Below the pieces are notes generated by a model. It had not been told where the DNA came from. It was given only the letters and a program-made list of their open reading frames with translations, and ran no database searches. Shown here piece after piece: positions 1-51,956 of a DNA stretch of 51,956 nucleotides (positions are counted from its first letter, which is position 1; every line of letters starts with the position of its first letter). Position numbers and translations under genes: made by a program. Origin of the DNA: Bacteroidales bacterium (GTDB lineage: Bacteria > Bacteroidota > Bacteroidia > Bacteroidales > UBA932); assembly GCA_017614715.1 (NCBI GenBank), contig JAGABI010000021.1, positions 1 through 51,956 of the forward strand, read 5' to 3'.

Positions 1-740
1 GGCCGACAGGCGTGGGCAAGACATATCTGGCAAAGAAGATTGCGGAGTATATGTTTGACAGTGAGGATAACCTTATCCGCATCGATATGAGTGAATATAT
101 GGAGCGCTACTCCCTCAGCACCCTTATCGGAGCGCCTCCGGGCTATGTGGGTTACGACCAGGGAGGCCACCTGAGCGAGATGGTCCGCCGCAAGCCATAC
201 AGCGTGGTGCTATTTGACGAGATTGAGAAAGCCCACCAGGATATCTTCAACCTGCTGCTGCAGGTGCTGGACGAAGGCCGCCTCACCGATGCCGCCGGCC
301 GTCACATAGATTTCCGCAACACTATCCTTATCATGACCTCCAACATTGGGAGCAAACAGGTAAGCGAACTGGGCGAGGGGATAGGGTTCAAGAGTGCATC
401 GGACGACTCTGCAAAACGGCAGAATGTTATAATTGAAAAGGCGTTGCGGCGCAAGTTCACGCCGGAGTTCCTCAACCGTATAGATGACCGCATCTTGTTC
501 AACTCCCTTACCAGGGGTGACGTGGAGAAGATTCTCGACATCGAACTGGAGAAGTTCCACAAGCGTGTGGCGCAGATCGGTATGGATGTGAAGGTGAGCG
601 CAGCTACCCGGGCCAAGATTATTGATGAGGGTTATGATCCGGAATACGGAGCCCGACCGCTCAAACGTGCTATCCAGAAGTATATTGAGGACCCGCTTGC
701 AGAGAAGATTATCTCCGGCAAGAAGCCCGGCAAGTGCTGA
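1..740 (+). CDS. clpC: ClpC/ClpA-type AAA+ unfoldase, C-terminal part (5' end outside the window)
   Basis: This is the second AAA+ module of an Hsp100 protein unfoldase that feeds proteins to ClpP. The first readable codons give the Walker A motif Gly-Pro-Thr-Gly-Val-Gly-Lys-Thr at the left edge. Walker B (Val-Val-Leu-Phe-Asp-Glu-Ile-Glu) follows about 60 residues later, then the sensor-1 region (Met-Thr-Ser-Asn-Ile-Gly) and the sensor-2 motif Gly-Ala-Arg-Pro-Leu-Lys-Arg. The pore-loop segment Gly-Tyr-Val-Gly-Tyr is present. The C-terminus is short and has no long acidic tail. The lack of a visible coiled-coil is uninformative because the N-terminal half lies outside the window. Sequence flavour is closer to ClpC than ClpB, inferred from the motif-rich stretch only. 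The gene is convergent with the glycosyltransferase, with 15 bases between the stops and no obvious hairpin. Confidence 0.88.
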   Translation, partial: PTGVGKTYLAKKIAEYMFDSEDNLIRIDMSEYMERYSLSTLIGAPPGYVGYDQGGHLSEMVRRKPYSVVLFDEIEKAHQDIFNLLLQVLDEGRLTDAAGRHIDFRNTILIMTSNIGSKQVSELGEGIGFKSASDDSAKRQNVIIEKALRRKFTPEFLNRIDDRILFNSLTRGDVEKILDIELEKFHKRVAQIGMDVKVSAATRAKIIDEGYDPEYGARPLKRAIQKYIEDPLAEKIISGKKPGKC

Positions 741-755
741 TTACTGTCAATACGG

Positions 756-1883
756 TTATTCGGCGGTGAGGGAGATCAGTTTCAATAGGTTCTCTGTCAT
801 CCGTTCCCATGAGAACTCCTTTTTCTGCTGGGCTATCCCGGCAGAAAAGTCGGGTCGTCTGTCATAGAAATCGGCGATGGCTTCAGCTATGGCAACGGGC
901 TTGGGGTCAACCACATAGCCGCACTTACCGTCGGGGACAATCTCTGCCAGGCCACCCACACGGGTAACCACCATCGGTTTGTCAAAGCTGTACGCTATCT
1001 GGGTTATGCCGCTTTGGGTTGCAGTTTTGTAGGGTTGCACAATCAGGTCAGAAACAGTGAAGAAGTGATGCACCTGATTGTCCGGGATAAACTCCGGGAA
1101 CCAGTGGATGCGCCCCTCCAAGGCCAGATAGTGAGAGAGCTGGCGGTATCTATCTTCGTTTGAATAGAATTCTCCCGCAACGATAAGTTCTGCCTTGTTG
1201 TCCTTGAGAGGGTCGCAAGACATAGCCTGCAGCAGCAGATCCAACCCCTTGTAGTCGCGAATCAGCCCAAAAAAGAGGTAATAATCTTTTGCCGGGTCAA
1301 GTCCCAGGGCTGCGCAAGATTCCTCTTTGGTAGAGGAGCTGCAATACTGGTCGTAGAGGGGGTGGGGAGAGAACACGGCGGGTTTGCTATGGTCGAAAGA
1401 CTTGAGCTCATCCAAAACCGAGTGTGACATGGCCATGAAACCATCCACGCTCCCTGCAAAATACTTGGCAAATAACTTGTCGCCCGGCCTTTTGTCGTGG
1501 GGAATGATATTGTCTACCAGAGAGACTACCTTGATGCCGCGCTTGCGCAAGTAGCGGCCCACAGTGCCCAGCGAGGGGCCGAAATATGGCATCCAGAACC
1601 GGAGTACCACAGCGTCGGGTGACTCTTTGGCAATCAGGCGGGCGGTCTTGAGCCATGAGAAGGGATTCACGGAGCTTATAGTGCGCACAATATCCAGATT
1701 CTCAGGTTTGTTCTCTGAAGAATACTGTGTCTTTCCGGGAAACAGGAAAGAGGGATACTGTAAGGTGAAGGTAAAAATCTTCACCTGATGCCCCTCCGAC
1801 TGTAGCTGTAGCGCCAGTCTCTCATTGAATGTGGCGATGCCGCCGCGATATGGCCAGGCCGGCCCTGCAATGATGATTTTCAT
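756..1883 (-). CDS. Glycosyltransferase family 4 (GT-B fold)
   Basis: A 375-residue cytoplasmic glycosyltransferase of the GT4 type. The N-terminus has the glycine-rich first strand and loop (Gly-Pro-Ala-Trp-Pro-Tyr-Arg-Gly-Gly) that binds the acceptor side. The C-terminal half has the donor-sugar signature with Lys-Pro-Met-Val-Val-Thr followed by Gly-Gly-Leu-Ala-Glu-Ile-Val, which matches the GT4 E-x7-E region. The start is an ATG. It is the last reverse-strand gene downstream of the DUF5686 gene and the pigment locus, 14 bases beyond the DUF5686 stop, so it could be read from the same transcript. Donor and acceptor cannot be told from sequence. It could glycosylate an envelope lipid or the pigment, but nothing proves a link to the pathway upstream. 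Confidence 0.82.
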   Translation of the reverse strand: MKIIIAGPAWPYRGGIATFNERLALQLQSEGHQVKIFTFTLQYPSFLFPGKTQYSSENKPENLDIVRTISSVNPFSWLKTARLIAKESPDAVVLRFWMPYFGPSLGTVGRYLRKRGIKVVSLVDNIIPHDKRPGDKLFAKYFAGSVDGFMAMSHSVLDELKSFDHSKPAVFSPHPLYDQYCSSSTKEESCAALGLDPAKDYYLFFGLIRDYKGLDLLLQAMSCDPLKDNKAELIVAGEFYSNEDRYRQLSHYLALEGRIHWFPEFIPDNQVHHFFTVSDLIVQPYKTATQSGITQIAYSFDKPMVVTRVGGLAEIVPDGKCGYVVDPKPVAIAEAIADFYDRRPDFSAGIAQQKKEFSWERMTENLLKLISLTAE

Positions 1884-1897
1884 GTATTCAAATATAA

Positions 1898-4384
1898 CTA
1901 AAATTTGAAGTCGAGGCCAATCATGAACCGGGAGTTGGGACCCTCCTGGTTGCGGCAGGTCAGCTTCCAGACATAGTCGAACCTAAGCAGGCGGAATATG
2001 TTGGAGACTCCCACGCTCATCTCAAAGTATGGCTTGCCGTTAAGGTCATGCATACCCTCTATCGGGATTATCTTGCTGCCGGTCAGGTTCTGGCTGCTGA
2101 TGCTGCCGAACGCCCCTTTAATCGCTACTATCTCACGCAGGTCAAAGAGCTCTATAACAGGTATTTTGCCCAGGATTATGCCGTCGAAATTGTGTTCTAT
2201 GAAGAAATCCAGCCACTGGTCTGATGCGTACTCAAAGTAGTTCATGCAAGAGAACGAGGTGTTGTCCATGAATATTCCCTGGTTGCCCTCATGGAGTTTG
2301 AGCAGCGGGTATGGGACGTTTCCGATAATCTTGCCGGCGTTTATATGTATCACGCTGAAACCTATCGGGAGGCCGGGGGTGGTCCATGTGAACGACGCCT
2401 CGCTGCGTACAAACGGGCTTACGGTAGCGCCGTATGCAGAATAGCCTCCGGTCACCTCAAAAGAGAGTACCGGATACTTTGTGAAAATGTGTGTTTTCTC
2501 AAAGAAGCCGCGGTGGATCCGCTCCTCAAATGCGAACCGGGCATTGAACCCAATCTGTGCGGCGTCGAACGAGGCGAGGCTCCCCCCGCTGCGGAGGGCG
2601 AACGGGACCATCTCATTGCCGTAGAAGCGCCGGTGCTCCGCCTTGGTGAAGGTTGAGAGTATTCCGGAGACCTCATGCTCGTATTCCAGACTGGAAACCA
2701 TGACCAGCGACTGCCTGTCGTTGCGATGCTTGATCATGGAGTTGAAGAAGTTGTTGTCAGAGAAGGCTCCGGTGCCCTGGCCCAGCTGGACATAATCCTT
2801 GAGGAACGAGGCGCTCACCTTGCGGGTCTTGTCGCGACGTATGGTGTATTCTGCGCTGCCGCCCCCTTTGAGAAGTTTGTCTTTGAAACCGTAGCCTATC
2901 GAACCGCTCAGGCGCAGTTTGTGGCTGAAATAGCGGGTCGTCCTGAAGCCGGTACCGATATGGATACCCTCAGTAGGATTGTAAGTTATAGTTTTTGCCC
3001 AGGGGCCGATTCCTATGGGGGTGTTCCTACCCTCGATGTAGCCTAGCACAAGTGACCGTCCTATGCCGTACAGGAGCCCATAGTCCCTGCTGCCCTGAAT
3101 TTCGTCAATCGCATCGTAAATCTATTGTTCGCGAGGGGTGAGAGGAACCATCCTGGCCTCGCTCCAGTCAATCTCATCATCTTCGTCTTTTGCCTCGTTA
3201 ATTACCGGGTCATCGGTCTCCAGGTATCTGTCCGGTATCTTTGCACTGAAGTCGGGTTTGCCAAAGTACTGCTTTCGGTTGCCAAGGAACGACACCACCT
3301 TTGACGAATCGCTCACGGCAATGGAGAAGTCAATGAACATGGACTGGCTGGTCGGGAACCAGTGGCCCGACTCCAGCCGGGTGTAGTTCATGTCGTAGTC
3401 GATATGGCGTATCCAGTTGACGTTGGCACGGTCTGCAAGGCGAATCCTGGCGGAGCGTATGGAATAATCTTCAGCATCTATGTCCACCTGTCCGTCAAAG
3501 GTGGGCGATGTCACGACAGGCTTCGGGTGGAACCTGAGAGTATATGTCTTGCGTCCGTCAAGGTAGAGGCTGTCAATAAGGTAATAGTCGTAAAAGGGGT
3601 GTCCGTAGGCCGCTAACGGAGAGGGTACCTGAAGGTTGAAGAGGTTAATGTTCTCTTTGTAGAGATTGGCGTTGAGAAGATAGTTGCCTGAGTACTGGGT
3701 GAGAAAGTTGTCTGCCTCTACGCCCGATATGTGATTCGCCTCTATTATCTCTTTGTCCATGTCTGGATCAGAGGTGTGATACAGCTGGGAGATGGTCTCG
3801 GAGAGCAGCACCGGATAGAACGATACGCCAGTCTCTACAGAGGTATCCTTGCAGGCGGTAATGGGCTCAAGCGTCGGTTTGAGAATCGGCAGCCGGGTAA
3901 TCCAGTCGGCATTTGTGGCGTCGAACTCTGTTTTGGTGTATGCCGTCACGCCCCAGTTGGAATAATTGTAAGGGTCGTTGCGGCGGCGGCTCTGGTCAAT
4001 CTTTCTCAATAACCTCTTAAGGCGCCTGTTATCCGGCTTTATGACCGATGCGGCAAGATGTTCACTGTCTGGCTCAAGAGCAATGTCAACCTGCGAAAAC
4101 TGCCCGTAGGGAACCTCCATGGAGAAGGAGGTGTATCCAATCATGCTCGCCTGCAGGATCTTTGCCTCTTTGCTGGTGGTCTCCAGGTAGTAACGCCCCT
4201 CCATGTCGGTTGAGATGCCGATGGTTGTCCCTTCAAAGAAGACGTTCACAAATGGCATGGCCGCGCCCGTGGAGGCGTCGGTGACGACACCGCGCACCTT
4301 GGTTACCTGTGCGGAGAGGGTGAGCCCCCACAGGAACAAGACTGACAGGAGAAATGTTTTGCGAATATGATTGGCAGGCAGCAT
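1898..4384 (-). pseudogene. DUF5686/carboxypeptidase-like-domain outer-membrane protein, split by an in-frame TAG
   Basis: The intact gene would encode about 828 residues, the usual size of the Bacteroidota DUF5686 family. The N-terminus has a signal peptide (hydrophobic stretch ending Leu-Ser-Ala-Gln), then a carboxypeptidase-regulatory-like beta sandwich (Val-Arg-Gly-Val-Val-Thr-Asp-Ala-Ser-Thr-Gly), then the DUF5686 region and a long C-terminal stretch of amphipathic strands ending in Phe-Lys-Phe, as in an outer-membrane barrel. A TAG at 3122-3124 stops translation after 420 codons. The frame then continues open, without any shift, for another 407 codons to a stop at 1898, and the residues right after the TAG (Ile-Tyr-Asp-Ala-Ile-Asp) still look like family sequence. 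So one base substitution separates it from a complete gene. It starts 6 bases after the ammonia-lyase stop. A consensus error in the assembly is a real alternative to decay. Confidence 0.8.
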
Positions 4385-4390
4385 TCCAGG

Positions 4391-5917
4391 CTATAGCGCC
4401 CCGAGCGAGAGAGGCGACGATTTGAGATATTCAATAACGTTGCCAATCTGCTTGTAGAATGGTGTATCTTCCTTAATAAAGGGCTGGATGGCCCTGATTT
4501 GCCCATATACTTTCCGCGAAACATCGGAAATCTGGCCTGAGATTTCAAGTAAGTCGGTGGCCTGCGCCAGCGCGATATACTGGATTGCCAGCACCTGGAA
4601 TACATTCTCGATGACCTGCGCGCAGAGCAGCTGGGAGTTGGTTCCCATAGAGACTATATCCTGGTTGTCGTTGTTGTTGGGGATGCTGTGCACGTAGTTG
4701 GGCATCGCCAGGGTCTGGGACTCGGCGGTGGTGGAGGTGGCGGTGAACTGGCATGCCTGCATGCCGTAGTTGAGCCCCAGTTTGCCTGCATTCAGGAATG
4801 GCGGTAGGATGCCGTTGATGCGGTCGTGGAACAGGTAGTTCAGCTGCCTCTCTGCAGTCATGCAGAGGCGCACCAGGGCAACCTTGAGCTTGTCGGCCTC
4901 CAGGGAGACATAGTCACCATGGAAATTGCCGCCGTGATATACATTCCTGGTGTCGGGATCCACGATAGGGTTGTCGCAGGCGGAGTTGAGTTCGTTCTCA
5001 ACCACTTCGCGGGCATTGACTATAGTGTCATAGATTGGCCCGAGAATCTGCGGCGCGCAGCGGAGCGAGTAGTATGCCTGTACCTTGTGGTCAAAGACGC
5101 TCTCTTTATGGGGACCGTTGTAGAACTCATGCTCCCGCTGCTTGAGACACTTGCTTGAGGCGGCGATAGCGCGCATCCGGGCGGCAATCACGTTCTGCCC
5201 CTTCTGGCGGCGCACCTCGTTGAGCGGTTCCGCCATCAGGTCGTCGTAAGAAGATGCAATCTCGTTCATCCACACAGCGGCGAGAGTGGCCCAGTCGAGC
5301 AGTATGGATGCGTCCCTTAGATTGACCACGCCGATGCCGGTCATAACCGAGGTGCCGTTTGTTACCGACAGCCCTTCGCGGATATGGATGCCGATGGGCT
5401 TAAGTCCCTCAGCTGCCAAAACATCTGCCGTTTTGCGGAGTTCGCCCTTGTAGAAAACTTCTCCCTCTCCAATCAGGGTGAGGGCGAGATGTGCAAGCTG
5501 AACCAGGTCGCCGCTGGCGCCTACGCTGCCGTGACGCGGAATGTATGGCGTTATGTCCCTGTTCAGGAACTCTATCAGCAATTGCACAACTTCCGGATGG
5601 ATGCCGGAACGCCCCTGCAGGAAGGTGCCAATGCGCGCCACCATCGCAGCGCGTACCTGGTCGCGGTTGAGCGGTTCCCCCGCTCCGGTGGAGTGGCTGC
5701 GGATAATGTTGTATTGCAGCGCCTTAAGGTCATTGTCCTCCACGCGCCACTGCGCCATGGGGCCAAAGCCGGTATTTATGCCGTATATTATCTTGTCTTT
5801 TGAAAACTCTCCCAGAAACTCATAGCTCCTGCTTACTTTTGCCATTGCATCGGCGTCCACCACGAACTTCTCGCCCCTCAGGACGCCCTCAACTTGTGAT
5901 AAAGTAATTCTGCTCAT
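4391..5917 (-). CDS. Aromatic amino acid ammonia-lyase (tyrosine/histidine ammonia-lyase family)
   Basis: A 508-residue MIO-dependent lyase that removes ammonia from an aromatic amino acid to give an arylacrylate. The self-cyclising triad Ala134-Ser135-Gly136 sits in Gly-Ser-Val-Gly-Ala-Ser-Gly-Asp-Leu. The catalytic Tyr45 lies in Tyr-Gly-Ile-Asn-Thr-Gly-Phe-Gly. The substrate-selectivity loop reads Arg73-Ser74-His75-Ser76. A Ser-His pair is found in histidine lyases but also, as I recall, in tyrosine lyases of Bacteroidota pigment loci, so it does not settle the substrate. The context does: no hutU/hutI genes are nearby, and the next genes are FabG, ketosynthase and a PaaK-like ligase. 4-Coumarate from tyrosine is therefore the likely product and the likely polyene starter. 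ATG start, 3 bases after the FabG stop. Confidence 0.88.
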   Translation of the reverse strand: MSRITLSQVEGVLRGEKFVVDADAMAKVSRSYEFLGEFSKDKIIYGINTGFGPMAQWRVEDNDLKALQYNIIRSHSTGAGEPLNRDQVRAAMVARIGTFLQGRSGIHPEVVQLLIEFLNRDITPYIPRHGSVGASGDLVQLAHLALTLIGEGEVFYKGELRKTADVLAAEGLKPIGIHIREGLSVTNGTSVMTGIGVVNLRDASILLDWATLAAVWMNEIASSYDDLMAEPLNEVRRQKGQNVIAARMRAIAASSKCLKQREHEFYNGPHKESVFDHKVQAYYSLRCAPQILGPIYDTIVNAREVVENELNSACDNPIVDPDTRNVYHGGNFHGDYVSLEADKLKVALVRLCMTAERQLNYLFHDRINGILPPFLNAGKLGLNYGMQACQFTATSTTAESQTLAMPNYVHSIPNNNDNQDIVSMGTNSQLLCAQVIENVFQVLAIQYIALAQATDLLEISGQISDVSRKVYGQIRAIQPFIKEDTPFYKQIGNVIEYLKSSPLSLGAL

Positions 5918-5920
5918 ATT

Positions 5921-6649
5921 TTAACAATATAATCCTCCGTTGATTGAAATGCACTCGCCGGTGACGTACGACGCCTCGCGGGATGCCAGGAAAGAGACCA
6001 CTGCGGCAACCTCCTCGGGCCGGCCGAAGCGCCCGACGGGGATGTCTTTCTTAAGCGCCGCCTCGTCCAGGCCGTTGGTCATGTCTGAGACGATGAAGCC
6101 AGGGGCGACGGCATTGACGGTGATATTCTTGCGTCCGACCTCCTGTGCAAGCGCCTTGGTGGCGGCAATCAGTCCGCCTTTGGCGGCAGAATAATTGACC
6201 TGGCCCGGGAGACCCTTGAGGCCGGAGAGCGAAGCGACCGATATTATGCGGCCGAACTTCTTGAGAATCATCGGCTGCAGCAGTTGTTTGGTTACATTAT
6301 AGAAACCGCAGAGGTTGGTGTCCAGTACGCTCTGCCACTCTGCATCTTCCATCCATATCATAAGGTTGTCCTTGCGGATGCCGGCGTTGTTGACCAGTAC
6401 CTCAATATATTCCTCGGGGTGGGCTGCCTGCCAGGCAGATATCGATTCTTTTACCGCAGCCGGGTCTGAAACGTCAAAACGCATCGTCTCCCCGTCACCC
6501 CCGTCAGCCTTGATGGCGGCCAGGGTCTCTTCTGCGGCGGCCTCGTTAGAGACATAATTGACTATTACATAATAACCTTCCTTAGCAAGCCTGATGCATA
6601 TCGCCCTGCCTATTCCGCGTCCTCCACCGGTTACCAATGCAGTTTTCAT
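5921..6649 (-). CDS. 3-oxoacyl-ACP reductase (FabG-like SDR)
   Basis: A 242-residue short-chain dehydrogenase/reductase that would reduce the beta-keto group during polyene chain building with NADPH. It has the cofactor loop Thr-Gly-Gly-Gly-Arg-Gly-Ile-Gly (residues 7-14), Asn-Asn-Ala-Gly (87-90), and the catalytic set Asn112, Ser140, Tyr153 and Lys157 in Tyr-Ser-Ala-Ala-Lys. The length matches FabG. Its start overlaps the end of the upstream FAD oxidoreductase gene by 4 bases (ATGA), a sign of translational coupling. It is the only ketoreductase in the locus and so is the expected partner of all the ketosynthases here. Confidence 0.93.
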   Translation of the reverse strand: MKTALVTGGGRGIGRAICIRLAKEGYYVIVNYVSNEAAAEETLAAIKADGGDGETMRFDVSDPAAVKESISAWQAAHPEEYIEVLVNNAGIRKDNLMIWMEDAEWQSVLDTNLCGFYNVTKQLLQPMILKKFGRIISVASLSGLKGLPGQVNYSAAKGGLIAATKALAQEVGRKNITVNAVAPGFIVSDMTNGLDEAALKKDIPVGRFGRPEEVAAVVSFLASREASYVTGECISINGGLYC

Positions 6650-7989
6650 AATGATAGCTCCTTCCTTATAGTTTCAAGTCCATATATTTGTGACAATGTG
6701 TTGAGTACCGTCATGGAGACGCCCAGCACGCCGTGAAGGCCGATGCTCTGCCCGATGAGCCAGAGGTGCGGCAGCGGGGTGCGGGGGCTGAGGACGGTGG
6801 TGAGCACAGAACGGTAATCTTTGCGGATGCCGAATGCAGATGCCGACCCGGTGTAACGCTGCCAGGTGAGGGGAGAGCTGGTGTAAATCTCCTTGACCGC
6901 CCTGGAGAGGCCGGGGAGGCGGGTCTGGGCAATTGCAATAGCCTGGCCTGCGAGGTCAGCTTTCCACGAAAAATAGTCGTCTGAGCGGGTCTGGGGCCAC
7001 TCATCCACAGGCATCATAATCTCCAGCGTAGTTGCCCAGTTCTGCTGGTTATCCGGCACGTTAAAGTGGATGAATACCTTGTTGTCTATGCTTATGTTGT
7101 GATTTACATACGGAATCATTCCCGGCGAGAGGAGCAGGTATGCGGTGAACATCCCACCTGTCTGGGGGAGCGACACTATCCGTTTCTTGTATATGTCGCG
7201 CATCTGTTTGACCATGGGCATCATATTGGCCGGCGGAATGCTGGATATTATCTCCTCCGCCTTGAATATCTGGTCTTTGGAGCGGACTTCGTTCTGCGTA
7301 ATGCAGTCTACGCCGACTCCGCATTTGATCTCTCCGCCGTTCTCCGTTACCTGTTTTGCAAGCACGTCGGTAATGGTGTGGGAGGGGGCGTCGAGCCGCC
7401 ATGCACTCTCTATGAACGGAGCGGTAATCATGGCGTATTCGTAGAACGGCAGGCTCTCCGAGCGCATCTCCATCCTCGGCCCCATTGAGGTGAGCACCTT
7501 TCTGAGGGTTTCATTGGATATTGTCTCTGAAAGGAACTCCGCTGCGCTGCGTTCGTAGAGGGGGAGACGGTCTTTCTCCAGGTCGCGTATGCCGCCGCTG
7601 ACACTCTTGAGCTCTGAGGCAAATCGCTTGAGATTCTCGCGCTGGTGGGGGAAATACTCCGCCATTCCCATGGCAAAGTTATCGTATCCGCATGGTATGA
7701 GGTAACTCTTGCCGTTAATAATCACCTCCTCGCCGTAGTCGAGCTTTTTCCATGGGAGCCCGGTTAGGTTGTGGTAGCGGAAAATCCACTCCAGGGACTC
7801 TCCCGGCCCCAGTCCCCCTACATAGTGGAGACCCGTGTCAAAGGCGGTGCCGCCGCGGGAAAAACCCTGCAGCATGCCGCCTGTCTTGGGCTCCTTCTCC
7901 AGTACGAGTACATGTGCCCCCATGCGGGACATGATGTTCGCGCACATCAGGCCGCTCACGCCGGCTCCTATGACTATCGCATCATACAT
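6646..7989 (-). CDS. FAD-dependent oxidoreductase of the phytoene desaturase / retinol saturase family
   Basis: A 447-residue flavoprotein. The N-terminal dinucleotide-binding motif is Gly-Ala-Gly-Val-Ser-Gly-Leu (8-14), followed by the Glu and Gly-Gly of the family (Leu-Glu-Lys-Glu-Pro-Lys-Thr-Gly-Gly). The C-terminus carries the second FAD-contact region (Leu-Ile-Gly-Gln-Ser-Ile-Gly-Leu-His-Gly). The family acts on conjugated polyene chains (carotenoids, retinol), which suits an enzyme that changes the unsaturation or oxidation state of an aryl polyene. The exact reaction cannot be read from sequence. It overlaps the upstream ketosynthase gene by 8 bases and the downstream FabG gene by 4. 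Confidence 0.85.
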   Translation of the reverse strand: MYDAIVIGAGVSGLMCANIMSRMGAHVLVLEKEPKTGGMLQGFSRGGTAFDTGLHYVGGLGPGESLEWIFRYHNLTGLPWKKLDYGEEVIINGKSYLIPCGYDNFAMGMAEYFPHQRENLKRFASELKSVSGGIRDLEKDRLPLYERSAAEFLSETISNETLRKVLTSMGPRMEMRSESLPFYEYAMITAPFIESAWRLDAPSHTITDVLAKQVTENGGEIKCGVGVDCITQNEVRSKDQIFKAEEIISSIPPANMMPMVKQMRDIYKKRIVSLPQTGGMFTAYLLLSPGMIPYVNHNISIDNKVFIHFNVPDNQQNWATTLEIMMPVDEWPQTRSDDYFSWKADLAGQAIAIAQTRLPGLSRAVKEIYTSSPLTWQRYTGSASAFGIRKDYRSVLTTVLSPRTPLPHLWLIGQSIGLHGVLGVSMTVLNTLSQIYGLETIRKELSL

Positions 7990-9199
7990 TCCGAATTATC
8001 AGCGTAGAGTTCGTGCCGCCGAATCCGAATGAATTGGAGAGGAATGTATCAAAGTGCTTATCCACCCTCTCGGCAGGTATCAACAGTCGCGCAGAATCCT
8101 CGTCGGGATTGCAGAAACTGTTGTTCGCGGCAATGAAGTCGTGCTTCATCATCAGTATAGAATATATGATTTCGCTCGCGCCGGCCATCCACATCTCGTG
8201 ACCGGTCTGTCCTTTGGTGCTTGTGACCTCCACGGCGCGGTCGCCAAATACGTTGGCGATGGCCTTGGCCTCGTTTGCGTCGCCCACCTGGGTCGATGTC
8301 GCATGGGCATTGATATATCCGATATCCTTCAGTTGCAGCCCTGAGCGGCTGATGGCCATCTCCAGGGAGCGGGAAGGACCCGCAACATTGGGGGAGGAGA
8401 TATGGTCGCCGTTGGAGGAGAAGCCGTAGCTTATTACCTCTGCTATTATTTTTGCGCCGCGCTTGATTGCACTCTCGTAGCTTTCCAGAATCAGTGTTGC
8501 CGCACCGCCGCTGGGGATGAGCCCGTCGCGGTCGCGGTCAAATGGACGGCTTGCAGCGGTGGGGTCATCTTCCCTCACGGAGAAGGCCGATATTCCGTCG
8601 AACGATCCGGTGGCCGCCTCGTTTATCTCCTGTGCGCCGCCGCACACGACTATGTCTTGCAAGCCGTTCTGAATCAGCATGCTGCCCCAGCCGATGGCAT
8701 GGGAACCGCTGGCGCAGGCGGCCGACAGGGTGAGGTTGATACCCTTCAGGTGGAATATCACCCCGAGGTTCATGGTTACGGTCGAGTTCATCGACTGGAA
8801 AATCGCTCCCGAGCCGCAGAGCATGGTGTCGTTCTTCTCTATTATTTTGGCGACAGACTGATAGACTGCCTCGGCAGAGCTGTCGTTGCCGTATATCAGC
8901 CCTACGTCATGACTGTCCAGATAATCCATATCTATGCCGGCCTGGCGCAGGGCATCGCGGGTTGCACAATATGCATACTGTGCCTGCTGCGGCATATAAA
9001 CCCGCTCGGAGCGGGGAAGTTCTGATTTCAGGTTTGGTGCGGGTACATATCCTGTGAGGCCGGAACGGAAGCCGTGCTCTTTGCGCAGCGGGTCCAAACG
9101 GATTCCTGAAACGCAGTTATAGAGCGAATCCCGTACTGTCTCCAGATCTTGTCCGATGCAGGAATAGATACCCATTCCCGTGATAACTACACGCCTCAT
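7982..9199 (-). CDS. Beta-ketoacyl-ACP synthase, FabF-like (complete active site)
   Basis: A 405-residue thiolase-fold condensing enzyme. The nucleophile is Cys162 in Ser-Ala-Ala-Cys-Ala-Ser-Gly. The catalytic histidines are His299 (Asn-Ala-His-Ala-Thr-Ser-Thr) and His334 (Gly-Gln-Thr-Gly-His), and Lys329 is present. It is therefore an elongating Claisen condensation enzyme and not a chain-length factor. It stands alone in the locus, whereas the other two complete ketosynthases each sit next to a half-size homologue. It overlaps the FAD oxidoreductase by 8 bases, and its ATG starts 3 bases after the stop of the acyltransferase gene. Confidence 0.92.
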   Translation of the reverse strand: MRRVVITGMGIYSCIGQDLETVRDSLYNCVSGIRLDPLRKEHGFRSGLTGYVPAPNLKSELPRSERVYMPQQAQYAYCATRDALRQAGIDMDYLDSHDVGLIYGNDSSAEAVYQSVAKIIEKNDTMLCGSGAIFQSMNSTVTMNLGVIFHLKGINLTLSAACASGSHAIGWGSMLIQNGLQDIVVCGGAQEINEAATGSFDGISAFSVREDDPTAASRPFDRDRDGLIPSGGAATLILESYESAIKRGAKIIAEVISYGFSSNGDHISSPNVAGPSRSLEMAISRSGLQLKDIGYINAHATSTQVGDANEAKAIANVFGDRAVEVTSTKGQTGHEMWMAGASEIIYSILMMKHDFIAANNSFCNPDEDSARLLIPAERVDKHFDTFLSNSFGFGGTNSTLIIRNV

Positions 9200-9202
9200 G
9201 TT

Positions 9203-10342
9203 TTATTGTAAATCTCTTTTTTCTGATAACTTGTTGCGGTTGAACACCGGGTTTGCATACATCCGGAGGATAATGTTTCGCAGGGCGTCGGAATCGGGGT
9301 ATTTGTCCAATTCCGCCAGATAGCTGCAGAAGGCCTCCTTCTGTTCTGCGGTATAACAGTCGGAGACGTTCCCGGTGAGCATATCCCAGGCAATAAAGTT
9401 ATTCTCGAACAACTTGTATGAAGATATTATTCTTTCGTCTATTATGCGGGCCACCTCTTTGGTGAAGTCACCCTTGCTGAGATTTGCCATGCTGCTGCAA
9501 TCATCCTCAGAGAGCATGTCGCAGATGCAGAGGTGAACCCTCCCTTTCTGCTGGCGGATTCCGGTGAGAATGCTGTTCAAATCTTCTCCGGGGCGCTTGA
9601 TATAGGGATCCCCGGATTCGCGCAGATGCAGCTCCATCGCTTTGAGTATATCGCACGGCTCCCATTCGTAAGAGATGGCGATAGGTACCAGATGAAGTTC
9701 TGCAAGAGCCTCTGTCCATGCCTTGGGGCCGCTCTGGCAGAACATGTTGATGAGTCCGCGGTCGGTCTGGTCGTCACCGTCCTTGCTGCGTCCGTTGCGC
9801 TGTGCTATCCATACCGATTCGTGCTTTTCTGTAATGGTATGGCGGATGTATTCAGAGAGATACTTGGACCTCTGCAGGAAATCGCGCATGGAGGTGACGG
9901 TTGTGGGGCGCTCCACCCGGAACATCTTGTTGGACTTGCCGATATCGGTTACAAACTGCCCCTGCATCAGGTTGGCACCGAAAGTGATTTCGGAGGTGGG
10001 CAGTCCCGCGCCGTCCAGCAGAAACTGCAGCAAGGCCGCGTCTAATGCTATGTCCCTGTGGTTGGAAACATAGAGGTAACTGGTGGAAGCGTTCAGCTTA
10101 TCCGTGCCCTCTATTGTAACACCTTTTGTGGTGTTCTTGATTATGGACGACACGGCGGGCCACATGAACTGATGCTGGAACGAGGATATGTCGGTGCAGC
10201 CGGTGAGCCTTGCCGCAACATGTGCGGGGTCAATCTCCGGGAAGAGATACTGACTTACCAATTTGAATTCCGGAGCGGATGCAATCCTTTGCATTGCATC
10301 GGGAATCTCAGAATCAAGATATGGGCGGATATCATCGAACAT
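9203..10342 (-). CDS. Glycerol-phosphate-type acyltransferase (PlsB/PlsC superfamily)
   Basis: A 379-residue acyltransferase. The superfamily motif appears as Asn94-His95-Arg96-Asp97-Ile98, and a later Val-Glu-Arg-Pro segment matches the glycerol-phosphate-binding region of GPAT-like enzymes. There is no signal peptide and no clear transmembrane helix, so it is probably a peripheral inner-membrane protein. It is one of three acyltransferase domains in the locus. A reasonable role is to move an acyl or aryl-polyenoyl chain onto a glycerol- or sugar-based lipid. Its first 11 bases overlap the end of the PaaK-like gene. Substrate is inferred, not seen. Confidence 0.75.
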   Translation of the reverse strand: MFDDIRPYLDSEIPDAMQRIASAPEFKLVSQYLFPEIDPAHVAARLTGCTDISSFQHQFMWPAVSSIIKNTTKGVTIEGTDKLNASTSYLYVSNHRDIALDAALLQFLLDGAGLPTSEITFGANLMQGQFVTDIGKSNKMFRVERPTTVTSMRDFLQRSKYLSEYIRHTITEKHESVWIAQRNGRSKDGDDQTDRGLINMFCQSGPKAWTEALAELHLVPIAISYEWEPCDILKAMELHLRESGDPYIKRPGEDLNSILTGIRQQKGRVHLCICDMLSEDDCSSMANLSKGDFTKEVARIIDERIISSYKLFENNFIAWDMLTGNVSDCYTAEQKEAFCSYLAELDKYPDSDALRNIILRMYANPVFNRNKLSEKRDLQ

Positions 10343-11633
10343 AGTTATGCTTGCGGTTATCTATGAACTTAACTGGTTTACGTGATTTGGCGGGATGGTT
10401 TATCGCGGCAATCTCGGCCACCGGGAGAATCTCAATTTCCGGTGCCACGCGGATGCGGGAGCGGAAGCGGTCCTTGAGGTCTTTGATTACTTCAAATTCG
10501 GGCTGATATTTAAGGCCGATCTTCACGATTACCTCGTCGGTGCCGGCATCGCTCTCCTGCACAACAACCACGTAATTCTCCACATAGTCGGTATTATCCA
10601 GCACGTCGTTTATTGCCGGCGGATAGAGGGTGGTACCCTTAAGCTTGATCATGTTGTTCTTGCGCCCGACCAGCGGGGTGAGACGGTAGCTGTTGCGGCC
10701 GCACTTGCATGGTGCGACAATCTTGGCCGCCATGTCGCCAGTGCGGAAACGCAGCAGCGGCATCCCCTCTACGCCGAGGGTGGTGACAACTATCTCGCCG
10801 ACCTCGCCGTCGGGGACGGGGAGATTGTCTTCGCCGATAATTTCAACTATGATAAGCTCCGGGTGGACATGGCCTCCGCAGCCGTAGGGGCACTCTGAGA
10901 ATGTGGCGCTCATCTCGGTGGAACTGTAAGTAGCGAACAACTCCACATCCCATTTCTCCTTGATGCGTCGTCCCAGCAGATTGAGAGAGAAATCCTGCTC
11001 GCGCAGCCCCTCACCGATGCCAATGATGCGCTTTATGGAGGAGTTGCGGTAGTCTATGTTGTGCTCCTGGGCATATTGTATCAACCTCAGGATAAAAGAG
11101 GGGACGCACATTATGGTGTCGGGCTTGAGCCGATTGATGGTGTCCCACTGCAACTCCGGGATACCGTTACCGACCCGGATTATGCTCGCACCCAGCTCGC
11201 GGATCCCCAGGAAATAGGCGAGGCCGGCCATGAAGCGCTTGTCTATGGTGGTCATCAGCTGGACTATATTTCCGGGGCCTACGCCGGCGCACATGAAGCT
11301 CTTTTTCTCATTATATGCAAGCCGCTGGAGGTCTTTTTCCGTGCAGCCAAAAGTGACAGGGTCACCCATGGTGCCGGAGGTGGTCACGTAGTCCACTATC
11401 TTCTCCTTCGGGCAGCAGAGGAAATCGTCGTTATAGAGCTGCAGGTCGCGCTTTTCTGTGAACGGGATCTTTTGCAGGTCCTCAATTGTGCGAATCTGAT
11501 TGATGTCGATATGATAAACAGAGAAGAGCCTCTGGTAGTACCTGGAATTCTGCGCAAGATAGCCCAGCGCCTCTTTCAGGAGCCCTTCCTGATATTCTTT
11601 AATCTCCGATGGGGAACTGAATTCTATGTCCAT
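10332..11633 (-). CDS. PaaK-like AMP-forming acyl-CoA/ACP ligase (likely starter-unit activation)
   Basis: A 433-residue adenylate-forming enzyme of the phenylacetate-CoA ligase group. The P-loop is Thr-Thr-Ser-Gly-Thr-Met-Gly-Asp-Pro-Val. The second adenylation motif is Tyr-Ser-Ser-Thr-Glu-Met, and Phe-Arg-Thr-Gly-Asp contacts the ribose. A Cys-Pro-Tyr-Gly-Cys-Gly-Gly-His stretch and a later Cys-Lys-Cys-Gly pair recall the metal-binding cysteines of some PaaK homologues. With the ammonia-lyase in the same run, the likely substrate is 4-coumarate or a related arylacrylate, loaded onto CoA or directly onto an ACP. This would fill the place of the starter ligase of other aryl-polyene systems. 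It overlaps the esterase gene upstream by 35 bases. Confidence 0.85.
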   Translation of the reverse strand: MDIEFSSPSEIKEYQEGLLKEALGYLAQNSRYYQRLFSVYHIDINQIRTIEDLQKIPFTEKRDLQLYNDDFLCCPKEKIVDYVTTSGTMGDPVTFGCTEKDLQRLAYNEKKSFMCAGVGPGNIVQLMTTIDKRFMAGLAYFLGIRELGASIIRVGNGIPELQWDTINRLKPDTIMCVPSFILRLIQYAQEHNIDYRNSSIKRIIGIGEGLREQDFSLNLLGRRIKEKWDVELFATYSSTEMSATFSECPYGCGGHVHPELIIVEIIGEDNLPVPDGEVGEIVVTTLGVEGMPLLRFRTGDMAAKIVAPCKCGRNSYRLTPLVGRKNNMIKLKGTTLYPPAINDVLDNTDYVENYVVVVQESDAGTDEVIVKIGLKYQPEFEVIKDLKDRFRSRIRVAPEIEILPVAEIAAINHPAKSRKPVKFIDNRKHNYVR

Positions 11634-12507
11634 TTTGCCTCAATACAATTGTATCGAGCCAAGGTACGAAATTTTCTTGCCATTCGGAAGTTTCAGGGTT
11701 TAATTTTTCCGGGTTTGCCCCGAATCCGTGGCCACCGGTCTCAAACAGAAGGCGCTTGTGCAGTATGCCTGCGGCTGTCAGGGCCGAGTCCATAAGCTCT
11801 GAATTGTGGTATTCCACCACATCGTCATCCTTGCAATTTACCAGGAAGACGGGAGGCATGGTGGAGTCTACATGTTGCTCCAGAGACAGGGAGTCGCGAA
11901 GGCTTTTGTCGTGAACGCGGGAGCGCCCCATAAGACCTTTTCTCGAGCGTTTGTGAACGATATCCTCTTCTGACATGGTAACCACCGGATAGATGGCTGC
12001 AATAAAATCGGGCACCAGTGAGACTTCAGGCTCAATATCGTAGCGCTCCAGAAAGTTGGTGCCGGCAAACGAACCGGAACTAAGGGCAAGATGGCCGCCG
12101 GCAGAGAACCCCATCACACCTACGGGACCGTCGTATTGCTCGCGTACAAGCTCGATGGAGCGCTGCAGGTCGCAAATCATATCGGGATGACGGTTGCCGC
12201 GCAATATTGCCCGGTATGCGAACAGATAATCGGCCACACCCGCCACGCGGTAATTGAGGATATAGGCGGCGATGCCGTTGTCTGCAAGCCAATTTGCCAC
12301 AGCAATCCCTTCCGACTCTGTGTCGTGCCAGTAATAACTGCCGCCGGGGCACACTATAATTGATGCAACAGGCTCTCCTTCAGGTAGTACTGCAGTCAGT
12401 GTGACTGTACGGGCTTTGCATGAAGTCCCTTCCCAAATGTTGATTTGCGCAGTCGCCGGCCAGGCCAGGGCAATTGCAACCAGTAGAGAGATAAACCTAA
12501 TCTTCAT
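11599..12507 (-). CDS. Exported alpha/beta-hydrolase (esterase/lipase-like)
   Basis: A 302-residue hydrolase with a signal peptide (Leu-Leu-Val-Ala-Ile-Ala-Leu-Ala then Ala-Thr-Ala-Gln), so periplasmic or outside the cell. The oxyanion region is Cys-Pro-Gly-Gly-Ser-Tyr-Tyr and the nucleophile is Ser135 in Gly-Phe-Ser-Ala-Gly-Gly-His. An acid/His pair is plausible at Asn-Cys-Lys-Asp-Asp and Gly-Gly-His-Gly-Phe. It resembles the two tandem hydrolases at 46621-48682 in the nucleophile region. Its stop overlaps the ligase gene by 35 bases and its start overlaps the MMPL gene by 11, so it belongs to the pigment transcript. It may hydrolyse an ester of the exported product, but the substrate is unknown. 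Confidence 0.83.
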   Translation of the reverse strand: MKIRFISLLVAIALAWPATAQINIWEGTSCKARTVTLTAVLPEGEPVASIIVCPGGSYYWHDTESEGIAVANWLADNGIAAYILNYRVAGVADYLFAYRAILRGNRHPDMICDLQRSIELVREQYDGPVGVMGFSAGGHLALSSGSFAGTNFLERYDIEPEVSLVPDFIAAIYPVVTMSEEDIVHKRSRKGLMGRSRVHDKSLRDSLSLEQHVDSTMPPVFLVNCKDDDVVEYHNSELMDSALTAAGILHKRLLFETGGHGFGANPEKLNPETSEWQENFVPWLDTIVLRQNGHRIQFPIGD

Positions 12508-15500
12508 TCTTGAGAATGTATTTTAAGTTTGATGGTATACCTGCGCAACGATTTGCGGTGAGGTATTTTTCTTCATCGTTAATGTAAGCAGTTACCTCCA
12601 TATCCTTGTGTGAAAGGGCTGTCAGCAGGGGGTAAACTCCGCAGCCGGCATCTGCAATCTCGAGTGAGCTTCCGCTGAGTGCATCAATCTGTTTGAAGAC
12701 CGCCTTCCTGAGATATTTACGACATTCTGACCGGGCATCATGCCCCTTGTAGAGGTATCTGGAGCGCACATACGGTGCAACATATTCAGCGGTTTCACGT
12801 TCTCGGCGGATGCGGTCGTATTCTGCGATATAACTGTGGCGCACAGAGCGGGTAAAGGCCGCCATGTTCCCGTCCGGAACCTGGAAACTCTTGCCGACTT
12901 CCAGATATAGCCCGGCGCTGTGGAGTATCTTGTTATGCTTTGGCAGCATATACCCGAATCCGTGGATATATAGCGGCAGTACCGGCACTGAGAGCTCCTT
13001 TGCCAGCAGGAAAGCCCCGCGGTGGAAGCGGAGTATGTGACAGTCGGGGCTGCGGGTGCCTTCAGGGAAAAGCAGTATTGAGTAGCCGCGCGCCACCAGT
13101 TCTTTGAGGCGGGCGCTGTTGTTCTCGAACGCCATGGAGGTGGGGAGGAAGTCGGCCTTGCGGATCACCGGCCCGTATGTCTTCCATGCCCAATCGTTTG
13201 TGAGAACCACAATCTTTGGCTGCAGGGAAAGAATCGCCAGGGTATCCAGGTGCGACTGATGGTTGCAGATGTAAATTGCCGGCGTGGAGAAATCCTCTCC
13301 AGAAGGATTCTTTACCGTGTAACGGCATCCCGGAATCGCCCTGATTGCCCAGTTGGATATGCGCCATATCATGCGGTGATAATTGAGCCGCTTGCGTTCA
13401 CTGTTCCTCCCAAACGCAAAATATACCGCAGCCCAGAGAGCGATTAGGCACAGTGAGAGGCCAAAGGTAGAGAATACGAAGGCGGTACTGAGCAGCATGG
13501 CTAAGGTGAGCGGGTATTTGCGCAAATCCCCGGACGGGTTGCGGGTGAGCAGCCGGAACACCATGGGCGGCAGGTAGTAAGCCATCAGCACCACCGTGAA
13601 CATGCCGATAATTGTCACTGACGCAAGTGACCGCATCGCGGGGTGGCGCGCCACAATCAGGGCGCCGATGCCGATGAACATAATCAGCGCCGACAGTACA
13701 ACCGCATTTTTGTATGACTTCAGAATCTTCTTCCCGGTGGCGTATTCGTACATCAAACCTTCAGTGATGAAGATGGTGTAATCGTCCCCCTGGCCAAAAA
13801 TGAAGGTGGCCAGGATTATATTGATAATATTGAAGCCGATGCCGCAGAAGTGCATTGTGCCGAGTATCCATATCCAGCCGACTGCGAGAGGCAGGAAGCT
13901 CATAATGCTAAGCTCCAGCGAGCCAAAACTCAGCCAAAGGAAGAGGAATACTATCAATCCGCAGATCAGGCCGATACGGTCAAAATCGCTGTTGAGAGAA
14001 CTTATCAGTGAGTTGCTTAAATCAGAATCGGTGAAGCAGAAACAATTCCCGGGGAGGGCTGTCCTGATTGATTCTTCCCTTTGGGTTACCTCCTCTGACG
14101 GTACATCCAGATACGCTACCATTTGCAGGCGGCCGTCGGATGGCAGGAACATCGCCTGGCCGACTGTTTCGTAAAGAGGGGCGAACCAATCGGCCTCCTG
14201 AATCTCCCACTTACGTGAGATGTCGTCCAGGAAGAGGCGCACCGCCCAGTCGGTAAATCCCGCCGCAGTGGCGGCCCGGGGCAGGGTGGATACCACATCG
14301 GCATGTTCGCTCCAGAACTGCCGCCACATCGCCAGCCGCTTTTCCTGAGTCTCTTTAGAAGGGACAAACGGGCTCAGTGAGCGTGCCTGGGGAATTGTCT
14401 CAGAGAGACGTTCCATTGCAGCGAGAGTGGCATCTGTGTCCGGTGCTTCCGCCACCAGATAAATGGTCTTCTGTTCGCTGTCATCGCCAGAAAGGGCGGA
14501 GAGGGTTTCGAAGCCGGCCTGCTGTGCGGCTGTCATATAGTTGATGTTGTGAAGGTCGGCGTCAAATCTGACCTTGCGCCCCGCTATGTAAAGCACCACT
14601 GTAATCGCCAGAAACAGAATAAAGAAGGCTCTGCGGACCCCTTTGGAAGGGTTGATGTTGCGGTCAAAGTCAAAGCGTATTGTGTTGCGCGGCTTGCCCG
14701 CTGCCGGAATGAAAACCGGCAGGAATATCAGCACAAAGAGTATCGTCCCCACCAGCATCATCGCGCCGATAAAGCCAAAGTCGTGCAGCGCGTCGGCCTT
14801 GAGCAGCAACAGCGACAGGAAGGCGCCTACTGTGGTGATGTTGCCCACCAGCAGCGGATTGACCTGCTCAGAAAGGGCCTTGCGCTTATCTGGCTGATAC
14901 TTGAGATGGTCTATGTAGTGTAGCGGATAGTTGACCGCTATGCCGATTATGGTGGAGCCGATGCCGAGCACAATTATGGAGATGGCCGGCTTGAACAGGG
15001 CAATCAGCCCAAGGGCAAAAACAGCCCCGGCCGCTATAGAGACAAGAATCCAGAATACGTCGGTGAACCGCTTGTAGCTGAACCACAGTATTATGCTGAT
15101 GAGTATTGCCGCCAGCAGCAGCGCCGTAATGCTGTCTTTCTTGATTCGCGATGCGTTCTCCACCGCAACCTCAGGGCCGCCGGTAGAGGTGATTTGGACT
15201 GATTCAGATTGTGCAGCCGTCCTGGCTTTTATGTCGTTGACAAAACTAACCAGTTCTGAGTTTTTGCGGCTCTCGCTGCTGCCGTAAGGGGAATCGAGAA
15301 ATATGACGCCGGTGGAGCCGTCGGCAGTGAATATGTTATCCTCTTCAATCAGGCTTCCCCGCGCAGGGTTAAGTGTCTGCAGCCTCTGCCATACGGGTGT
15401 GAACAGGCCAAGCGGATCCTTGCGAAGGAAGCGTGCCTGCGGCCCAGGGTTGATCATGGCCTCCTTGTTGGCCAGCATTCTCTGCTCAATATATCCGTCA

Positions 15501-15925
15501 ATCTTAAGCAGGGAATCCATCCGGGCATAATCCTGCTCCTGCAAGAAGTATGGGAAGTTGTCAGATATAAAGTCGCTTACGTCAAAAAAGGCATCGTTGC
15601 CCCCTGGGTCCTGAAGCTGGGGATAGAGGCCGTCGGGATTGTTCTCTTTCCAGAGCTCCCGGAAAGAGAGCATCGCCTCCAGTTTATCTTCTTTTGTGCC
15701 GCCCTCAAAGAGAATCGCAATCTTGTCGTTTGCGCCCAGGCGGTCGTAAACCTCAGTGTAACGGCTGGTCTCTTTGCTTGCCGGGAGGAAAGATGAGATA
15801 TCCTCGTCATATTTGAGCCGCAGGGCACTTATAACGCACAGGGCAAGTACCACTGCCAGTGCGATTGCCGCAGCTGCCTTGTGCGAAGAGAGATAGTCGT
15901 AGAGCCCCAGTATTGCCTTCCTCAT
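12497..15925 (-). CDS. MMPL/RND-type lipid exporter fused to a PlsC acyltransferase and a short SAM-fold tail
   Basis: A protein of about 1142 residues. An N-terminal membrane helix (about 12-32) leads into a periplasmic domain, then a block of helices with the RND/SSD pattern (about 265-415), a second periplasmic domain and a second helix block (about 640-830). A PlsC-like domain follows, with Asn-His-Gln-Ser-His-Leu-Asp near 886 and Phe-Pro-Glu-Gly-Thr-Arg-Ser near 951. The last 60 residues carry Asp-Ala-Gly-Cys-Gly-Val-Tyr, which looks like motif I of a class I methyltransferase cut short. I chose the ATG at 15925 because AGGAGG lies just upstream and the start overlaps the GT2 stop as ATGA; a TTG 15 bases upstream is less likely. 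Exporter-acyltransferase coupling suggests lipidation and transport of the aryl polyene. Confidence 0.88.
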   Translation of the reverse strand: MRKAILGLYDYLSSHKAAAAIALAVVLALCVISALRLKYDEDISSFLPASKETSRYTEVYDRLGANDKIAILFEGGTKEDKLEAMLSFRELWKENNPDGLYPQLQDPGGNDAFFDVSDFISDNFPYFLQEQDYARMDSLLKIDGYIEQRMLANKEAMINPGPQARFLRKDPLGLFTPVWQRLQTLNPARGSLIEEDNIFTADGSTGVIFLDSPYGSSESRKNSELVSFVNDIKARTAAQSESVQITSTGGPEVAVENASRIKKDSITALLLAAILISIILWFSYKRFTDVFWILVSIAAGAVFALGLIALFKPAISIIVLGIGSTIIGIAVNYPLHYIDHLKYQPDKRKALSEQVNPLLVGNITTVGAFLSLLLLKADALHDFGFIGAMMLVGTILFVLIFLPVFIPAAGKPRNTIRFDFDRNINPSKGVRRAFFILFLAITVVLYIAGRKVRFDADLHNINYMTAAQQAGFETLSALSGDDSEQKTIYLVAEAPDTDATLAAMERLSETIPQARSLSPFVPSKETQEKRLAMWRQFWSEHADVVSTLPRAATAAGFTDWAVRLFLDDISRKWEIQEADWFAPLYETVGQAMFLPSDGRLQMVAYLDVPSEEVTQREESIRTALPGNCFCFTDSDLSNSLISSLNSDFDRIGLICGLIVFLFLWLSFGSLELSIMSFLPLAVGWIWILGTMHFCGIGFNIINIILATFIFGQGDDYTIFITEGLMYEYATGKKILKSYKNAVVLSALIMFIGIGALIVARHPAMRSLASVTIIGMFTVVLMAYYLPPMVFRLLTRNPSGDLRKYPLTLAMLLSTAFVFSTFGLSLCLIALWAAVYFAFGRNSERKRLNYHRMIWRISNWAIRAIPGCRYTVKNPSGEDFSTPAIYICNHQSHLDTLAILSLQPKIVVLTNDWAWKTYGPVIRKADFLPTSMAFENNSARLKELVARGYSILLFPEGTRSPDCHILRFHRGAFLLAKELSVPVLPLYIHGFGYMLPKHNKILHSAGLYLEVGKSFQVPDGNMAAFTRSVRHSYIAEYDRIRRERETAEYVAPYVRSRYLYKGHDARSECRKYLRKAVFKQIDALSGSSLEIADAGCGVYPLLTALSHKDMEVTAYINDEEKYLTANRCAGIPSNLKYILKNED

Positions 15926-16674
15926 CGCGACCTCCTGCAAAAGAGCCAGTTGAAGAGCATCCGGGGATAGCCGTAAACTATGGCCAGGATGCAGAGCAAC
16001 GTATTTAGCGCGAATATGCGCATGAAATCGCGTACCGGGTGGAAATGTGTCACGCGGTCTTCCGGATAATCGACGCGGATGAGTACAGATGCTATTTTAA
16101 GCCCCTTCCAGGCAGAGAATACCAGAAGCAGGAGTTCCGCTTCATAGCGGTTGGTCATAAACCTTACGCCGCTGATTTCACCGATAGGGTATATGCGGAA
16201 GCCTGACTGGGTGTCGGGGATATTTCTGAGGGTCTGGATCTTGAACCAGAAGTTTGCGAACCGGTTGGCGAATGTGTTGCCCCGGGGCATCCCCTCTGCG
16301 GTGAGATTGCGGCTGCCCACCACCAGTGTGTGGGGTGCGCACGAGCCAAGCAGCACCGGAATATCTTCCGGAAAATGCTGTCCGTCGGCATCCAGGGTTA
16401 TTACATATTCGTAACCGCTCCGGCGAGCAAAGCGGAAGCCCTCCTTAAGGGCATACCCCTTGCCGCTGTTCTTTGCTATGGTTATCAGATGCAACTGCCC
16501 GGAATATTGTTGACAGAGAGTTTCCAAGGTGCTTGCTGATCCATCTGTAGAGCCGTCGTTAACCACCAGCACCGGCAGGTTCTGACCCAGCGCACGTGTT
16601 ACAACCTGGGCGATGGTACCTGCGTTGTTATACGTCGGGATAACTATGATTGTATTCTGCCGGGTGGATGACAT
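15922..16674 (-). CDS. Glycosyltransferase family 2 (dolichyl-phosphate-sugar synthase-like)
   Basis: A 250-residue GT-A enzyme. It begins with Ile-Pro-Thr-Tyr-Asn-Asn, followed by Val-Val-Asn-Asp-Gly-Ser-Thr-Asp and the metal-binding Thr-Leu-Asp-Ala-Asp-Gly-Gln-His (DxD). The Gly-Lys-Gly-Tyr-Ala-Leu-Lys-Glu-Gly stretch is typical of polyprenyl-phosphate sugar transferases. A C-terminal hydrophobic segment (about 205-240) could anchor it to the membrane. The ATG at 16674 starts 5 bases past the preceding stop and directly before the first strand of the fold. A second ATG at 16710 would overlap the dehydratase gene by 31 bases. Its likely job is to add a sugar to a lipid or to the pigment. Confidence 0.86.
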   Translation of the reverse strand: MSSTRQNTIIVIPTYNNAGTIAQVVTRALGQNLPVLVVNDGSTDGSASTLETLCQQYSGQLHLITIAKNSGKGYALKEGFRFARRSGYEYVITLDADGQHFPEDIPVLLGSCAPHTLVVGSRNLTAEGMPRGNTFANRFANFWFKIQTLRNIPDTQSGFRIYPIGEISGVRFMTNRYEAELLLLVFSAWKGLKIASVLIRVDYPEDRVTHFHPVRDFMRIFALNTLLCILAIVYGYPRMLFNWLFCRRSR

Positions 16675-16679
16675 CGCTT

Positions 16680-17006
16680 TTATTGAAGTTTCAGGGACAT
16701 TGTGGCGCATACGCTGCCGCCCAGCAGTACGCTGACAGCACCAGAGTCGCCAAACTGGTAAACCAGGCGGGTGTCATCTGACGGTATGACGGGAGAAACA
16801 AACTTGATGTTCCTGGCCGATATGACATCTACGGCATGTTCGCATATCTCCGACATCAGTTCAACCGCAATCTTTACTATCACCACCCCGGGTGTAATGG
16901 GGTAGCCGGGGAAATGTGCGGCATAAACCACACTTGTAGGGAGGAGCCTTACCTCCGCCTCCTCTCCTGTAAGGTTAATTATCTCGTATAGCTCGCCCTT
17001 TAGCAT
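16680..17006 (-). CDS. Small hotdog 3-hydroxyacyl-ACP dehydratase subunit (His half-site)
   Basis: A 108-residue FabZ/FabA-type hotdog protein. It keeps the catalytic His31 in His-Phe-Pro-Gly-Tyr-Pro-Ile-Thr-Pro-Gly. The Glu that FabZ carries 14 residues later is Lys45 here. The longer dehydratase at 21422-21853 shows the reverse pattern (Glu kept, His lost), so the two probably form one heterodimeric dehydratase. This agrees with the ApeI/ApeP-type heterodimers I recall from other aryl-polyene systems. It lies 3 bases downstream of the LolA-like gene and has an ATG start. A role as a thioesterase is possible but less likely because the His-Phe-Pro-Gly loop is intact. Confidence 0.8.
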   Translation of the reverse strand: MLKGELYEIINLTGEEAEVRLLPTSVVYAAHFPGYPITPGVVIVKIAVELMSEICEHAVDVISARNIKFVSPVIPSDDTRLVYQFGDSGAVSVLLGGSVCATMSLKLQ

Positions 17007-17009
17007 AAG

Positions 17010-17531
17010 TCATTCTTTGATAAAGAGGTCTTGCGGAATATCGGCATCGGTTATAATGTTGGAGAACTTTATGAAAGTCTCCTCTCCGTCTTTTCCAAAG
17101 AGCCGGATGTCGTGAATCAGGAGCGTCTTTTTATCTGCCTGAAGCACTATCTTGTCAAACATCCGCTTGAGGTCTTTACGCTGAGGAATCAGGACCAGGA
17201 TAAGTTCCCCCGAGGCCTCTTCTGCACTGCAGGCAAAGTCCTTCTCTTTTGGGAGGGTAAGTCGCTGGGCAGAAGGGATGTCGCCGTTGAATATGGTAAC
17301 TTTCGATGCAGGGCGCTGCACCTCCCAGCGTATCTTGTCGGGTGCTTTGAGAAATACCACACCTTCTGCCTTGATATCCTCCAGCAGCATGGGGGAGTGG
17401 CGCTGCATTACAAACGACGCCTTGAGCGCATCGGGAGAATTGGCCTCTATGATGCGCTGCAGCAGGCCGTCCTGTGCGGGAAGCATCAGTGCGGGGAGCA
17501 GCGCGAGCAGAAGTGTTACCAACCTTTTCAT
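17010..17531 (-). CDS. LolA-like periplasmic lipid/lipoprotein carrier
   Basis: A 173-residue protein with a signal peptide (Met-Lys-Arg-Leu-Val-Thr-Leu-Leu-Leu, cleavage near Leu-Pro-Ala-Gln). The mature part has the LolA pattern: an early amphipathic helix, then beta strands with Ala-Ser-Phe-Val-Met-Gln-Arg, Gly-Val-Val-Phe-Leu-Lys-Ala-Pro-Asp-Lys-Ile-Arg-Trp and a late Ile-Lys-Phe-Ser-Asn-Ile. The ATG at 17531 is chosen because it begins a clean signal peptide and overlaps the upstream stop as ATGA; a longer frame upstream has no signal sequence. LolA-like proteins are standard parts of aryl-polyene and flexirubin loci and probably carry the lipid-linked product across the periplasm. Confidence 0.85.
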   Translation of the reverse strand: MKRLVTLLLALLPALMLPAQDGLLQRIIEANSPDALKASFVMQRHSPMLLEDIKAEGVVFLKAPDKIRWEVQRPASKVTIFNGDIPSAQRLTLPKEKDFACSAEEASGELILVLIPQRKDLKRMFDKIVLQADKKTLLIHDIRLFGKDGEETFIKFSNIITDADIPQDLFIKE

Positions 17532-17881
17532 TTCAGTATAAATGCACAACCTGTCATAATAAGCAATACCCCTATCCACTGCAAAGCTGATACCGTTTCT
17601 TTAAAGACCAGAACCGCTGCAAACATTCCCAACAGGTAACTGATGCAGGTGAGGGGATATACTATGCTGAAAGAGTAGTGTTTAAGCAGATAGAGCCAGA
17701 GGACTGTGGCAACGCCGAACGAGATGCCGCAGAACAGGAACCACCAGTTGGTCAGTTGCGAACGGAAAAAGCCCCAGGTCCAACTGAAGGGACCGGATTT
17801 GGCCAGGCCAAGCTTCAGCAGCACCTGTCCGCCGCAGAGAAACAGGCTCTGCGAAAGGGATAGTATGATCAGTTTAAGCAT
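17528..17881 (-). CDS. Small four-helix DMT/EamA-like membrane protein
   Basis: A 117-residue protein made almost entirely of four hydrophobic helices (about 1-20, 40-63, 69-91 and 97-116) separated by short loops. The last two helices carry Tyr-Pro-Leu-Thr-Cys-Ile-Ser-Tyr-Leu and Phe-Lys-Glu-Thr-Val-Ser-Ala-Leu-Gln-Trp-Ile-Gly, the usual second-half pattern of drug/metabolite transporters. Its size and topology match half-size members such as the ArnE/ArnF flippase subunits. Next to a GT2 enzyme, a lipid-linked sugar or pigment flippase role is an inference. It overlaps the LolA-like gene by 4 bases and the half-ketosynthase gene by 8. Confidence 0.75.
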   Translation of the reverse strand: MLKLIILSLSQSLFLCGGQVLLKLGLAKSGPFSWTWGFFRSQLTNWWFLFCGISFGVATVLWLYLLKHYSFSIVYPLTCISYLLGMFAAVLVFKETVSALQWIGVLLIMTGCAFILK

Positions 17882-18428
17882 ATTCCTCTAAATTAAACGG
17901 TGGACAGATTTCGCGTATGGCAGAATCAGGATTGGAGGTAAGAACCAACGCCAGGGAGTGCTCTTCTGAAATGCCTCCGGCAGCCTCATCGTACCAGCCA
18001 ACCAGCGCAGTATCGATGTCACCTTGGGATATCTGCATCCATGCGTCCAGCAGGGCGCTCTCCATGGAGTTGCCGCGGTGGGAATAGGTCGTGTTGTAGC
18101 CGTGGCATTTGAGCCGGATGCCTATAAGCGAGCCGATGGTGTTGTGGGTCGATTGCATAAAGTGCACCGGGCGCATGGTTGCTCCCTCTTCTTCGCACAC
18201 ACCTTTGAGAAATTCGATGGAATTCTCGAGGCAGCCGTAGTCGGTCGCTGTAATAATTGCGTCCGGCTTATCGATACCTGCCTGCTCCAACGCCTTCACC
18301 GATGTCCAAAGGGCACGCTTGAGAAGTCTGCCCAGGCGCCTTGCCTCAATGGGGGTAAGGATACCCTTGAGGTCGGGCTCCCCCTCGCCGGGGGAAACGA
18401 TAGAACGTATGTAAACTTTTCTAGGCAT
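17874..18428 (-). CDS. Half-size ketosynthase-like protein without catalytic Cys (KS N-terminal, PF13723-like)
   Basis: A 184-residue protein with the fold signature of the first half of a ketosynthase. Where the active-site Cys should be (Thr-Ala-Cys-Ser-type loop) it reads Thr-Tyr-Ser-His117-Arg-Gly-Asn-Ser. The preceding Thr-His-Asn-Thr-Ile-Gly-Ser-Leu-Ile-Gly-Ile-Arg segment matches the helix before the nucleophile. The C-terminal half with both catalytic histidines is absent. It follows directly, with 8 bases of overlap, the complete ketosynthase at 18421-19575, so it may work as a chain-length-factor-like partner. The family label is from memory of PF13723 proteins in aryl-polyene loci. 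Confidence 0.75.
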   Translation of the reverse strand: MPRKVYIRSIVSPGEGEPDLKGILTPIEARRLGRLLKRALWTSVKALEQAGIDKPDAIITATDYGCLENSIEFLKGVCEEEGATMRPVHFMQSTHNTIGSLIGIRLKCHGYNTTYSHRGNSMESALLDAWMQISQGDIDTALVGWYDEAAGGISEEHSLALVLTSNPDSAIREICPPFNLEEYA

Positions 18429-19575
18429 GGGAGAGTATTAGGGATGAATCGTTGCCGCCAAAACCAAAGGCGTTGCAGAGTACGTGTCGCAGCGGTTTTT
18501 CTCCACCGGCGGTGGGTGTGATGCAGGCGGGATCGGCAGCGGAGAAAGCGTATTGTGCCGGGATAAAGCCGTGCTGCAGCGCAAGTATGGAGAATATCGC
18601 CTCAATAGAGCCGGATGCACTTGTAGTATGTCCCGTGAGGGCCTTGGTGGATGATATTGGGGGCATTTTATCGCCGAAAATCCGCCTTAGCGCAGCGCTT
18701 TCCGAGGCGTCGTTGTTGGGGGTGCCGGTGCCGTGTGCATTGACATAGTCAATATCGGATGGCCTGAGACCGGCACAGGCAAGCGCCTGAATCATCGCCC
18801 TGAAAGCCCCTTCGCCGTTTTCTGAGGATGCAGTCTGGTGGAAAGCGTCGCACGCGTTGCCGAACCCGCCCAACCAGGCGAGTGGCTTGGCTCCGCGTCG
18901 AAGCGCAGACTCTTCTCTCTCAAGCACCACGAATCCCGCTCCTTCGCCCAGATTGAGTCCGGCGCGGTTCAAATCGAAAGGTTTGCAGTTTGCCCGGTCG
19001 AGTATCATCAGCGAATTGAAGCCGTTAAGATGATACGACGACAGGCTTTCGGCACCGCCCGCCACAACCCGCTCTGCGCGGCCGCAGCGGATAAGATTTG
19101 CCCCGAAGCCGATTGCATTGGCCGCGGAAGAACACGCCGTGGAGATGGTTGTCGCGTATGAAAAGCATCCGAAGTATGCTGCCGTGGCATCGGTGGTGGC
19201 GCCGCAATCGTGATATTTGGAGAACTCCGGATAAGTCTTTTCACTGAGGTCCATACCGCCGACAGTTGTGCCGGAGATGAGCGGAAGCGGGGAGGAGTCA
19301 CCAAGCGGCAGGCCCGCCTCTTCAAGAGCCTCTTTGAGCGCCAGGATGCCTATCAATGCCGTTCTGGGCAGTGTTTTCTCTATGGAGAGGAGTTTGGAGA
19401 TTTCGCTGTCCGACATGGGCACCTCACCAACCGGGCAATCCCTCAGTTTAGTCTCCAGATAGCGTACCGAGGATATGCCGCAGCGGCACTGCTTCAGTGC
19501 GGCGAGATTCTCACTCTTGCCGCAACCGAGCGCGCTTACGACACCTGCGCCAGTTATCGCTATCCTCGGAATCAC
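18421..19575 (-). CDS. Beta-ketoacyl-ACP synthase (complete active site)
   Basis: A 384-residue condensing enzyme with nucleophile Cys148 (Thr-Ala-Cys-Ser-Ser-Ala) and catalytic His281 (Asn-Ala-His-Gly-Thr-Gly-Thr) and His316 (Leu-Thr-Gly-His-Thr). The Gly-Phe-Gly-Gly-Asn C-terminal loop is present. The start is GTG at 19575: it gives the expected first strand (Ile-Ala-Ile-Thr-Gly-Ala-Gly-Val-Val), no ATG is available nearby, and it overlaps the ACP stop as GTGA. That placement suggests translational coupling to the ACP. It is the second of the three complete ketosynthases and forms a pair with the half-size protein downstream. Confidence 0.92.
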   Translation of the reverse strand: MIPRIAITGAGVVSALGCGKSENLAALKQCRCGISSVRYLETKLRDCPVGEVPMSDSEISKLLSIEKTLPRTALIGILALKEALEEAGLPLGDSSPLPLISGTTVGGMDLSEKTYPEFSKYHDCGATTDATAAYFGCFSYATTISTACSSAANAIGFGANLIRCGRAERVVAGGAESLSSYHLNGFNSLMILDRANCKPFDLNRAGLNLGEGAGFVVLEREESALRRGAKPLAWLGGFGNACDAFHQTASSENGEGAFRAMIQALACAGLRPSDIDYVNAHGTGTPNNDASESAALRRIFGDKMPPISSTKALTGHTTSASGSIEAIFSILALQHGFIPAQYAFSAADPACITPTAGGEKPLRHVLCNAFGFGGNDSSLILSHA

Positions 19576-19832
19576 TTTGTACGGTTCTCAGTGACGTATT
19601 GTGCAATTACAGCAATGCTCTGGAATACCTTCTGTCCCTCCTTGGGAGAGGCGAGGCGGATCCCGTAGTTCTTCTCCAGCAGAATGAGAAGTTCCAGCAC
19701 ATCAATAGAGTCCAGGCCGAGCCCTTCGTCGCCAAAGAGAGGGGCGTTGTCGTCAATGTCATCCGGAGTCATACCCTCCAGGTTAAGAGCCTCGATAATG
19801 CTGAGTTTTAATTCTTTAATAAGATCTTCCAT
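19572..19832 (-). CDS. Acyl carrier protein (first of two)
   Basis: An 86-residue acidic four-helix carrier protein. The phosphopantetheine site is Ser42 in Gly-Leu-Asp-Ser-Ile-Asp-Val-Leu-Glu. It lies between the 163-residue half-ketosynthase gene (14 bases upstream) and the GTG-started ketosynthase (4-base overlap). It carries Asp-Ser-Ile-Asp where the other ACP of the locus carries Asp-Ser-Leu-Glu. Two ACPs are usual in aryl-polyene loci. Which one loads the aryl starter cannot be told from the sequence. Confidence 0.92.
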   Translation of the reverse strand: MEDLIKELKLSIIEALNLEGMTPDDIDDNAPLFGDEGLGLDSIDVLELLILLEKNYGIRLASPKEGQKVFQSIAVIAQYVTENRTK

Positions 19833-19846
19833 AGTTATGTCGTCAT

Positions 19847-20338
19847 TTATTTTTCAACCAAAAATGCTTTGCAAGTCCAATCGCTCTCGCTGCGGCAGTC
19901 TATCCATCCCACAATTGCAGAGGTGGTGACAGTGTCCTGGAATGCCTCCTCCACGATAGAGCGGATACGCTCTTCATCATACTCTTCCAGCAGGAAAGCG
20001 GAGGTCTCTCCCTTGTATTTGTTGCGGATTGCAATCTCTCCTGTAATGATGTTTGGCAGGGTATATACAAAGAGAGAAGGAGAGGGGTAGTCACCCATCG
20101 TCTTCTCGTAATTGATGTCGTTGGCCAGGCAGCCGTTGCGGGAGAACATCAGCACCGCCCGGTCTTCACGCGGCACAAAACGGTCAGAGTCACCTTCCAG
20201 CAAAAGTTCAGTGGCAAGGAATCCCAGCTTGCAAAGGGTATCCATCTTGAAAAACTTGGGATACTCAATCTTATGCTCGCGGTAGAGGCAGGCGAGGGAA
20301 GACCCGCTGGGAATATCTATGCTCCTTATGATTCTCAT
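19847..20338 (-). CDS. Half-size ketosynthase-like protein without catalytic Cys (second, divergent)
   Basis: A 163-residue protein. The stretch Pro-Ser-Pro-Ser-Leu-Phe-Val-Tyr-Thr-Leu-Pro-Asn-Ile-Ile-Thr-Gly-Glu-Ile-Ala-Ile resembles the ketosynthase segment just before the active-site Cys. The following residues (Lys-Gly-Glu-Thr-Ser-Ala-Phe-Leu-Leu-Glu) show no Cys at the nucleophile position. The C-terminal catalytic half is absent. It overlaps the complete ketosynthase at 20335-21429 as ATGA, so it is again a complete/half pair. Similarity to the 184-residue protein is weak, so the two half proteins were not duplicated recently. Function as a structural or chain-length partner is inference. 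Confidence 0.65.
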   Translation of the reverse strand: MRIIRSIDIPSGSSLACLYREHKIEYPKFFKMDTLCKLGFLATELLLEGDSDRFVPREDRAVLMFSRNGCLANDINYEKTMGDYPSPSLFVYTLPNIITGEIAIRNKYKGETSAFLLEEYDEERIRSIVEEAFQDTVTTSAIVGWIDCRSESDWTCKAFLVEK

Positions 20339-21429
20339 GCCTGACCTCCTTTTTTGAAGAGCAGCGCGCCGTTTACGCCGCCAAAGCCCGACAGCAGTTT
20401 TACAAAAGAGAGGCCTGTGCAGCTCCTCTTTGCGGCAGACACCTGAACGGGAACACTTACGCCTAGATTTTCAAACCCTTTGGTAGGCAATATGGTTTTA
20501 TTGTCGCACGCCATCATTGAAATGATGGATTCAAGTATGCCAGCGGCGCCCATAGTGTGCCCGAAGCACCCCTTCAGCCCGAATAAAGGGACGTTGGCCA
20601 GGCCGGCACGGTCTATGGCTATTGCCTCCATCTCGTCGTTATAAATGGTCGCGGTGCCGTGAGGGTTGATGAACGATATGTCGTCAATCTCGGCTTCCCG
20701 CAGTATGTATCTAAGGGCATTGTAACTCCCTTCGCCTGAACGGGAGGGGCCGGAAATATGATTGGCATCGTTGCGGATGGCCCCATCGGCAAGCTCCCAG
20801 CCGTATGCAGAGTTGCCCAGAACTATGGCCGCTGCTGCTTCGCCGAGGTTCAGTCCGTCGCGACCGGCATCGAACGGCTTGCATGGCCTCTCAGAGAGTG
20901 CCTTGAGCGACTGGAAACCGCTCACTATAAAGTGCGACTGCACCTCGGCGCCGACCACCACAACATAGTCGTATTTGCCGGTAAGCATCGTCCTGCGCCC
21001 CTGCACAAGTGCCGCCAAGCCCGATATGCAGGCATTGGAAACCACAATTGCAGGGTTGGGGTTGTTGAAATAGCGCGCCATCCGGGCTGCAGAAGCGGGC
21101 AGTGATATATCCTGTTTGCCGATAAATTCTATATTCCCCTTGATTGTAGAGAGTACAAATGCGACCCTCCCGGAGGCCGGGTCTATGCCGGCTGATTCAA
21201 TCGCCTGGGAAGCGGCACGGATAATCAGGCTGTCAAAGAATGTATAATCATCTGCAATTGCAGAGCGGTCTTCAAAGAGAGAGGCGACAAAAGGATTGGC
21301 GCAGCCGAATGTGCCGGTGTGCAGCGTGAGGGCAGAACGACCTTCATCCGCTGCCTTATAACACTCAGCAGGGGTGTTTCCCACAGGCGTCAGGGCGCCG
21401 TATCCTATGCATGCCACCCGCTTATTCAT
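20335..21429 (-). CDS. Beta-ketoacyl-ACP synthase (complete active site, pair with a half-size homologue)
   Basis: A 364-residue condensing enzyme. Nucleophile Cys134 lies in Ser-Asn-Ala-Cys-Ile-Ser-Gly. His257 (Asn-Pro-His-Gly-Thr-Ala-Thr) and His291 (Cys-Phe-Gly-His-Thr-Met-Gly-Ala-Ala-Gly) complete the triad. I start it at the ATG at 21429, which directly begins the first beta strand (Arg-Val-Ala-Cys-Ile-Gly-Tyr-Gly) and overlaps the dehydratase stop by 8 bases. The longer frame from 21477 adds residues with no family match. It is somewhat shorter than FabF (about 410). Confidence 0.9.
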   Translation of the reverse strand: MNKRVACIGYGALTPVGNTPAECYKAADEGRSALTLHTGTFGCANPFVASLFEDRSAIADDYTFFDSLIIRAASQAIESAGIDPASGRVAFVLSTIKGNIEFIGKQDISLPASAARMARYFNNPNPAIVVSNACISGLAALVQGRRTMLTGKYDYVVVVGAEVQSHFIVSGFQSLKALSERPCKPFDAGRDGLNLGEAAAAIVLGNSAYGWELADGAIRNDANHISGPSRSGEGSYNALRYILREAEIDDISFINPHGTATIYNDEMEAIAIDRAGLANVPLFGLKGCFGHTMGAAGILESIISMMACDNKTILPTKGFENLGVSVPVQVSAAKRSCTGLSFVKLLSGFGGVNGALLFKKGGQA

Positions 21430-21853
21430 CTTGTCTGAGGGCTGTTTTAAGCTGGCCGCTGGCAACCGGCTCGCCATCTATAAAAACCGTAATGGCGGCC
21501 AAAGTGATGCCCATCATTTCATACTCGGTTTTCACTTCGGTCTCCAGCGTTTCCCCGCTGCGGGGGAACCGCATAACTTCAAAATTCTTTATCTGGCCAA
21601 TGAATCCTATCTGGACAGGAATGTGGCGGATATACTTTGATTCATAGCCAACCTTTGCGGCACTCGACTGGGCCATGTGCTCCATCACTCCGGCAGAGGT
21701 GAAGCGTCCTTCTTCTATGAGCATGTTTTCCGGGGGTACGGTAAAGCGTGTCCTGGCAAGCCCCTCTTCATAATAGACAAGTTCATCTACATACCGGAAG
21801 GGTGGTTGCTGAAGCAGGATGTTATCCGCAGCTATGGGTTGGAATGCCGTCAT
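21422..21853 (-). CDS. Hotdog 3-hydroxyacyl-ACP dehydratase subunit (Glu half-site)
   Basis: A 143-residue FabZ-like hotdog protein. The N-terminal Pro-Pro-Phe-Arg-Tyr-Val-Asp-Glu resembles the start of FabZ. The catalytic Glu58 lies in Val-Met-Glu-His-Met-Ala-Gln, the FabZ Glu-x-x-Ala-Gln pattern. The position 14 residues earlier, where FabZ has its His, is Met44, and no His-Phe-Pro-Gly loop exists. So it keeps one catalytic residue and lacks the other, the reverse of the 108-residue protein at 16680-17006. The two are expected to combine into one active dehydratase that makes the trans double bonds of the polyene. ATGA overlap with the upstream acyltransferase gene. Confidence 0.82.
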   Translation of the reverse strand: MTAFQPIAADNILLQQPPFRYVDELVYYEEGLARTRFTVPPENMLIEEGRFTSAGVMEHMAQSSAAKVGYESKYIRHIPVQIGFIGQIKNFEVMRFPRSGETLETEVKTEYEMMGITLAAITVFIDGEPVASGQLKTALRQDE

Positions 21854-22731
21854 GCCCAGAAATCATAGAAGTTATACCATTGCAAAGGGTATTGCTTCGC
21901 CATCTTCTCGAGGATTGAGGAGTATGCGTCGCAAAGCGACTGGGTCTTCTCAGTGCGGTTGGCTCCGGAGGCTTCCGGCAGGGCCTCGACCCACACTTTG
22001 TAATGCCTGACCCCCTTCTTGATTACGAATACCGTAATCATCTTGATAACGCGTTGTACCGCCATCGCAAAGGGGCCGTAGGGGAATGATGCCTCTTCGC
22101 CGAAGAAGACGCTGCGAAGCCGCTTCTCGGAGCCAAAACTGCGGTCGCCCGCAATGGAGACAATTTCCCCGTTGGAGAGGGCCTCGTTCAATGTAAAGAC
22201 ATGCGAGAGATCGCTCTTGATGGGAATCATCCTGATGTTGGTCTGGCCAAAGCGGTTGTTGCGCCCCTCCATAACGGTCTCTTTTTCACCGGCAAAGACA
22301 AGGGCGTTGATGCGCTTGTCCGCCTTGAGGAAGTAGCCGGCCAACTCGTGGTTTCCAAGGTGGGAGCCGAGTATTATCATCCCCCCCGGGGCGGCGCTCA
22401 GGCTGTCGTATATCTCCTGGCCCACGACCTCAATCTTGAAACGCTTGCCGGCATAGGCGGCAAACCGGTCAAGCACAACCATTCCCAGGTTGAACTCATT
22501 TGCGTAAACCGATAATAAAGATTTCATGGGGCCGTAGCCGATGCGCTGGCGATAGAAACTGTAAGAGGCTTTGAATCCGCTGGCAAACAGCATGTAGAAA
22601 GGTATCACCAGTGCCATGAGGGCATAAACCAGAATCAGCGGGCATATCCGGATGATCCAGATAAGTGCACGCTGCATCCAGACGGTTCCGCCAGTGGAAC
22701 CTTTCCAGGTCGTCTGTTTTTTATCAGCCAA
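21850..22731 (-). CDS. LpxL/HtrB-like lipid acyltransferase
   Basis: A 293-residue membrane-anchored acyltransferase. It has a hydrophobic stretch at about 22-50 and the catalytic His124-x4-Glu129 motif (Gly-Ser-His-Leu-Gly-Asn-His-Glu) of the LpxL family, followed by Gly-Asp-Arg-Ser-Phe-Gly. The proposed start is a TTG at 22731, 8 bases inside the end of the ACP gene. It keeps the N-terminal Trp-Lys-Gly-Ser-Thr-Gly-Gly segment, which resembles what I remember of homologues in pigment loci. The first ATG in frame (22677) would lose it. The neighbouring ACP may supply the acyl chain directly. The acceptor lipid is unknown. Confidence 0.83.
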   Translation of the reverse strand: MADKKQTTWKGSTGGTVWMQRALIWIIRICPLILVYALMALVIPFYMLFASGFKASYSFYRQRIGYGPMKSLLSVYANEFNLGMVVLDRFAAYAGKRFKIEVVGQEIYDSLSAAPGGMIILGSHLGNHELAGYFLKADKRINALVFAGEKETVMEGRNNRFGQTNIRMIPIKSDLSHVFTLNEALSNGEIVSIAGDRSFGSEKRLRSVFFGEEASFPYGPFAMAVQRVIKMITVFVIKKGVRHYKVWVEALPEASGANRTEKTQSLCDAYSSILEKMAKQYPLQWYNFYDFWA

Positions 22732-22966
22732 TCTTTTCTGCGATGAAAGAATATAATTCGTCCACGGTCTTTACGACTTTGAAATCTTCCGGCTTCATCT
22801 TGAAACCGAAGTTCTCTTCAATATAGACAACTACGTCCACTACCTCGAGGGAATCTACGCCAAGGTCCTCTTTGAGGCGGGCGCCGCCGGTGATCTTTTC
22901 CTCTTCAATCTCCAGCTCGTCAATCAGAAACGAGTTTACTTTCTGCTCAATCTGTTCTAAAGTCAT
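22724..22966 (-). CDS. Acyl carrier protein (second of two)
   Basis: An 80-residue acidic carrier with the attachment Ser39 in Gly-Val-Asp-Ser-Leu-Glu-Val-Val-Asp. It is classical in form and close to FabD-type housekeeping ACPs in its Asp-Ser-Leu-Glu core. It sits between the O-methyltransferase (2 bases away) and the LpxL-like acyltransferase (8-base overlap), near the 5' end of the locus. It is separated from the first ACP by four genes. Confidence 0.93.
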   Translation of the reverse strand: MTLEQIEQKVNSFLIDELEIEEEKITGGARLKEDLGVDSLEVVDVVVYIEENFGFKMKPEDFKVVKTVDELYSFIAEKIG

Positions 22967-22968
22967 AT

Positions 22969-24066
22969 CTATTTGTTGTTAATTTTACAAACCAGGATTG
23001 TGTGGCCCTGTCCAAGACGGTCGTGTACCTCTTCTACCTTAAGACCGGCCTTGTCAATGAGCCTGATCATATCGTCTGAATGGTACATTTTTGAATTGCC
23101 GTTGGCCATCACGGCAAAATAGAGTGAGGTCATAGTAAGGCAGAACGATGCCGGTTCAAACTGCTGGCGGTCCCAGAAGGTCTCCATAATGCAGAGGCGT
23201 GTGTCTGGCTTCATCATCCTGACAGCCCTCTGGAGTATAGAGAGGATTTCACTCTCTGAGAAGCAATCCAGGAACTGGCTCATCCAGATTATATCAGGAT
23301 TTATATCCCCGGGGAACTCACTCTCCGGATTAAGCATGTTCATGGGGCAACCGCTGATTCTCTCTGCGCCGGGTTTCCCCTGGGTGGCCTCACGCATCAA
23401 GCCCAGCTGCTGCGGCAGGTCAACTATGGTTACCTTGACATCTGGATTATAACCCACGCAGCGCATTGCAAAACGGCCGGTATTGCCACCGACATCCACA
23501 ATCCTTGAGGGGTGATAGGAGAAGAGTATCTCAAGCGCCTCCTCAAATGAACTGTCGGAATAGAAGTGGTCGAATCCGAACCAGCTCTCCTGCACCTTGG
23601 GAGGGAGGGAAGAGAGGGCCTCGTATATGGTCGGCCAGTTGCCGAAATGCTCCAATCCGGCAGGACGGCCCTCCAGAAGGGACTCCTCCATGCGGAAGAA
23701 ACCCTCGTAGTTTACATCGTGGTTAAAGTCGACGTTGACCCGGGTTGCGGGGTCGTTGAGAAGGAACCAGCCTACCTTGGAAATGGAATAACGGTCGGTG
23801 TCGGGGTCTATAATTATAGTGCCTATCGAGAGCGATGCTTCAAGCAGCACCTTCACTGCATATTCTGGCAACTTGGCCTCAGCCGTGAGCTCTTCAAGCG
23901 TCATGGGCTTGTTTCTGAGCATCTCCAGCAGGCCAAACTTGATCATCAGCCTGGATGTCTGGAACACCATCGGGCCAAATGCGATAAACTCCGCGAGGCG
24001 CTGGGCTTCACGGGCGTTAAGATGATCCTTTGAATATGCTTTTCGGATATCCGGGAACAAATTCAT
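22969..24066 (-). CDS. SAM-dependent O-methyltransferase (plant COMT/hydroxyneurosporene type)
   Basis: A 365-residue methyltransferase. It has an N-terminal winged-helix-like dimerisation region (about 15-105), then the SAM-binding motif I Val-Asp191-Val-Gly-Gly-Asn-Thr-Gly and the following Val-Asp-Leu-Pro-Gln-Gln. The late Gln-Gly-His-Thr-Ile-Leu-Val-Cys is the family C-terminus. Members of this group methylate phenolic hydroxyls, which fits the aryl head group produced from tyrosine. It is the first gene of the reverse-strand pigment locus. A possible promoter box (TAACTTTG, 24104-24111) lies about 38 bases upstream of the ATG. Confidence 0.87.
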   Translation of the reverse strand: MNLFPDIRKAYSKDHLNAREAQRLAEFIAFGPMVFQTSRLMIKFGLLEMLRNKPMTLEELTAEAKLPEYAVKVLLEASLSIGTIIIDPDTDRYSISKVGWFLLNDPATRVNVDFNHDVNYEGFFRMEESLLEGRPAGLEHFGNWPTIYEALSSLPPKVQESWFGFDHFYSDSSFEEALEILFSYHPSRIVDVGGNTGRFAMRCVGYNPDVKVTIVDLPQQLGLMREATQGKPGAERISGCPMNMLNPESEFPGDINPDIIWMSQFLDCFSESEILSILQRAVRMMKPDTRLCIMETFWDRQQFEPASFCLTMTSLYFAVMANGNSKMYHSDDMIRLIDKAGLKVEEVHDRLGQGHTILVCKINNK

Positions 24067-24103
24067 AGTTATGGTTGGGTAAATACTCCTTATCTTTAAT
24101 CCG

Positions 24104-24111
24104 CAAAGTTA
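24104..24111 (-). promoter_or_regulatory. Candidate Bacteroidota -7 box for the pigment operon
   Basis: The reverse strand reads TAACTTTG, an exact match to TAnnTTTG. It sits 38 bases upstream of the O-methyltransferase ATG, a normal distance for a short leader. No convincing -33 TTG lies 19-21 bases further upstream, so this is tentative. Confidence 0.4.
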
Positions 24112-24129
24112 ACAAAATAATAAAATATG

Positions 24130-24137
24130 TATATTTG
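24130..24137 (+). promoter_or_regulatory. Candidate Bacteroidota -7 box for the outer-membrane protein gene
   Basis: TATATTTG fits TAnnTTTG and lies 31 bases upstream of the ATG at 24169. I see no clear -33 TTG at the usual spacing. It is divergent from the pigment operon box, 18 bases away, so the two promoters would compete for the same short AT-rich region. Confidence 0.4.
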
Positions 24138-24168
24138 TATTGCAGAAAGTCATTAAACCATTAACGAT

Positions 24169-24864
24169 ATGAAGAAATTATTTTTAGCACTTGTAGTTTT
24201 GCTGGCCGTATCATTCTCGATGCAGGCTCAGAGAAAAGTTGAATTCAGCGAAGATGCCGATCTGGAATTTGGCAACAAAGTATTTGTTGTAGAACCCATC
24301 AGCTATCTGGGTTACGGTTATCATCTGAAGAGCAAGGAGATGGCTCCGGAACAAAATGCGTTTAACAGTGAGTTTTTTGTCAACATAATGGAACTCGGCA
24401 TCCGTCCTGCCAAATCATTTATGATTGCCCTCGGTGTTGACTATGACCTGGACCAGTATCGTCTTGACAACGGCCATGTATGGGGTGCCGATGCCAGAAT
24501 CCAATCTCTTGCGAGGGCCGATTTAAGCAAAAAGAGCTATTCCAGACTCAATGTACACACGTTTGCAATCCCCCTGAGCCTGGAGTTCAGGGCCGGCAAG
24601 AGCGCTGTCCGCATTGGTGCGGCAGGTGAATACAACCTGCCGGCAGTCGTAAAGACCAAAGGTGTCACCGAAGATGGTTTTACAACCAAGGTAAAGGAAA
24701 AGGTCCTGGACGTCAAACAGTTCAACTACAACGTCTTTGCCTCTTTATCCTACGGCGGTCTTGGCGTGTATGCAAGATACAGCCCTTCCCAGATCTTTGT
24801 GGGTGATAATGCCCCGGTTGTCCAAACCTTCACTGTAGGTGCAGTTATCGGATTGGGAATGTAG
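24169..24864 (+). CDS. Small outer-membrane beta-barrel protein (PorT/OmpW-like size), function unknown
   Basis: A 231-residue protein with a clear signal peptide (Lys-Lys-Leu-Phe-Leu-Ala-Leu-Val, cleavage after Met-Gln-Ala-Gln). The mature chain is a series of alternating short strands, for example Tyr-Gly-Tyr-His-Leu, Phe-Met-Ile-Ala-Leu-Gly-Val-Asp-Tyr and Leu-Gly-Val-Tyr-Ala-Arg-Tyr, ending in Leu-Gly-Met, which suits an eight-stranded barrel. I do not recognise a specific family beyond the outer-membrane beta-barrel class. It is divergent from the pigment operon, so a shared role in pigment placement is possible but unproven. Confidence 0.72.
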   Translation: MKKLFLALVVLLAVSFSMQAQRKVEFSEDADLEFGNKVFVVEPISYLGYGYHLKSKEMAPEQNAFNSEFFVNIMELGIRPAKSFMIALGVDYDLDQYRLDNGHVWGADARIQSLARADLSKKSYSRLNVHTFAIPLSLEFRAGKSAVRIGAAGEYNLPAVVKTKGVTEDGFTTKVKEKVLDVKQFNYNVFASLSYGGLGVYARYSPSQIFVGDNAPVVQTFTVGAVIGLGM

Positions 24865-24888
24865 TTCTTTTAAGACAGTTTATAATTG

Positions 24889-24922
24889 AAAAACCGCAGA
24901 CGGATTTCCGCCTGCGGTTTTT
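24889..24922. terminator. Bidirectional intrinsic terminator
   Basis: An A5 run, then CCGCAG paired with CTGCGG and a T5 run: 11 paired bases, then one A/C mismatch, with an inner CGG/CCG stem. It lies between the convergent outer-membrane protein gene and glnN. The A and T runs on both sides let it act in either direction. Confidence 0.85.
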
Positions 24923-24940
24923 GCTAACAACATAACACAA

Positions 24941-27160
24941 CTATCGTATGAACAGCAGTTCTCTGTATTTGGGAAGGGGCCAGCAGGCATCATCTACCAT
25001 AAGCTCGAGTTTGTCAATCTGATAGCGGATCTCGTCGAGTTTTGGCGCCACGGTGTCGTGATATGAAATTGCCTTGACATGCTCGTCGGCAATCACATTG
25101 GCCTTCTTGCGCGCATTTACCAACTCCTCTACCATAGTCTCAATACTGGAGGTGCGCTCTGCAATCTCCTCTATTATCTTAACGTTGCGTTCTGAGAGTT
25201 TGGCTGCCTTTTCAGCGGGGAATGTTGCATAAATGTTGCGCACATTCTCCAGCAGCTGGCTCTGATATCTGGTGGCCACCGGGATGATATGATTCATGGA
25301 CAGGTCGCCGAGCACGCGGGCTTCAATCTGTATCTTCTTGGTGTAAGTCTCCCATTTGACCTCGTTGCGGGCTTCAAGCTCTTTTTCTGTCATCACGCCC
25401 AGCTTGGAGAACATATCGATGCTCGACTTGTCCAGGTAACGCTCAAAGATGACGGGGCAGGATTTTTCGGTATCCAGGCCACGTTTTTCTGCCTCTGCCA
25501 CCCACTCGTCGCTATAGCCGTTGCCGTCGAAACGAATAGGTTTGCAGGTAGCTATATCCTCCCGGATAATATCCAGAATGGCGTGATAGGTGGCGTTGTG
25601 CTTGCCTGTCTTGAAGGCCTTGTCGCCGCTGATGGCTGCGATACGCGCATCTACCCGTTTCTTGAAATCTGCCAGAGCTTCGGCCACTGCGCTGTTGAGG
25701 GCAATCATTGCAGAAGCGCAGTTCGCCTCGCTGCCCACGGCGCGGAACTCGAACCTGTTGCCGGTAAATGCAAACGGGCTGGTACGGTTGCGGTCGGTGT
25801 TGTCTATCATTATCTCCGGAATCTCCGGGATGTCCATCTTCATCCCTTGCTTGCCCGCCATGGAGAGGGCGTCGGGGTCGGCTTTCTCAATATGGTCGAG
25901 CAGCTCTGAAACCTGCTTGCCAAGGAAGGAAGAGATAATTGCAGGCGGAGCTTCGTTGGCGCCCAGGCGATGGGCGTTGGAAGCCGACATTATGCTGGCT
26001 TTGAGCAGGCCGTTGTGACGATATACGCCCATCAGGGTCTCTACTATGAATACCACGAACCGCAGCGTGTCTTCCTGGGTCTTGCCGGGTGCGTGCAGGC
26101 GTACGCCGGTATCTGTAGAGAGGCTCCAGTTGTTGTGCTTGCCGCTGCCGTTGATGCCGGCGAAGGGTTTTTCATGGAGCAGCACGCGGAATCCATGCTT
26201 GCGGGCAACCTTGCGCATAAGGCTCATGAGAAGCATGTTGTGGTCAACTGCAAGGTTTGTCTCCTCAAATATAGGGGCCAGCTCAAACTGGTTGGGTGCA
26301 ACCTCGTTGTGACGGGTCTTGCATGGGATGCCGAGCTCCAGGGCCTGGATCTCAAGGTCTTTCATGAATGCCTGAACACGGTCGGGGATAGTGCCAAAAT
26401 AGTGGTCGTCCATCTGCTGGTTCTTGGCAGAGTCGTGACCCATCAGCGTACGTCCGGTAAGCAGCAGGTCGGGACGTGCGGAATAAAGCCCCTCATCTAC
26501 AAGGAAATACTCCTGCTCCCATCCGAGGGTGCTGAAGACCTTCTTGACATTGGGATAGAAATAGTGGCACACATCTGTCGCAGCCACATTTACCGCATGC
26601 AGCGAACGGAGCAGCGGGGCCTTGTAGTCAAGCGCTTCGCCACTGTATGAGATAAACACAGTGGGGATACAAAGGGTGTCATCTATTATGAACACAGGGG
26701 ATGTCGGGTCCCAGGCAGAATAGCCGCGCGCCTCAAAGGTTGAGCGGATACCGCCGCTGGGGAACGACGATGCGTCGGGTTCCTGCTGAACGAGCAACTT
26801 GCCGCTGAACTCCTCAATCATACCGCCCTTGCCGTCGTGCTCCACAAAGGAGTCGTGCTTTTCTGCGGTACCTTCTGTAAGCGGCTGAAACCAGTGCGTG
26901 TAGTGGGTGACGTCGTTTTCTGTGGCCCACTGCTTCATTCCGGCAGCAACTGCGTCAGCCACGTTAAGGTCAAGCTGTGCGCCGTTGTCCATCACATCTA
27001 TCATCTTGTTGTACACCTGCTTGGGCAGATATTTGTACATCTTTTCGCGATTGAATACTTTCTTTCCAAAGTATTCGCTCGGTCTCTCTGCCGGGACCTT
27101 GATGTCGAGCGGTTTCTTCTTGAACGCTTCCGCTACGACCTGGAATCTTAAGTTTGCCAT
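24941..27160 (-). CDS. glnN: Glutamine synthetase type III
   Basis: A 739-residue ATP-dependent enzyme making glutamine from glutamate and ammonia. The length is typical of type III (about 700-730) and far above types I and II (about 350-470). The metal/nucleotide motifs include Gly-Ser-Gly-Lys-His-Asn-Asn-Trp-Ser and Asn-Ala-His-Arg-Leu-Gly-Ala-Asn-Glu-Ala-Pro-Pro. An extended C-terminal helical region with many charged residues follows, as in the type III fold. It is the last gene after dapF-dapL (19 bases from dapL) and lies back to back with the glutamate synthase operon across the divergent region, so the GS/GOGAT pair is encoded together. Confidence 0.96.
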   Translation of the reverse strand: MANLRFQVVAEAFKKKPLDIKVPAERPSEYFGKKVFNREKMYKYLPKQVYNKMIDVMDNGAQLDLNVADAVAAGMKQWATENDVTHYTHWFQPLTEGTAEKHDSFVEHDGKGGMIEEFSGKLLVQQEPDASSFPSGGIRSTFEARGYSAWDPTSPVFIIDDTLCIPTVFISYSGEALDYKAPLLRSLHAVNVAATDVCHYFYPNVKKVFSTLGWEQEYFLVDEGLYSARPDLLLTGRTLMGHDSAKNQQMDDHYFGTIPDRVQAFMKDLEIQALELGIPCKTRHNEVAPNQFELAPIFEETNLAVDHNMLLMSLMRKVARKHGFRVLLHEKPFAGINGSGKHNNWSLSTDTGVRLHAPGKTQEDTLRFVVFIVETLMGVYRHNGLLKASIMSASNAHRLGANEAPPAIISSFLGKQVSELLDHIEKADPDALSMAGKQGMKMDIPEIPEIMIDNTDRNRTSPFAFTGNRFEFRAVGSEANCASAMIALNSAVAEALADFKKRVDARIAAISGDKAFKTGKHNATYHAILDIIREDIATCKPIRFDGNGYSDEWVAEAEKRGLDTEKSCPVIFERYLDKSSIDMFSKLGVMTEKELEARNEVKWETYTKKIQIEARVLGDLSMNHIIPVATRYQSQLLENVRNIYATFPAEKAAKLSERNVKIIEEIAERTSSIETMVEELVNARKKANVIADEHVKAISYHDTVAPKLDEIRYQIDKLELMVDDACWPLPKYRELLFIR

Positions 27161-27179
27161 AATAGTTAGTATTAAAGTG

Positions 27180-28409
27180 TTAGAACCATCTTTCTATTCT
27201 TTTCAGTGCCTCTTCTGTCTGTTCGTGAGTGCCGAATGCCGTGAATCTCGCATAGCCTTCTCCTGAGGGGCCGAACCCTGCGCCGGGGGTGCAGACAACA
27301 TGTGCCCGGTTCAGCATCTCGTCAAAAAACCTCCAGCTGGGAATGCCGTGAGGGGTTTTCATCCAGACATAAGGGGCGTTGGCACCGCCGTAAACCTCGT
27401 AACCGAGGGTGCGGAAGCGCTTCAGCATCAGCTCTGCATTCTGCATATAGTATGCAATTGTCTTGCGTACCTGTTCCTTGCCTTCCGGAGTATAAATAGC
27501 CTCTGCCGCACGCTGGCTCAGGTAGCTGGTGCCGTTGAACTTGGTGCACTGGCGGCGCAGCCAGAGCGGGTTGAGCTCTATCCTCTTGCCCTCCAGGGTG
27601 GCTGCGGAGACCTCTTCAGGAACTATTGTATAACCGCAGCGGACCCCGGTAAAACCGGCCGTCTTGGAGTAACTGCGGAACTCGATGGCGCATTTGCGTG
27701 CGCCGCGGATTTCGTATATGGAGTGGGGGATATCGGGATCCTGTATATATGCCTCGTATGCTGCGTCGTAAAAAATCAGGGCGTCGTTATGCAGGGCATA
27801 ATTGACCCATTTGCGGAGCTCTTCCTTGGATATCACAGTCCCTGTGGGGTTGTTGGGATAGCACAGATAGACCACATCTACGCGGCGGTTGGGGATCTCC
27901 GGCACAAAATTGTTCTCTGCCGTGCAGGGGAAATATACCACGTTGGACCAACGGTCATGAGCGTCTTTCACGCCGGAGCGGCCAATCATGGAGTTGGAAT
28001 CGAGGTAAACAGGGTAGATGGGGTCGGTTACCCCTATGGAGTTGTCCCAGCGGATAAGCTCCTGGATATTGCCCGTATCACTTTTGGCACCGTCGTTTAT
28101 GAACACCTCGTTTATATCAAGATGGATTCCGCGGGGGAGATAATCGTTCTTGATGATGGCTTCCCTTAAGAATTGATATCCCTGCTCCGGGCCGTAGCCG
28201 CGGAATGTCTCTGCACGGCCCATCTCGTCGGCCGCCTTGTGCAGCGCTTCCACCACTGCCGGGGCGAGCGGCTGGGTGACATCGCCTGTGCCAAGGCTAA
28301 TCACATTCACGTTCTTGTGTGCAGACTTGAATGCGCTGACCTTGCGGGCAACATCTGCAAACAGGTAGTTGCCGGGCAATTTCAAGAAATGTTCATTAAC
28401 CAGTGCCAT
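27180..28409 (-). CDS. dapL: LL-diaminopimelate aminotransferase
   Basis: A 409-residue fold-type I PLP enzyme that converts tetrahydrodipicolinate directly to LL-diaminopimelate with glutamate as amino donor. It replaces the DapD/DapC/DapE steps. The PLP lysine is Lys249 in Ser-Tyr-Ser-Lys-Thr-Ala-Gly-Phe-Thr-Gly. Tyr-Pro-Asn-Asn-Pro-Thr-Gly is the substrate/PLP loop, and the N-terminus Asn-Glu-His-Phe-Leu-Lys-Leu-Pro-Gly-Asn-Tyr-Leu-Phe is characteristic of DapL. It starts 3 bases after dapF, so the last two steps to meso-diaminopimelate are co-transcribed. Confidence 0.95.
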   Translation of the reverse strand: MALVNEHFLKLPGNYLFADVARKVSAFKSAHKNVNVISLGTGDVTQPLAPAVVEALHKAADEMGRAETFRGYGPEQGYQFLREAIIKNDYLPRGIHLDINEVFINDGAKSDTGNIQELIRWDNSIGVTDPIYPVYLDSNSMIGRSGVKDAHDRWSNVVYFPCTAENNFVPEIPNRRVDVVYLCYPNNPTGTVISKEELRKWVNYALHNDALIFYDAAYEAYIQDPDIPHSIYEIRGARKCAIEFRSYSKTAGFTGVRCGYTIVPEEVSAATLEGKRIELNPLWLRRQCTKFNGTSYLSQRAAEAIYTPEGKEQVRKTIAYYMQNAELMLKRFRTLGYEVYGGANAPYVWMKTPHGIPSWRFFDEMLNRAHVVCTPGAGFGPSGEGYARFTAFGTHEQTEEALKRIERWF

Positions 28410-28412
28410 AAT

Positions 28413-29264
28413 CTACAAATCAATGTCTCCTTCAAATACTTTCTCGGCCGGACCCGAAAGGTAAACATGGCCTGCCGGCGGATTCCAATCTACTTCAAGG
28501 TCGCCTCCGTCCATCGCTATGGTTACCTTTTTGCTGGCGCGGCCGGTTAACGAAGCCGCCACTGCAGTTGCACATGCGCCAGTGCCACATGCCTTTGTGA
28601 TGCCGCTACCCCGTTCCCAAACCCTGACCCTGATGCGCTCAGGGGAGATTATCTGTGCAAATTCCACATTGCAACGCCTGGGAAAAACGGGATCTGTTTC
28701 AAGTTCAGAACCAAATTTGCCCACATCCAGGGTATCGATATCAGCCACAAAGGTAATAAAATGAGGATTACCCATAGAAACAAACATCCCCTTAAATTTT
28801 CTCCCCGCTGCATCCAGCTCAATCTCCCTGCCGGGGACACCGGCAAACTGCTCGCGGCAATCTGTCCTGGGCTCAAGCATATCCACCGTTACACTCTCGA
28901 CATGACCGGAATCGCTGTCGCTGACCTTAAGCCACAAATCCTTTATCCCGGAGAGCGTCTGGAGCCTTATTACCTTCTTGCTGCTCAACCCTTTTTCGTA
29001 GATATACTTTCCGATGCAACGGGAGGCGTTGCCGCACATATCGGCCTCGCTGCCGTCTGCATTAAAAATCCTCATACTGAAATCCGCACCAGGGGCATCG
29101 GCCTTACCAATCAAAACCAGACCGTCTCCTCCGATACCTTTATTGCGGTCACTCCACGTGGTCGCGCACCTTGCGGGATCGGGAATATCATACGCTGAGG
29201 CGTCAACGTAAATGTAATCGTTGCCGGCTCCCTGCATTTTTGTGAAGTGAACAGTGTGTTTCAT
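28413..29264 (-). CDS. dapF: Diaminopimelate epimerase
   Basis: A 283-residue cofactor-free racemase that makes meso-diaminopimelate for peptidoglycan and lysine. Both active-site cysteines are present: Cys77 in Met-Cys-Gly-Asn-Ala-Ser-Arg and Cys226 in Ala-Cys-Gly-Thr-Gly-Ala-Cys. The N-terminus has Met-Gln-Gly-Ala-Gly-Asn-Asp-Tyr. I start it at the ATG at 29264. A TTG at 29285 in the same frame adds seven residues with no family match. It is the first gene of dapF-dapL-glnN. Confidence 0.95.
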   Translation of the reverse strand: MKHTVHFTKMQGAGNDYIYVDASAYDIPDPARCATTWSDRNKGIGGDGLVLIGKADAPGADFSMRIFNADGSEADMCGNASRCIGKYIYEKGLSSKKVIRLQTLSGIKDLWLKVSDSDSGHVESVTVDMLEPRTDCREQFAGVPGREIELDAAGRKFKGMFVSMGNPHFITFVADIDTLDVGKFGSELETDPVFPRRCNVEFAQIISPERIRVRVWERGSGITKACGTGACATAVAASLTGRASKKVTIAMDGGDLEVDWNPPAGHVYLSGPAEKVFEGDIDL

Positions 29265-29526
29265 TTTGAAATTTTCCGGTTGCAATTTTAGTCAGCAGTT
29301 CCCTAAACACAAACTGTTTGCGCTGTTTTTCTTGCTAGATTTTTTGCGATTGGTTTCAATTTGTAAGCAAATGGCTGGAAACACTTTCATTTCTGACGTG
29401 ATTATCGGCTTCAGGGTATGATATATCGCAGGGTTAAATTATTGTTGATAATTAAATGTTCGAAACGGCTAAGCGATAGAACTCAATATATATTTTTGCC
29501 GCCGTAAAGAGAAAAAATGAATCATT
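29265..29526. promoter_or_regulatory. Divergent control region between dapF and gltB
   Basis: About 260 bases of AT-rich sequence without a credible gene. On the forward strand TATTTTTG at 29491-29498 fits the -7 box TAnnTTTG and lies 29 bases upstream of the gltB ATG. A -33 TTG at the usual distance is not clear. On the reverse strand I see no exact -7 box. Because dapF-dapL-glnN and gltBD use the same nitrogen pool, a shared nitrogen-responsive control here is plausible but not shown. Confidence 0.45.
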
Positions 29527-32500
29527 ATGCAGCAAAAGGGTCTTTACAGTAACTCTTACGAACACGACAGTTGCGGCGTCGGAATGGTGGTTAACATCCA
29601 CGGAGGGAAAACCCATCAACTGGTAGATGATGCACTCAAGGTGCTGGAAAACATGTGCCACCGCGGGGCGGAGGTCGGCAAGGACGGCGACGGCGCCGGT
29701 ATCATGCTTCAGATTCCTCACGAATTCATCCTGCTTGCAGGTATTCCCGTGCCGGAGAAAGGCAAGTACGCCACCGGCTTGGTGTTCCTGCCTAAAGATG
29801 AAAAGCGTCAGCAGCAAATTCTGGGCATCATTATAGAGGAGATCGAGCGCGACGGTCTCCAGCTGATGCATCTCCGCCAGGTCCCCACAAAGAGTGAATG
29901 CCTGGGCGAGAGGGCGCTTGCCACCGAACCTGATATCAAGCAGATTTTCATCACCGGCGTGCAGGACGACAAGGTAGAAACCTTCCCCCGCACGCTCTAC
30001 GTTTTAAGAAAGCGGATAGAGAAGCGTATCAGCGACAAAGATTTCTACTTCTGCTCGCTGAGCAATACCAGCATCGTGTACAAGGGTATGCTCTCCAGCA
30101 TGCAGCTCCGCGAGTTTTATCCCGATCTGAGCAACCCTTATTTTACCAGCGGCCTGGCGGTGGTTCACTCCCGTTTCAGCACAAACACATTCCCGACTTG
30201 GTCACTGGCACAGCCGTTCCGCCTTTTGGCTCACAACGGCGAAATCAACACCATCCGCGGTAACCGCGGCTGGATGCAGGCCCGCGAGAGCGTCCTCAGC
30301 AGCGATGCACTGGGCGACATCCGCCAGATATCCCCAATTATCCAGCCCGGAATGTCCGATTCTGCAAGCCTGGACAACGTTCTGGAGTTTTTCCTGATGA
30401 GCGGGATGAGCCTGCCTCACGCTATGGCGCTTTTGCTGCCTGAATCATTTAACGACAAGAACCCGATTCCGGAGGACCTGAAGGCCTTCTATGAATACTA
30501 TTCCATATTGATGGAGCCATGGGACGGACCCGCGGCTCTGATATTCTCAGACGGTCGGTTTGCAGGCGGTATGCTTGACCGCAACGGTCTGCGTCCGGCC
30601 CGCTACACCATCACCAAGAGTGACACAATGGTGGTCGCTTCCGAGGTGGGTGTCATGGATTTTGACCCGACCCAGGTGGTGGAGAAAGGCCGTCTGCAAC
30701 CGGGCAAGATTTTACTGATTGATACCCAGGAGGGCAAGATTTATTATGACGGAGAGATTAAGCGCACCCTGGCGGCGGAGCACCCGTATCGCCAGTGGCT
30801 CTCTACCAACCGCATCCAGCTGGAAAAGCTGCATAGCGGACGTCATGTAAACAATGCCGTTGATAATCTGGTGGCAAAAGAGTTGCTGTTCGGCTATGGC
30901 GAGGAGGACATCTCTTCTTCCATAATCCCGATGGCAACGACAGCCCAGGAGCCTACAGCCTCAATGGGTAATGACACCCCGCTGGCTGTAATCTCCAAAA
31001 AGCCGCAGGTTTTCTTTGATTATTTCCGCCAGCAGTTTGCCCAGGTCACCAACCCTGCTATTGACTCAATCCGCGAGAGCCTGGTGATGAGCCTTGAGGA
31101 GTACATCGGCCGGGTAGGCGCCGGAATCCTTGATCCCGACGAGAGCAACTGCAAGATGGTGCGCCTGCCACATCCTATTCTGAACAACACCCAACTTGAC
31201 CTGCTGTGCAACATCCGCTACAAAGGCTTCAATACCATCAAGTTGCCGATGACATTTACCGGCGACCTGCGTGCCGCACTGGACAAGCTTTGCAAGGATG
31301 CAGAACGGAGTGTGGACGAAGGTTACAATTATATTATCCTCTCTGACCGTGATGTGGATGAGAAGCACATAGCCATACCGAGCCTGCTGGCCGTATCGGC
31401 AGTGCACCACTACCTGATTTCTGTGGGCAAGCGCGTTCAGACAGCCCTTATTGTGGAGAGCGGCGAAATACGTGAAACCATGCATGCGGCGCTGCTGCTG
31501 GGTTACGGTGCATCGGCCCTTTGCCCTTACATGGTATTTGCTATCCTGGACGATTTGGTCAAGAAGGGGAAGATACAGGAGGACTATTCAACCGCAGAGA
31601 AGAACTATATCAAAGCGGTTTGCAAGGGCCTGCTCAAGATAATGGCAAAGATGGGCATCAGCACCATCCGCAGCTATCGCGGCGCCAAGATATTCGAGAG
31701 CGTAGGCCTTAGCGAAGATCTGCTCCGGGCATATTTCGGTACCGAGGTCAGCACCATCGGCGGCGCCGGGCTGGAGAAGATTGCAGCCGATGCAAAGGCC
31801 TTCCACAGCCTTGCGTTTGCCAGCAAAGAGGATGCGCTCCTGCCAAATCTGGGCCGCTTCCGCTGGCGTCGCGACGGCATCCGTCACGCATGGAATCCCG
31901 AGACTATCGCCACCCTGCAGCTGGCATGCCGCAAAGGTGACTACGCATTGTTCAAAAAATACACTTCGCTGGCCGACAACAAGACCGAACCTATATTTAT
32001 CCGCGACTTTATGGGCTTCAAGTCAAACCCCATTCCCGTGGATGAAGTGGAGCCTGTAGAGAGCATCGTGAAGCGGTTCGTTACCGGGGCCATGTCTTTC
32101 GGCGCGCTCAGCATAGAGGCGCACGAGACAATTGCCCTCGCAATGAACAAGCTCGGCGCCCGCAGCAATACGGGTGAGGGCGGCGAGGATTCCCAGCGCT
32201 TCCACAGCGATGTGGATGGCATAAGCCTGAGCAGCAAGACCAAACAGGTCGCTTCCGGCCGATTTGGCGTTACCACAGAGTATCTGGTCAATGCTGAAGA
32301 ACTCCAGATTAAGGTTGCCCAGGGGGCAAAACCGGGCGAAGGCGGTCAGCTCCCCGGTTTCAAGGTCAACGAGATAATTGCCAAAACGCGTCACTCAATT
32401 CCCGGTATTTCGCTCATTTCGCCGCCGCCTCACCACGATATTTACTCTATAGAGGATTTGGCGCAGCTCATCTTTGACCTCAAGAATGTCAATCCAAAGG

Positions 32501-33951
32501 CCAAGGTCAGCGTCAAGCTTGTTTGCGAAAGCGGAGTCGGCACAATCGCCGCCGGTGTCGCCAAGGCAAAGGCAGATTTGATTGTACTCAGCGGCGCTGA
32601 GGGCGGTACCGGTGCAAGCCCCGCCTCAAGTATGCGTTTCGCCGGCATTCCGCCGGAGATTGGTTTGAGCGAAGCCCAGCAGACACTGGTCCGTAACGGC
32701 CTTCGCGGGCAAGTTCGCCTGCAGGTCGACGGCCAGATCAAGACCGGTCGCGACGTGATATTGATGGCACTGCTCGGTGCCGACGAATTTGGATTCGGTA
32801 CCGCTGCGCTGATTGTGCTGGGTTGCGTAATGATGAGAAAGTGCAACCTTAACACATGCCCTATGGGCGTTGCAACCCAGGATCCCAAGCTCCGCGAGCA
32901 TTTCCAGGGCAAGGTTGACCATCTGGTTAATTACTTCACCTTTATGGCGCAGGAAGTTCGCGAATATCTCGCAGCAATGGGTCTCAAGAGCATGGACGAT
33001 GCAATCGGCCGTACAGATTTGATAGAAACCCAGGCATCTCCGCTCGATTTTGGCCGCCTGCTATATCAGGAGAAAGGTACTCTTCACCACACCACAGACA
33101 AGCCTTTTGTTCTGGATGATGTGCTTGACCAGAGGCTTATCAAAGTCTCCGGAAACGCTATCGAGCGCGGAGAAGAGATTACCCTGGACTTCGCCATCAA
33201 GAATACTGACCGTGCCGTGGGCGCAATGCTCTCCGGTGAGATAGCAGCAAAATATGGCAACGACGGCCTGGCAGAAGATACCATCAGCGTCAAGTTCAAA
33301 GGCTCGGCCGGACAGTCGTTCGGTGCATTCCTCGCACACGGTGTCTCTTTCAAGCTGGAGGGTGAGACCAACGACTATTTTGCATAAGGTCTCAGCGGCG
33401 GACGTATTGCTATCCTGCCGCCTATGCGCAGCAACTTTGCCGCAGAAGACAATATCATTGCCGGCAACACCGGCCTTTACGGAGCAACCTCCGGCGAGCT
33501 TTATGTCAACGGTAAGGTGGGCGAGCGGTTTGCCGTGCGCAACTCGGGCGCCATTGCTGTGATAGAGGGTGCCGGAGACCACTGCTGCGAATATATGACC
33601 GGCGGCCGCGTGGTTGTGCTGGGCGAGACCGGGCGCAACTTTGCAGCCGGTATGAGCGGCGGTGTGGCCTATGTATGGAACAAGAAGGGCGACTTTGACT
33701 ATTTCTGCAACATGGATATGGTCGAAATCAATCTGGTAGACGATGCACAGTACCGCAAGGAACTGCACGAACTCATCCGCCAGCACTACCTCTATACCGG
33801 CTCCAAGCTGGCCCGTACGATGCTGGATGACTGGCAGCGTTATGCCGACGAATTTGTCCAGGTAGTGCCTATAGAATACAAACGCGTGCTGCAGGAAGAG
33901 CAGATGCGCAAATTGCAGCAGAAGATTGCTGAGGTTCAAAGAGATTACTAG
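29527..33951 (+). pseudogene. gltB: Glutamate synthase large subunit, interrupted by an in-frame TAA
   Basis: The full frame would encode 1474 residues, the normal GltB size. The glutaminase nucleophile is Cys16 after a short propeptide (Asp-Ser-Cys-Gly-Val-Gly). The FMN/central region is intact, and the 3Fe-4S cysteines lie in Cys-Asn-Leu-Asn-Thr-Cys-Pro-Met-Gly with one Cys further upstream. A TAA at 33385-33387 falls in the C-terminal GxGxG beta-helix domain, where relatives read Tyr-Val-Gly-Lys-Gly-Leu-Ser-Gly-Gly. The frame then runs unbroken for 187 more codons with full conservation to TAG at 33951. One base change (AAA to TAA) explains it. Translation would give a 1286-residue protein without most of that domain. 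Sequencing error, recent inactivation or readthrough cannot be separated here. Confidence 0.85.
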
Positions 33952-33953
33952 TT

Positions 33954-35300
33954 ATGGGAAATCCAAAAGCATTTATGGAGGTTGCCCGGCAAGAGGCCGG
34001 ATACCGTCCGATACACGACAGGGTACACGATTTTGGAGAGGTGGAGCAGACTCTCAACTCCAAGGACCGCCGCCTTCAGGCGTCCCGCTGCATGGATTGC
34101 GGAGTGCCGTTCTGCCACTGGGCCTGCCCGCTGGGCAACAAGGCTCCCGAGTGGAACGACGCGCTGTTCAAGGGCGACTGGGAGCTTGCATACAAGCTGC
34201 TCTCGGCTACCAACCCGTTCCCTGAATTCACCGGGAGGGTGTGTCCCGCATTGTGCGAAAAGGCCTGCGTGCTGAACCGCTTCAACCATGAGCCTACCAC
34301 CAACCGCGAGAACGAGGCTGCCATAACAGAAACAGCTTTCCGCGAAGGGTTCGTTCCGGTGCGTCACCCGGAGCGCAACGGCAAGAAGGTAGCTGTGATT
34401 GGCGCCGGCCCCTCTGGCCTGGCCGCTGCTGAATTGCTCAATATGAAGGGGTACGCAGTTACGGTATTTGACAAGAACGAGGCTCCCGGCGGACTGCTTC
34501 GCTACGGTATTCCCAACTTCAAGCTGAACAAGGCTATCATTAACCGCCGTGTGGATATCCTGAAGCAGGAGGGGATAGAGTTCAATTGCGGAGAGGCCGT
34601 TGAATGCGACGCTTCCTTTGCATCCAAATACGACGCTGTGGTAATTGCAACCGGCACTCCGTTACCTCGTGATTTGAAAGTGCCCGGACGTGAACTCAAA
34701 GGGGTTCATTTTGCACTTGAGATTCTCTCCCAGCAGAACCGCGTCCTCGCGGGGATGGAGTTCTCCAAGGAGGACCGTATCACCGCCAAAGGGAAGGACG
34801 TTCTGGTAATCGGCGGTGGCGACACCGGCAGTGACTGTATCGGTACCGCCCACCGTCAGGGCGCTCTGAGCGTGACTCAGATTGAAATCATGCCGCGCCC
34901 TATCGACGGACCCGACGACCCTGCCAACCCCTGGCCTAACTTCCCGCGCACATTTAAGACCACATCTTCCCACGAAGAGGGGTGTACCCGCCGCTGGAAC
35001 ATCAATACGCTCGAATTCATTGGCGAAGACGGCAAACTGACTGGTGTCAAGGTGCAGGAAATCGACTGGAAACCCAATCCGGAGGGTGGCCGCCCGATAA
35101 TGGTGGAGAAGGGCAAGCCCGAGATTATCAAGGCAGAGCTGGTGCTTCTGGCAATGGGCTTCTTCAAACCGGAACATCCCCAGTATCCGGAGAATGTCTT
35201 TATCTGCGGCGATGCCGCCAACGGTCCGTCGCTGGTGGTCCGCGCCCTTGCAAGCGGTCGCGATGCGGCAGAGAAGGTGGATAAGTATCTCAGCAAGTAA
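33954..35300 (+). CDS. gltD: Glutamate synthase small subunit
   Basis: A 448-residue NAD(P)H-dependent flavoprotein that supplies electrons to GltB. The N-terminal iron-sulfur region has Cys-Met-Asp-Cys-Gly-Val-Pro-Phe-Cys-His-Trp-Ala-Cys-Pro and a later Cys-Pro-Ala-Leu-Cys-Glu-Lys-Ala-Cys. FAD binds at Gly-Ala-Gly-Pro-Ser-Gly-Leu-Ala-Ala-Ala-Glu and the pyridine nucleotide at Gly-Gly-Gly-Asp-Thr-Gly-Ser-Asp-Cys. It starts 2 bases after the gltB stop. The gene is intact although gltB upstream is interrupted. Confidence 0.96.
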   Translation: MGNPKAFMEVARQEAGYRPIHDRVHDFGEVEQTLNSKDRRLQASRCMDCGVPFCHWACPLGNKAPEWNDALFKGDWELAYKLLSATNPFPEFTGRVCPALCEKACVLNRFNHEPTTNRENEAAITETAFREGFVPVRHPERNGKKVAVIGAGPSGLAAAELLNMKGYAVTVFDKNEAPGGLLRYGIPNFKLNKAIINRRVDILKQEGIEFNCGEAVECDASFASKYDAVVIATGTPLPRDLKVPGRELKGVHFALEILSQQNRVLAGMEFSKEDRITAKGKDVLVIGGGDTGSDCIGTAHRQGALSVTQIEIMPRPIDGPDDPANPWPNFPRTFKTTSSHEEGCTRRWNINTLEFIGEDGKLTGVKVQEIDWKPNPEGGRPIMVEKGKPEIIKAELVLLAMGFFKPEHPQYPENVFICGDAANGPSLVVRALASGRDAAEKVDKYLSK

Positions 35301-35301
35301 T

Positions 35302-36909
35302 ATGGCTTCAACAAAATACATTTTCGTGACCGGCGGTGTGGTCAGCAGCCTGGGCAAGGGTATTATCTCTTCATCCATAGGCAAGTTGCTGCAGGCACGC
35401 GGTTACAAGATCACAATCCAGAAGTTTGACCCCTATATCAACATAGATCCGGGGACTCTCAATCCATACGAACACGGCGAGTGCTACGTTACCGCCGATG
35501 GTATGGAGACCGACCTTGACCTTGGTCACTACGAGCGTTTTACCGGGATCCGGACCACCCGCCACAACTCCATGACCACCGGCCGCATTTACAAGGCCGT
35601 GATAGACAAAGAGCGGAGCGGGGAGTATCTGGGACACACTATCCAGGTAGTGCCTCATATTACAGACGAGATCAAGAGGCGGATCAAATACCTTGGCGAT
35701 ACAGAAGGGTACGACTTTGTAATTACGGAGATAGGCGGAACCATCGGTGACATTGAGAGCGCACCGTTCCTGGAGGCTATCCGCCAGATGAAGTGGGAGA
35801 TGGGGCGCGACGCCGTTTGCATCCATCTCACCTATGTGCCCTATATCAAGGCGGCCGACGAACTCAAGACCAAACCTACCCAGCACAGCGTAAAGGAGCT
35901 GCTGGCCAACGGTATCCAGCCCGACATTTTGATTCTCCGCACAGAGAAGCATCTCGACGACCATCTGCGTGCAAAAGTTGCAGGCTTCTGCAATGTAGAT
36001 TTGGAGTGCGTGATACAAAGTGAAGATTTGCCCAGCATCTACGAGGTCCCGGTTAATATGCAAAAACAGGGGCTCGATGCAGCAATCATGCGCAAGATGG
36101 GCATTCCGGTTGGTGAGACACCGCAACTCGGGGCGTGGAACCGTTTCCTGGAGATGCGTCACAGCGCCACAGAGACCGTCAGCATAGGGCTCGTTGGTAA
36201 ATACGACCTGCAGGATGCATACAAGAGCATCAGCGAGAGCCTCAGTCATGCAGCCACCTATAACAATCGTAAAGTAAACATCACATTTATTAACTCGGAG
36301 CAGCTGGAAGTCCCGGAGAATCCTGCGTGGGAGACACTCCGCTCGCAAGACGGCCTTGTGATATGCCCGGGCTTTGGGCAGCGGGGCATCGCCGGCAAGG
36401 TGTTGGCGGCTAAGTATGCGCGGGAGAATGATGTCCCGTGCTTTGGAATATGCCTTGGCATGCAGATGATGGTGATTGAGTTTGCCCGTGATGTGCTTGG
36501 GTATGCAGATGCCGACAGTACCGAGATAAATCCCCGCACAGCGAACAATGTCATCGATTTGATGGAGGAGCAGAAGAATGTAACCCAAATGGGAGGCACC
36601 ATGCGCCTTGGTGAATATCGTTGCGTTATCCGCAAGGGGAGTCGCGCTCTGCAGGCATACGGCGGCAGAGAGGATATCTGCGAACGCCACCGTCACCGCT
36701 ACGAATTCAACAACAGTTACCGCGACGCTTTTGAGCAGGCTGGTATGCAGTGCGTCGGCATCAACCCCGATGCAGATCTGGTAGAGATGGTAGAGATCCC
36801 GTCGCTGCGCTGGTACATAGGTACCCAGTTTCATCCGGAGTACTCATCTACGGTTCTCCATCCCCATCCGCTCTTTATGGATTTTATAAAAGCTGCAATC
36901 TCAAAATAG
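35302..36909 (+). CDS. pyrG: CTP synthase
   Basis: A 535-residue enzyme that aminates UTP to CTP with glutamine. The N-terminal synthase domain begins Phe-Val-Thr-Gly-Gly-Val-Val-Ser-Ser-Leu-Gly-Lys-Gly, and Ile-Gly-Gly-Thr-Ile-Gly-Asp-Ile-Glu-Ser follows. The C-terminal class I glutaminase has Cys384 in Phe-Gly-Ile-Cys-Leu-Gly-Met-Gln and the His-Pro-Glu of the triad. The ATG at 35302 follows the gltD stop by one base and gives the standard N-terminus. A longer upstream frame runs into gltD and is not used. Its place inside a nitrogen operon is less usual than gltBD. Confidence 0.97.
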   Translation: MASTKYIFVTGGVVSSLGKGIISSSIGKLLQARGYKITIQKFDPYINIDPGTLNPYEHGECYVTADGMETDLDLGHYERFTGIRTTRHNSMTTGRIYKAVIDKERSGEYLGHTIQVVPHITDEIKRRIKYLGDTEGYDFVITEIGGTIGDIESAPFLEAIRQMKWEMGRDAVCIHLTYVPYIKAADELKTKPTQHSVKELLANGIQPDILILRTEKHLDDHLRAKVAGFCNVDLECVIQSEDLPSIYEVPVNMQKQGLDAAIMRKMGIPVGETPQLGAWNRFLEMRHSATETVSIGLVGKYDLQDAYKSISESLSHAATYNNRKVNITFINSEQLEVPENPAWETLRSQDGLVICPGFGQRGIAGKVLAAKYARENDVPCFGICLGMQMMVIEFARDVLGYADADSTEINPRTANNVIDLMEEQKNVTQMGGTMRLGEYRCVIRKGSRALQAYGGREDICERHRHRYEFNNSYRDAFEQAGMQCVGINPDADLVEMVEIPSLRWYIGTQFHPEYSSTVLHPHPLFMDFIKAAISK

Positions 36910-36916
36910 TCAAGTC

Positions 36917-38611
36917 ATGTGTGGTATAGTTGGTATCTTTAATATCGAAGAGCAGTCGGAGGCGCTGCGCCGGAAGGCTTTGGAAATGAGTCGCCGCATC
37001 AGGCACCGCGGCCCCGACTGGAGTGGAATTTGGTGCGGAGACAGTGCGATTCTTGCCCATGAACGCTTGAGTATTGTCGATCCCGAAAGCGGCCGCCAGC
37101 CCCTCTTTTCGCCCGACGAGGCTCTGGTGCTGGCCGTCAACGGTGAGATTTACAACCATCAGGATATCCGCAGGCGCTTTGCCGGGAAATACCGTTTCCT
37201 TACCGGAAGCGACTGCGAGGTTATTCTTGCCCTCTACCAGAAGATGGCAGATGAAGGTGAGATAACCCACGAACGGATAACGGAAATGCTGGAGTCTCTC
37301 AGCGGCATCTATGCATTTGCCCTGTACGACAGTGTCCGCGACAGTTTCCTGGTTGCCCGCGACCCGATTGGCGTGATACCCCTGTATATAGGTTATGATG
37401 CCGACGGCAAAGTATATGTCGCATCTGAGTTGAAGGCACTGGAAGGGGAGTGTGAGCGTTACGAACCTTTCCTGCCGGGGCATTACTATTGGAGCGGAGA
37501 GGGCAAGATGACGCGCTATTACAAGCGTGACTGGATGGAGTTTGACGCTGTTAAAGACAATCCCGCAAGCAGCGAGGATATCCGCCAGGCGCTCCGCGGC
37601 GCCGTCAAGCGGCAGCTTATGAGCGATGTGCCTTACGGTGTGCTTCTCTCAGGCGGCCTGGATTCCAGCATTGTATCGGCAATTGCAGAGCGATTTTCGC
37701 AGAATCGTATAGAGGATGACGACCGCAGCCGCGCATGGTGGCCGCGCCTGCACAGTTTTGCAGTCGGACTCAAGGGTGCGCCTGACCTGGCAAAAGCGCG
37801 TCTGGTGGCAGACCATATCGGCACAGTCCATCATGAAATAAAATACACTGTCCAGGAGGGTCTGGATGCCATCCGGGACGTGATTTACTACATAGAGACC
37901 TACGACGTCACTACAGTCCGCGCCTCGACACCGATGTATCTGCTCGCCCGCGTAATCAAGTCCATGGGTATCAAAATGGTGCTTTCCGGCGAGGGGGCAG
38001 ACGAGATTTTTGGCGGATATCTTTACTTCCATAAAGCACCCTCTGCGCGGGAGTTCCATGAAGAGACCGTCCGCAAGCTCTCCAAGCTCTATATGTACGA
38101 CTGCCTGCGTGCCAACAAGAGCCTATCTGCATGGGGCGTGGAGGGTCGCGTGCCGTTCCTGGACAAGGAGTTCCTGGACGTGGCCATGCGCACCAATCCT
38201 GAGGCAAAGATGTGCAGCGGAGATACTGTGGAGAAGAAAATTCTCCGCGAGGCATTTGAAGATATGCTGCCCGACGAGATAGCATGGCGTCAGAAAGAGC
38301 AGTTCAGCGACGGCGTGGGTTACTCCTGGATTGACTCTTTGAAAAAGATTACGGCAGAGGCGGTGAGCGACGACCAGATGGCACATGCTGCAGAGCGTTT
38401 TCCAATCAATCCTCCTGCCAACAAAGAGGAGTACTATTACCGCAGCATTTTTGAAGAGCACTTCCCGTCAGAATCGGCGGCCAGGAGCGTCCCCCAGGAG
38501 GCCAGCGTGGCATGCTCTACAGCCATTGCACGTGAATGGGACGAGGCCTTTAAAAAGCTCAACGACCCCAGCGGCCGCGCGGTAGCCGGAGTTCATAATC
38601 AGGCTTATTAA
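36917..38611 (+). CDS. asnB: Asparagine synthase (glutamine-hydrolysing)
   Basis: A 564-residue enzyme. Cys2 directly after the initiator Met (Met-Cys-Gly-Ile-Val-Gly) is the Ntn glutaminase nucleophile and fixes the start. The C-terminal synthetase has the pyrophosphate loop Ser-Gly-Gly-Leu-Asp-Ser-Ser. The Gly-Glu-Gly-Ala-Asp-Glu segment of the ATP site is present. It makes asparagine from aspartate, ATP and glutamine. It lies 7 bases after pyrG and 2 bases before the purF-like gene. Confidence 0.95.
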   Translation: MCGIVGIFNIEEQSEALRRKALEMSRRIRHRGPDWSGIWCGDSAILAHERLSIVDPESGRQPLFSPDEALVLAVNGEIYNHQDIRRRFAGKYRFLTGSDCEVILALYQKMADEGEITHERITEMLESLSGIYAFALYDSVRDSFLVARDPIGVIPLYIGYDADGKVYVASELKALEGECERYEPFLPGHYYWSGEGKMTRYYKRDWMEFDAVKDNPASSEDIRQALRGAVKRQLMSDVPYGVLLSGGLDSSIVSAIAERFSQNRIEDDDRSRAWWPRLHSFAVGLKGAPDLAKARLVADHIGTVHHEIKYTVQEGLDAIRDVIYYIETYDVTTVRASTPMYLLARVIKSMGIKMVLSGEGADEIFGGYLYFHKAPSAREFHEETVRKLSKLYMYDCLRANKSLSAWGVEGRVPFLDKEFLDVAMRTNPEAKMCSGDTVEKKILREAFEDMLPDEIAWRQKEQFSDGVGYSWIDSLKKITAEAVSDDQMAHAAERFPINPPANKEEYYYRSIFEEHFPSESAARSVPQEASVACSTAIAREWDEAFKKLNDPSGRAVAGVHNQAY

Positions 38612-38613
38612 TA

Positions 38614-40356
38614 ATGGAAATCCTTAAGCACGAATGCGGCGTTGCGATGATCCGGCTTTTGAAGCCGTCATCGTACTACAAAGAGAAATACGGCAGCGAA
38701 AAGTGGGGGACGGGCAAGCTCTATCTGATGATGGAGAAGCAGCACAACCGCGGCCAGGAGGGTGCCGGCATAGCATCCGTGCATCTGGAGGCGGAGCCCG
38801 GCGAAGAGTATATGTTCCGCCACAAAGCGCTGGGCAAGGATGCTATTTCCGAGATTTTTGCCGAGGCTGGTGACGAATTTAACGGTGAACTTCTCATGGG
38901 GCACCTGCGTTATTCCACCACAGGCAAAAAGGGGCTCACCTTTGTCCTTCCGTTCCTCAGGCGCAACAACTGGCGCGCAAAGAACCTCTGCATCTGCGGA
39001 AACTTCAATATGACCAACATAGACGAGGTGTTCGACACCATCGCCGCGCAGGGTCAGTATCCCCGCACCGCCAGCGATTCGTACATAATGCTGGAGGAGA
39101 TGGGGCACCGGCTGGACCGTGAGGTGGAGCGCAACTTCTCTATTGCTTCGCTGATGGGTCTGCAGGGGCGCGATATCACCAGTTATATCGATTCCAACGT
39201 AGATATCACCAAGGTGCTTAAGACCACGATGTCCATGTTTGACGGTGGCTATGTGGTTTGCGGCCTCACCGGCAGCGGCGAGTTCTTTGCAATGCGCGAC
39301 CCCTGGGGCATCCGGCCGGCATTCTACTATCAGAGCGAGGAGGTTGTAGCGCTGGCCTCGGAACGGCCGGTTCTCCAGACAACTTTCAATCTGGCTGCAG
39401 AGGAGGTTCAGGAACTATCACCGGGCAGCGCGCTTATCGTGCACCGCAATGGTAGCATATCATTCCCGTCAATCCTGCAGGCGAAAGCACCCTCCAAGGC
39501 ATGTTCCTTTGAGCGGATATATTTCAGCCGCGGCAACGACTGCGACATCTACCGCGAACGCAAGCAGTTGGGAGAACAGCTTGTTCCAGCTATAGAAGCA
39601 TCAGTAGAAGGAGACATTCAGCATACCGTGGTGTCTTACATACCAAATACGGCAGAGGTCGCATATTACGGAATGTTACAGGGCCTCATGCGTCGTGGTC
39701 ACGATGTCCGCTTTGAAAAGATAGCCTGGAAGGATATCAAGATGCGCACCTTTATAGCAGAGGGGGAGGAGAGGCGCGACCTGGCCGCCCACGTATATGA
39801 CATTACTTATGGCGTAATTGAGCCAGGAGTGGACAATCTTGTGATTATTGACGACTCCATAGTACGCGGCACGACCCTTCGCGAGAGCATCATCAAGATT
39901 CTGGACCGCCTCCACCCGAAGAAGATAGTGATTGTGAGCAGCGCGCCGCAAATCCGCTACCCCGATTTCTACGGCATAGACATGCCGCGCCTGGAGGAGT
40001 TCATCGCCTTCCGTGCATGCATCGCCCTGCTGGAAGAGACAGGCAGGAAAGATCTGCTGCAAGAGGTGTATGAACAGTGCAAGGCAGAACTATTAAAGCC
40101 TGCTATGGAACAGACATTACCTGTAAAGCGCTTGTATGAACCTTTCAGCGTAGAAGAGCTCAACCGCAAAATGGTAGAGATGTTGCGCCCCGAGGACGTC
40201 CATACACCCATCGAGATGGTATTCCAGACAATAGACGGCCTTCACCACGCATGCCCCAACCATCGCGGCGACTGGTACTTTACCGGTGACTACCCAACCC
40301 CCGGCGGCATCCGCCTATGCAACACCGCCCTGGTGCAGTATTTCGAGAGCAGGTAG
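38614..40356 (+). CDS. Amidophosphoribosyltransferase-like protein (PurF family, long form)
   Basis: A 580-residue protein with an N-terminal Ntn glutaminase and a C-terminal phosphoribosyltransferase. The candidate nucleophile is Cys8 in Glu-Cys-Gly-Val-Ala-Met, which needs removal of a seven-residue propeptide. Arg-Asp-Pro-Trp-Gly-Ile-Arg-Pro is the glutaminase loop, and Val-Ile-Ile-Asp-Asp-Ser-Ile-Val-Arg-Gly-Thr-Thr is the PRPP-binding motif. It is longer than classical PurF (about 470-505). Bacteroidota carry such a long form, from memory often beside gltB/asnB, in addition to ordinary PurF. It may make phosphoribosylamine or a related product, so I do not assign the symbol. Confidence 0.82.
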   Translation: MEILKHECGVAMIRLLKPSSYYKEKYGSEKWGTGKLYLMMEKQHNRGQEGAGIASVHLEAEPGEEYMFRHKALGKDAISEIFAEAGDEFNGELLMGHLRYSTTGKKGLTFVLPFLRRNNWRAKNLCICGNFNMTNIDEVFDTIAAQGQYPRTASDSYIMLEEMGHRLDREVERNFSIASLMGLQGRDITSYIDSNVDITKVLKTTMSMFDGGYVVCGLTGSGEFFAMRDPWGIRPAFYYQSEEVVALASERPVLQTTFNLAAEEVQELSPGSALIVHRNGSISFPSILQAKAPSKACSFERIYFSRGNDCDIYRERKQLGEQLVPAIEASVEGDIQHTVVSYIPNTAEVAYYGMLQGLMRRGHDVRFEKIAWKDIKMRTFIAEGEERRDLAAHVYDITYGVIEPGVDNLVIIDDSIVRGTTLRESIIKILDRLHPKKIVIVSSAPQIRYPDFYGIDMPRLEEFIAFRACIALLEETGRKDLLQEVYEQCKAELLKPAMEQTLPVKRLYEPFSVEELNRKMVEMLRPEDVHTPIEMVFQTIDGLHHACPNHRGDWYFTGDYPTPGGIRLCNTALVQYFESR

Positions 40357-40373
40357 ACACCACTGATGGTAAG

Positions 40374-40404
40374 TTGCACTCGTAAAGCAAAAGTGTTATC
40401 TTTG
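40374..40404 (+). promoter_or_regulatory. Bacteroidota -33/-7 promoter of the exonuclease gene
   Basis: TTG at 40374-40376, a 20-base spacer and TATCTTTG at 40397-40404 fit the TTG / TAnnTTTG consensus. The ATG of the gene is at 40412, only 7 bases after the -7 box, so the transcript would be leaderless or nearly so. Confidence 0.7.
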
Positions 40405-40411
40405 ATAACTG

Positions 40412-40906
40412 ATGACCGACTTTGCTGCCATAGATTTTGAGACTGCGAATGAGTGCCGTTCCAGCGTGTGCAGCGTTGGGGTTGTAGTGGTGCGTGGGGG
40501 AGAGATTGTGGAGAGGTTTTACAGCCTGATTCATCCGGAGCCTGAATATTACAAGTGGTTCTGTCAGCAGGTTCACGGTCTATGCCCGGAGGATACCGAG
40601 GATGCACCGGTTTTTCCTTATGTCTGGGAGAAGGTAGAGCCGCTGATTGATGGCCTTCCATTGGTTGCACATAACAGTCCGTTTGACGAAGGCTGCCTCA
40701 AAGAGGTGTTCCGTGTATATCAGATGGACTATCCTGACTACGTTTTCTATGACACGCTCACTGCGTCCCGCCGGCACTTTGGACGCGCGCTCCCTGACCA
40801 CCAGCTTCAAACGGTGGCTGCCGCCTGCGGCTATGATCTGACTCATCATCACCACGCCCTGGCCGATGCCGAGGCGTGTGCCCATATTGCGATTCGGATA
40901 CTATAA
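40412..40906 (+). CDS. DEDDh 3'-5' exonuclease (DNA polymerase III epsilon-like)
   Basis: A 164-residue protein with all DEDDh residues: Asp-Phe-Glu-Thr (Asp8, Glu10), Asp in His-Asn-Ser-Pro-Phe-Asp, and His...Asp in His-His-Ala-Leu-Ala-Asp-Ala-Glu. The fold covers the whole chain, with no polymerase-binding tail, unlike E. coli DnaQ (about 243). It could proofread or degrade RNA or DNA ends. The gene lies alone between the amidotransferase operon and the CHASE2 gene, with its own promoter. Confidence 0.85.
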   Translation: MTDFAAIDFETANECRSSVCSVGVVVVRGGEIVERFYSLIHPEPEYYKWFCQQVHGLCPEDTEDAPVFPYVWEKVEPLIDGLPLVAHNSPFDEGCLKEVFRVYQMDYPDYVFYDTLTASRRHFGRALPDHQLQTVAAACGYDLTHHHHALADAEACAHIAIRIL

Positions 40907-40992
40907 TAAAGAAATCGCCCCCGCCAGAATAAAATCAGCGAAAAAATTGCCATATTTGCAAAATTGAAGTTGAAACAGCATAAGTGGACGGA

Positions 40993-42156
40993 ATGGTTTC
41001 TAAAAGTGGTATGAACAAAGTTCTTGTCGCAGCATTAATCGCTGTTGCGGCATTGATTGTTTCGTACACATGCACGAACCTAAACTATGCTATCTCCGGA
41101 GAGAAAGCCACATTGAAGTACTGGCGAATTTTTAACGAATGGATATCTAACAGCGAGGAAAAGCTCCCGGATGATGTGGTTTTCATCAATGTCGACTACG
41201 ATAAGCAGCTGGTGGATATCACCGATGAATTCGGGATTCCGGTGGGCAACGCCGCGATAACCGACCGCCAAAAGATATCCCGGCTCCTGGAAATAATTGA
41301 GGAATCCGGTTCATACAAATATGTCATGATGGACATATTCTTTGAATCCGGATATGAAACAGAAAAGGATAGTGTGCTCTTCAACCGGATCGCTTCAATG
41401 GAGAGAATCGTGATACCCAAACACGTCAACGGTTCCCTGGGAAACCCGGCTTTAGATGCAAAATCCGCCTACGCTGATTACGTGACGACAATCAAGGAGA
41501 CCAGTTTTACTAAATACCTGCTGTTCCGTAAGGACGGGCCATCCATGCCGCTCAAATCTTATTCAGATATTACAGGACACACAGTTAAACGAGTCGGCCT
41601 TTGGTATGCCGATAATGGCAGTCTTGCCCGGAAGGTCATTTTCCCCAAGCTGTTTGTTAAAATTGTTTCTCCTTACCGCATGGATGGGCAAAAGGCATAT
41701 CTGAACATAGGGGAGGATATCCTGGATGTAGCTGAAGAAGTTGACTGGCCAGATTTCTTTAAGGGAAAGTACGTTTTAATTGGTTCTTTTACGGGCGACG
41801 ACAGTCATCTCTCTTATGCAGGTAATATCCCGGGATGCCTGATTAATTACAATGTGTACCTGTCGCTTATGAGAGGGCGGCACAAGATTCCGTTTGCCTT
41901 GATTCTGGTGTATTTCATCATCTTCTTTATCATGGCATACCTTATTCTGAATTCGAGTACTGTTGCATCGCAGTCCTGGGGGTGGGTATTGGCCAAAATT
42001 TTTACCATTTACTCATTGATTTTGACAATTGTTTGTATCTTTGTGTTTGCGATATGGGGCCAGGCTCATGATATCTTTATAACTTCAACGTTTTTCAGTA
42101 TCATTGACATGGTCAACCGGAAATTAAAAAAGAATAAAAAACAACAACATGCGTAA
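40993..42156 (+). CDS. CHASE2-domain membrane sensor without a fused output domain
   Basis: A 387-residue inner-membrane protein. It has an N-terminal membrane helix (about 8-27), an extracytoplasmic CHASE2 domain (about 35-290) and two or three C-terminal membrane helices (about 298-355), ending in a Lys-rich tail. CHASE2 landmarks are Val-Val-Phe-Ile-Asn-Val-Asp-Tyr-Asp near the start, Val-Met-Met-Asp-Ile-Phe-Phe-Glu, and Tyr-Val-Leu-Ile-Gly-Ser-Phe with Ile-Pro-Gly-Cys-Leu-Ile-Asn-Tyr-Asn later. CHASE2 usually precedes a kinase or cyclase, but here nothing cytoplasmic follows. The ATG at 40993 is chosen over an in-frame GTG 9 bases upstream. The end overlaps the next gene by 8 bases. Confidence 0.82.
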   Translation: MVSKSGMNKVLVAALIAVAALIVSYTCTNLNYAISGEKATLKYWRIFNEWISNSEEKLPDDVVFINVDYDKQLVDITDEFGIPVGNAAITDRQKISRLLEIIEESGSYKYVMMDIFFESGYETEKDSVLFNRIASMERIVIPKHVNGSLGNPALDAKSAYADYVTTIKETSFTKYLLFRKDGPSMPLKSYSDITGHTVKRVGLWYADNGSLARKVIFPKLFVKIVSPYRMDGQKAYLNIGEDILDVAEEVDWPDFFKGKYVLIGSFTGDDSHLSYAGNIPGCLINYNVYLSLMRGRHKIPFALILVYFIIFFIMAYLILNSSTVASQSWGWVLAKIFTIYSLILTIVCIFVFAIWGQAHDIFITSTFFSIIDMVNRKLKKNKKQQHA

Positions 42157-42757
42157 GATTTTTTTACTTTTATTGTGCTTAGTCTCGACCTCCATGATGG
42201 CTGAGGACTTCAAAATACTGTTCGTCAACACTGATAACATAAAGATTGGAAAGAATACGTGCGTCGCCGGTGATGTGTTCAGCGATGCCGGGAAGATTTA
42301 CTGGAAGAACTCCAAACAGGCCATGAAGGTTATCTCCCTTGATACAAAGACGCAGTATGTGATGGTCTCGGAAGACTTCAAGAACCGGAAACTGAAATCA
42401 GCAAAAGACTTTATGGTAAAATACCATAGGCTTTCTACACGTGGGATAGGGAGCCTGTCTTCTGTCTCGAGCGTTATTGGCAATAAGTTATACTGGCTCA
42501 ATCCAACCCTTATCAAGATAGACTATGTGCCGGAAGAAGGAGATTACTTCTTTTTGTTGACTCCCGATAATGAAATAATAAGGTTGGAGGTGGAGGACCA
42601 GCAACTTGTGATAGATGACAGGATTTGGGGAGAAGCTAATCCGTTCCCCATTGAAACAGACCTCTATTTCCACTACAAGGACGGTGAAGACAAGTTGGTC
42701 AAATCCGGAATACTGATAAGTCCATTGCCAACTGAAATCCGGTTGAAAAAAAGGTAA
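42149..42757 (+). CDS. Small exported protein of unknown function
   Basis: A 202-residue protein with a signal peptide (Arg-Lys-Ile-Phe-Leu-Leu-Leu-Leu-Cys-Leu-Val, cleavage after Ser-Met-Met-Ala). The Cys in the hydrophobic part is not in a clear lipobox. The mature chain is rich in strands and charged residues and ends in Arg-Leu-Lys-Lys-Arg. I recognise no domain. It overlaps the CHASE2 gene by 8 bases, so translation is probably coupled, and it precedes the TPR-CHAT gene by 46 bases with a hairpin between. Its position makes it a candidate partner or substrate of the CHAT domain, which is inference only. Confidence 0.7.
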   Translation: MRKIFLLLLCLVSTSMMAEDFKILFVNTDNIKIGKNTCVAGDVFSDAGKIYWKNSKQAMKVISLDTKTQYVMVSEDFKNRKLKSAKDFMVKYHRLSTRGIGSLSSVSSVIGNKLYWLNPTLIKIDYVPEEGDYFFLLTPDNEIIRLEVEDQQLVIDDRIWGEANPFPIETDLYFHYKDGEDKLVKSGILISPLPTEIRLKKR

Positions 42758-42777
42758 TCCGCGAGGTTACCTTTTTT
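42747..42777 (+). terminator. Hairpin terminator overlapping the stop codon of the small exported protein gene
   Basis: Arms 42747-42757 and 42767-42777 pair over 11 bases (A6GGTAA with TTACCT6) around a 9-base loop, with the T run inside the right arm. The left arm contains the last codons and the TAA of the upstream gene. A ribosome finishing that gene would cover the left arm, so termination could depend on translation. It separates the CHASE2 pair from the TPR-CHAT gene. Confidence 0.7.
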
Positions 42778-42803
42778 CATCATATGACGTATTTTTATAG
42801 TGT

Positions 42804-45800
42804 ATGTACAATACTGTAGAAAACAGGTTCAGGGGATTACTGATTGCCATTCTTCTGTTTCCCATAATTGTATTTGCGCAAGACAGGCCCGTCCTTTCCC
42901 AAGCAGATTCTTTGCAAGAAAGAGGGACAGAGTTATACGCGGAAGGTCAGTATGAGGATGCAATTACACTATTTGAGGAAGCCGCCAGAATCAGAAGAGA
43001 GCTGTTGGGCGATTGTTCCGCAGCACTATCAAACAGCCTGTTCAACATAGGGTTATGTTATTTTAACCTTGACGACTGCGCCAAGTCGCTGGATTACCAT
43101 CAGCAGGCATTGGCTATACGGGAAAAGGTTCACGGTAAGGAACATCCGGATTATGCCAGCAGCCTGATCAGCATCGGGAACTGTTATAATAACCTTGGTG
43201 ATTATGCCAAGGCGCTTGAGTATTATCAGCAGGCATCGGCTATACGGGAGAAGGTTCACGGTAAGGAACATCCGGATTATGCCAGCAGCCTGAACAACAT
43301 CGGGCTCTGCTATTCTAACCTCGGCGACGATGCCAAAGCGCTGGATTACCATCAGCAGGCATTGGCAATACGGGAGAAGGTCTATGGAAAGGAGCATCCG
43401 GATTGTGCGGCGAGCCTGGCCAGTATCGGGTTATGTTATAATAACATTGGAGATTATGCCAAGGCGCTGGATTTTTATAAGCAGGCATCGGCTATCCGGG
43501 AGAAGGCCTACGGGAAGGAGGGCCCGGATTACGCGGCGAGCTTAGCCAACATCGGGGTTTGTTACAATAACCTTGGCGACTATGCCAAGGCGCTGGAGTG
43601 TTATCAGCAGGCGTTGGCTATCCGGGAGAAGGTCAACGGCAAGGAGCACCCGGATTATGCAAGGTGCCTGAACAACATAGGGATTTGTTATTATAACCTT
43701 GGCGACTATGCCAAGGCGCTGGAGTATTATCAGCAGACGTTGGCAATACGTGAGAAGGTCAACGGGAAGGATCATCCTGACTACGCCGGCAGTCTGGTCA
43801 GCATCGGGAACTGTTATTATAATCTTGGCAATAATGCCAAGGCACTGGAGTATTATCAGCAGGCATTGGCTATACGAGAGAAAGTTTACGGAGATGAGTA
43901 CCCGGAGTACGCCAGGAGCCTGAACAACATAGGGAACTGCTACTCTGGCCTCGGCAATTATGCCAAGGCACTGGAATATTATCAGCGGGCGTTGACTATC
44001 CGGGAGAAGGTCAACGGCAAGGACCACCCGGATTACGCCATGAGCCTGGACAACATCGGAAACTGCTACTCCGGACTTGGCGACTATGCCATGGCGCTGG
44101 AGTATTATCGGCAGGCATTGGCAATACGGGAGAAGGTCTATGGAAAGAATCACCCGGATTACGCCATGAGCCTGAACAACATCGGCAACTGCTATTCTGA
44201 CCTTGGTAACAACGCCAAGGCTCTTGATTGCCATCAGCAGGCGTTGGCAATACGGGAGAAGACCATCGGTAAGGAGCATCCGGATTATGCGGCAAGCCTG
44301 ACCAGCATCGGGCTGTGTTATAATAACCTTGGCGACAATGCCAAGGCCCAGGAGTATTATCAGCAGGCATTGGCTATCCGGGAGAAGGTCTATGGGAAGA
44401 ATCACCCGGATTACGCCATGAGCCTGAACAATATCGGGAACAGCTACTCTGACCTTGGCGACTATGCAAAGGCCCTGGATTACCATCAGCAGGCGTTGGC
44501 AATACGGGAGAAGGCCATCGGCAAGGAGCACCCGGATTACGCCATGAGCCTGAACAATATCGGGAACTGTTACTCTGACCTTGGCGACTATGCAAAAGCG
44601 CTGGATTATCATCAGCAGGCGTTGGCAATACGGGAGAAGGTCTGCGGTAAGGAACATCCTGATTACGCCATGAGCCTGAACAATGTCGGGATCTGCTATT
44701 CTGACCTGGGTAACAATACCAAGGCGCTGGATTACCATCAGCAGGCGCTGGTAATACGTGAGGAGGTCTACGGCAAGGAGCACCCGGATTACGCGGCGAG
44801 CCTGGCCAACATCGGGGTGTGTTATTATAACCTTGGCGATTACACAAAGGCGCTTAAGTGCTATCAGCAGGCATTGGCAATACTTGAGAAGGTCTACGGC
44901 AAGGGGCATCCGGATAACACCAAGAGTCTGAACAACATCGGGCTCTGTTATTATAAACTCGGCGACTATGCCAAGGCCACAGAATATCTCGCGCGTTATT
45001 CGAATGCAGTCATTTCGGTAGTCACGGCCACCTTCTCCTCTCTGACCGAGTCTCAACGTGAGTCTTTCTGGAAACGGTACAGCTATTTCTTCACTAACGA
45101 GCTATTTGACTACTGCACGTCTATATCATCCCCCGAAATGAACCGGACGGCATTCGACGGCGCTCTCTTTGGCAAGGGGCTTTTGCTGAATGCTGAGCTG
45201 GAGTTCCGTAATCTTATCCGGGAGAGTGGTGATTCTGAGGCTTTGAAGATGTATAATGACATCCAACAGAGCCGCATTCGACTGGACGATATCTATCAGG
45301 ATCCGGTCGGGAAAAAGGCGCAGATTGACTCCCTGAATAACGACATAGAAACCCGTCAACAGGAGCTGATGAAGCGTAGCAAGGTGTTTGGGGACTATAC
45401 GCGGAACCTGGCGCTTAAATGGACGGATGTCCAGTCGGCTCTTGGGAGGAGAGACATCGCCATCGAATTTGAGACATATACCCATAAGGACACTACTTTC
45501 TACATAGCTCTCACTCTGAAACGTGATTATGCCGAGCCTCATCTTATCGAACTGTTCAACAGTAAAGATCTCGGAGCTGTCAGACCTTCCCGCTACTACA
45601 CGACAACCAGCCTTACCGATCTGGTCTGGGGGCCTCTGGAGAAAGAACTTAACAGTGTACAGAATGTATATTTCTCCCCTGCAGGTGAGCTGAACAACAT
45701 CGGGATAGAGTACTTGCTGGACAAAGACGGGGAACTCATATTATCAGATAAGAGAAACTATTACCGTCTCACATCCACCCGTGAACTCGTAAAGGAGCAA

Positions 45801-46577
45801 GGTTCTAAGATGATAACCGATGCAACAATCTATGGCGGAATCCAATATGACAGATCTTCTGCCGGCGCACTTACCGGCACACACGGCAGATGGAAGTATC
45901 TTCCCGGGACGAAGACGGAAGCCGAATCCATCTCTAATACACTGACGTCAATGAGAGTCCAGAACGAACTCGTGGAGGGGGAACTAGGGACGGAAGAGTC
46001 TTTTAAAAATCTCAGCGGGAAAAAAAAGAATGTCATCCACATAGCGACACACGGATTCTACTGGACGGAGACCGAAGCCGCCAGGAATAAAATGGAAGCG
46101 GCTTCTTTTATGCTTGAAGGAGAGAGCCGGGCTCCAAAAGAGGACAAAGCGTTAACCAGGTCGGGACTTCTCTTCGCCGGAGCCCAGAATTCATTAGAAG
46201 GGAAGGAGATACCGTCAGATGTGGAAGATGGCATCTTGACGGCAAAAGACATTTCCCGGATGGACCTTAGGGAAACAGACCTTGTCGTCATATCGGCCTG
46301 TCAGTCAGGTCTTGGAGAGGTGACAGGCGATGGCGTGTTCGGCCTCCAGCGTGGCTTTAAGAAGGCCGGCGCGCAGTCAATAGTGATGAGCCTGTGGGAT
46401 GTGGATGACGAAGCCACAAGAATTATGATGACCTGTTTCTATGAAAACCTGGCAAAAGGCAAGACCAAATACGACGCCTTCCGCGAGGCACAGAAGTACC
46501 TCCGAAAGTATGACAAAGGGAGATTTGACGCGCCCGAATACTACGCAGCCTTCGTGCTGCTTGATGCGATAAGGTAG
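42804..46577 (+). CDS. Exported TPR-CHAT protein (caspase-like protease domain)
   Basis: A 1257-residue protein. Residues 8-26 (Arg-Phe-Arg-Gly-Leu-Leu then hydrophobic, ending Phe-Ala-Gln) form a signal peptide. From 53 to 724 run 16 tandem 42-residue TPRs of the kinesin-light-chain type with the core Gln-Gln-Ala-Leu-Ala-Ile-Arg-Glu-Lys-Val. A helical linker (about 725-930) leads into the C-terminal CHAT domain. The peptidase dyad is His1083 (Ile-Ala-Thr-His-Gly-Phe) and Cys1166 (Ile-Ser-Ala-Cys-Gln-Ser-Gly), with Ser-Leu-Trp-Asp-Val-Asp-Asp afterwards. It should therefore be an active, TPR-regulated cysteine protease of the caspase/separase clan. It differs from cytoplasmic TPR-CHAT proteins such as Csx29 by being exported. 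No clear promoter was seen directly upstream. Confidence 0.9.
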   Translation: MYNTVENRFRGLLIAILLFPIIVFAQDRPVLSQADSLQERGTELYAEGQYEDAITLFEEAARIRRELLGDCSAALSNSLFNIGLCYFNLDDCAKSLDYHQQALAIREKVHGKEHPDYASSLISIGNCYNNLGDYAKALEYYQQASAIREKVHGKEHPDYASSLNNIGLCYSNLGDDAKALDYHQQALAIREKVYGKEHPDCAASLASIGLCYNNIGDYAKALDFYKQASAIREKAYGKEGPDYAASLANIGVCYNNLGDYAKALECYQQALAIREKVNGKEHPDYARCLNNIGICYYNLGDYAKALEYYQQTLAIREKVNGKDHPDYAGSLVSIGNCYYNLGNNAKALEYYQQALAIREKVYGDEYPEYARSLNNIGNCYSGLGNYAKALEYYQRALTIREKVNGKDHPDYAMSLDNIGNCYSGLGDYAMALEYYRQALAIREKVYGKNHPDYAMSLNNIGNCYSDLGNNAKALDCHQQALAIREKTIGKEHPDYAASLTSIGLCYNNLGDNAKAQEYYQQALAIREKVYGKNHPDYAMSLNNIGNSYSDLGDYAKALDYHQQALAIREKAIGKEHPDYAMSLNNIGNCYSDLGDYAKALDYHQQALAIREKVCGKEHPDYAMSLNNVGICYSDLGNNTKALDYHQQALVIREEVYGKEHPDYAASLANIGVCYYNLGDYTKALKCYQQALAILEKVYGKGHPDNTKSLNNIGLCYYKLGDYAKATEYLARYSNAVISVVTATFSSLTESQRESFWKRYSYFFTNELFDYCTSISSPEMNRTAFDGALFGKGLLLNAELEFRNLIRESGDSEALKMYNDIQQSRIRLDDIYQDPVGKKAQIDSLNNDIETRQQELMKRSKVFGDYTRNLALKWTDVQSALGRRDIAIEFETYTHKDTTFYIALTLKRDYAEPHLIELFNSKDLGAVRPSRYYTTTSLTDLVWGPLEKELNSVQNVYFSPAGELNNIGIEYLLDKDGELILSDKRNYYRLTSTRELVKEQGSKMITDATIYGGIQYDRSSAGALTGTHGRWKYLPGTKTEAESISNTLTSMRVQNELVEGELGTEESFKNLSGKKKNVIHIATHGFYWTETEAARNKMEAASFMLEGESRAPKEDKALTRSGLLFAGAQNSLEGKEIPSDVEDGILTAKDISRMDLRETDLVVISACQSGLGEVTGDGVFGLQRGFKKAGAQSIVMSLWDVDDEATRIMMTCFYENLAKGKTKYDAFREAQKYLRKYDKGRFDAPEYYAAFVLLDAIR
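42960..44975 (+). repeat. Tandem 126-bp repeat array coding TPR units
   Basis: Sixteen in-frame copies of a 126-bp unit (42 residues). The first (42960-43085) is divergent; the 15 from 43086 to 44975 are closely alike at the DNA level, with blocks such as ATCAGCAGGC and CGGGAGAAGG recurring in each. All copies keep exactly 126 bases, with no indel. Several neighbouring units, for example numbers 12 and 13, are nearly identical, which points to recent copying or gene conversion. Copy number could vary between strains and be miscounted in short-read assemblies. Confidence 0.95.
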
Positions 46578-46588
46578 ATGTTTTTTTG

Positions 46589-46596
46589 TATATTTG
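46589..46596 (+). promoter_or_regulatory. Candidate -7 box for the tandem esterase genes
   Basis: TATATTTG fits TAnnTTTG and lies 24 bases upstream of the ATG at 46621 and 11 bases after the TPR-CHAT stop. A -33 TTG at 46561-46563 is too far away (25-base spacer), so this is weak. Confidence 0.3.
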
Positions 46597-46620
46597 TTTT
46601 ACTTGATGCAAAAATTCATT

Positions 46621-47655
46621 ATGAAAAGAGTTTTATTGACGATGTTGATGGTTTTGGGCGCGGGCGCCGCCATGGCGCAAAAGTATGTGCCGTGGACAGA
46701 TCTGAGACCCCAGAAGACTGTATTCCTCTATGCAGATGATGCCAAGGCGGCTCTGGCTGCCATTGATGACCCGGTGGTGGCGAAGGATATAGAGTGCCTC
46801 GGCCTCCCGATAAAGGAGGAGTGCGGCATCACTAATCCGGAGTGCATGGAGGGTGACCTCGGGCAGATCAGGGAGATAAACGGCACCTCCCGTTTTGATT
46901 TGTATTTCCCCGAAAAGCCTAACGGCCAGATGGTGGTTATCTGTCCGGGCGGCGGATACCGCGTGGTCTGCACCTATGGTGAGGGGCTTTACGTTGCCGA
47001 GTGGATGCTCAAACGGGGCATCACCGTGGCTATTGCAAAGCACCGCATGCCCAACGGCCATTGGACTGTGCCGCTGGACGATATCCATGAGATTTTCTAC
47101 TACTGCCGCAAGCATGCCCCTAAATGGAATGTTATAAAAATAGGCGTGATGGGCTTCTCTGCCGGAGGACATCTGGCTGCAAGCGCATCCACTCTTTATG
47201 TGGATGATGCCACCCGCCCGGACTTCAGCATACTCTATTATCCTGTTATCACTTTTGACAAGGAGGAATATGTAGAGCACGGGAGTCGCGCAAACCTGAT
47301 AGGGAGCGAAGAGTATTGGGCTGCACGCCGCGGCATGACTGCCGATGAATATATCGACCGCCAGGAGGCGTACGAGTTCCTTAAGGAGCATTACAGCCTT
47401 GAGAATTGCATCAACAAGAACACCCCGCCTGCATTCCTGGTGCTGGGCCAGAACGACCACACCGTGCTTCCGATGAACAGCATACTCTACTACGAGAAAC
47501 TGCTTGAGAACGGCGTACGGAGCGAACTTCACATATTCGAGCAGGGTTCGCACGGATTCTGTTTCTTCCCGGAGGGGAAGCCCGATTTCCTGCCCGCTGA
47601 CGTGCGCAGTGCAATAAACGGCAGTCTGGAACGTTGGCTCAAACAAATGGAATAG
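46621..47655 (+). CDS. Exported alpha/beta-hydrolase (BD-FAE/acetyl-esterase-like), first of a tandem pair
   Basis: A 344-residue hydrolase with a signal peptide (Lys-Arg-Val-Leu-Leu-Thr-Met-Leu-Met, cleavage after Ala-Met-Ala-Gln). The oxyanion loop is Cys-Pro-Gly-Gly-Gly-Tyr and the nucleophile Ser180 is in Gly-Phe-Ser-Ala-Gly-Gly-His. The acid and His are likely in Gly-Gln-Asn-Asp-His and Gly-Ser-His-Gly-Phe. The ATG at 46621 is chosen because it starts the signal peptide; an earlier ATG (46606) and a TTG do not improve it. It may deacylate plant-derived carbohydrates or another ester; the substrate is unknown. Confidence 0.85.
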   Translation: MKRVLLTMLMVLGAGAAMAQKYVPWTDLRPQKTVFLYADDAKAALAAIDDPVVAKDIECLGLPIKEECGITNPECMEGDLGQIREINGTSRFDLYFPEKPNGQMVVICPGGGYRVVCTYGEGLYVAEWMLKRGITVAIAKHRMPNGHWTVPLDDIHEIFYYCRKHAPKWNVIKIGVMGFSAGGHLAASASTLYVDDATRPDFSILYYPVITFDKEEYVEHGSRANLIGSEEYWAARRGMTADEYIDRQEAYEFLKEHYSLENCINKNTPPAFLVLGQNDHTVLPMNSILYYEKLLENGVRSELHIFEQGSHGFCFFPEGKPDFLPADVRSAINGSLERWLKQME

Positions 47656-47659
47656 TGTC

Positions 47660-48682
47660 ATGAAAAAGATATTTGTCGCAATACTGGCAATCTGCATTGC
47701 CGCCGGCCTTCAGGCCAAAACCACATACAAGTTCTATCCTAACACAGAACTGAGGCCGGACAAGACCATTTTCCTGTATGTCCCGGATAGCAAGAAGGAG
47801 ATAAAGAACGCCCTTAAATCTATCGACGACCCGGTGCACGCCAAAACTGCCGAGACGCTGGCTCTCACCATGGAGGTGGAGAGCGGCCTGGACGAGCCGG
47901 AGAATATGTTTGACCCGAACGGTGCCACTCTTAACATCAATAAATTCGCCCGTTTTGACCTCTATTTCCCTAAGAATCCTAACGGGAAGATGTTTGTAGT
48001 CTGCCCCGGCGGCGGATACAACTGTGTGTGCCACTACATTGAGGGTGTTTATGCCGCCGACTGGCTTACAGAGCACGGTTACACGGTTGCCGTTGTCAAG
48101 TACCGTCTTCCCAACGGCCATCACTCAATTCCGCTGACCGACGTTCAAACAGTTTTCTACTACTGCCGCGAGCACCAGGCAGAGTGGGGCATAGATAAGA
48201 TTGGGGTGATGGGCTTCTCCGCGGGCGGTCATCTTGCCGCAAGCGCATCCGTCCTTTATGACGATGATGAGACCCGCCCCGACTACAGCGTGCTCTTTTA
48301 CCCTGTAATATCCGTTACTGAGCCCTTCGGCCATGTATATACCGGCCAGAAACTTATTGGTAATTACGACCAGTTAAGGAACGATGATCCAGAAGAGTGC
48401 GAGCGCCTGATATATCGTTATCAGCTGCACAATCAGGTTACAAGCGATACCCCGCCCACATTTATTGTACTTACGTCTGACGACAGGGAGGTGAATCCGC
48501 TCAATGGTCTCTCATATTATGAGGCGCTTCTCGCGCACGATGTAAAGGCAGAAATACACTGCTACCAGACCGGCATCCACGGCTTTGGATTTGACTATTA
48601 CAAGTTCAACCCCAATGACTGGCTGGGAGCTGCCCGCGACGACTTTTTTGCGACCCTTGAACGCTGGCTAAACACGCTCTAG
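47660..48682 (+). CDS. Exported alpha/beta-hydrolase, second of a tandem pair
   Basis: A 340-residue paralogue of the preceding gene with a signal peptide (Lys-Lys-Ile-Phe-Val-Ala-Ile-Leu, cleavage near Gly-Leu-Gln-Ala). The nucleophile is Ser187 in Gly-Phe-Ser-Ala-Gly-Gly-His, with the oxyanion loop Cys-Pro-Gly-Gly-Gly-Tyr. The two proteins share Thr-Glu/Asp-Leu-Arg-Pro, an Ile-Asp-Asp-Pro-Val block and the same arrangement throughout, so they arose by tandem duplication, but they have diverged in the last 120 residues. The gap between the two genes is 4 bases. Confidence 0.85.
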   Translation: MKKIFVAILAICIAAGLQAKTTYKFYPNTELRPDKTIFLYVPDSKKEIKNALKSIDDPVHAKTAETLALTMEVESGLDEPENMFDPNGATLNINKFARFDLYFPKNPNGKMFVVCPGGGYNCVCHYIEGVYAADWLTEHGYTVAVVKYRLPNGHHSIPLTDVQTVFYYCREHQAEWGIDKIGVMGFSAGGHLAASASVLYDDDETRPDYSVLFYPVISVTEPFGHVYTGQKLIGNYDQLRNDDPEECERLIYRYQLHNQVTSDTPPTFIVLTSDDREVNPLNGLSYYEALLAHDVKAEIHCYQTGIHGFGFDYYKFNPNDWLGAARDDFFATLERWLNTL

Positions 48683-48686
48683 TGAG

Positions 48687-50339
48687 ATGATTCTCCTTGT
48701 CCCGGACAAATTCAAGGGGACGTTCACTGCGCCCCAGATAGCAGCCAAATTTGAAGAAGCCATCCGCCGCTCCGGCAACAATACGGAGGAAATTGTGTCA
48801 ATACCGCTTGCCGACGGAGGCGAGGGCTCGCTTGACGTATTCCTGCAGAATTATCCCGGAGCAAGCGAGGTTCTGGTGGATACCAAAGACCCTCTGATGC
48901 GCGACGTGGTTGCGCCGATGGCAGTGGCGGGCGATACTGTGTTTATTGAGCTTGCCCGCTGCAGCGGCCTGATGATGATTGACCGTGCCGAACGCAATCC
49001 CATGAAAACCACCACATACGGTTTGGGCATGCTGCTGCTGGCTGCCCTGGAATACTCTCCGCGCAGGATTATTGTAGGGGTGGGGGGCAGCGCCACCAAC
49101 GACGGCGGTCGAGGCATGATAGAGGCCATCGGCCTGGAGAATATCCATCTGTTTGACAATATCGAAGTAATGGTGGCTTGCGACGCCCGCAATCCTCTGC
49201 TTGGCCCCAACGGGGCGACATATACATACGCGCCGCAAAAAGGAGCCGATGCGCAGATGCTGCCGGTTCTTGAGCACAGGATGGAGGAGTGGGTGGCTAC
49301 CGCCCGTGAATGGCTTGTTAAGCTGGGTCACACAGCCCAGGCTGCCGATTTTGACACTGTGCCCGGCGGAGGCACTGCAGGCGGGACCGGAGCGGCATTG
49401 TATGCATTCCTCAAGGCAAAACCTGTACACGGCTTTGAATTCTTCTCTCAGATGGTGGCTCTTGAAGAGAAGATCCGCTCATCGAGACTTGTAATTACCG
49501 GCGAGGGGCGTCTGGATGCCTCAAGTCTAAATGGCAAGCTGGTTGGAAGTCTGGCAGAAATGTGTGAAAAAGCATGCCGGCGGCTTTATGTGGTCTGCGG
49601 CCAGAATACACTGGGTAGCGACCCTTCTATCTGCGACATCGCGTTGCTCGCCACAGATTTCGAAGAAAAGATTGGACGTTGGTGCAGGTGCGACTGTCGG
49701 AGTGATTATCTCCCGGAAGATGGCATGTTATTCAATTTTGACTCGCCTTCCGGCTCGCATTATGGCGTTATTGCCGGCTGTGACGAGGCGGGGCGAGGTC
49801 CGCTTGCAGGTCCGGTATATGCAGCTGCGGTGATTCTCCCGGATGGATTTTATCATCCTTTACTGAAAGATTCAAAAAAGATGACTGCCGCACAGCGCGA
49901 AAAGATGTGCGAAATCATTATAAATGAAGCTGTCGCCTGGGGCGTGGCCAGCGTGTCCGCAGAGGAGATTGACCAGATAAATATCCTTCAGGCATCAATC
50001 AAAGCAATGCAGGAGGCGCTCCGGGGGATCAAGGCAGATTTCAACATCTCGCCCGACTTGATTCTTGTGGACGGTAACCGGTTTAAACCTTTTTACGATG
50101 CCGACGGAAAGCAGATTCCGCACAAATGCATCGTAAAGGGGGACGACAAGGTGCCGGAGATAAGTGCAGCATCTATCCTTGCCAAAACATTCAGGGACAA
50201 GTTTATGCAGCGTATCGACGAAGAGTATCCCCAGTATGGATGGCGCCACAATATGGGTTATCCTACAGAGGAACACCGTGAAGCCATTCACCGCTACGGT
50301 CTTTCACCATATCATCGCAAAAGTTTCGGCGTAAAATAA
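48687..50339 (+). CDS. Glycerate kinase joined in frame to ribonuclease HII
   Basis: One uninterrupted frame of 550 codons. Residues 1 to about 330 are a glycerate 2/3-kinase of the GlxK/GarK type: Pro-Asp-Lys-Phe-Lys-Gly-Thr, Gly-Gly-Glu-Gly, Gly-Gly-Ser-Ala-Thr-Asn-Asp-Gly-Gly and Thr-Gly-Glu-Gly-Arg-Leu-Asp. Residues 347-550 are a complete ribonuclease HII (rnhB, 204 residues) with Gly-Cys-Asp-Glu-Ala-Gly-Arg-Gly and Asp-Ser-Lys-Lys-Met. The kinase lacks the usual last 40-50 residues, and the joining stretch (Cys-Arg-Cys-Asp-Cys-Arg) does not look like protein. Met347 (49725), after GGAAGA, is a natural start for RNase HII. So either the kinase lost its end and stop, or a base error made the fusion. 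Confidence 0.85.
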   Translation: MILLVPDKFKGTFTAPQIAAKFEEAIRRSGNNTEEIVSIPLADGGEGSLDVFLQNYPGASEVLVDTKDPLMRDVVAPMAVAGDTVFIELARCSGLMMIDRAERNPMKTTTYGLGMLLLAALEYSPRRIIVGVGGSATNDGGRGMIEAIGLENIHLFDNIEVMVACDARNPLLGPNGATYTYAPQKGADAQMLPVLEHRMEEWVATAREWLVKLGHTAQAADFDTVPGGGTAGGTGAALYAFLKAKPVHGFEFFSQMVALEEKIRSSRLVITGEGRLDASSLNGKLVGSLAEMCEKACRRLYVVCGQNTLGSDPSICDIALLATDFEEKIGRWCRCDCRSDYLPEDGMLFNFDSPSGSHYGVIAGCDEAGRGPLAGPVYAAAVILPDGFYHPLLKDSKKMTAAQREKMCEIIINEAVAWGVASVSAEEIDQINILQASIKAMQEALRGIKADFNISPDLILVDGNRFKPFYDADGKQIPHKCIVKGDDKVPEISAASILAKTFRDKFMQRIDEEYPQYGWRHNMGYPTEEHREAIHRYGLSPYHRKSFGVK

Positions 50340-50341
50340 TA

Positions 50342-50363
50342 AAGACCGCTTAATAGCGGTCTT
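50342..50363. terminator. Hairpin terminator between RNase HII and the lipoprotein gene
   Basis: AAGACCGC (50342-50349) pairs with GCGGTCTT (50356-50363) around the loop TTAATA. The lipoprotein stop codon lies in the loop. On the reverse strand a T-rich tail follows, so it should end the lipoprotein transcript; forward-strand T content is poorer. Confidence 0.75.
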
Positions 50364-51153
50364 CAATTTCATCTTCCTTGTCTTCTACATAATCCTTGAA
50401 CCTGTCTCGAAGATTTTCGGGAATGCTTTTGTCATTTTTCACCCGTTTCTCAATCTCCCAAAGCTGGTCTTCGATTTTCTTGGCACCTTTTTTATCGCCA
50501 TTCTTCAATGCGGCTTCGTAGCGGGCGAGGTAGCCATATATGCCATATTTGCGGCAAAGACCATCCAGGGTCATGGGGAATTCTTCTTTCTTCTTGTCGG
50601 GAGATGACTGCTTTGCGGCTGGTGCAGCAGGTTTTGCAGGTGCGGCAACCGCTTCATTTTCAACGGTATTTTCAACATTAAAGTCCATCCTTACCCCCTT
50701 GATCTTACCCAGGAGTTCAGCGGCCTCTTTGGAAGAGAAAAGCTTTCTTCCTTCAGGTCCAGCAGGAAGTGAGAACACAATTGTACGTTCAACACCACTG
50801 CCGGCATTATACACAGGCAAGAGATTATCCAGGTCTTCGCCTTCCAGAGCAAAGCCTTCACGTACGCGGATACCGCGGTCATCGAGCGGGGTGAGATTGA
50901 TTTTAAGGCCCGAAACAGCGCTGTCGGTTTCTTTGCGGATGGGGACAACAGCCTGAATAACACGCTTTGACGGATTGTCGGCATCTTCAGTTGCGTAAAT
51001 CTTGACATCACCACCCAAACTGAATGCAGTAAATGCGTTACCGGCAAATTCTACAGTGTTCTTTGGGACATAAAGCTCGGCTGGTTTCTGTTGTACGCAG
51101 GAGGTCAGCAGCAACACTGCTAAAAAAGCGAATAGGGTAATGTTTTTTTTCAT
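50350..51153 (-). CDS. Outer-membrane or periplasmic lipoprotein of unknown function
   Basis: A 267-residue lipoprotein. The lipobox is Leu-Leu-Thr-Ser-Cys19 after a Lys-Lys start and a hydrophobic stretch, which fixes the ATG at 51153; a longer frame upstream has no signal sequence. The mature part has a beta-rich region (about 25-155), a Pro/Ala/Lys-rich linker (Ala-Pro-Ala-Lys-Pro-Ala-Ala, about 165-185) and a highly charged helical C-terminus ending Asp-Glu-Ile-Glu-Asp-Arg-Tyr. I do not recognise a family. It is 16 bases downstream of the adenosine deaminase gene. Confidence 0.78.
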   Translation of the reverse strand: MKKNITLFAFLAVLLLTSCVQQKPAELYVPKNTVEFAGNAFTAFSLGGDVKIYATEDADNPSKRVIQAVVPIRKETDSAVSGLKINLTPLDDRGIRVREGFALEGEDLDNLLPVYNAGSGVERTIVFSLPAGPEGRKLFSSKEAAELLGKIKGVRMDFNVENTVENEAVAAPAKPAAPAAKQSSPDKKKEEFPMTLDGLCRKYGIYGYLARYEAALKNGDKKGAKKIEDQLWEIEKRVKNDKSIPENLRDRFKDYVEDKEDEIEDRY

Positions 51154-51169
51154 AGTATTAATTGTTGGT

Positions 51170-51956
51170 TTATAATTCAGAGACAAAAGAATCCCAGCTG
51201 GATTCAAAGAGAGCGTCCAGGGCGGGATCACCCTGGAGTGAATTCTTGATGCAACGCTTGATATCGGCAACGGAGAGGTCCCAGCAGAGGTATGCCAGCA
51301 GCAGATCATCGGTAATATAAGCGGTATCAAATATGGTGCAATCGTCGCTGCTTATGGTGACATTCAGGCCGCGTTTGATATAGCCTGCGGCGGGATGAAG
51401 CCTCAAATCGGGGACATAACCCAGCAACTGGTTGCTCAGGGGACAAACCTCCAGCATCACATTACCGGCTTTGACACGCTTTTCTACCTCTGGATAACGG
51501 TACAGGTTTAAACCATGTCCCAAACGCTTTGAGCCAAGGTCGAGGGCATATTCAATGTTGCGGTTATTCGGGTCCATAGACTCGCCGGCGTGCATTATAA
51601 TCGGTACTTTAGCTTCGCGTAGCGCCGGCGTATAGTAGAGCAGGTCTTTGCCGCAATCTTCTCCGCCCACCATGTCGTAGCCGATAAACATGTCGGGATA
51701 CTTTTCCTGCAGGTGGCGTGCAAACTCCAACCGTTCCGGTACGGTCTCGGCAGGGACGCCTTTGTAATAGCAATAAACAATGTTTATATGGAAGTATGGA
51801 TAGGTCTTGTGCACCTCTGCCTCAATAGCTTTTAGCGTATCCACATACTCATCCGGCGTGAGCCTGCGGCCATCTTCTTCGAATATAGTCTGGCTGATAT
51901 AGCGCAGGTCTACACCCATCAGACCTTCTGCAGCCATATCCATGAAAACCTTGGTA
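51170..51956 (-). CDS. Adenosine deaminase-like protein (ADGF/CECR1-like), N-terminal part outside the window
   Basis: At least 261 codons of a metal-dependent amidohydrolase. Visible landmarks are His-Ala-Gly-Glu, Arg-Leu-Gly-His-Gly-Leu-Asn, Glu-Val-Cys-Pro-Leu-Ser-Asn-Gln and Ile-Ser-Ser-Asp-Asp, the second half of the adenosine deaminase fold. The Cys-Pro-Leu-Ser-Asn-Gln and Ser-Ser-Asp-Asp wording is closer to the ADGF/CECR1-type group than to AMP deaminases. The frame stays open across the right edge (Thr-Lys-Val-Phe before the Met at 51943), so the N-terminal His-x-His metal site and any signal peptide cannot be judged. Confidence 0.82.
   Translation of the reverse strand, partial: TKVFMDMAAEGLMGVDLRYISQTIFEEDGRRLTPDEYVDTLKAIEAEVHKTYPYFHINIVYCYYKGVPAETVPERLEFARHLQEKYPDMFIGYDMVGGEDCGKDLLYYTPALREAKVPIIMHAGESMDPNNRNIEYALDLGSKRLGHGLNLYRYPEVEKRVKAGNVMLEVCPLSNQLLGYVPDLRLHPAAGYIKRGLNVTISSDDCTIFDTAYITDDLLLAYLCWDLSVADIKRCIKNSLQGDPALDALFESSWDSFVSEL

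Follow-up and report, generated by a model that had tools for sequence, protein, structure and literature searches.

CHASE2 sensor, small exported partner and exported TPR-CHAT protein in one genetic block of a rumen-type bacterium: a candidate envelope receptor with a peptidase output

The window analyzed here is the whole 51,956-nucleotide stretch of contig JAGABI010000021.1 from a Bacteroidales bacterium (GCA_017614715.1). In this rumen-type bacterium, three genes that form one genetic block encode a CHASE2 membrane sensor, its small exported partner and a TPR-CHAT protein, which is caspase-like and likewise exported (Table 1). An earlier note had described these three genes from the DNA letters, and open reading frames, Pfam matches, motif positions and hydropathy all bear the description out. 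The first reading frame starts at 40984; the previously given start, 40993, is an ATG in the same frame, three codons further on. Comparison with a relative (genome G091) yields dN/dS pairs of 0.057/0.290, 0.119/0.507 and 0.127/0.766 for genes 1, 2 and 3, which points to purifying selection on all three.

Table 1. Features of the three-gene block (positions in the window; L numbers denote loci in the genomes compared)
Feature	Position	Strand	Remarks
CHASE2 membrane protein	40984..42156	+	390 aa; PF05226, hydrophobic segments; orthologues in L011, L012
Exported partner protein	42149..42757	+	202 aa; 8-base overlap with CHASE2 gene; short member of a family of ~260-290 aa
Intrinsic-terminator-like hairpin	42745..42778	+	3' end of CHASE2/partner unit; between genes 2 and 3
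Exported TPR-CHAT protein, putative cysteine peptidase	42804..46577	+	1257 aa; PF12770, TPR matches, dyad His1083/Cys1166
126-bp tandem repeat coding the TPR array	43034..44977	+	15.4 copies, 78% matches

The CHASE2 protein matches PF05226 at 34 bits, above the curated cut-off of 26.3. CHASE2 receptors are described as usually, not universally, having a kinase or cyclase in the cytoplasmic part of their chain; Pfam finds neither on the window protein, and only 33 residues separate its last clear membrane segment from the chain end. Hydropathy gives three hydrophobic segments (13-31, 304-322 and 339-357), a 1 + 2 pattern; several homologues (e.g., L027 and L038) show 1 + 3. The same genome carries a paralogous CHASE2 gene (L010, on G000:C19) that scores 25.0 bits, just under the cut-off. 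Of the 33 CHASE2 matches in the class sample, 29 fall in open frames 364-455 aa long, which makes the stand-alone form the rule in this sample and runs against the earlier expectation that CHASE2 normally shares a chain with its output. Three weak CHASE2 hits (L028, L029 and L059), where the local model finds no CHASE2 gene, were excluded from the counts. On plasmids, a CHASE2 query taken from L026 found one record, from Bernardetia, with a hypothetical gene downstream.

The 202-residue protein has a hydrophobic N-terminus and no match in Pfam. A partner-type gene is adjacent or fused to CHASE2 in 33 of the 41 CHASE2 genes surveyed, or in 32 of 40 without L109, a locus found via its partner. 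This recount used models trained on most of the partners, with leave-one-genus-out models as the control; these recover 9 of the 12 genus groups, and L041 and L057 are missed by the partner model when left out of its building. Six downstream genes were left out of the models by name, those of L035, L046, L053, L054 and L058 (not partner-like) and L010 (fusion); L027, L034, L044 and L055 were dropped by distance, and L023 and L038 have no same-strand downstream gene. Within the order, model A6 matches the family in 11 of 295 genomes, the window's own included.

A partner model built without the window type matches the 202-residue protein at E 3.6e-7. In profile comparison by hhalign, the 202-type family aligns with the other CHASE2 partners at 92% (P 7e-7), against 0.1-0.3% for FecR, C14 and CHASE2 controls; the three window-type sequences alone reach only 22.6%. 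Aligned globally with one partner at a time, the 202-residue protein gives weak scores (z 1.9 for L022; z 3.7 for L010, reached by 1 of 300 shuffles), and a clear answer on kinship comes from the profiles only. Exported CHASE2 partners are defined here by a gene that adjoins CHASE2, a hydrophobic N-terminus and a shared N-domain, and the 202-residue protein has all three. AlphaFold2 with a two-sequence input returned a mean pLDDT of 42.6 for it, and sequence searches found no solved relatives of the partner family or of CHASE2. A FecR identity, proposed because of a published CHASE2-FecR pair and the look of the partners, was rejected: 21 partner proteins show no FecR match in Pfam at E up to 10, and hhalign, run against 25 FecR domains from within the class, gives 0.2-1.9%.

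By analogy with Csx29 and Csx30, the small protein had been put forward as the first candidate for cleavage by the CHAT protein. The two genes are adjacent, and the type III-E TPR-CHAT protease Csx29 is described as cutting the neighboring Csx30 (PMC10028731). However, Csx29 acts in a different setting, with Cas7-11 and target RNA, most of the loci seen combine CHASE2 and the partner family with no CHAT gene, and this very genome has a related domain fused to a caspase. A substrate role thus looks improbable. As a short member of a family of CHASE2 partners, the 202-residue protein is more likely a receptor subunit, and a subunit or adaptor role fits the sequence comparisons better. Family members elsewhere adjoin SpoIIE phosphatases and a histidine kinase or response regulators, so that the partner is not specific to peptidases.

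The third protein matches the CHAT family PF12770 at 176 bits, with TPR matches, and its His and Cys residues lie at the positions previously given. The genome has no other CHAT match, and the N-terminus of the protein resembles a signal peptide by hydropathy alone. A phmmer search at E 0.01 returned no solved relative of the CHAT region. Both motifs are present in all eight CHASE2-linked CHAT proteins found, while pattern expressions detect His and Cys together in only 4 of 10 complete CHASE2-linked C14-type proteins, and one of the ten has no Pfam C14 match. The linked CHAT and C14 proteins with a complete start share the signal-peptide-like N-terminus. On plasmids, the five CHAT neighborhoods opened among 114 records with CHAT matches contain no annotated CHASE2 gene in their gene tables, which are incomplete.

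The grouping of the three genes is more than chance: G091 (JAFXNQ010000063.1, a metagenome-assembled genome from sheep reticulum) keeps the order of the window, and G103 has a permuted order. At the corresponding site in G169, flanked by matches, only 27 bp separate dnaQ from the esterase gene, whereas the window carries the three genes there; within the genus, the set is acquired or lost as a single block. It is present in 3 of 19 listed same-genus genomes, the window's own included. Among eight CHASE2 matches in the family sample, CHAT lies beside CHASE2 in four (the window, L011, L012 and L013) and a caspase in one (L010). The earlier note had proposed joint conservation of the three genes as a test. 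Of the three remaining matches, L014 and L015 have the CHASE2/partner pair with no CHAT in the stretch seen, and G144 is a contig-end fragment. The conserved core, by the survey of 41 CHASE2 genes, is CHASE2 with its exported partner.

Caspases and CHAT proteins occur in known defense systems. The patchy presence of the block, its clean indel and an integrase gene near L012 would suit a mobile defense or conflict module in which CHAT harms the cell on an envelope trigger, as would the weak match that PADLOC finds between the CHASE2 protein and an effector with two membrane segments (E 7.5e-4). Yet PADLOC otherwise matches the three proteins only to TPR parts or less strongly, CHAT and the partner both appear to be exported, and in many genera the pair persists with no peptidase close by, so that a defense role seems very improbable.

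The hairpin between genes 2 and 3, missed by the earlier note, folds with a z of -4.9 in the window and -4.2 in L011. The same element follows the partner gene of L012, where the CHAT genes lie upstream; it is thus conserved in three loci, always after the partner gene, and in the window and L011 it separates the CHASE2/partner pair from CHAT. It is the sole match of its pattern in the window; a generic terminator scan did not list it. Its conserved position speaks against reading the three genes as one transcript. It also favors the alternative that the pair is a receptor of its own, with an output encoded elsewhere or exerted via its membrane part, and that TPR-CHAT is an independent neighbor on the same block. 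Two further observations favor that alternative: among 34 class-sample loci (pairs or CHASE2 genes), 26 show no CHAT or C14 within 6 kb (by local models, some loci ending at contig ends), and CHAT is commoner than CHASE2 in the class (100 versus 30 of 295 genomes).

What makes an independent neighbor rather unlikely is the company that CHASE2 keeps elsewhere. A CHAT or C14 gene is found no more than 6 kb from CHASE2 in 8 of 34 class-sample loci, against 0.67 expected (P 1.8e-7 under random placement), an enrichment of about twelvefold in which the chance rates are lower bounds, some gene counts having been capped or missed, and the loci are not independent. Two peptidase families and different gene orders are involved. 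L024 has the order CHASE2-partner-CHAT, L012 has two CHAT genes upstream of CHASE2, and CHAT is divergent to CHASE2 in L013; C14 adjoins CHASE2 in L022, L045 and L057 and is two genes away in L033, and in L104 a partner-family gene directly follows a C14 gene. In the paralogous locus L010, CHASE2 is followed by a 701-aa protein that joins a partner-like N-domain to C14, PEGA and LamG; the N-domain scores 17.3 bits, against a maximum of 9.9 among 2000 shuffles. In L038 and L046, an opposite-strand partner gene (with one gene more in L046) separates CHAT from CHASE2, and the proximity may be plain synteny; without these two, 6 of 34 loci remain (P 4e-5).

Relatives of the sensor pair beside or fused to other caspase-like enzymes suggest that the sensor works via a protease and outside the cytoplasm. 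The locus may well encode an envelope receptor in two parts, CHASE2 and an exported partner domain, with an exported CD-clan cysteine peptidase (here TPR-CHAT) as its output. In the periplasm, the partner would sit on the CHASE2 domain; a cue from the envelope would change the complex, the TPR superhelix would dock on the changed complex, and the CHAT dyad would then cut an envelope protein. More tentatively, output-less CHASE2 receptors and the unnamed exported partner family could form a general class of envelope receptors with an exchangeable exported CD-clan effector (CHAT or caspase), in which signaling need not cross into the cytoplasm. The stand-alone CHASE2 genes of the class sample have no evident output, and a peptidase output would explain them. 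If this is true, exported caspase and CHAT proteins gain a regulator, and an uncharacterized exported family becomes a receptor subunit. Two elements of the original proposal hold up, a module of membrane and exported proteins that travels together and, in several lineages, the presence of a peptidase gene next to the sensor; the one-chain rule and the substrate role are not supported, nor is a reading of the three genes as one transcript.

Earlier publications describe CHASE2 with an exported partner and, separately, a caspase-CHASE2 fusion; literature text searches did not find CHASE2, exported partner and peptidase in combination. The BiofilmReg operon of Burkholderia and relatives encodes a response regulator, an exported LysM-FecR protein and a CHASE2 histidine kinase, with the accessory gene 10 bp from the receptor gene (PMC5192318). 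Its CHASE2 chain bears the kinase, whereas that of the window has no output domain, and the window partner has no FecR or LysM match. In Trichodesmium, a single sequence fuses a metacaspase, predicted to be cytoplasmic, to CHASE2 on one chain (PMC3501461, PMC2853523). That fusion likewise ties a CD-clan cysteine peptidase to a CHASE2 receptor, but here the genes are separate, the peptidase looks exported, a partner protein is present and CHAT is used as well as C14. Csx29 of the type III-E Craspase shares the TPR and CHAT domains with a His/Cys dyad but is described as RNA-activated and working with Cas7-11 (PMC10028731); the signal-peptide-like N-terminus of the window protein argues against membership in that group. 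CHASE2 cyclases of Sinorhizobium act with the outer-membrane protein NsrA and so also sense a cue via an envelope partner, although that partner is a beta-barrel and the output is cAMP (PMC13001267). In magnetotactic bacteria, mtxA, a gene for a signal-peptide protein, precedes a CHASE2-adenylate cyclase gene; the output there is a cyclase, with no protease (PMC4439547). One of the 21 partner proteins scanned has a weak match to MtxA_C (E 0.034).

The CHASE2, 202-residue and TPR-CHAT genes are present in the window as the earlier note had described, including the 8-base overlap between the first two and both residues of the CHAT dyad, His1083 and Cys1166, in the third product. The match of the first gene to the CHASE2 profile (34 bits) is modest yet over the curated cut-off, and that of the third to the CHAT profile (176 bits) is strong. 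Signal peptides of the module proteins are putative and based on hydropathy only. For each of the three genes, dN is well under dS between the window and its relative G091 (locus L011), where the gene order is identical. The module is real and has a conserved core. Because the TPR array is a tandem repeat, its length may differ among strains; the TPR-CHAT protein has 1283 aa in G091 versus 1257 aa in the window.

The CHASE2 protein used as a query matched 6 of 199 genomes of the family. One locus of G103 (L012) has two CHAT genes, one truncated by the start of the stretch, upstream of CHASE2 and a 200-aa partner, which again overlap by 8 bases. At its second locus (L013), TPR-CHAT and CHASE2 are divergently oriented, and a further gene there encodes an exported-looking protein of 319 aa. 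CHASE2 occurs with a gene of this 319-aa type in G194 and G052, where CHAT was not found in the stretches around CHASE2, and in G144 nothing more than a partial CHASE2 gene is present, at the end of a contig. Downstream of the partner gene, the window, L011 and L012 each carry a hairpin followed by a T run (fold z -4.9 in the window, -4.2 in L011); the pair in L012 has its CHAT genes on the upstream side. The hairpin pattern has a single match across the 52 kb of the window, and a generic terminator scan did not have the window hairpin among its listed terminators. It is read as the putative end of the CHASE2/partner transcript, with CHAT forming its own unit or being reached via read-through.

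Features and their coordinates within each locus or contig
Locus	Coordinates	Feature
Window	40357-40983	purF-to-module interval with dnaQ
Window	43034-44977	TPR array, 126-bp tandem repeat, 15.4 copies
Window	48687-50339	single 550-aa open frame, glycerate kinase then ribonuclease HII
L011 (G091)	5497-6133	purF-to-module interval with carbonic anhydrase
L011 (G091)	13908-15560	open frame of equal length and kind to that of the window
L012 (G103)	14778-15968	phage-integrase family gene, ~8 kb from the CHAT-CHAT-CHASE2-partner locus
L023	533-6682	eight tandem exported-looking genes, ~240-280 aa, alike by eye
L047	10601-11476	second partner-type gene, 291 aa, after the first
L049	5862-6737	second partner-type gene, 291 aa, after the first
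L104		new family member beside C14
L105	8130-12274	new member beside Y_Y_Y-SpoIIE sensor phosphatase gene
L106	7921-12044	new member beside Y_Y_Y-SpoIIE sensor phosphatase gene
L107		member by response-regulator-like gene (by sequence)
L108		member at contig start
L109		new member beside CHASE2
L110	7730-9034	member after response regulator gene (Pfam)
L111, L113		members with no evident neighbour
L112	5859-9143	member after response-regulator-like gene (by sequence), histidine kinase gene next
L065 (Aureibacter plasmid)	1197-5399	CHAT gene after sigma-70 family gene and hypothetical gene

Flanks were compared in 26 genomes of the genus, with the purF-like and carbonic anhydrase names assigned by eye and the dnaQ-like exonuclease and esterase taken from profile matches. 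The order is purF-dnaQ-module-esterase in the window and purF-carbonic anhydrase-module-esterase in G091. In G161, G051 and G778, the flanking purF-like gene and esterase lie 17 to 21 bp apart (match ends). Carbonic anhydrase and dnaQ both sit between them in G169, with 27 bp from the dnaQ match to the esterase match, and in G783 (two contigs) the esterase is preceded by carbonic anhydrase and the dnaQ end. A 3.3-kb stretch at the same site in G033 had no match to any module gene. These arrangements indicate that the CHASE2, 202-residue and CHAT genes were jointly gained or jointly lost as one block. The dnaQ and carbonic anhydrase pattern of the window, G091 and G169 is consistent with reciprocal losses.

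At 28 of 40 CHASE2 genes, the gene immediately downstream is short, encodes a hydrophobic N-terminus and was judged to be a partner; a model-based count places a partner-type gene adjacent or fused at 33 of 41 CHASE2 ORFs. The partner N-domain model also matches divergent upstream genes outside its training set (L035, E 8e-17; L038, 5e-12; L046, 5e-20). When the genus groups were withheld in turn, 9 of 12 were recovered; L022, L041 and L057 were missed, and a 202-type model whose training set lacked L022 did find it (E 8e-36). CHASE2 and its partner very probably form a receptor pair.

A model of the window, L011, L012 and L022 sequences had matches in 11 genomes, the window's included, among 295 from the order. 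The nine complete new members are exported-looking proteins of 262-290 aa (ORF caller), with a C-terminal stretch absent from the 202-residue protein. A model of the new members and L022, excluding the window type, found the 202-residue protein at E 3.6e-7, the members having been gathered with a model that contained it. Against the other CHASE2 partners, the three window-type sequences alone reached only 22.6%, and the 13-member family reached 92% (P 7e-7, ~60 residues; controls 0.1-0.3%). Given its varied neighbours (table), the family appears to serve as a general subunit of envelope signalling. That the 202-residue protein is instead the substrate of the CHAT protein, as the earlier note proposed, seems improbable.

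In a class sample of 295 genomes, CHAT occurs in 100, C14 in 111 and CHASE2 in 30, by a PF05226 search that fails to detect the window's own divergent CHASE2. CHAT is present in 27 of these 30 and C14 in the remaining three (G235, G488, G491), counts that are not independent, since a single genus accounts for nine of the 30. In gene calls from a simple ORF finder around the CHASE2 hits, CHAT or C14 lies within 6 kb of 8 of 34 CHASE2 genes, the window's excluded (L010, L022, L024, L033, L038, L045, L046, L057), where random placement expects 0.67. Pfam confirmed CHAT at L012 (two), L013, L024, L038 and L046, and C14 in two proteins each at L045 and L057, in the three of four called proteins that were tested at L022, and in one of two tested at L033. 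Both His and Cys motifs, sought with custom expressions, are found in all eight CHASE2-linked CHAT proteins (window included). Among 10 complete proteins linked to CHASE2 that a local model classed as C14, 4 have both.

The strongest individual argument that the partner may act together with the peptidase is the apparent fusion at L010, a paralogous locus in the window's own genome. Its CHASE2 is 34% identical to that of the window and is followed after 27 bp by a gene for a 701-aa protein with a partner-like N-domain, C14 (confirmed by its own domain scan), PEGA and LamG. Against the 202-type model this N-domain reached 17.3 bits, compared with 9.9 for the best-scoring of 2000 shuffles.

At the sequence level, the module comprises a receptor without an output domain, an exported-looking partner and an exported-looking peptidase with its dyad, encoded by linked genes. 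The proteins may form a complex in which a cue would act on the receptor, and the peptidase would be activated via the TPR array to act on a substrate. The chances that the peptidase is the output of the receptor pair are about even. Published work describes CHASE2 receptor genes adjoining exported-protein genes, or acting with an outer-membrane protein (PMC5192318, PMC4439547, PMC13001267), and one metacaspase fused to CHASE2 (PMC3501461, PMC2853523). No paper on CHASE2 and CHAT together was found in the openly licensed literature, so this absence is weak evidence. The sigma-70 family neighbour at L065 is possibly another regulatory link of CHAT.
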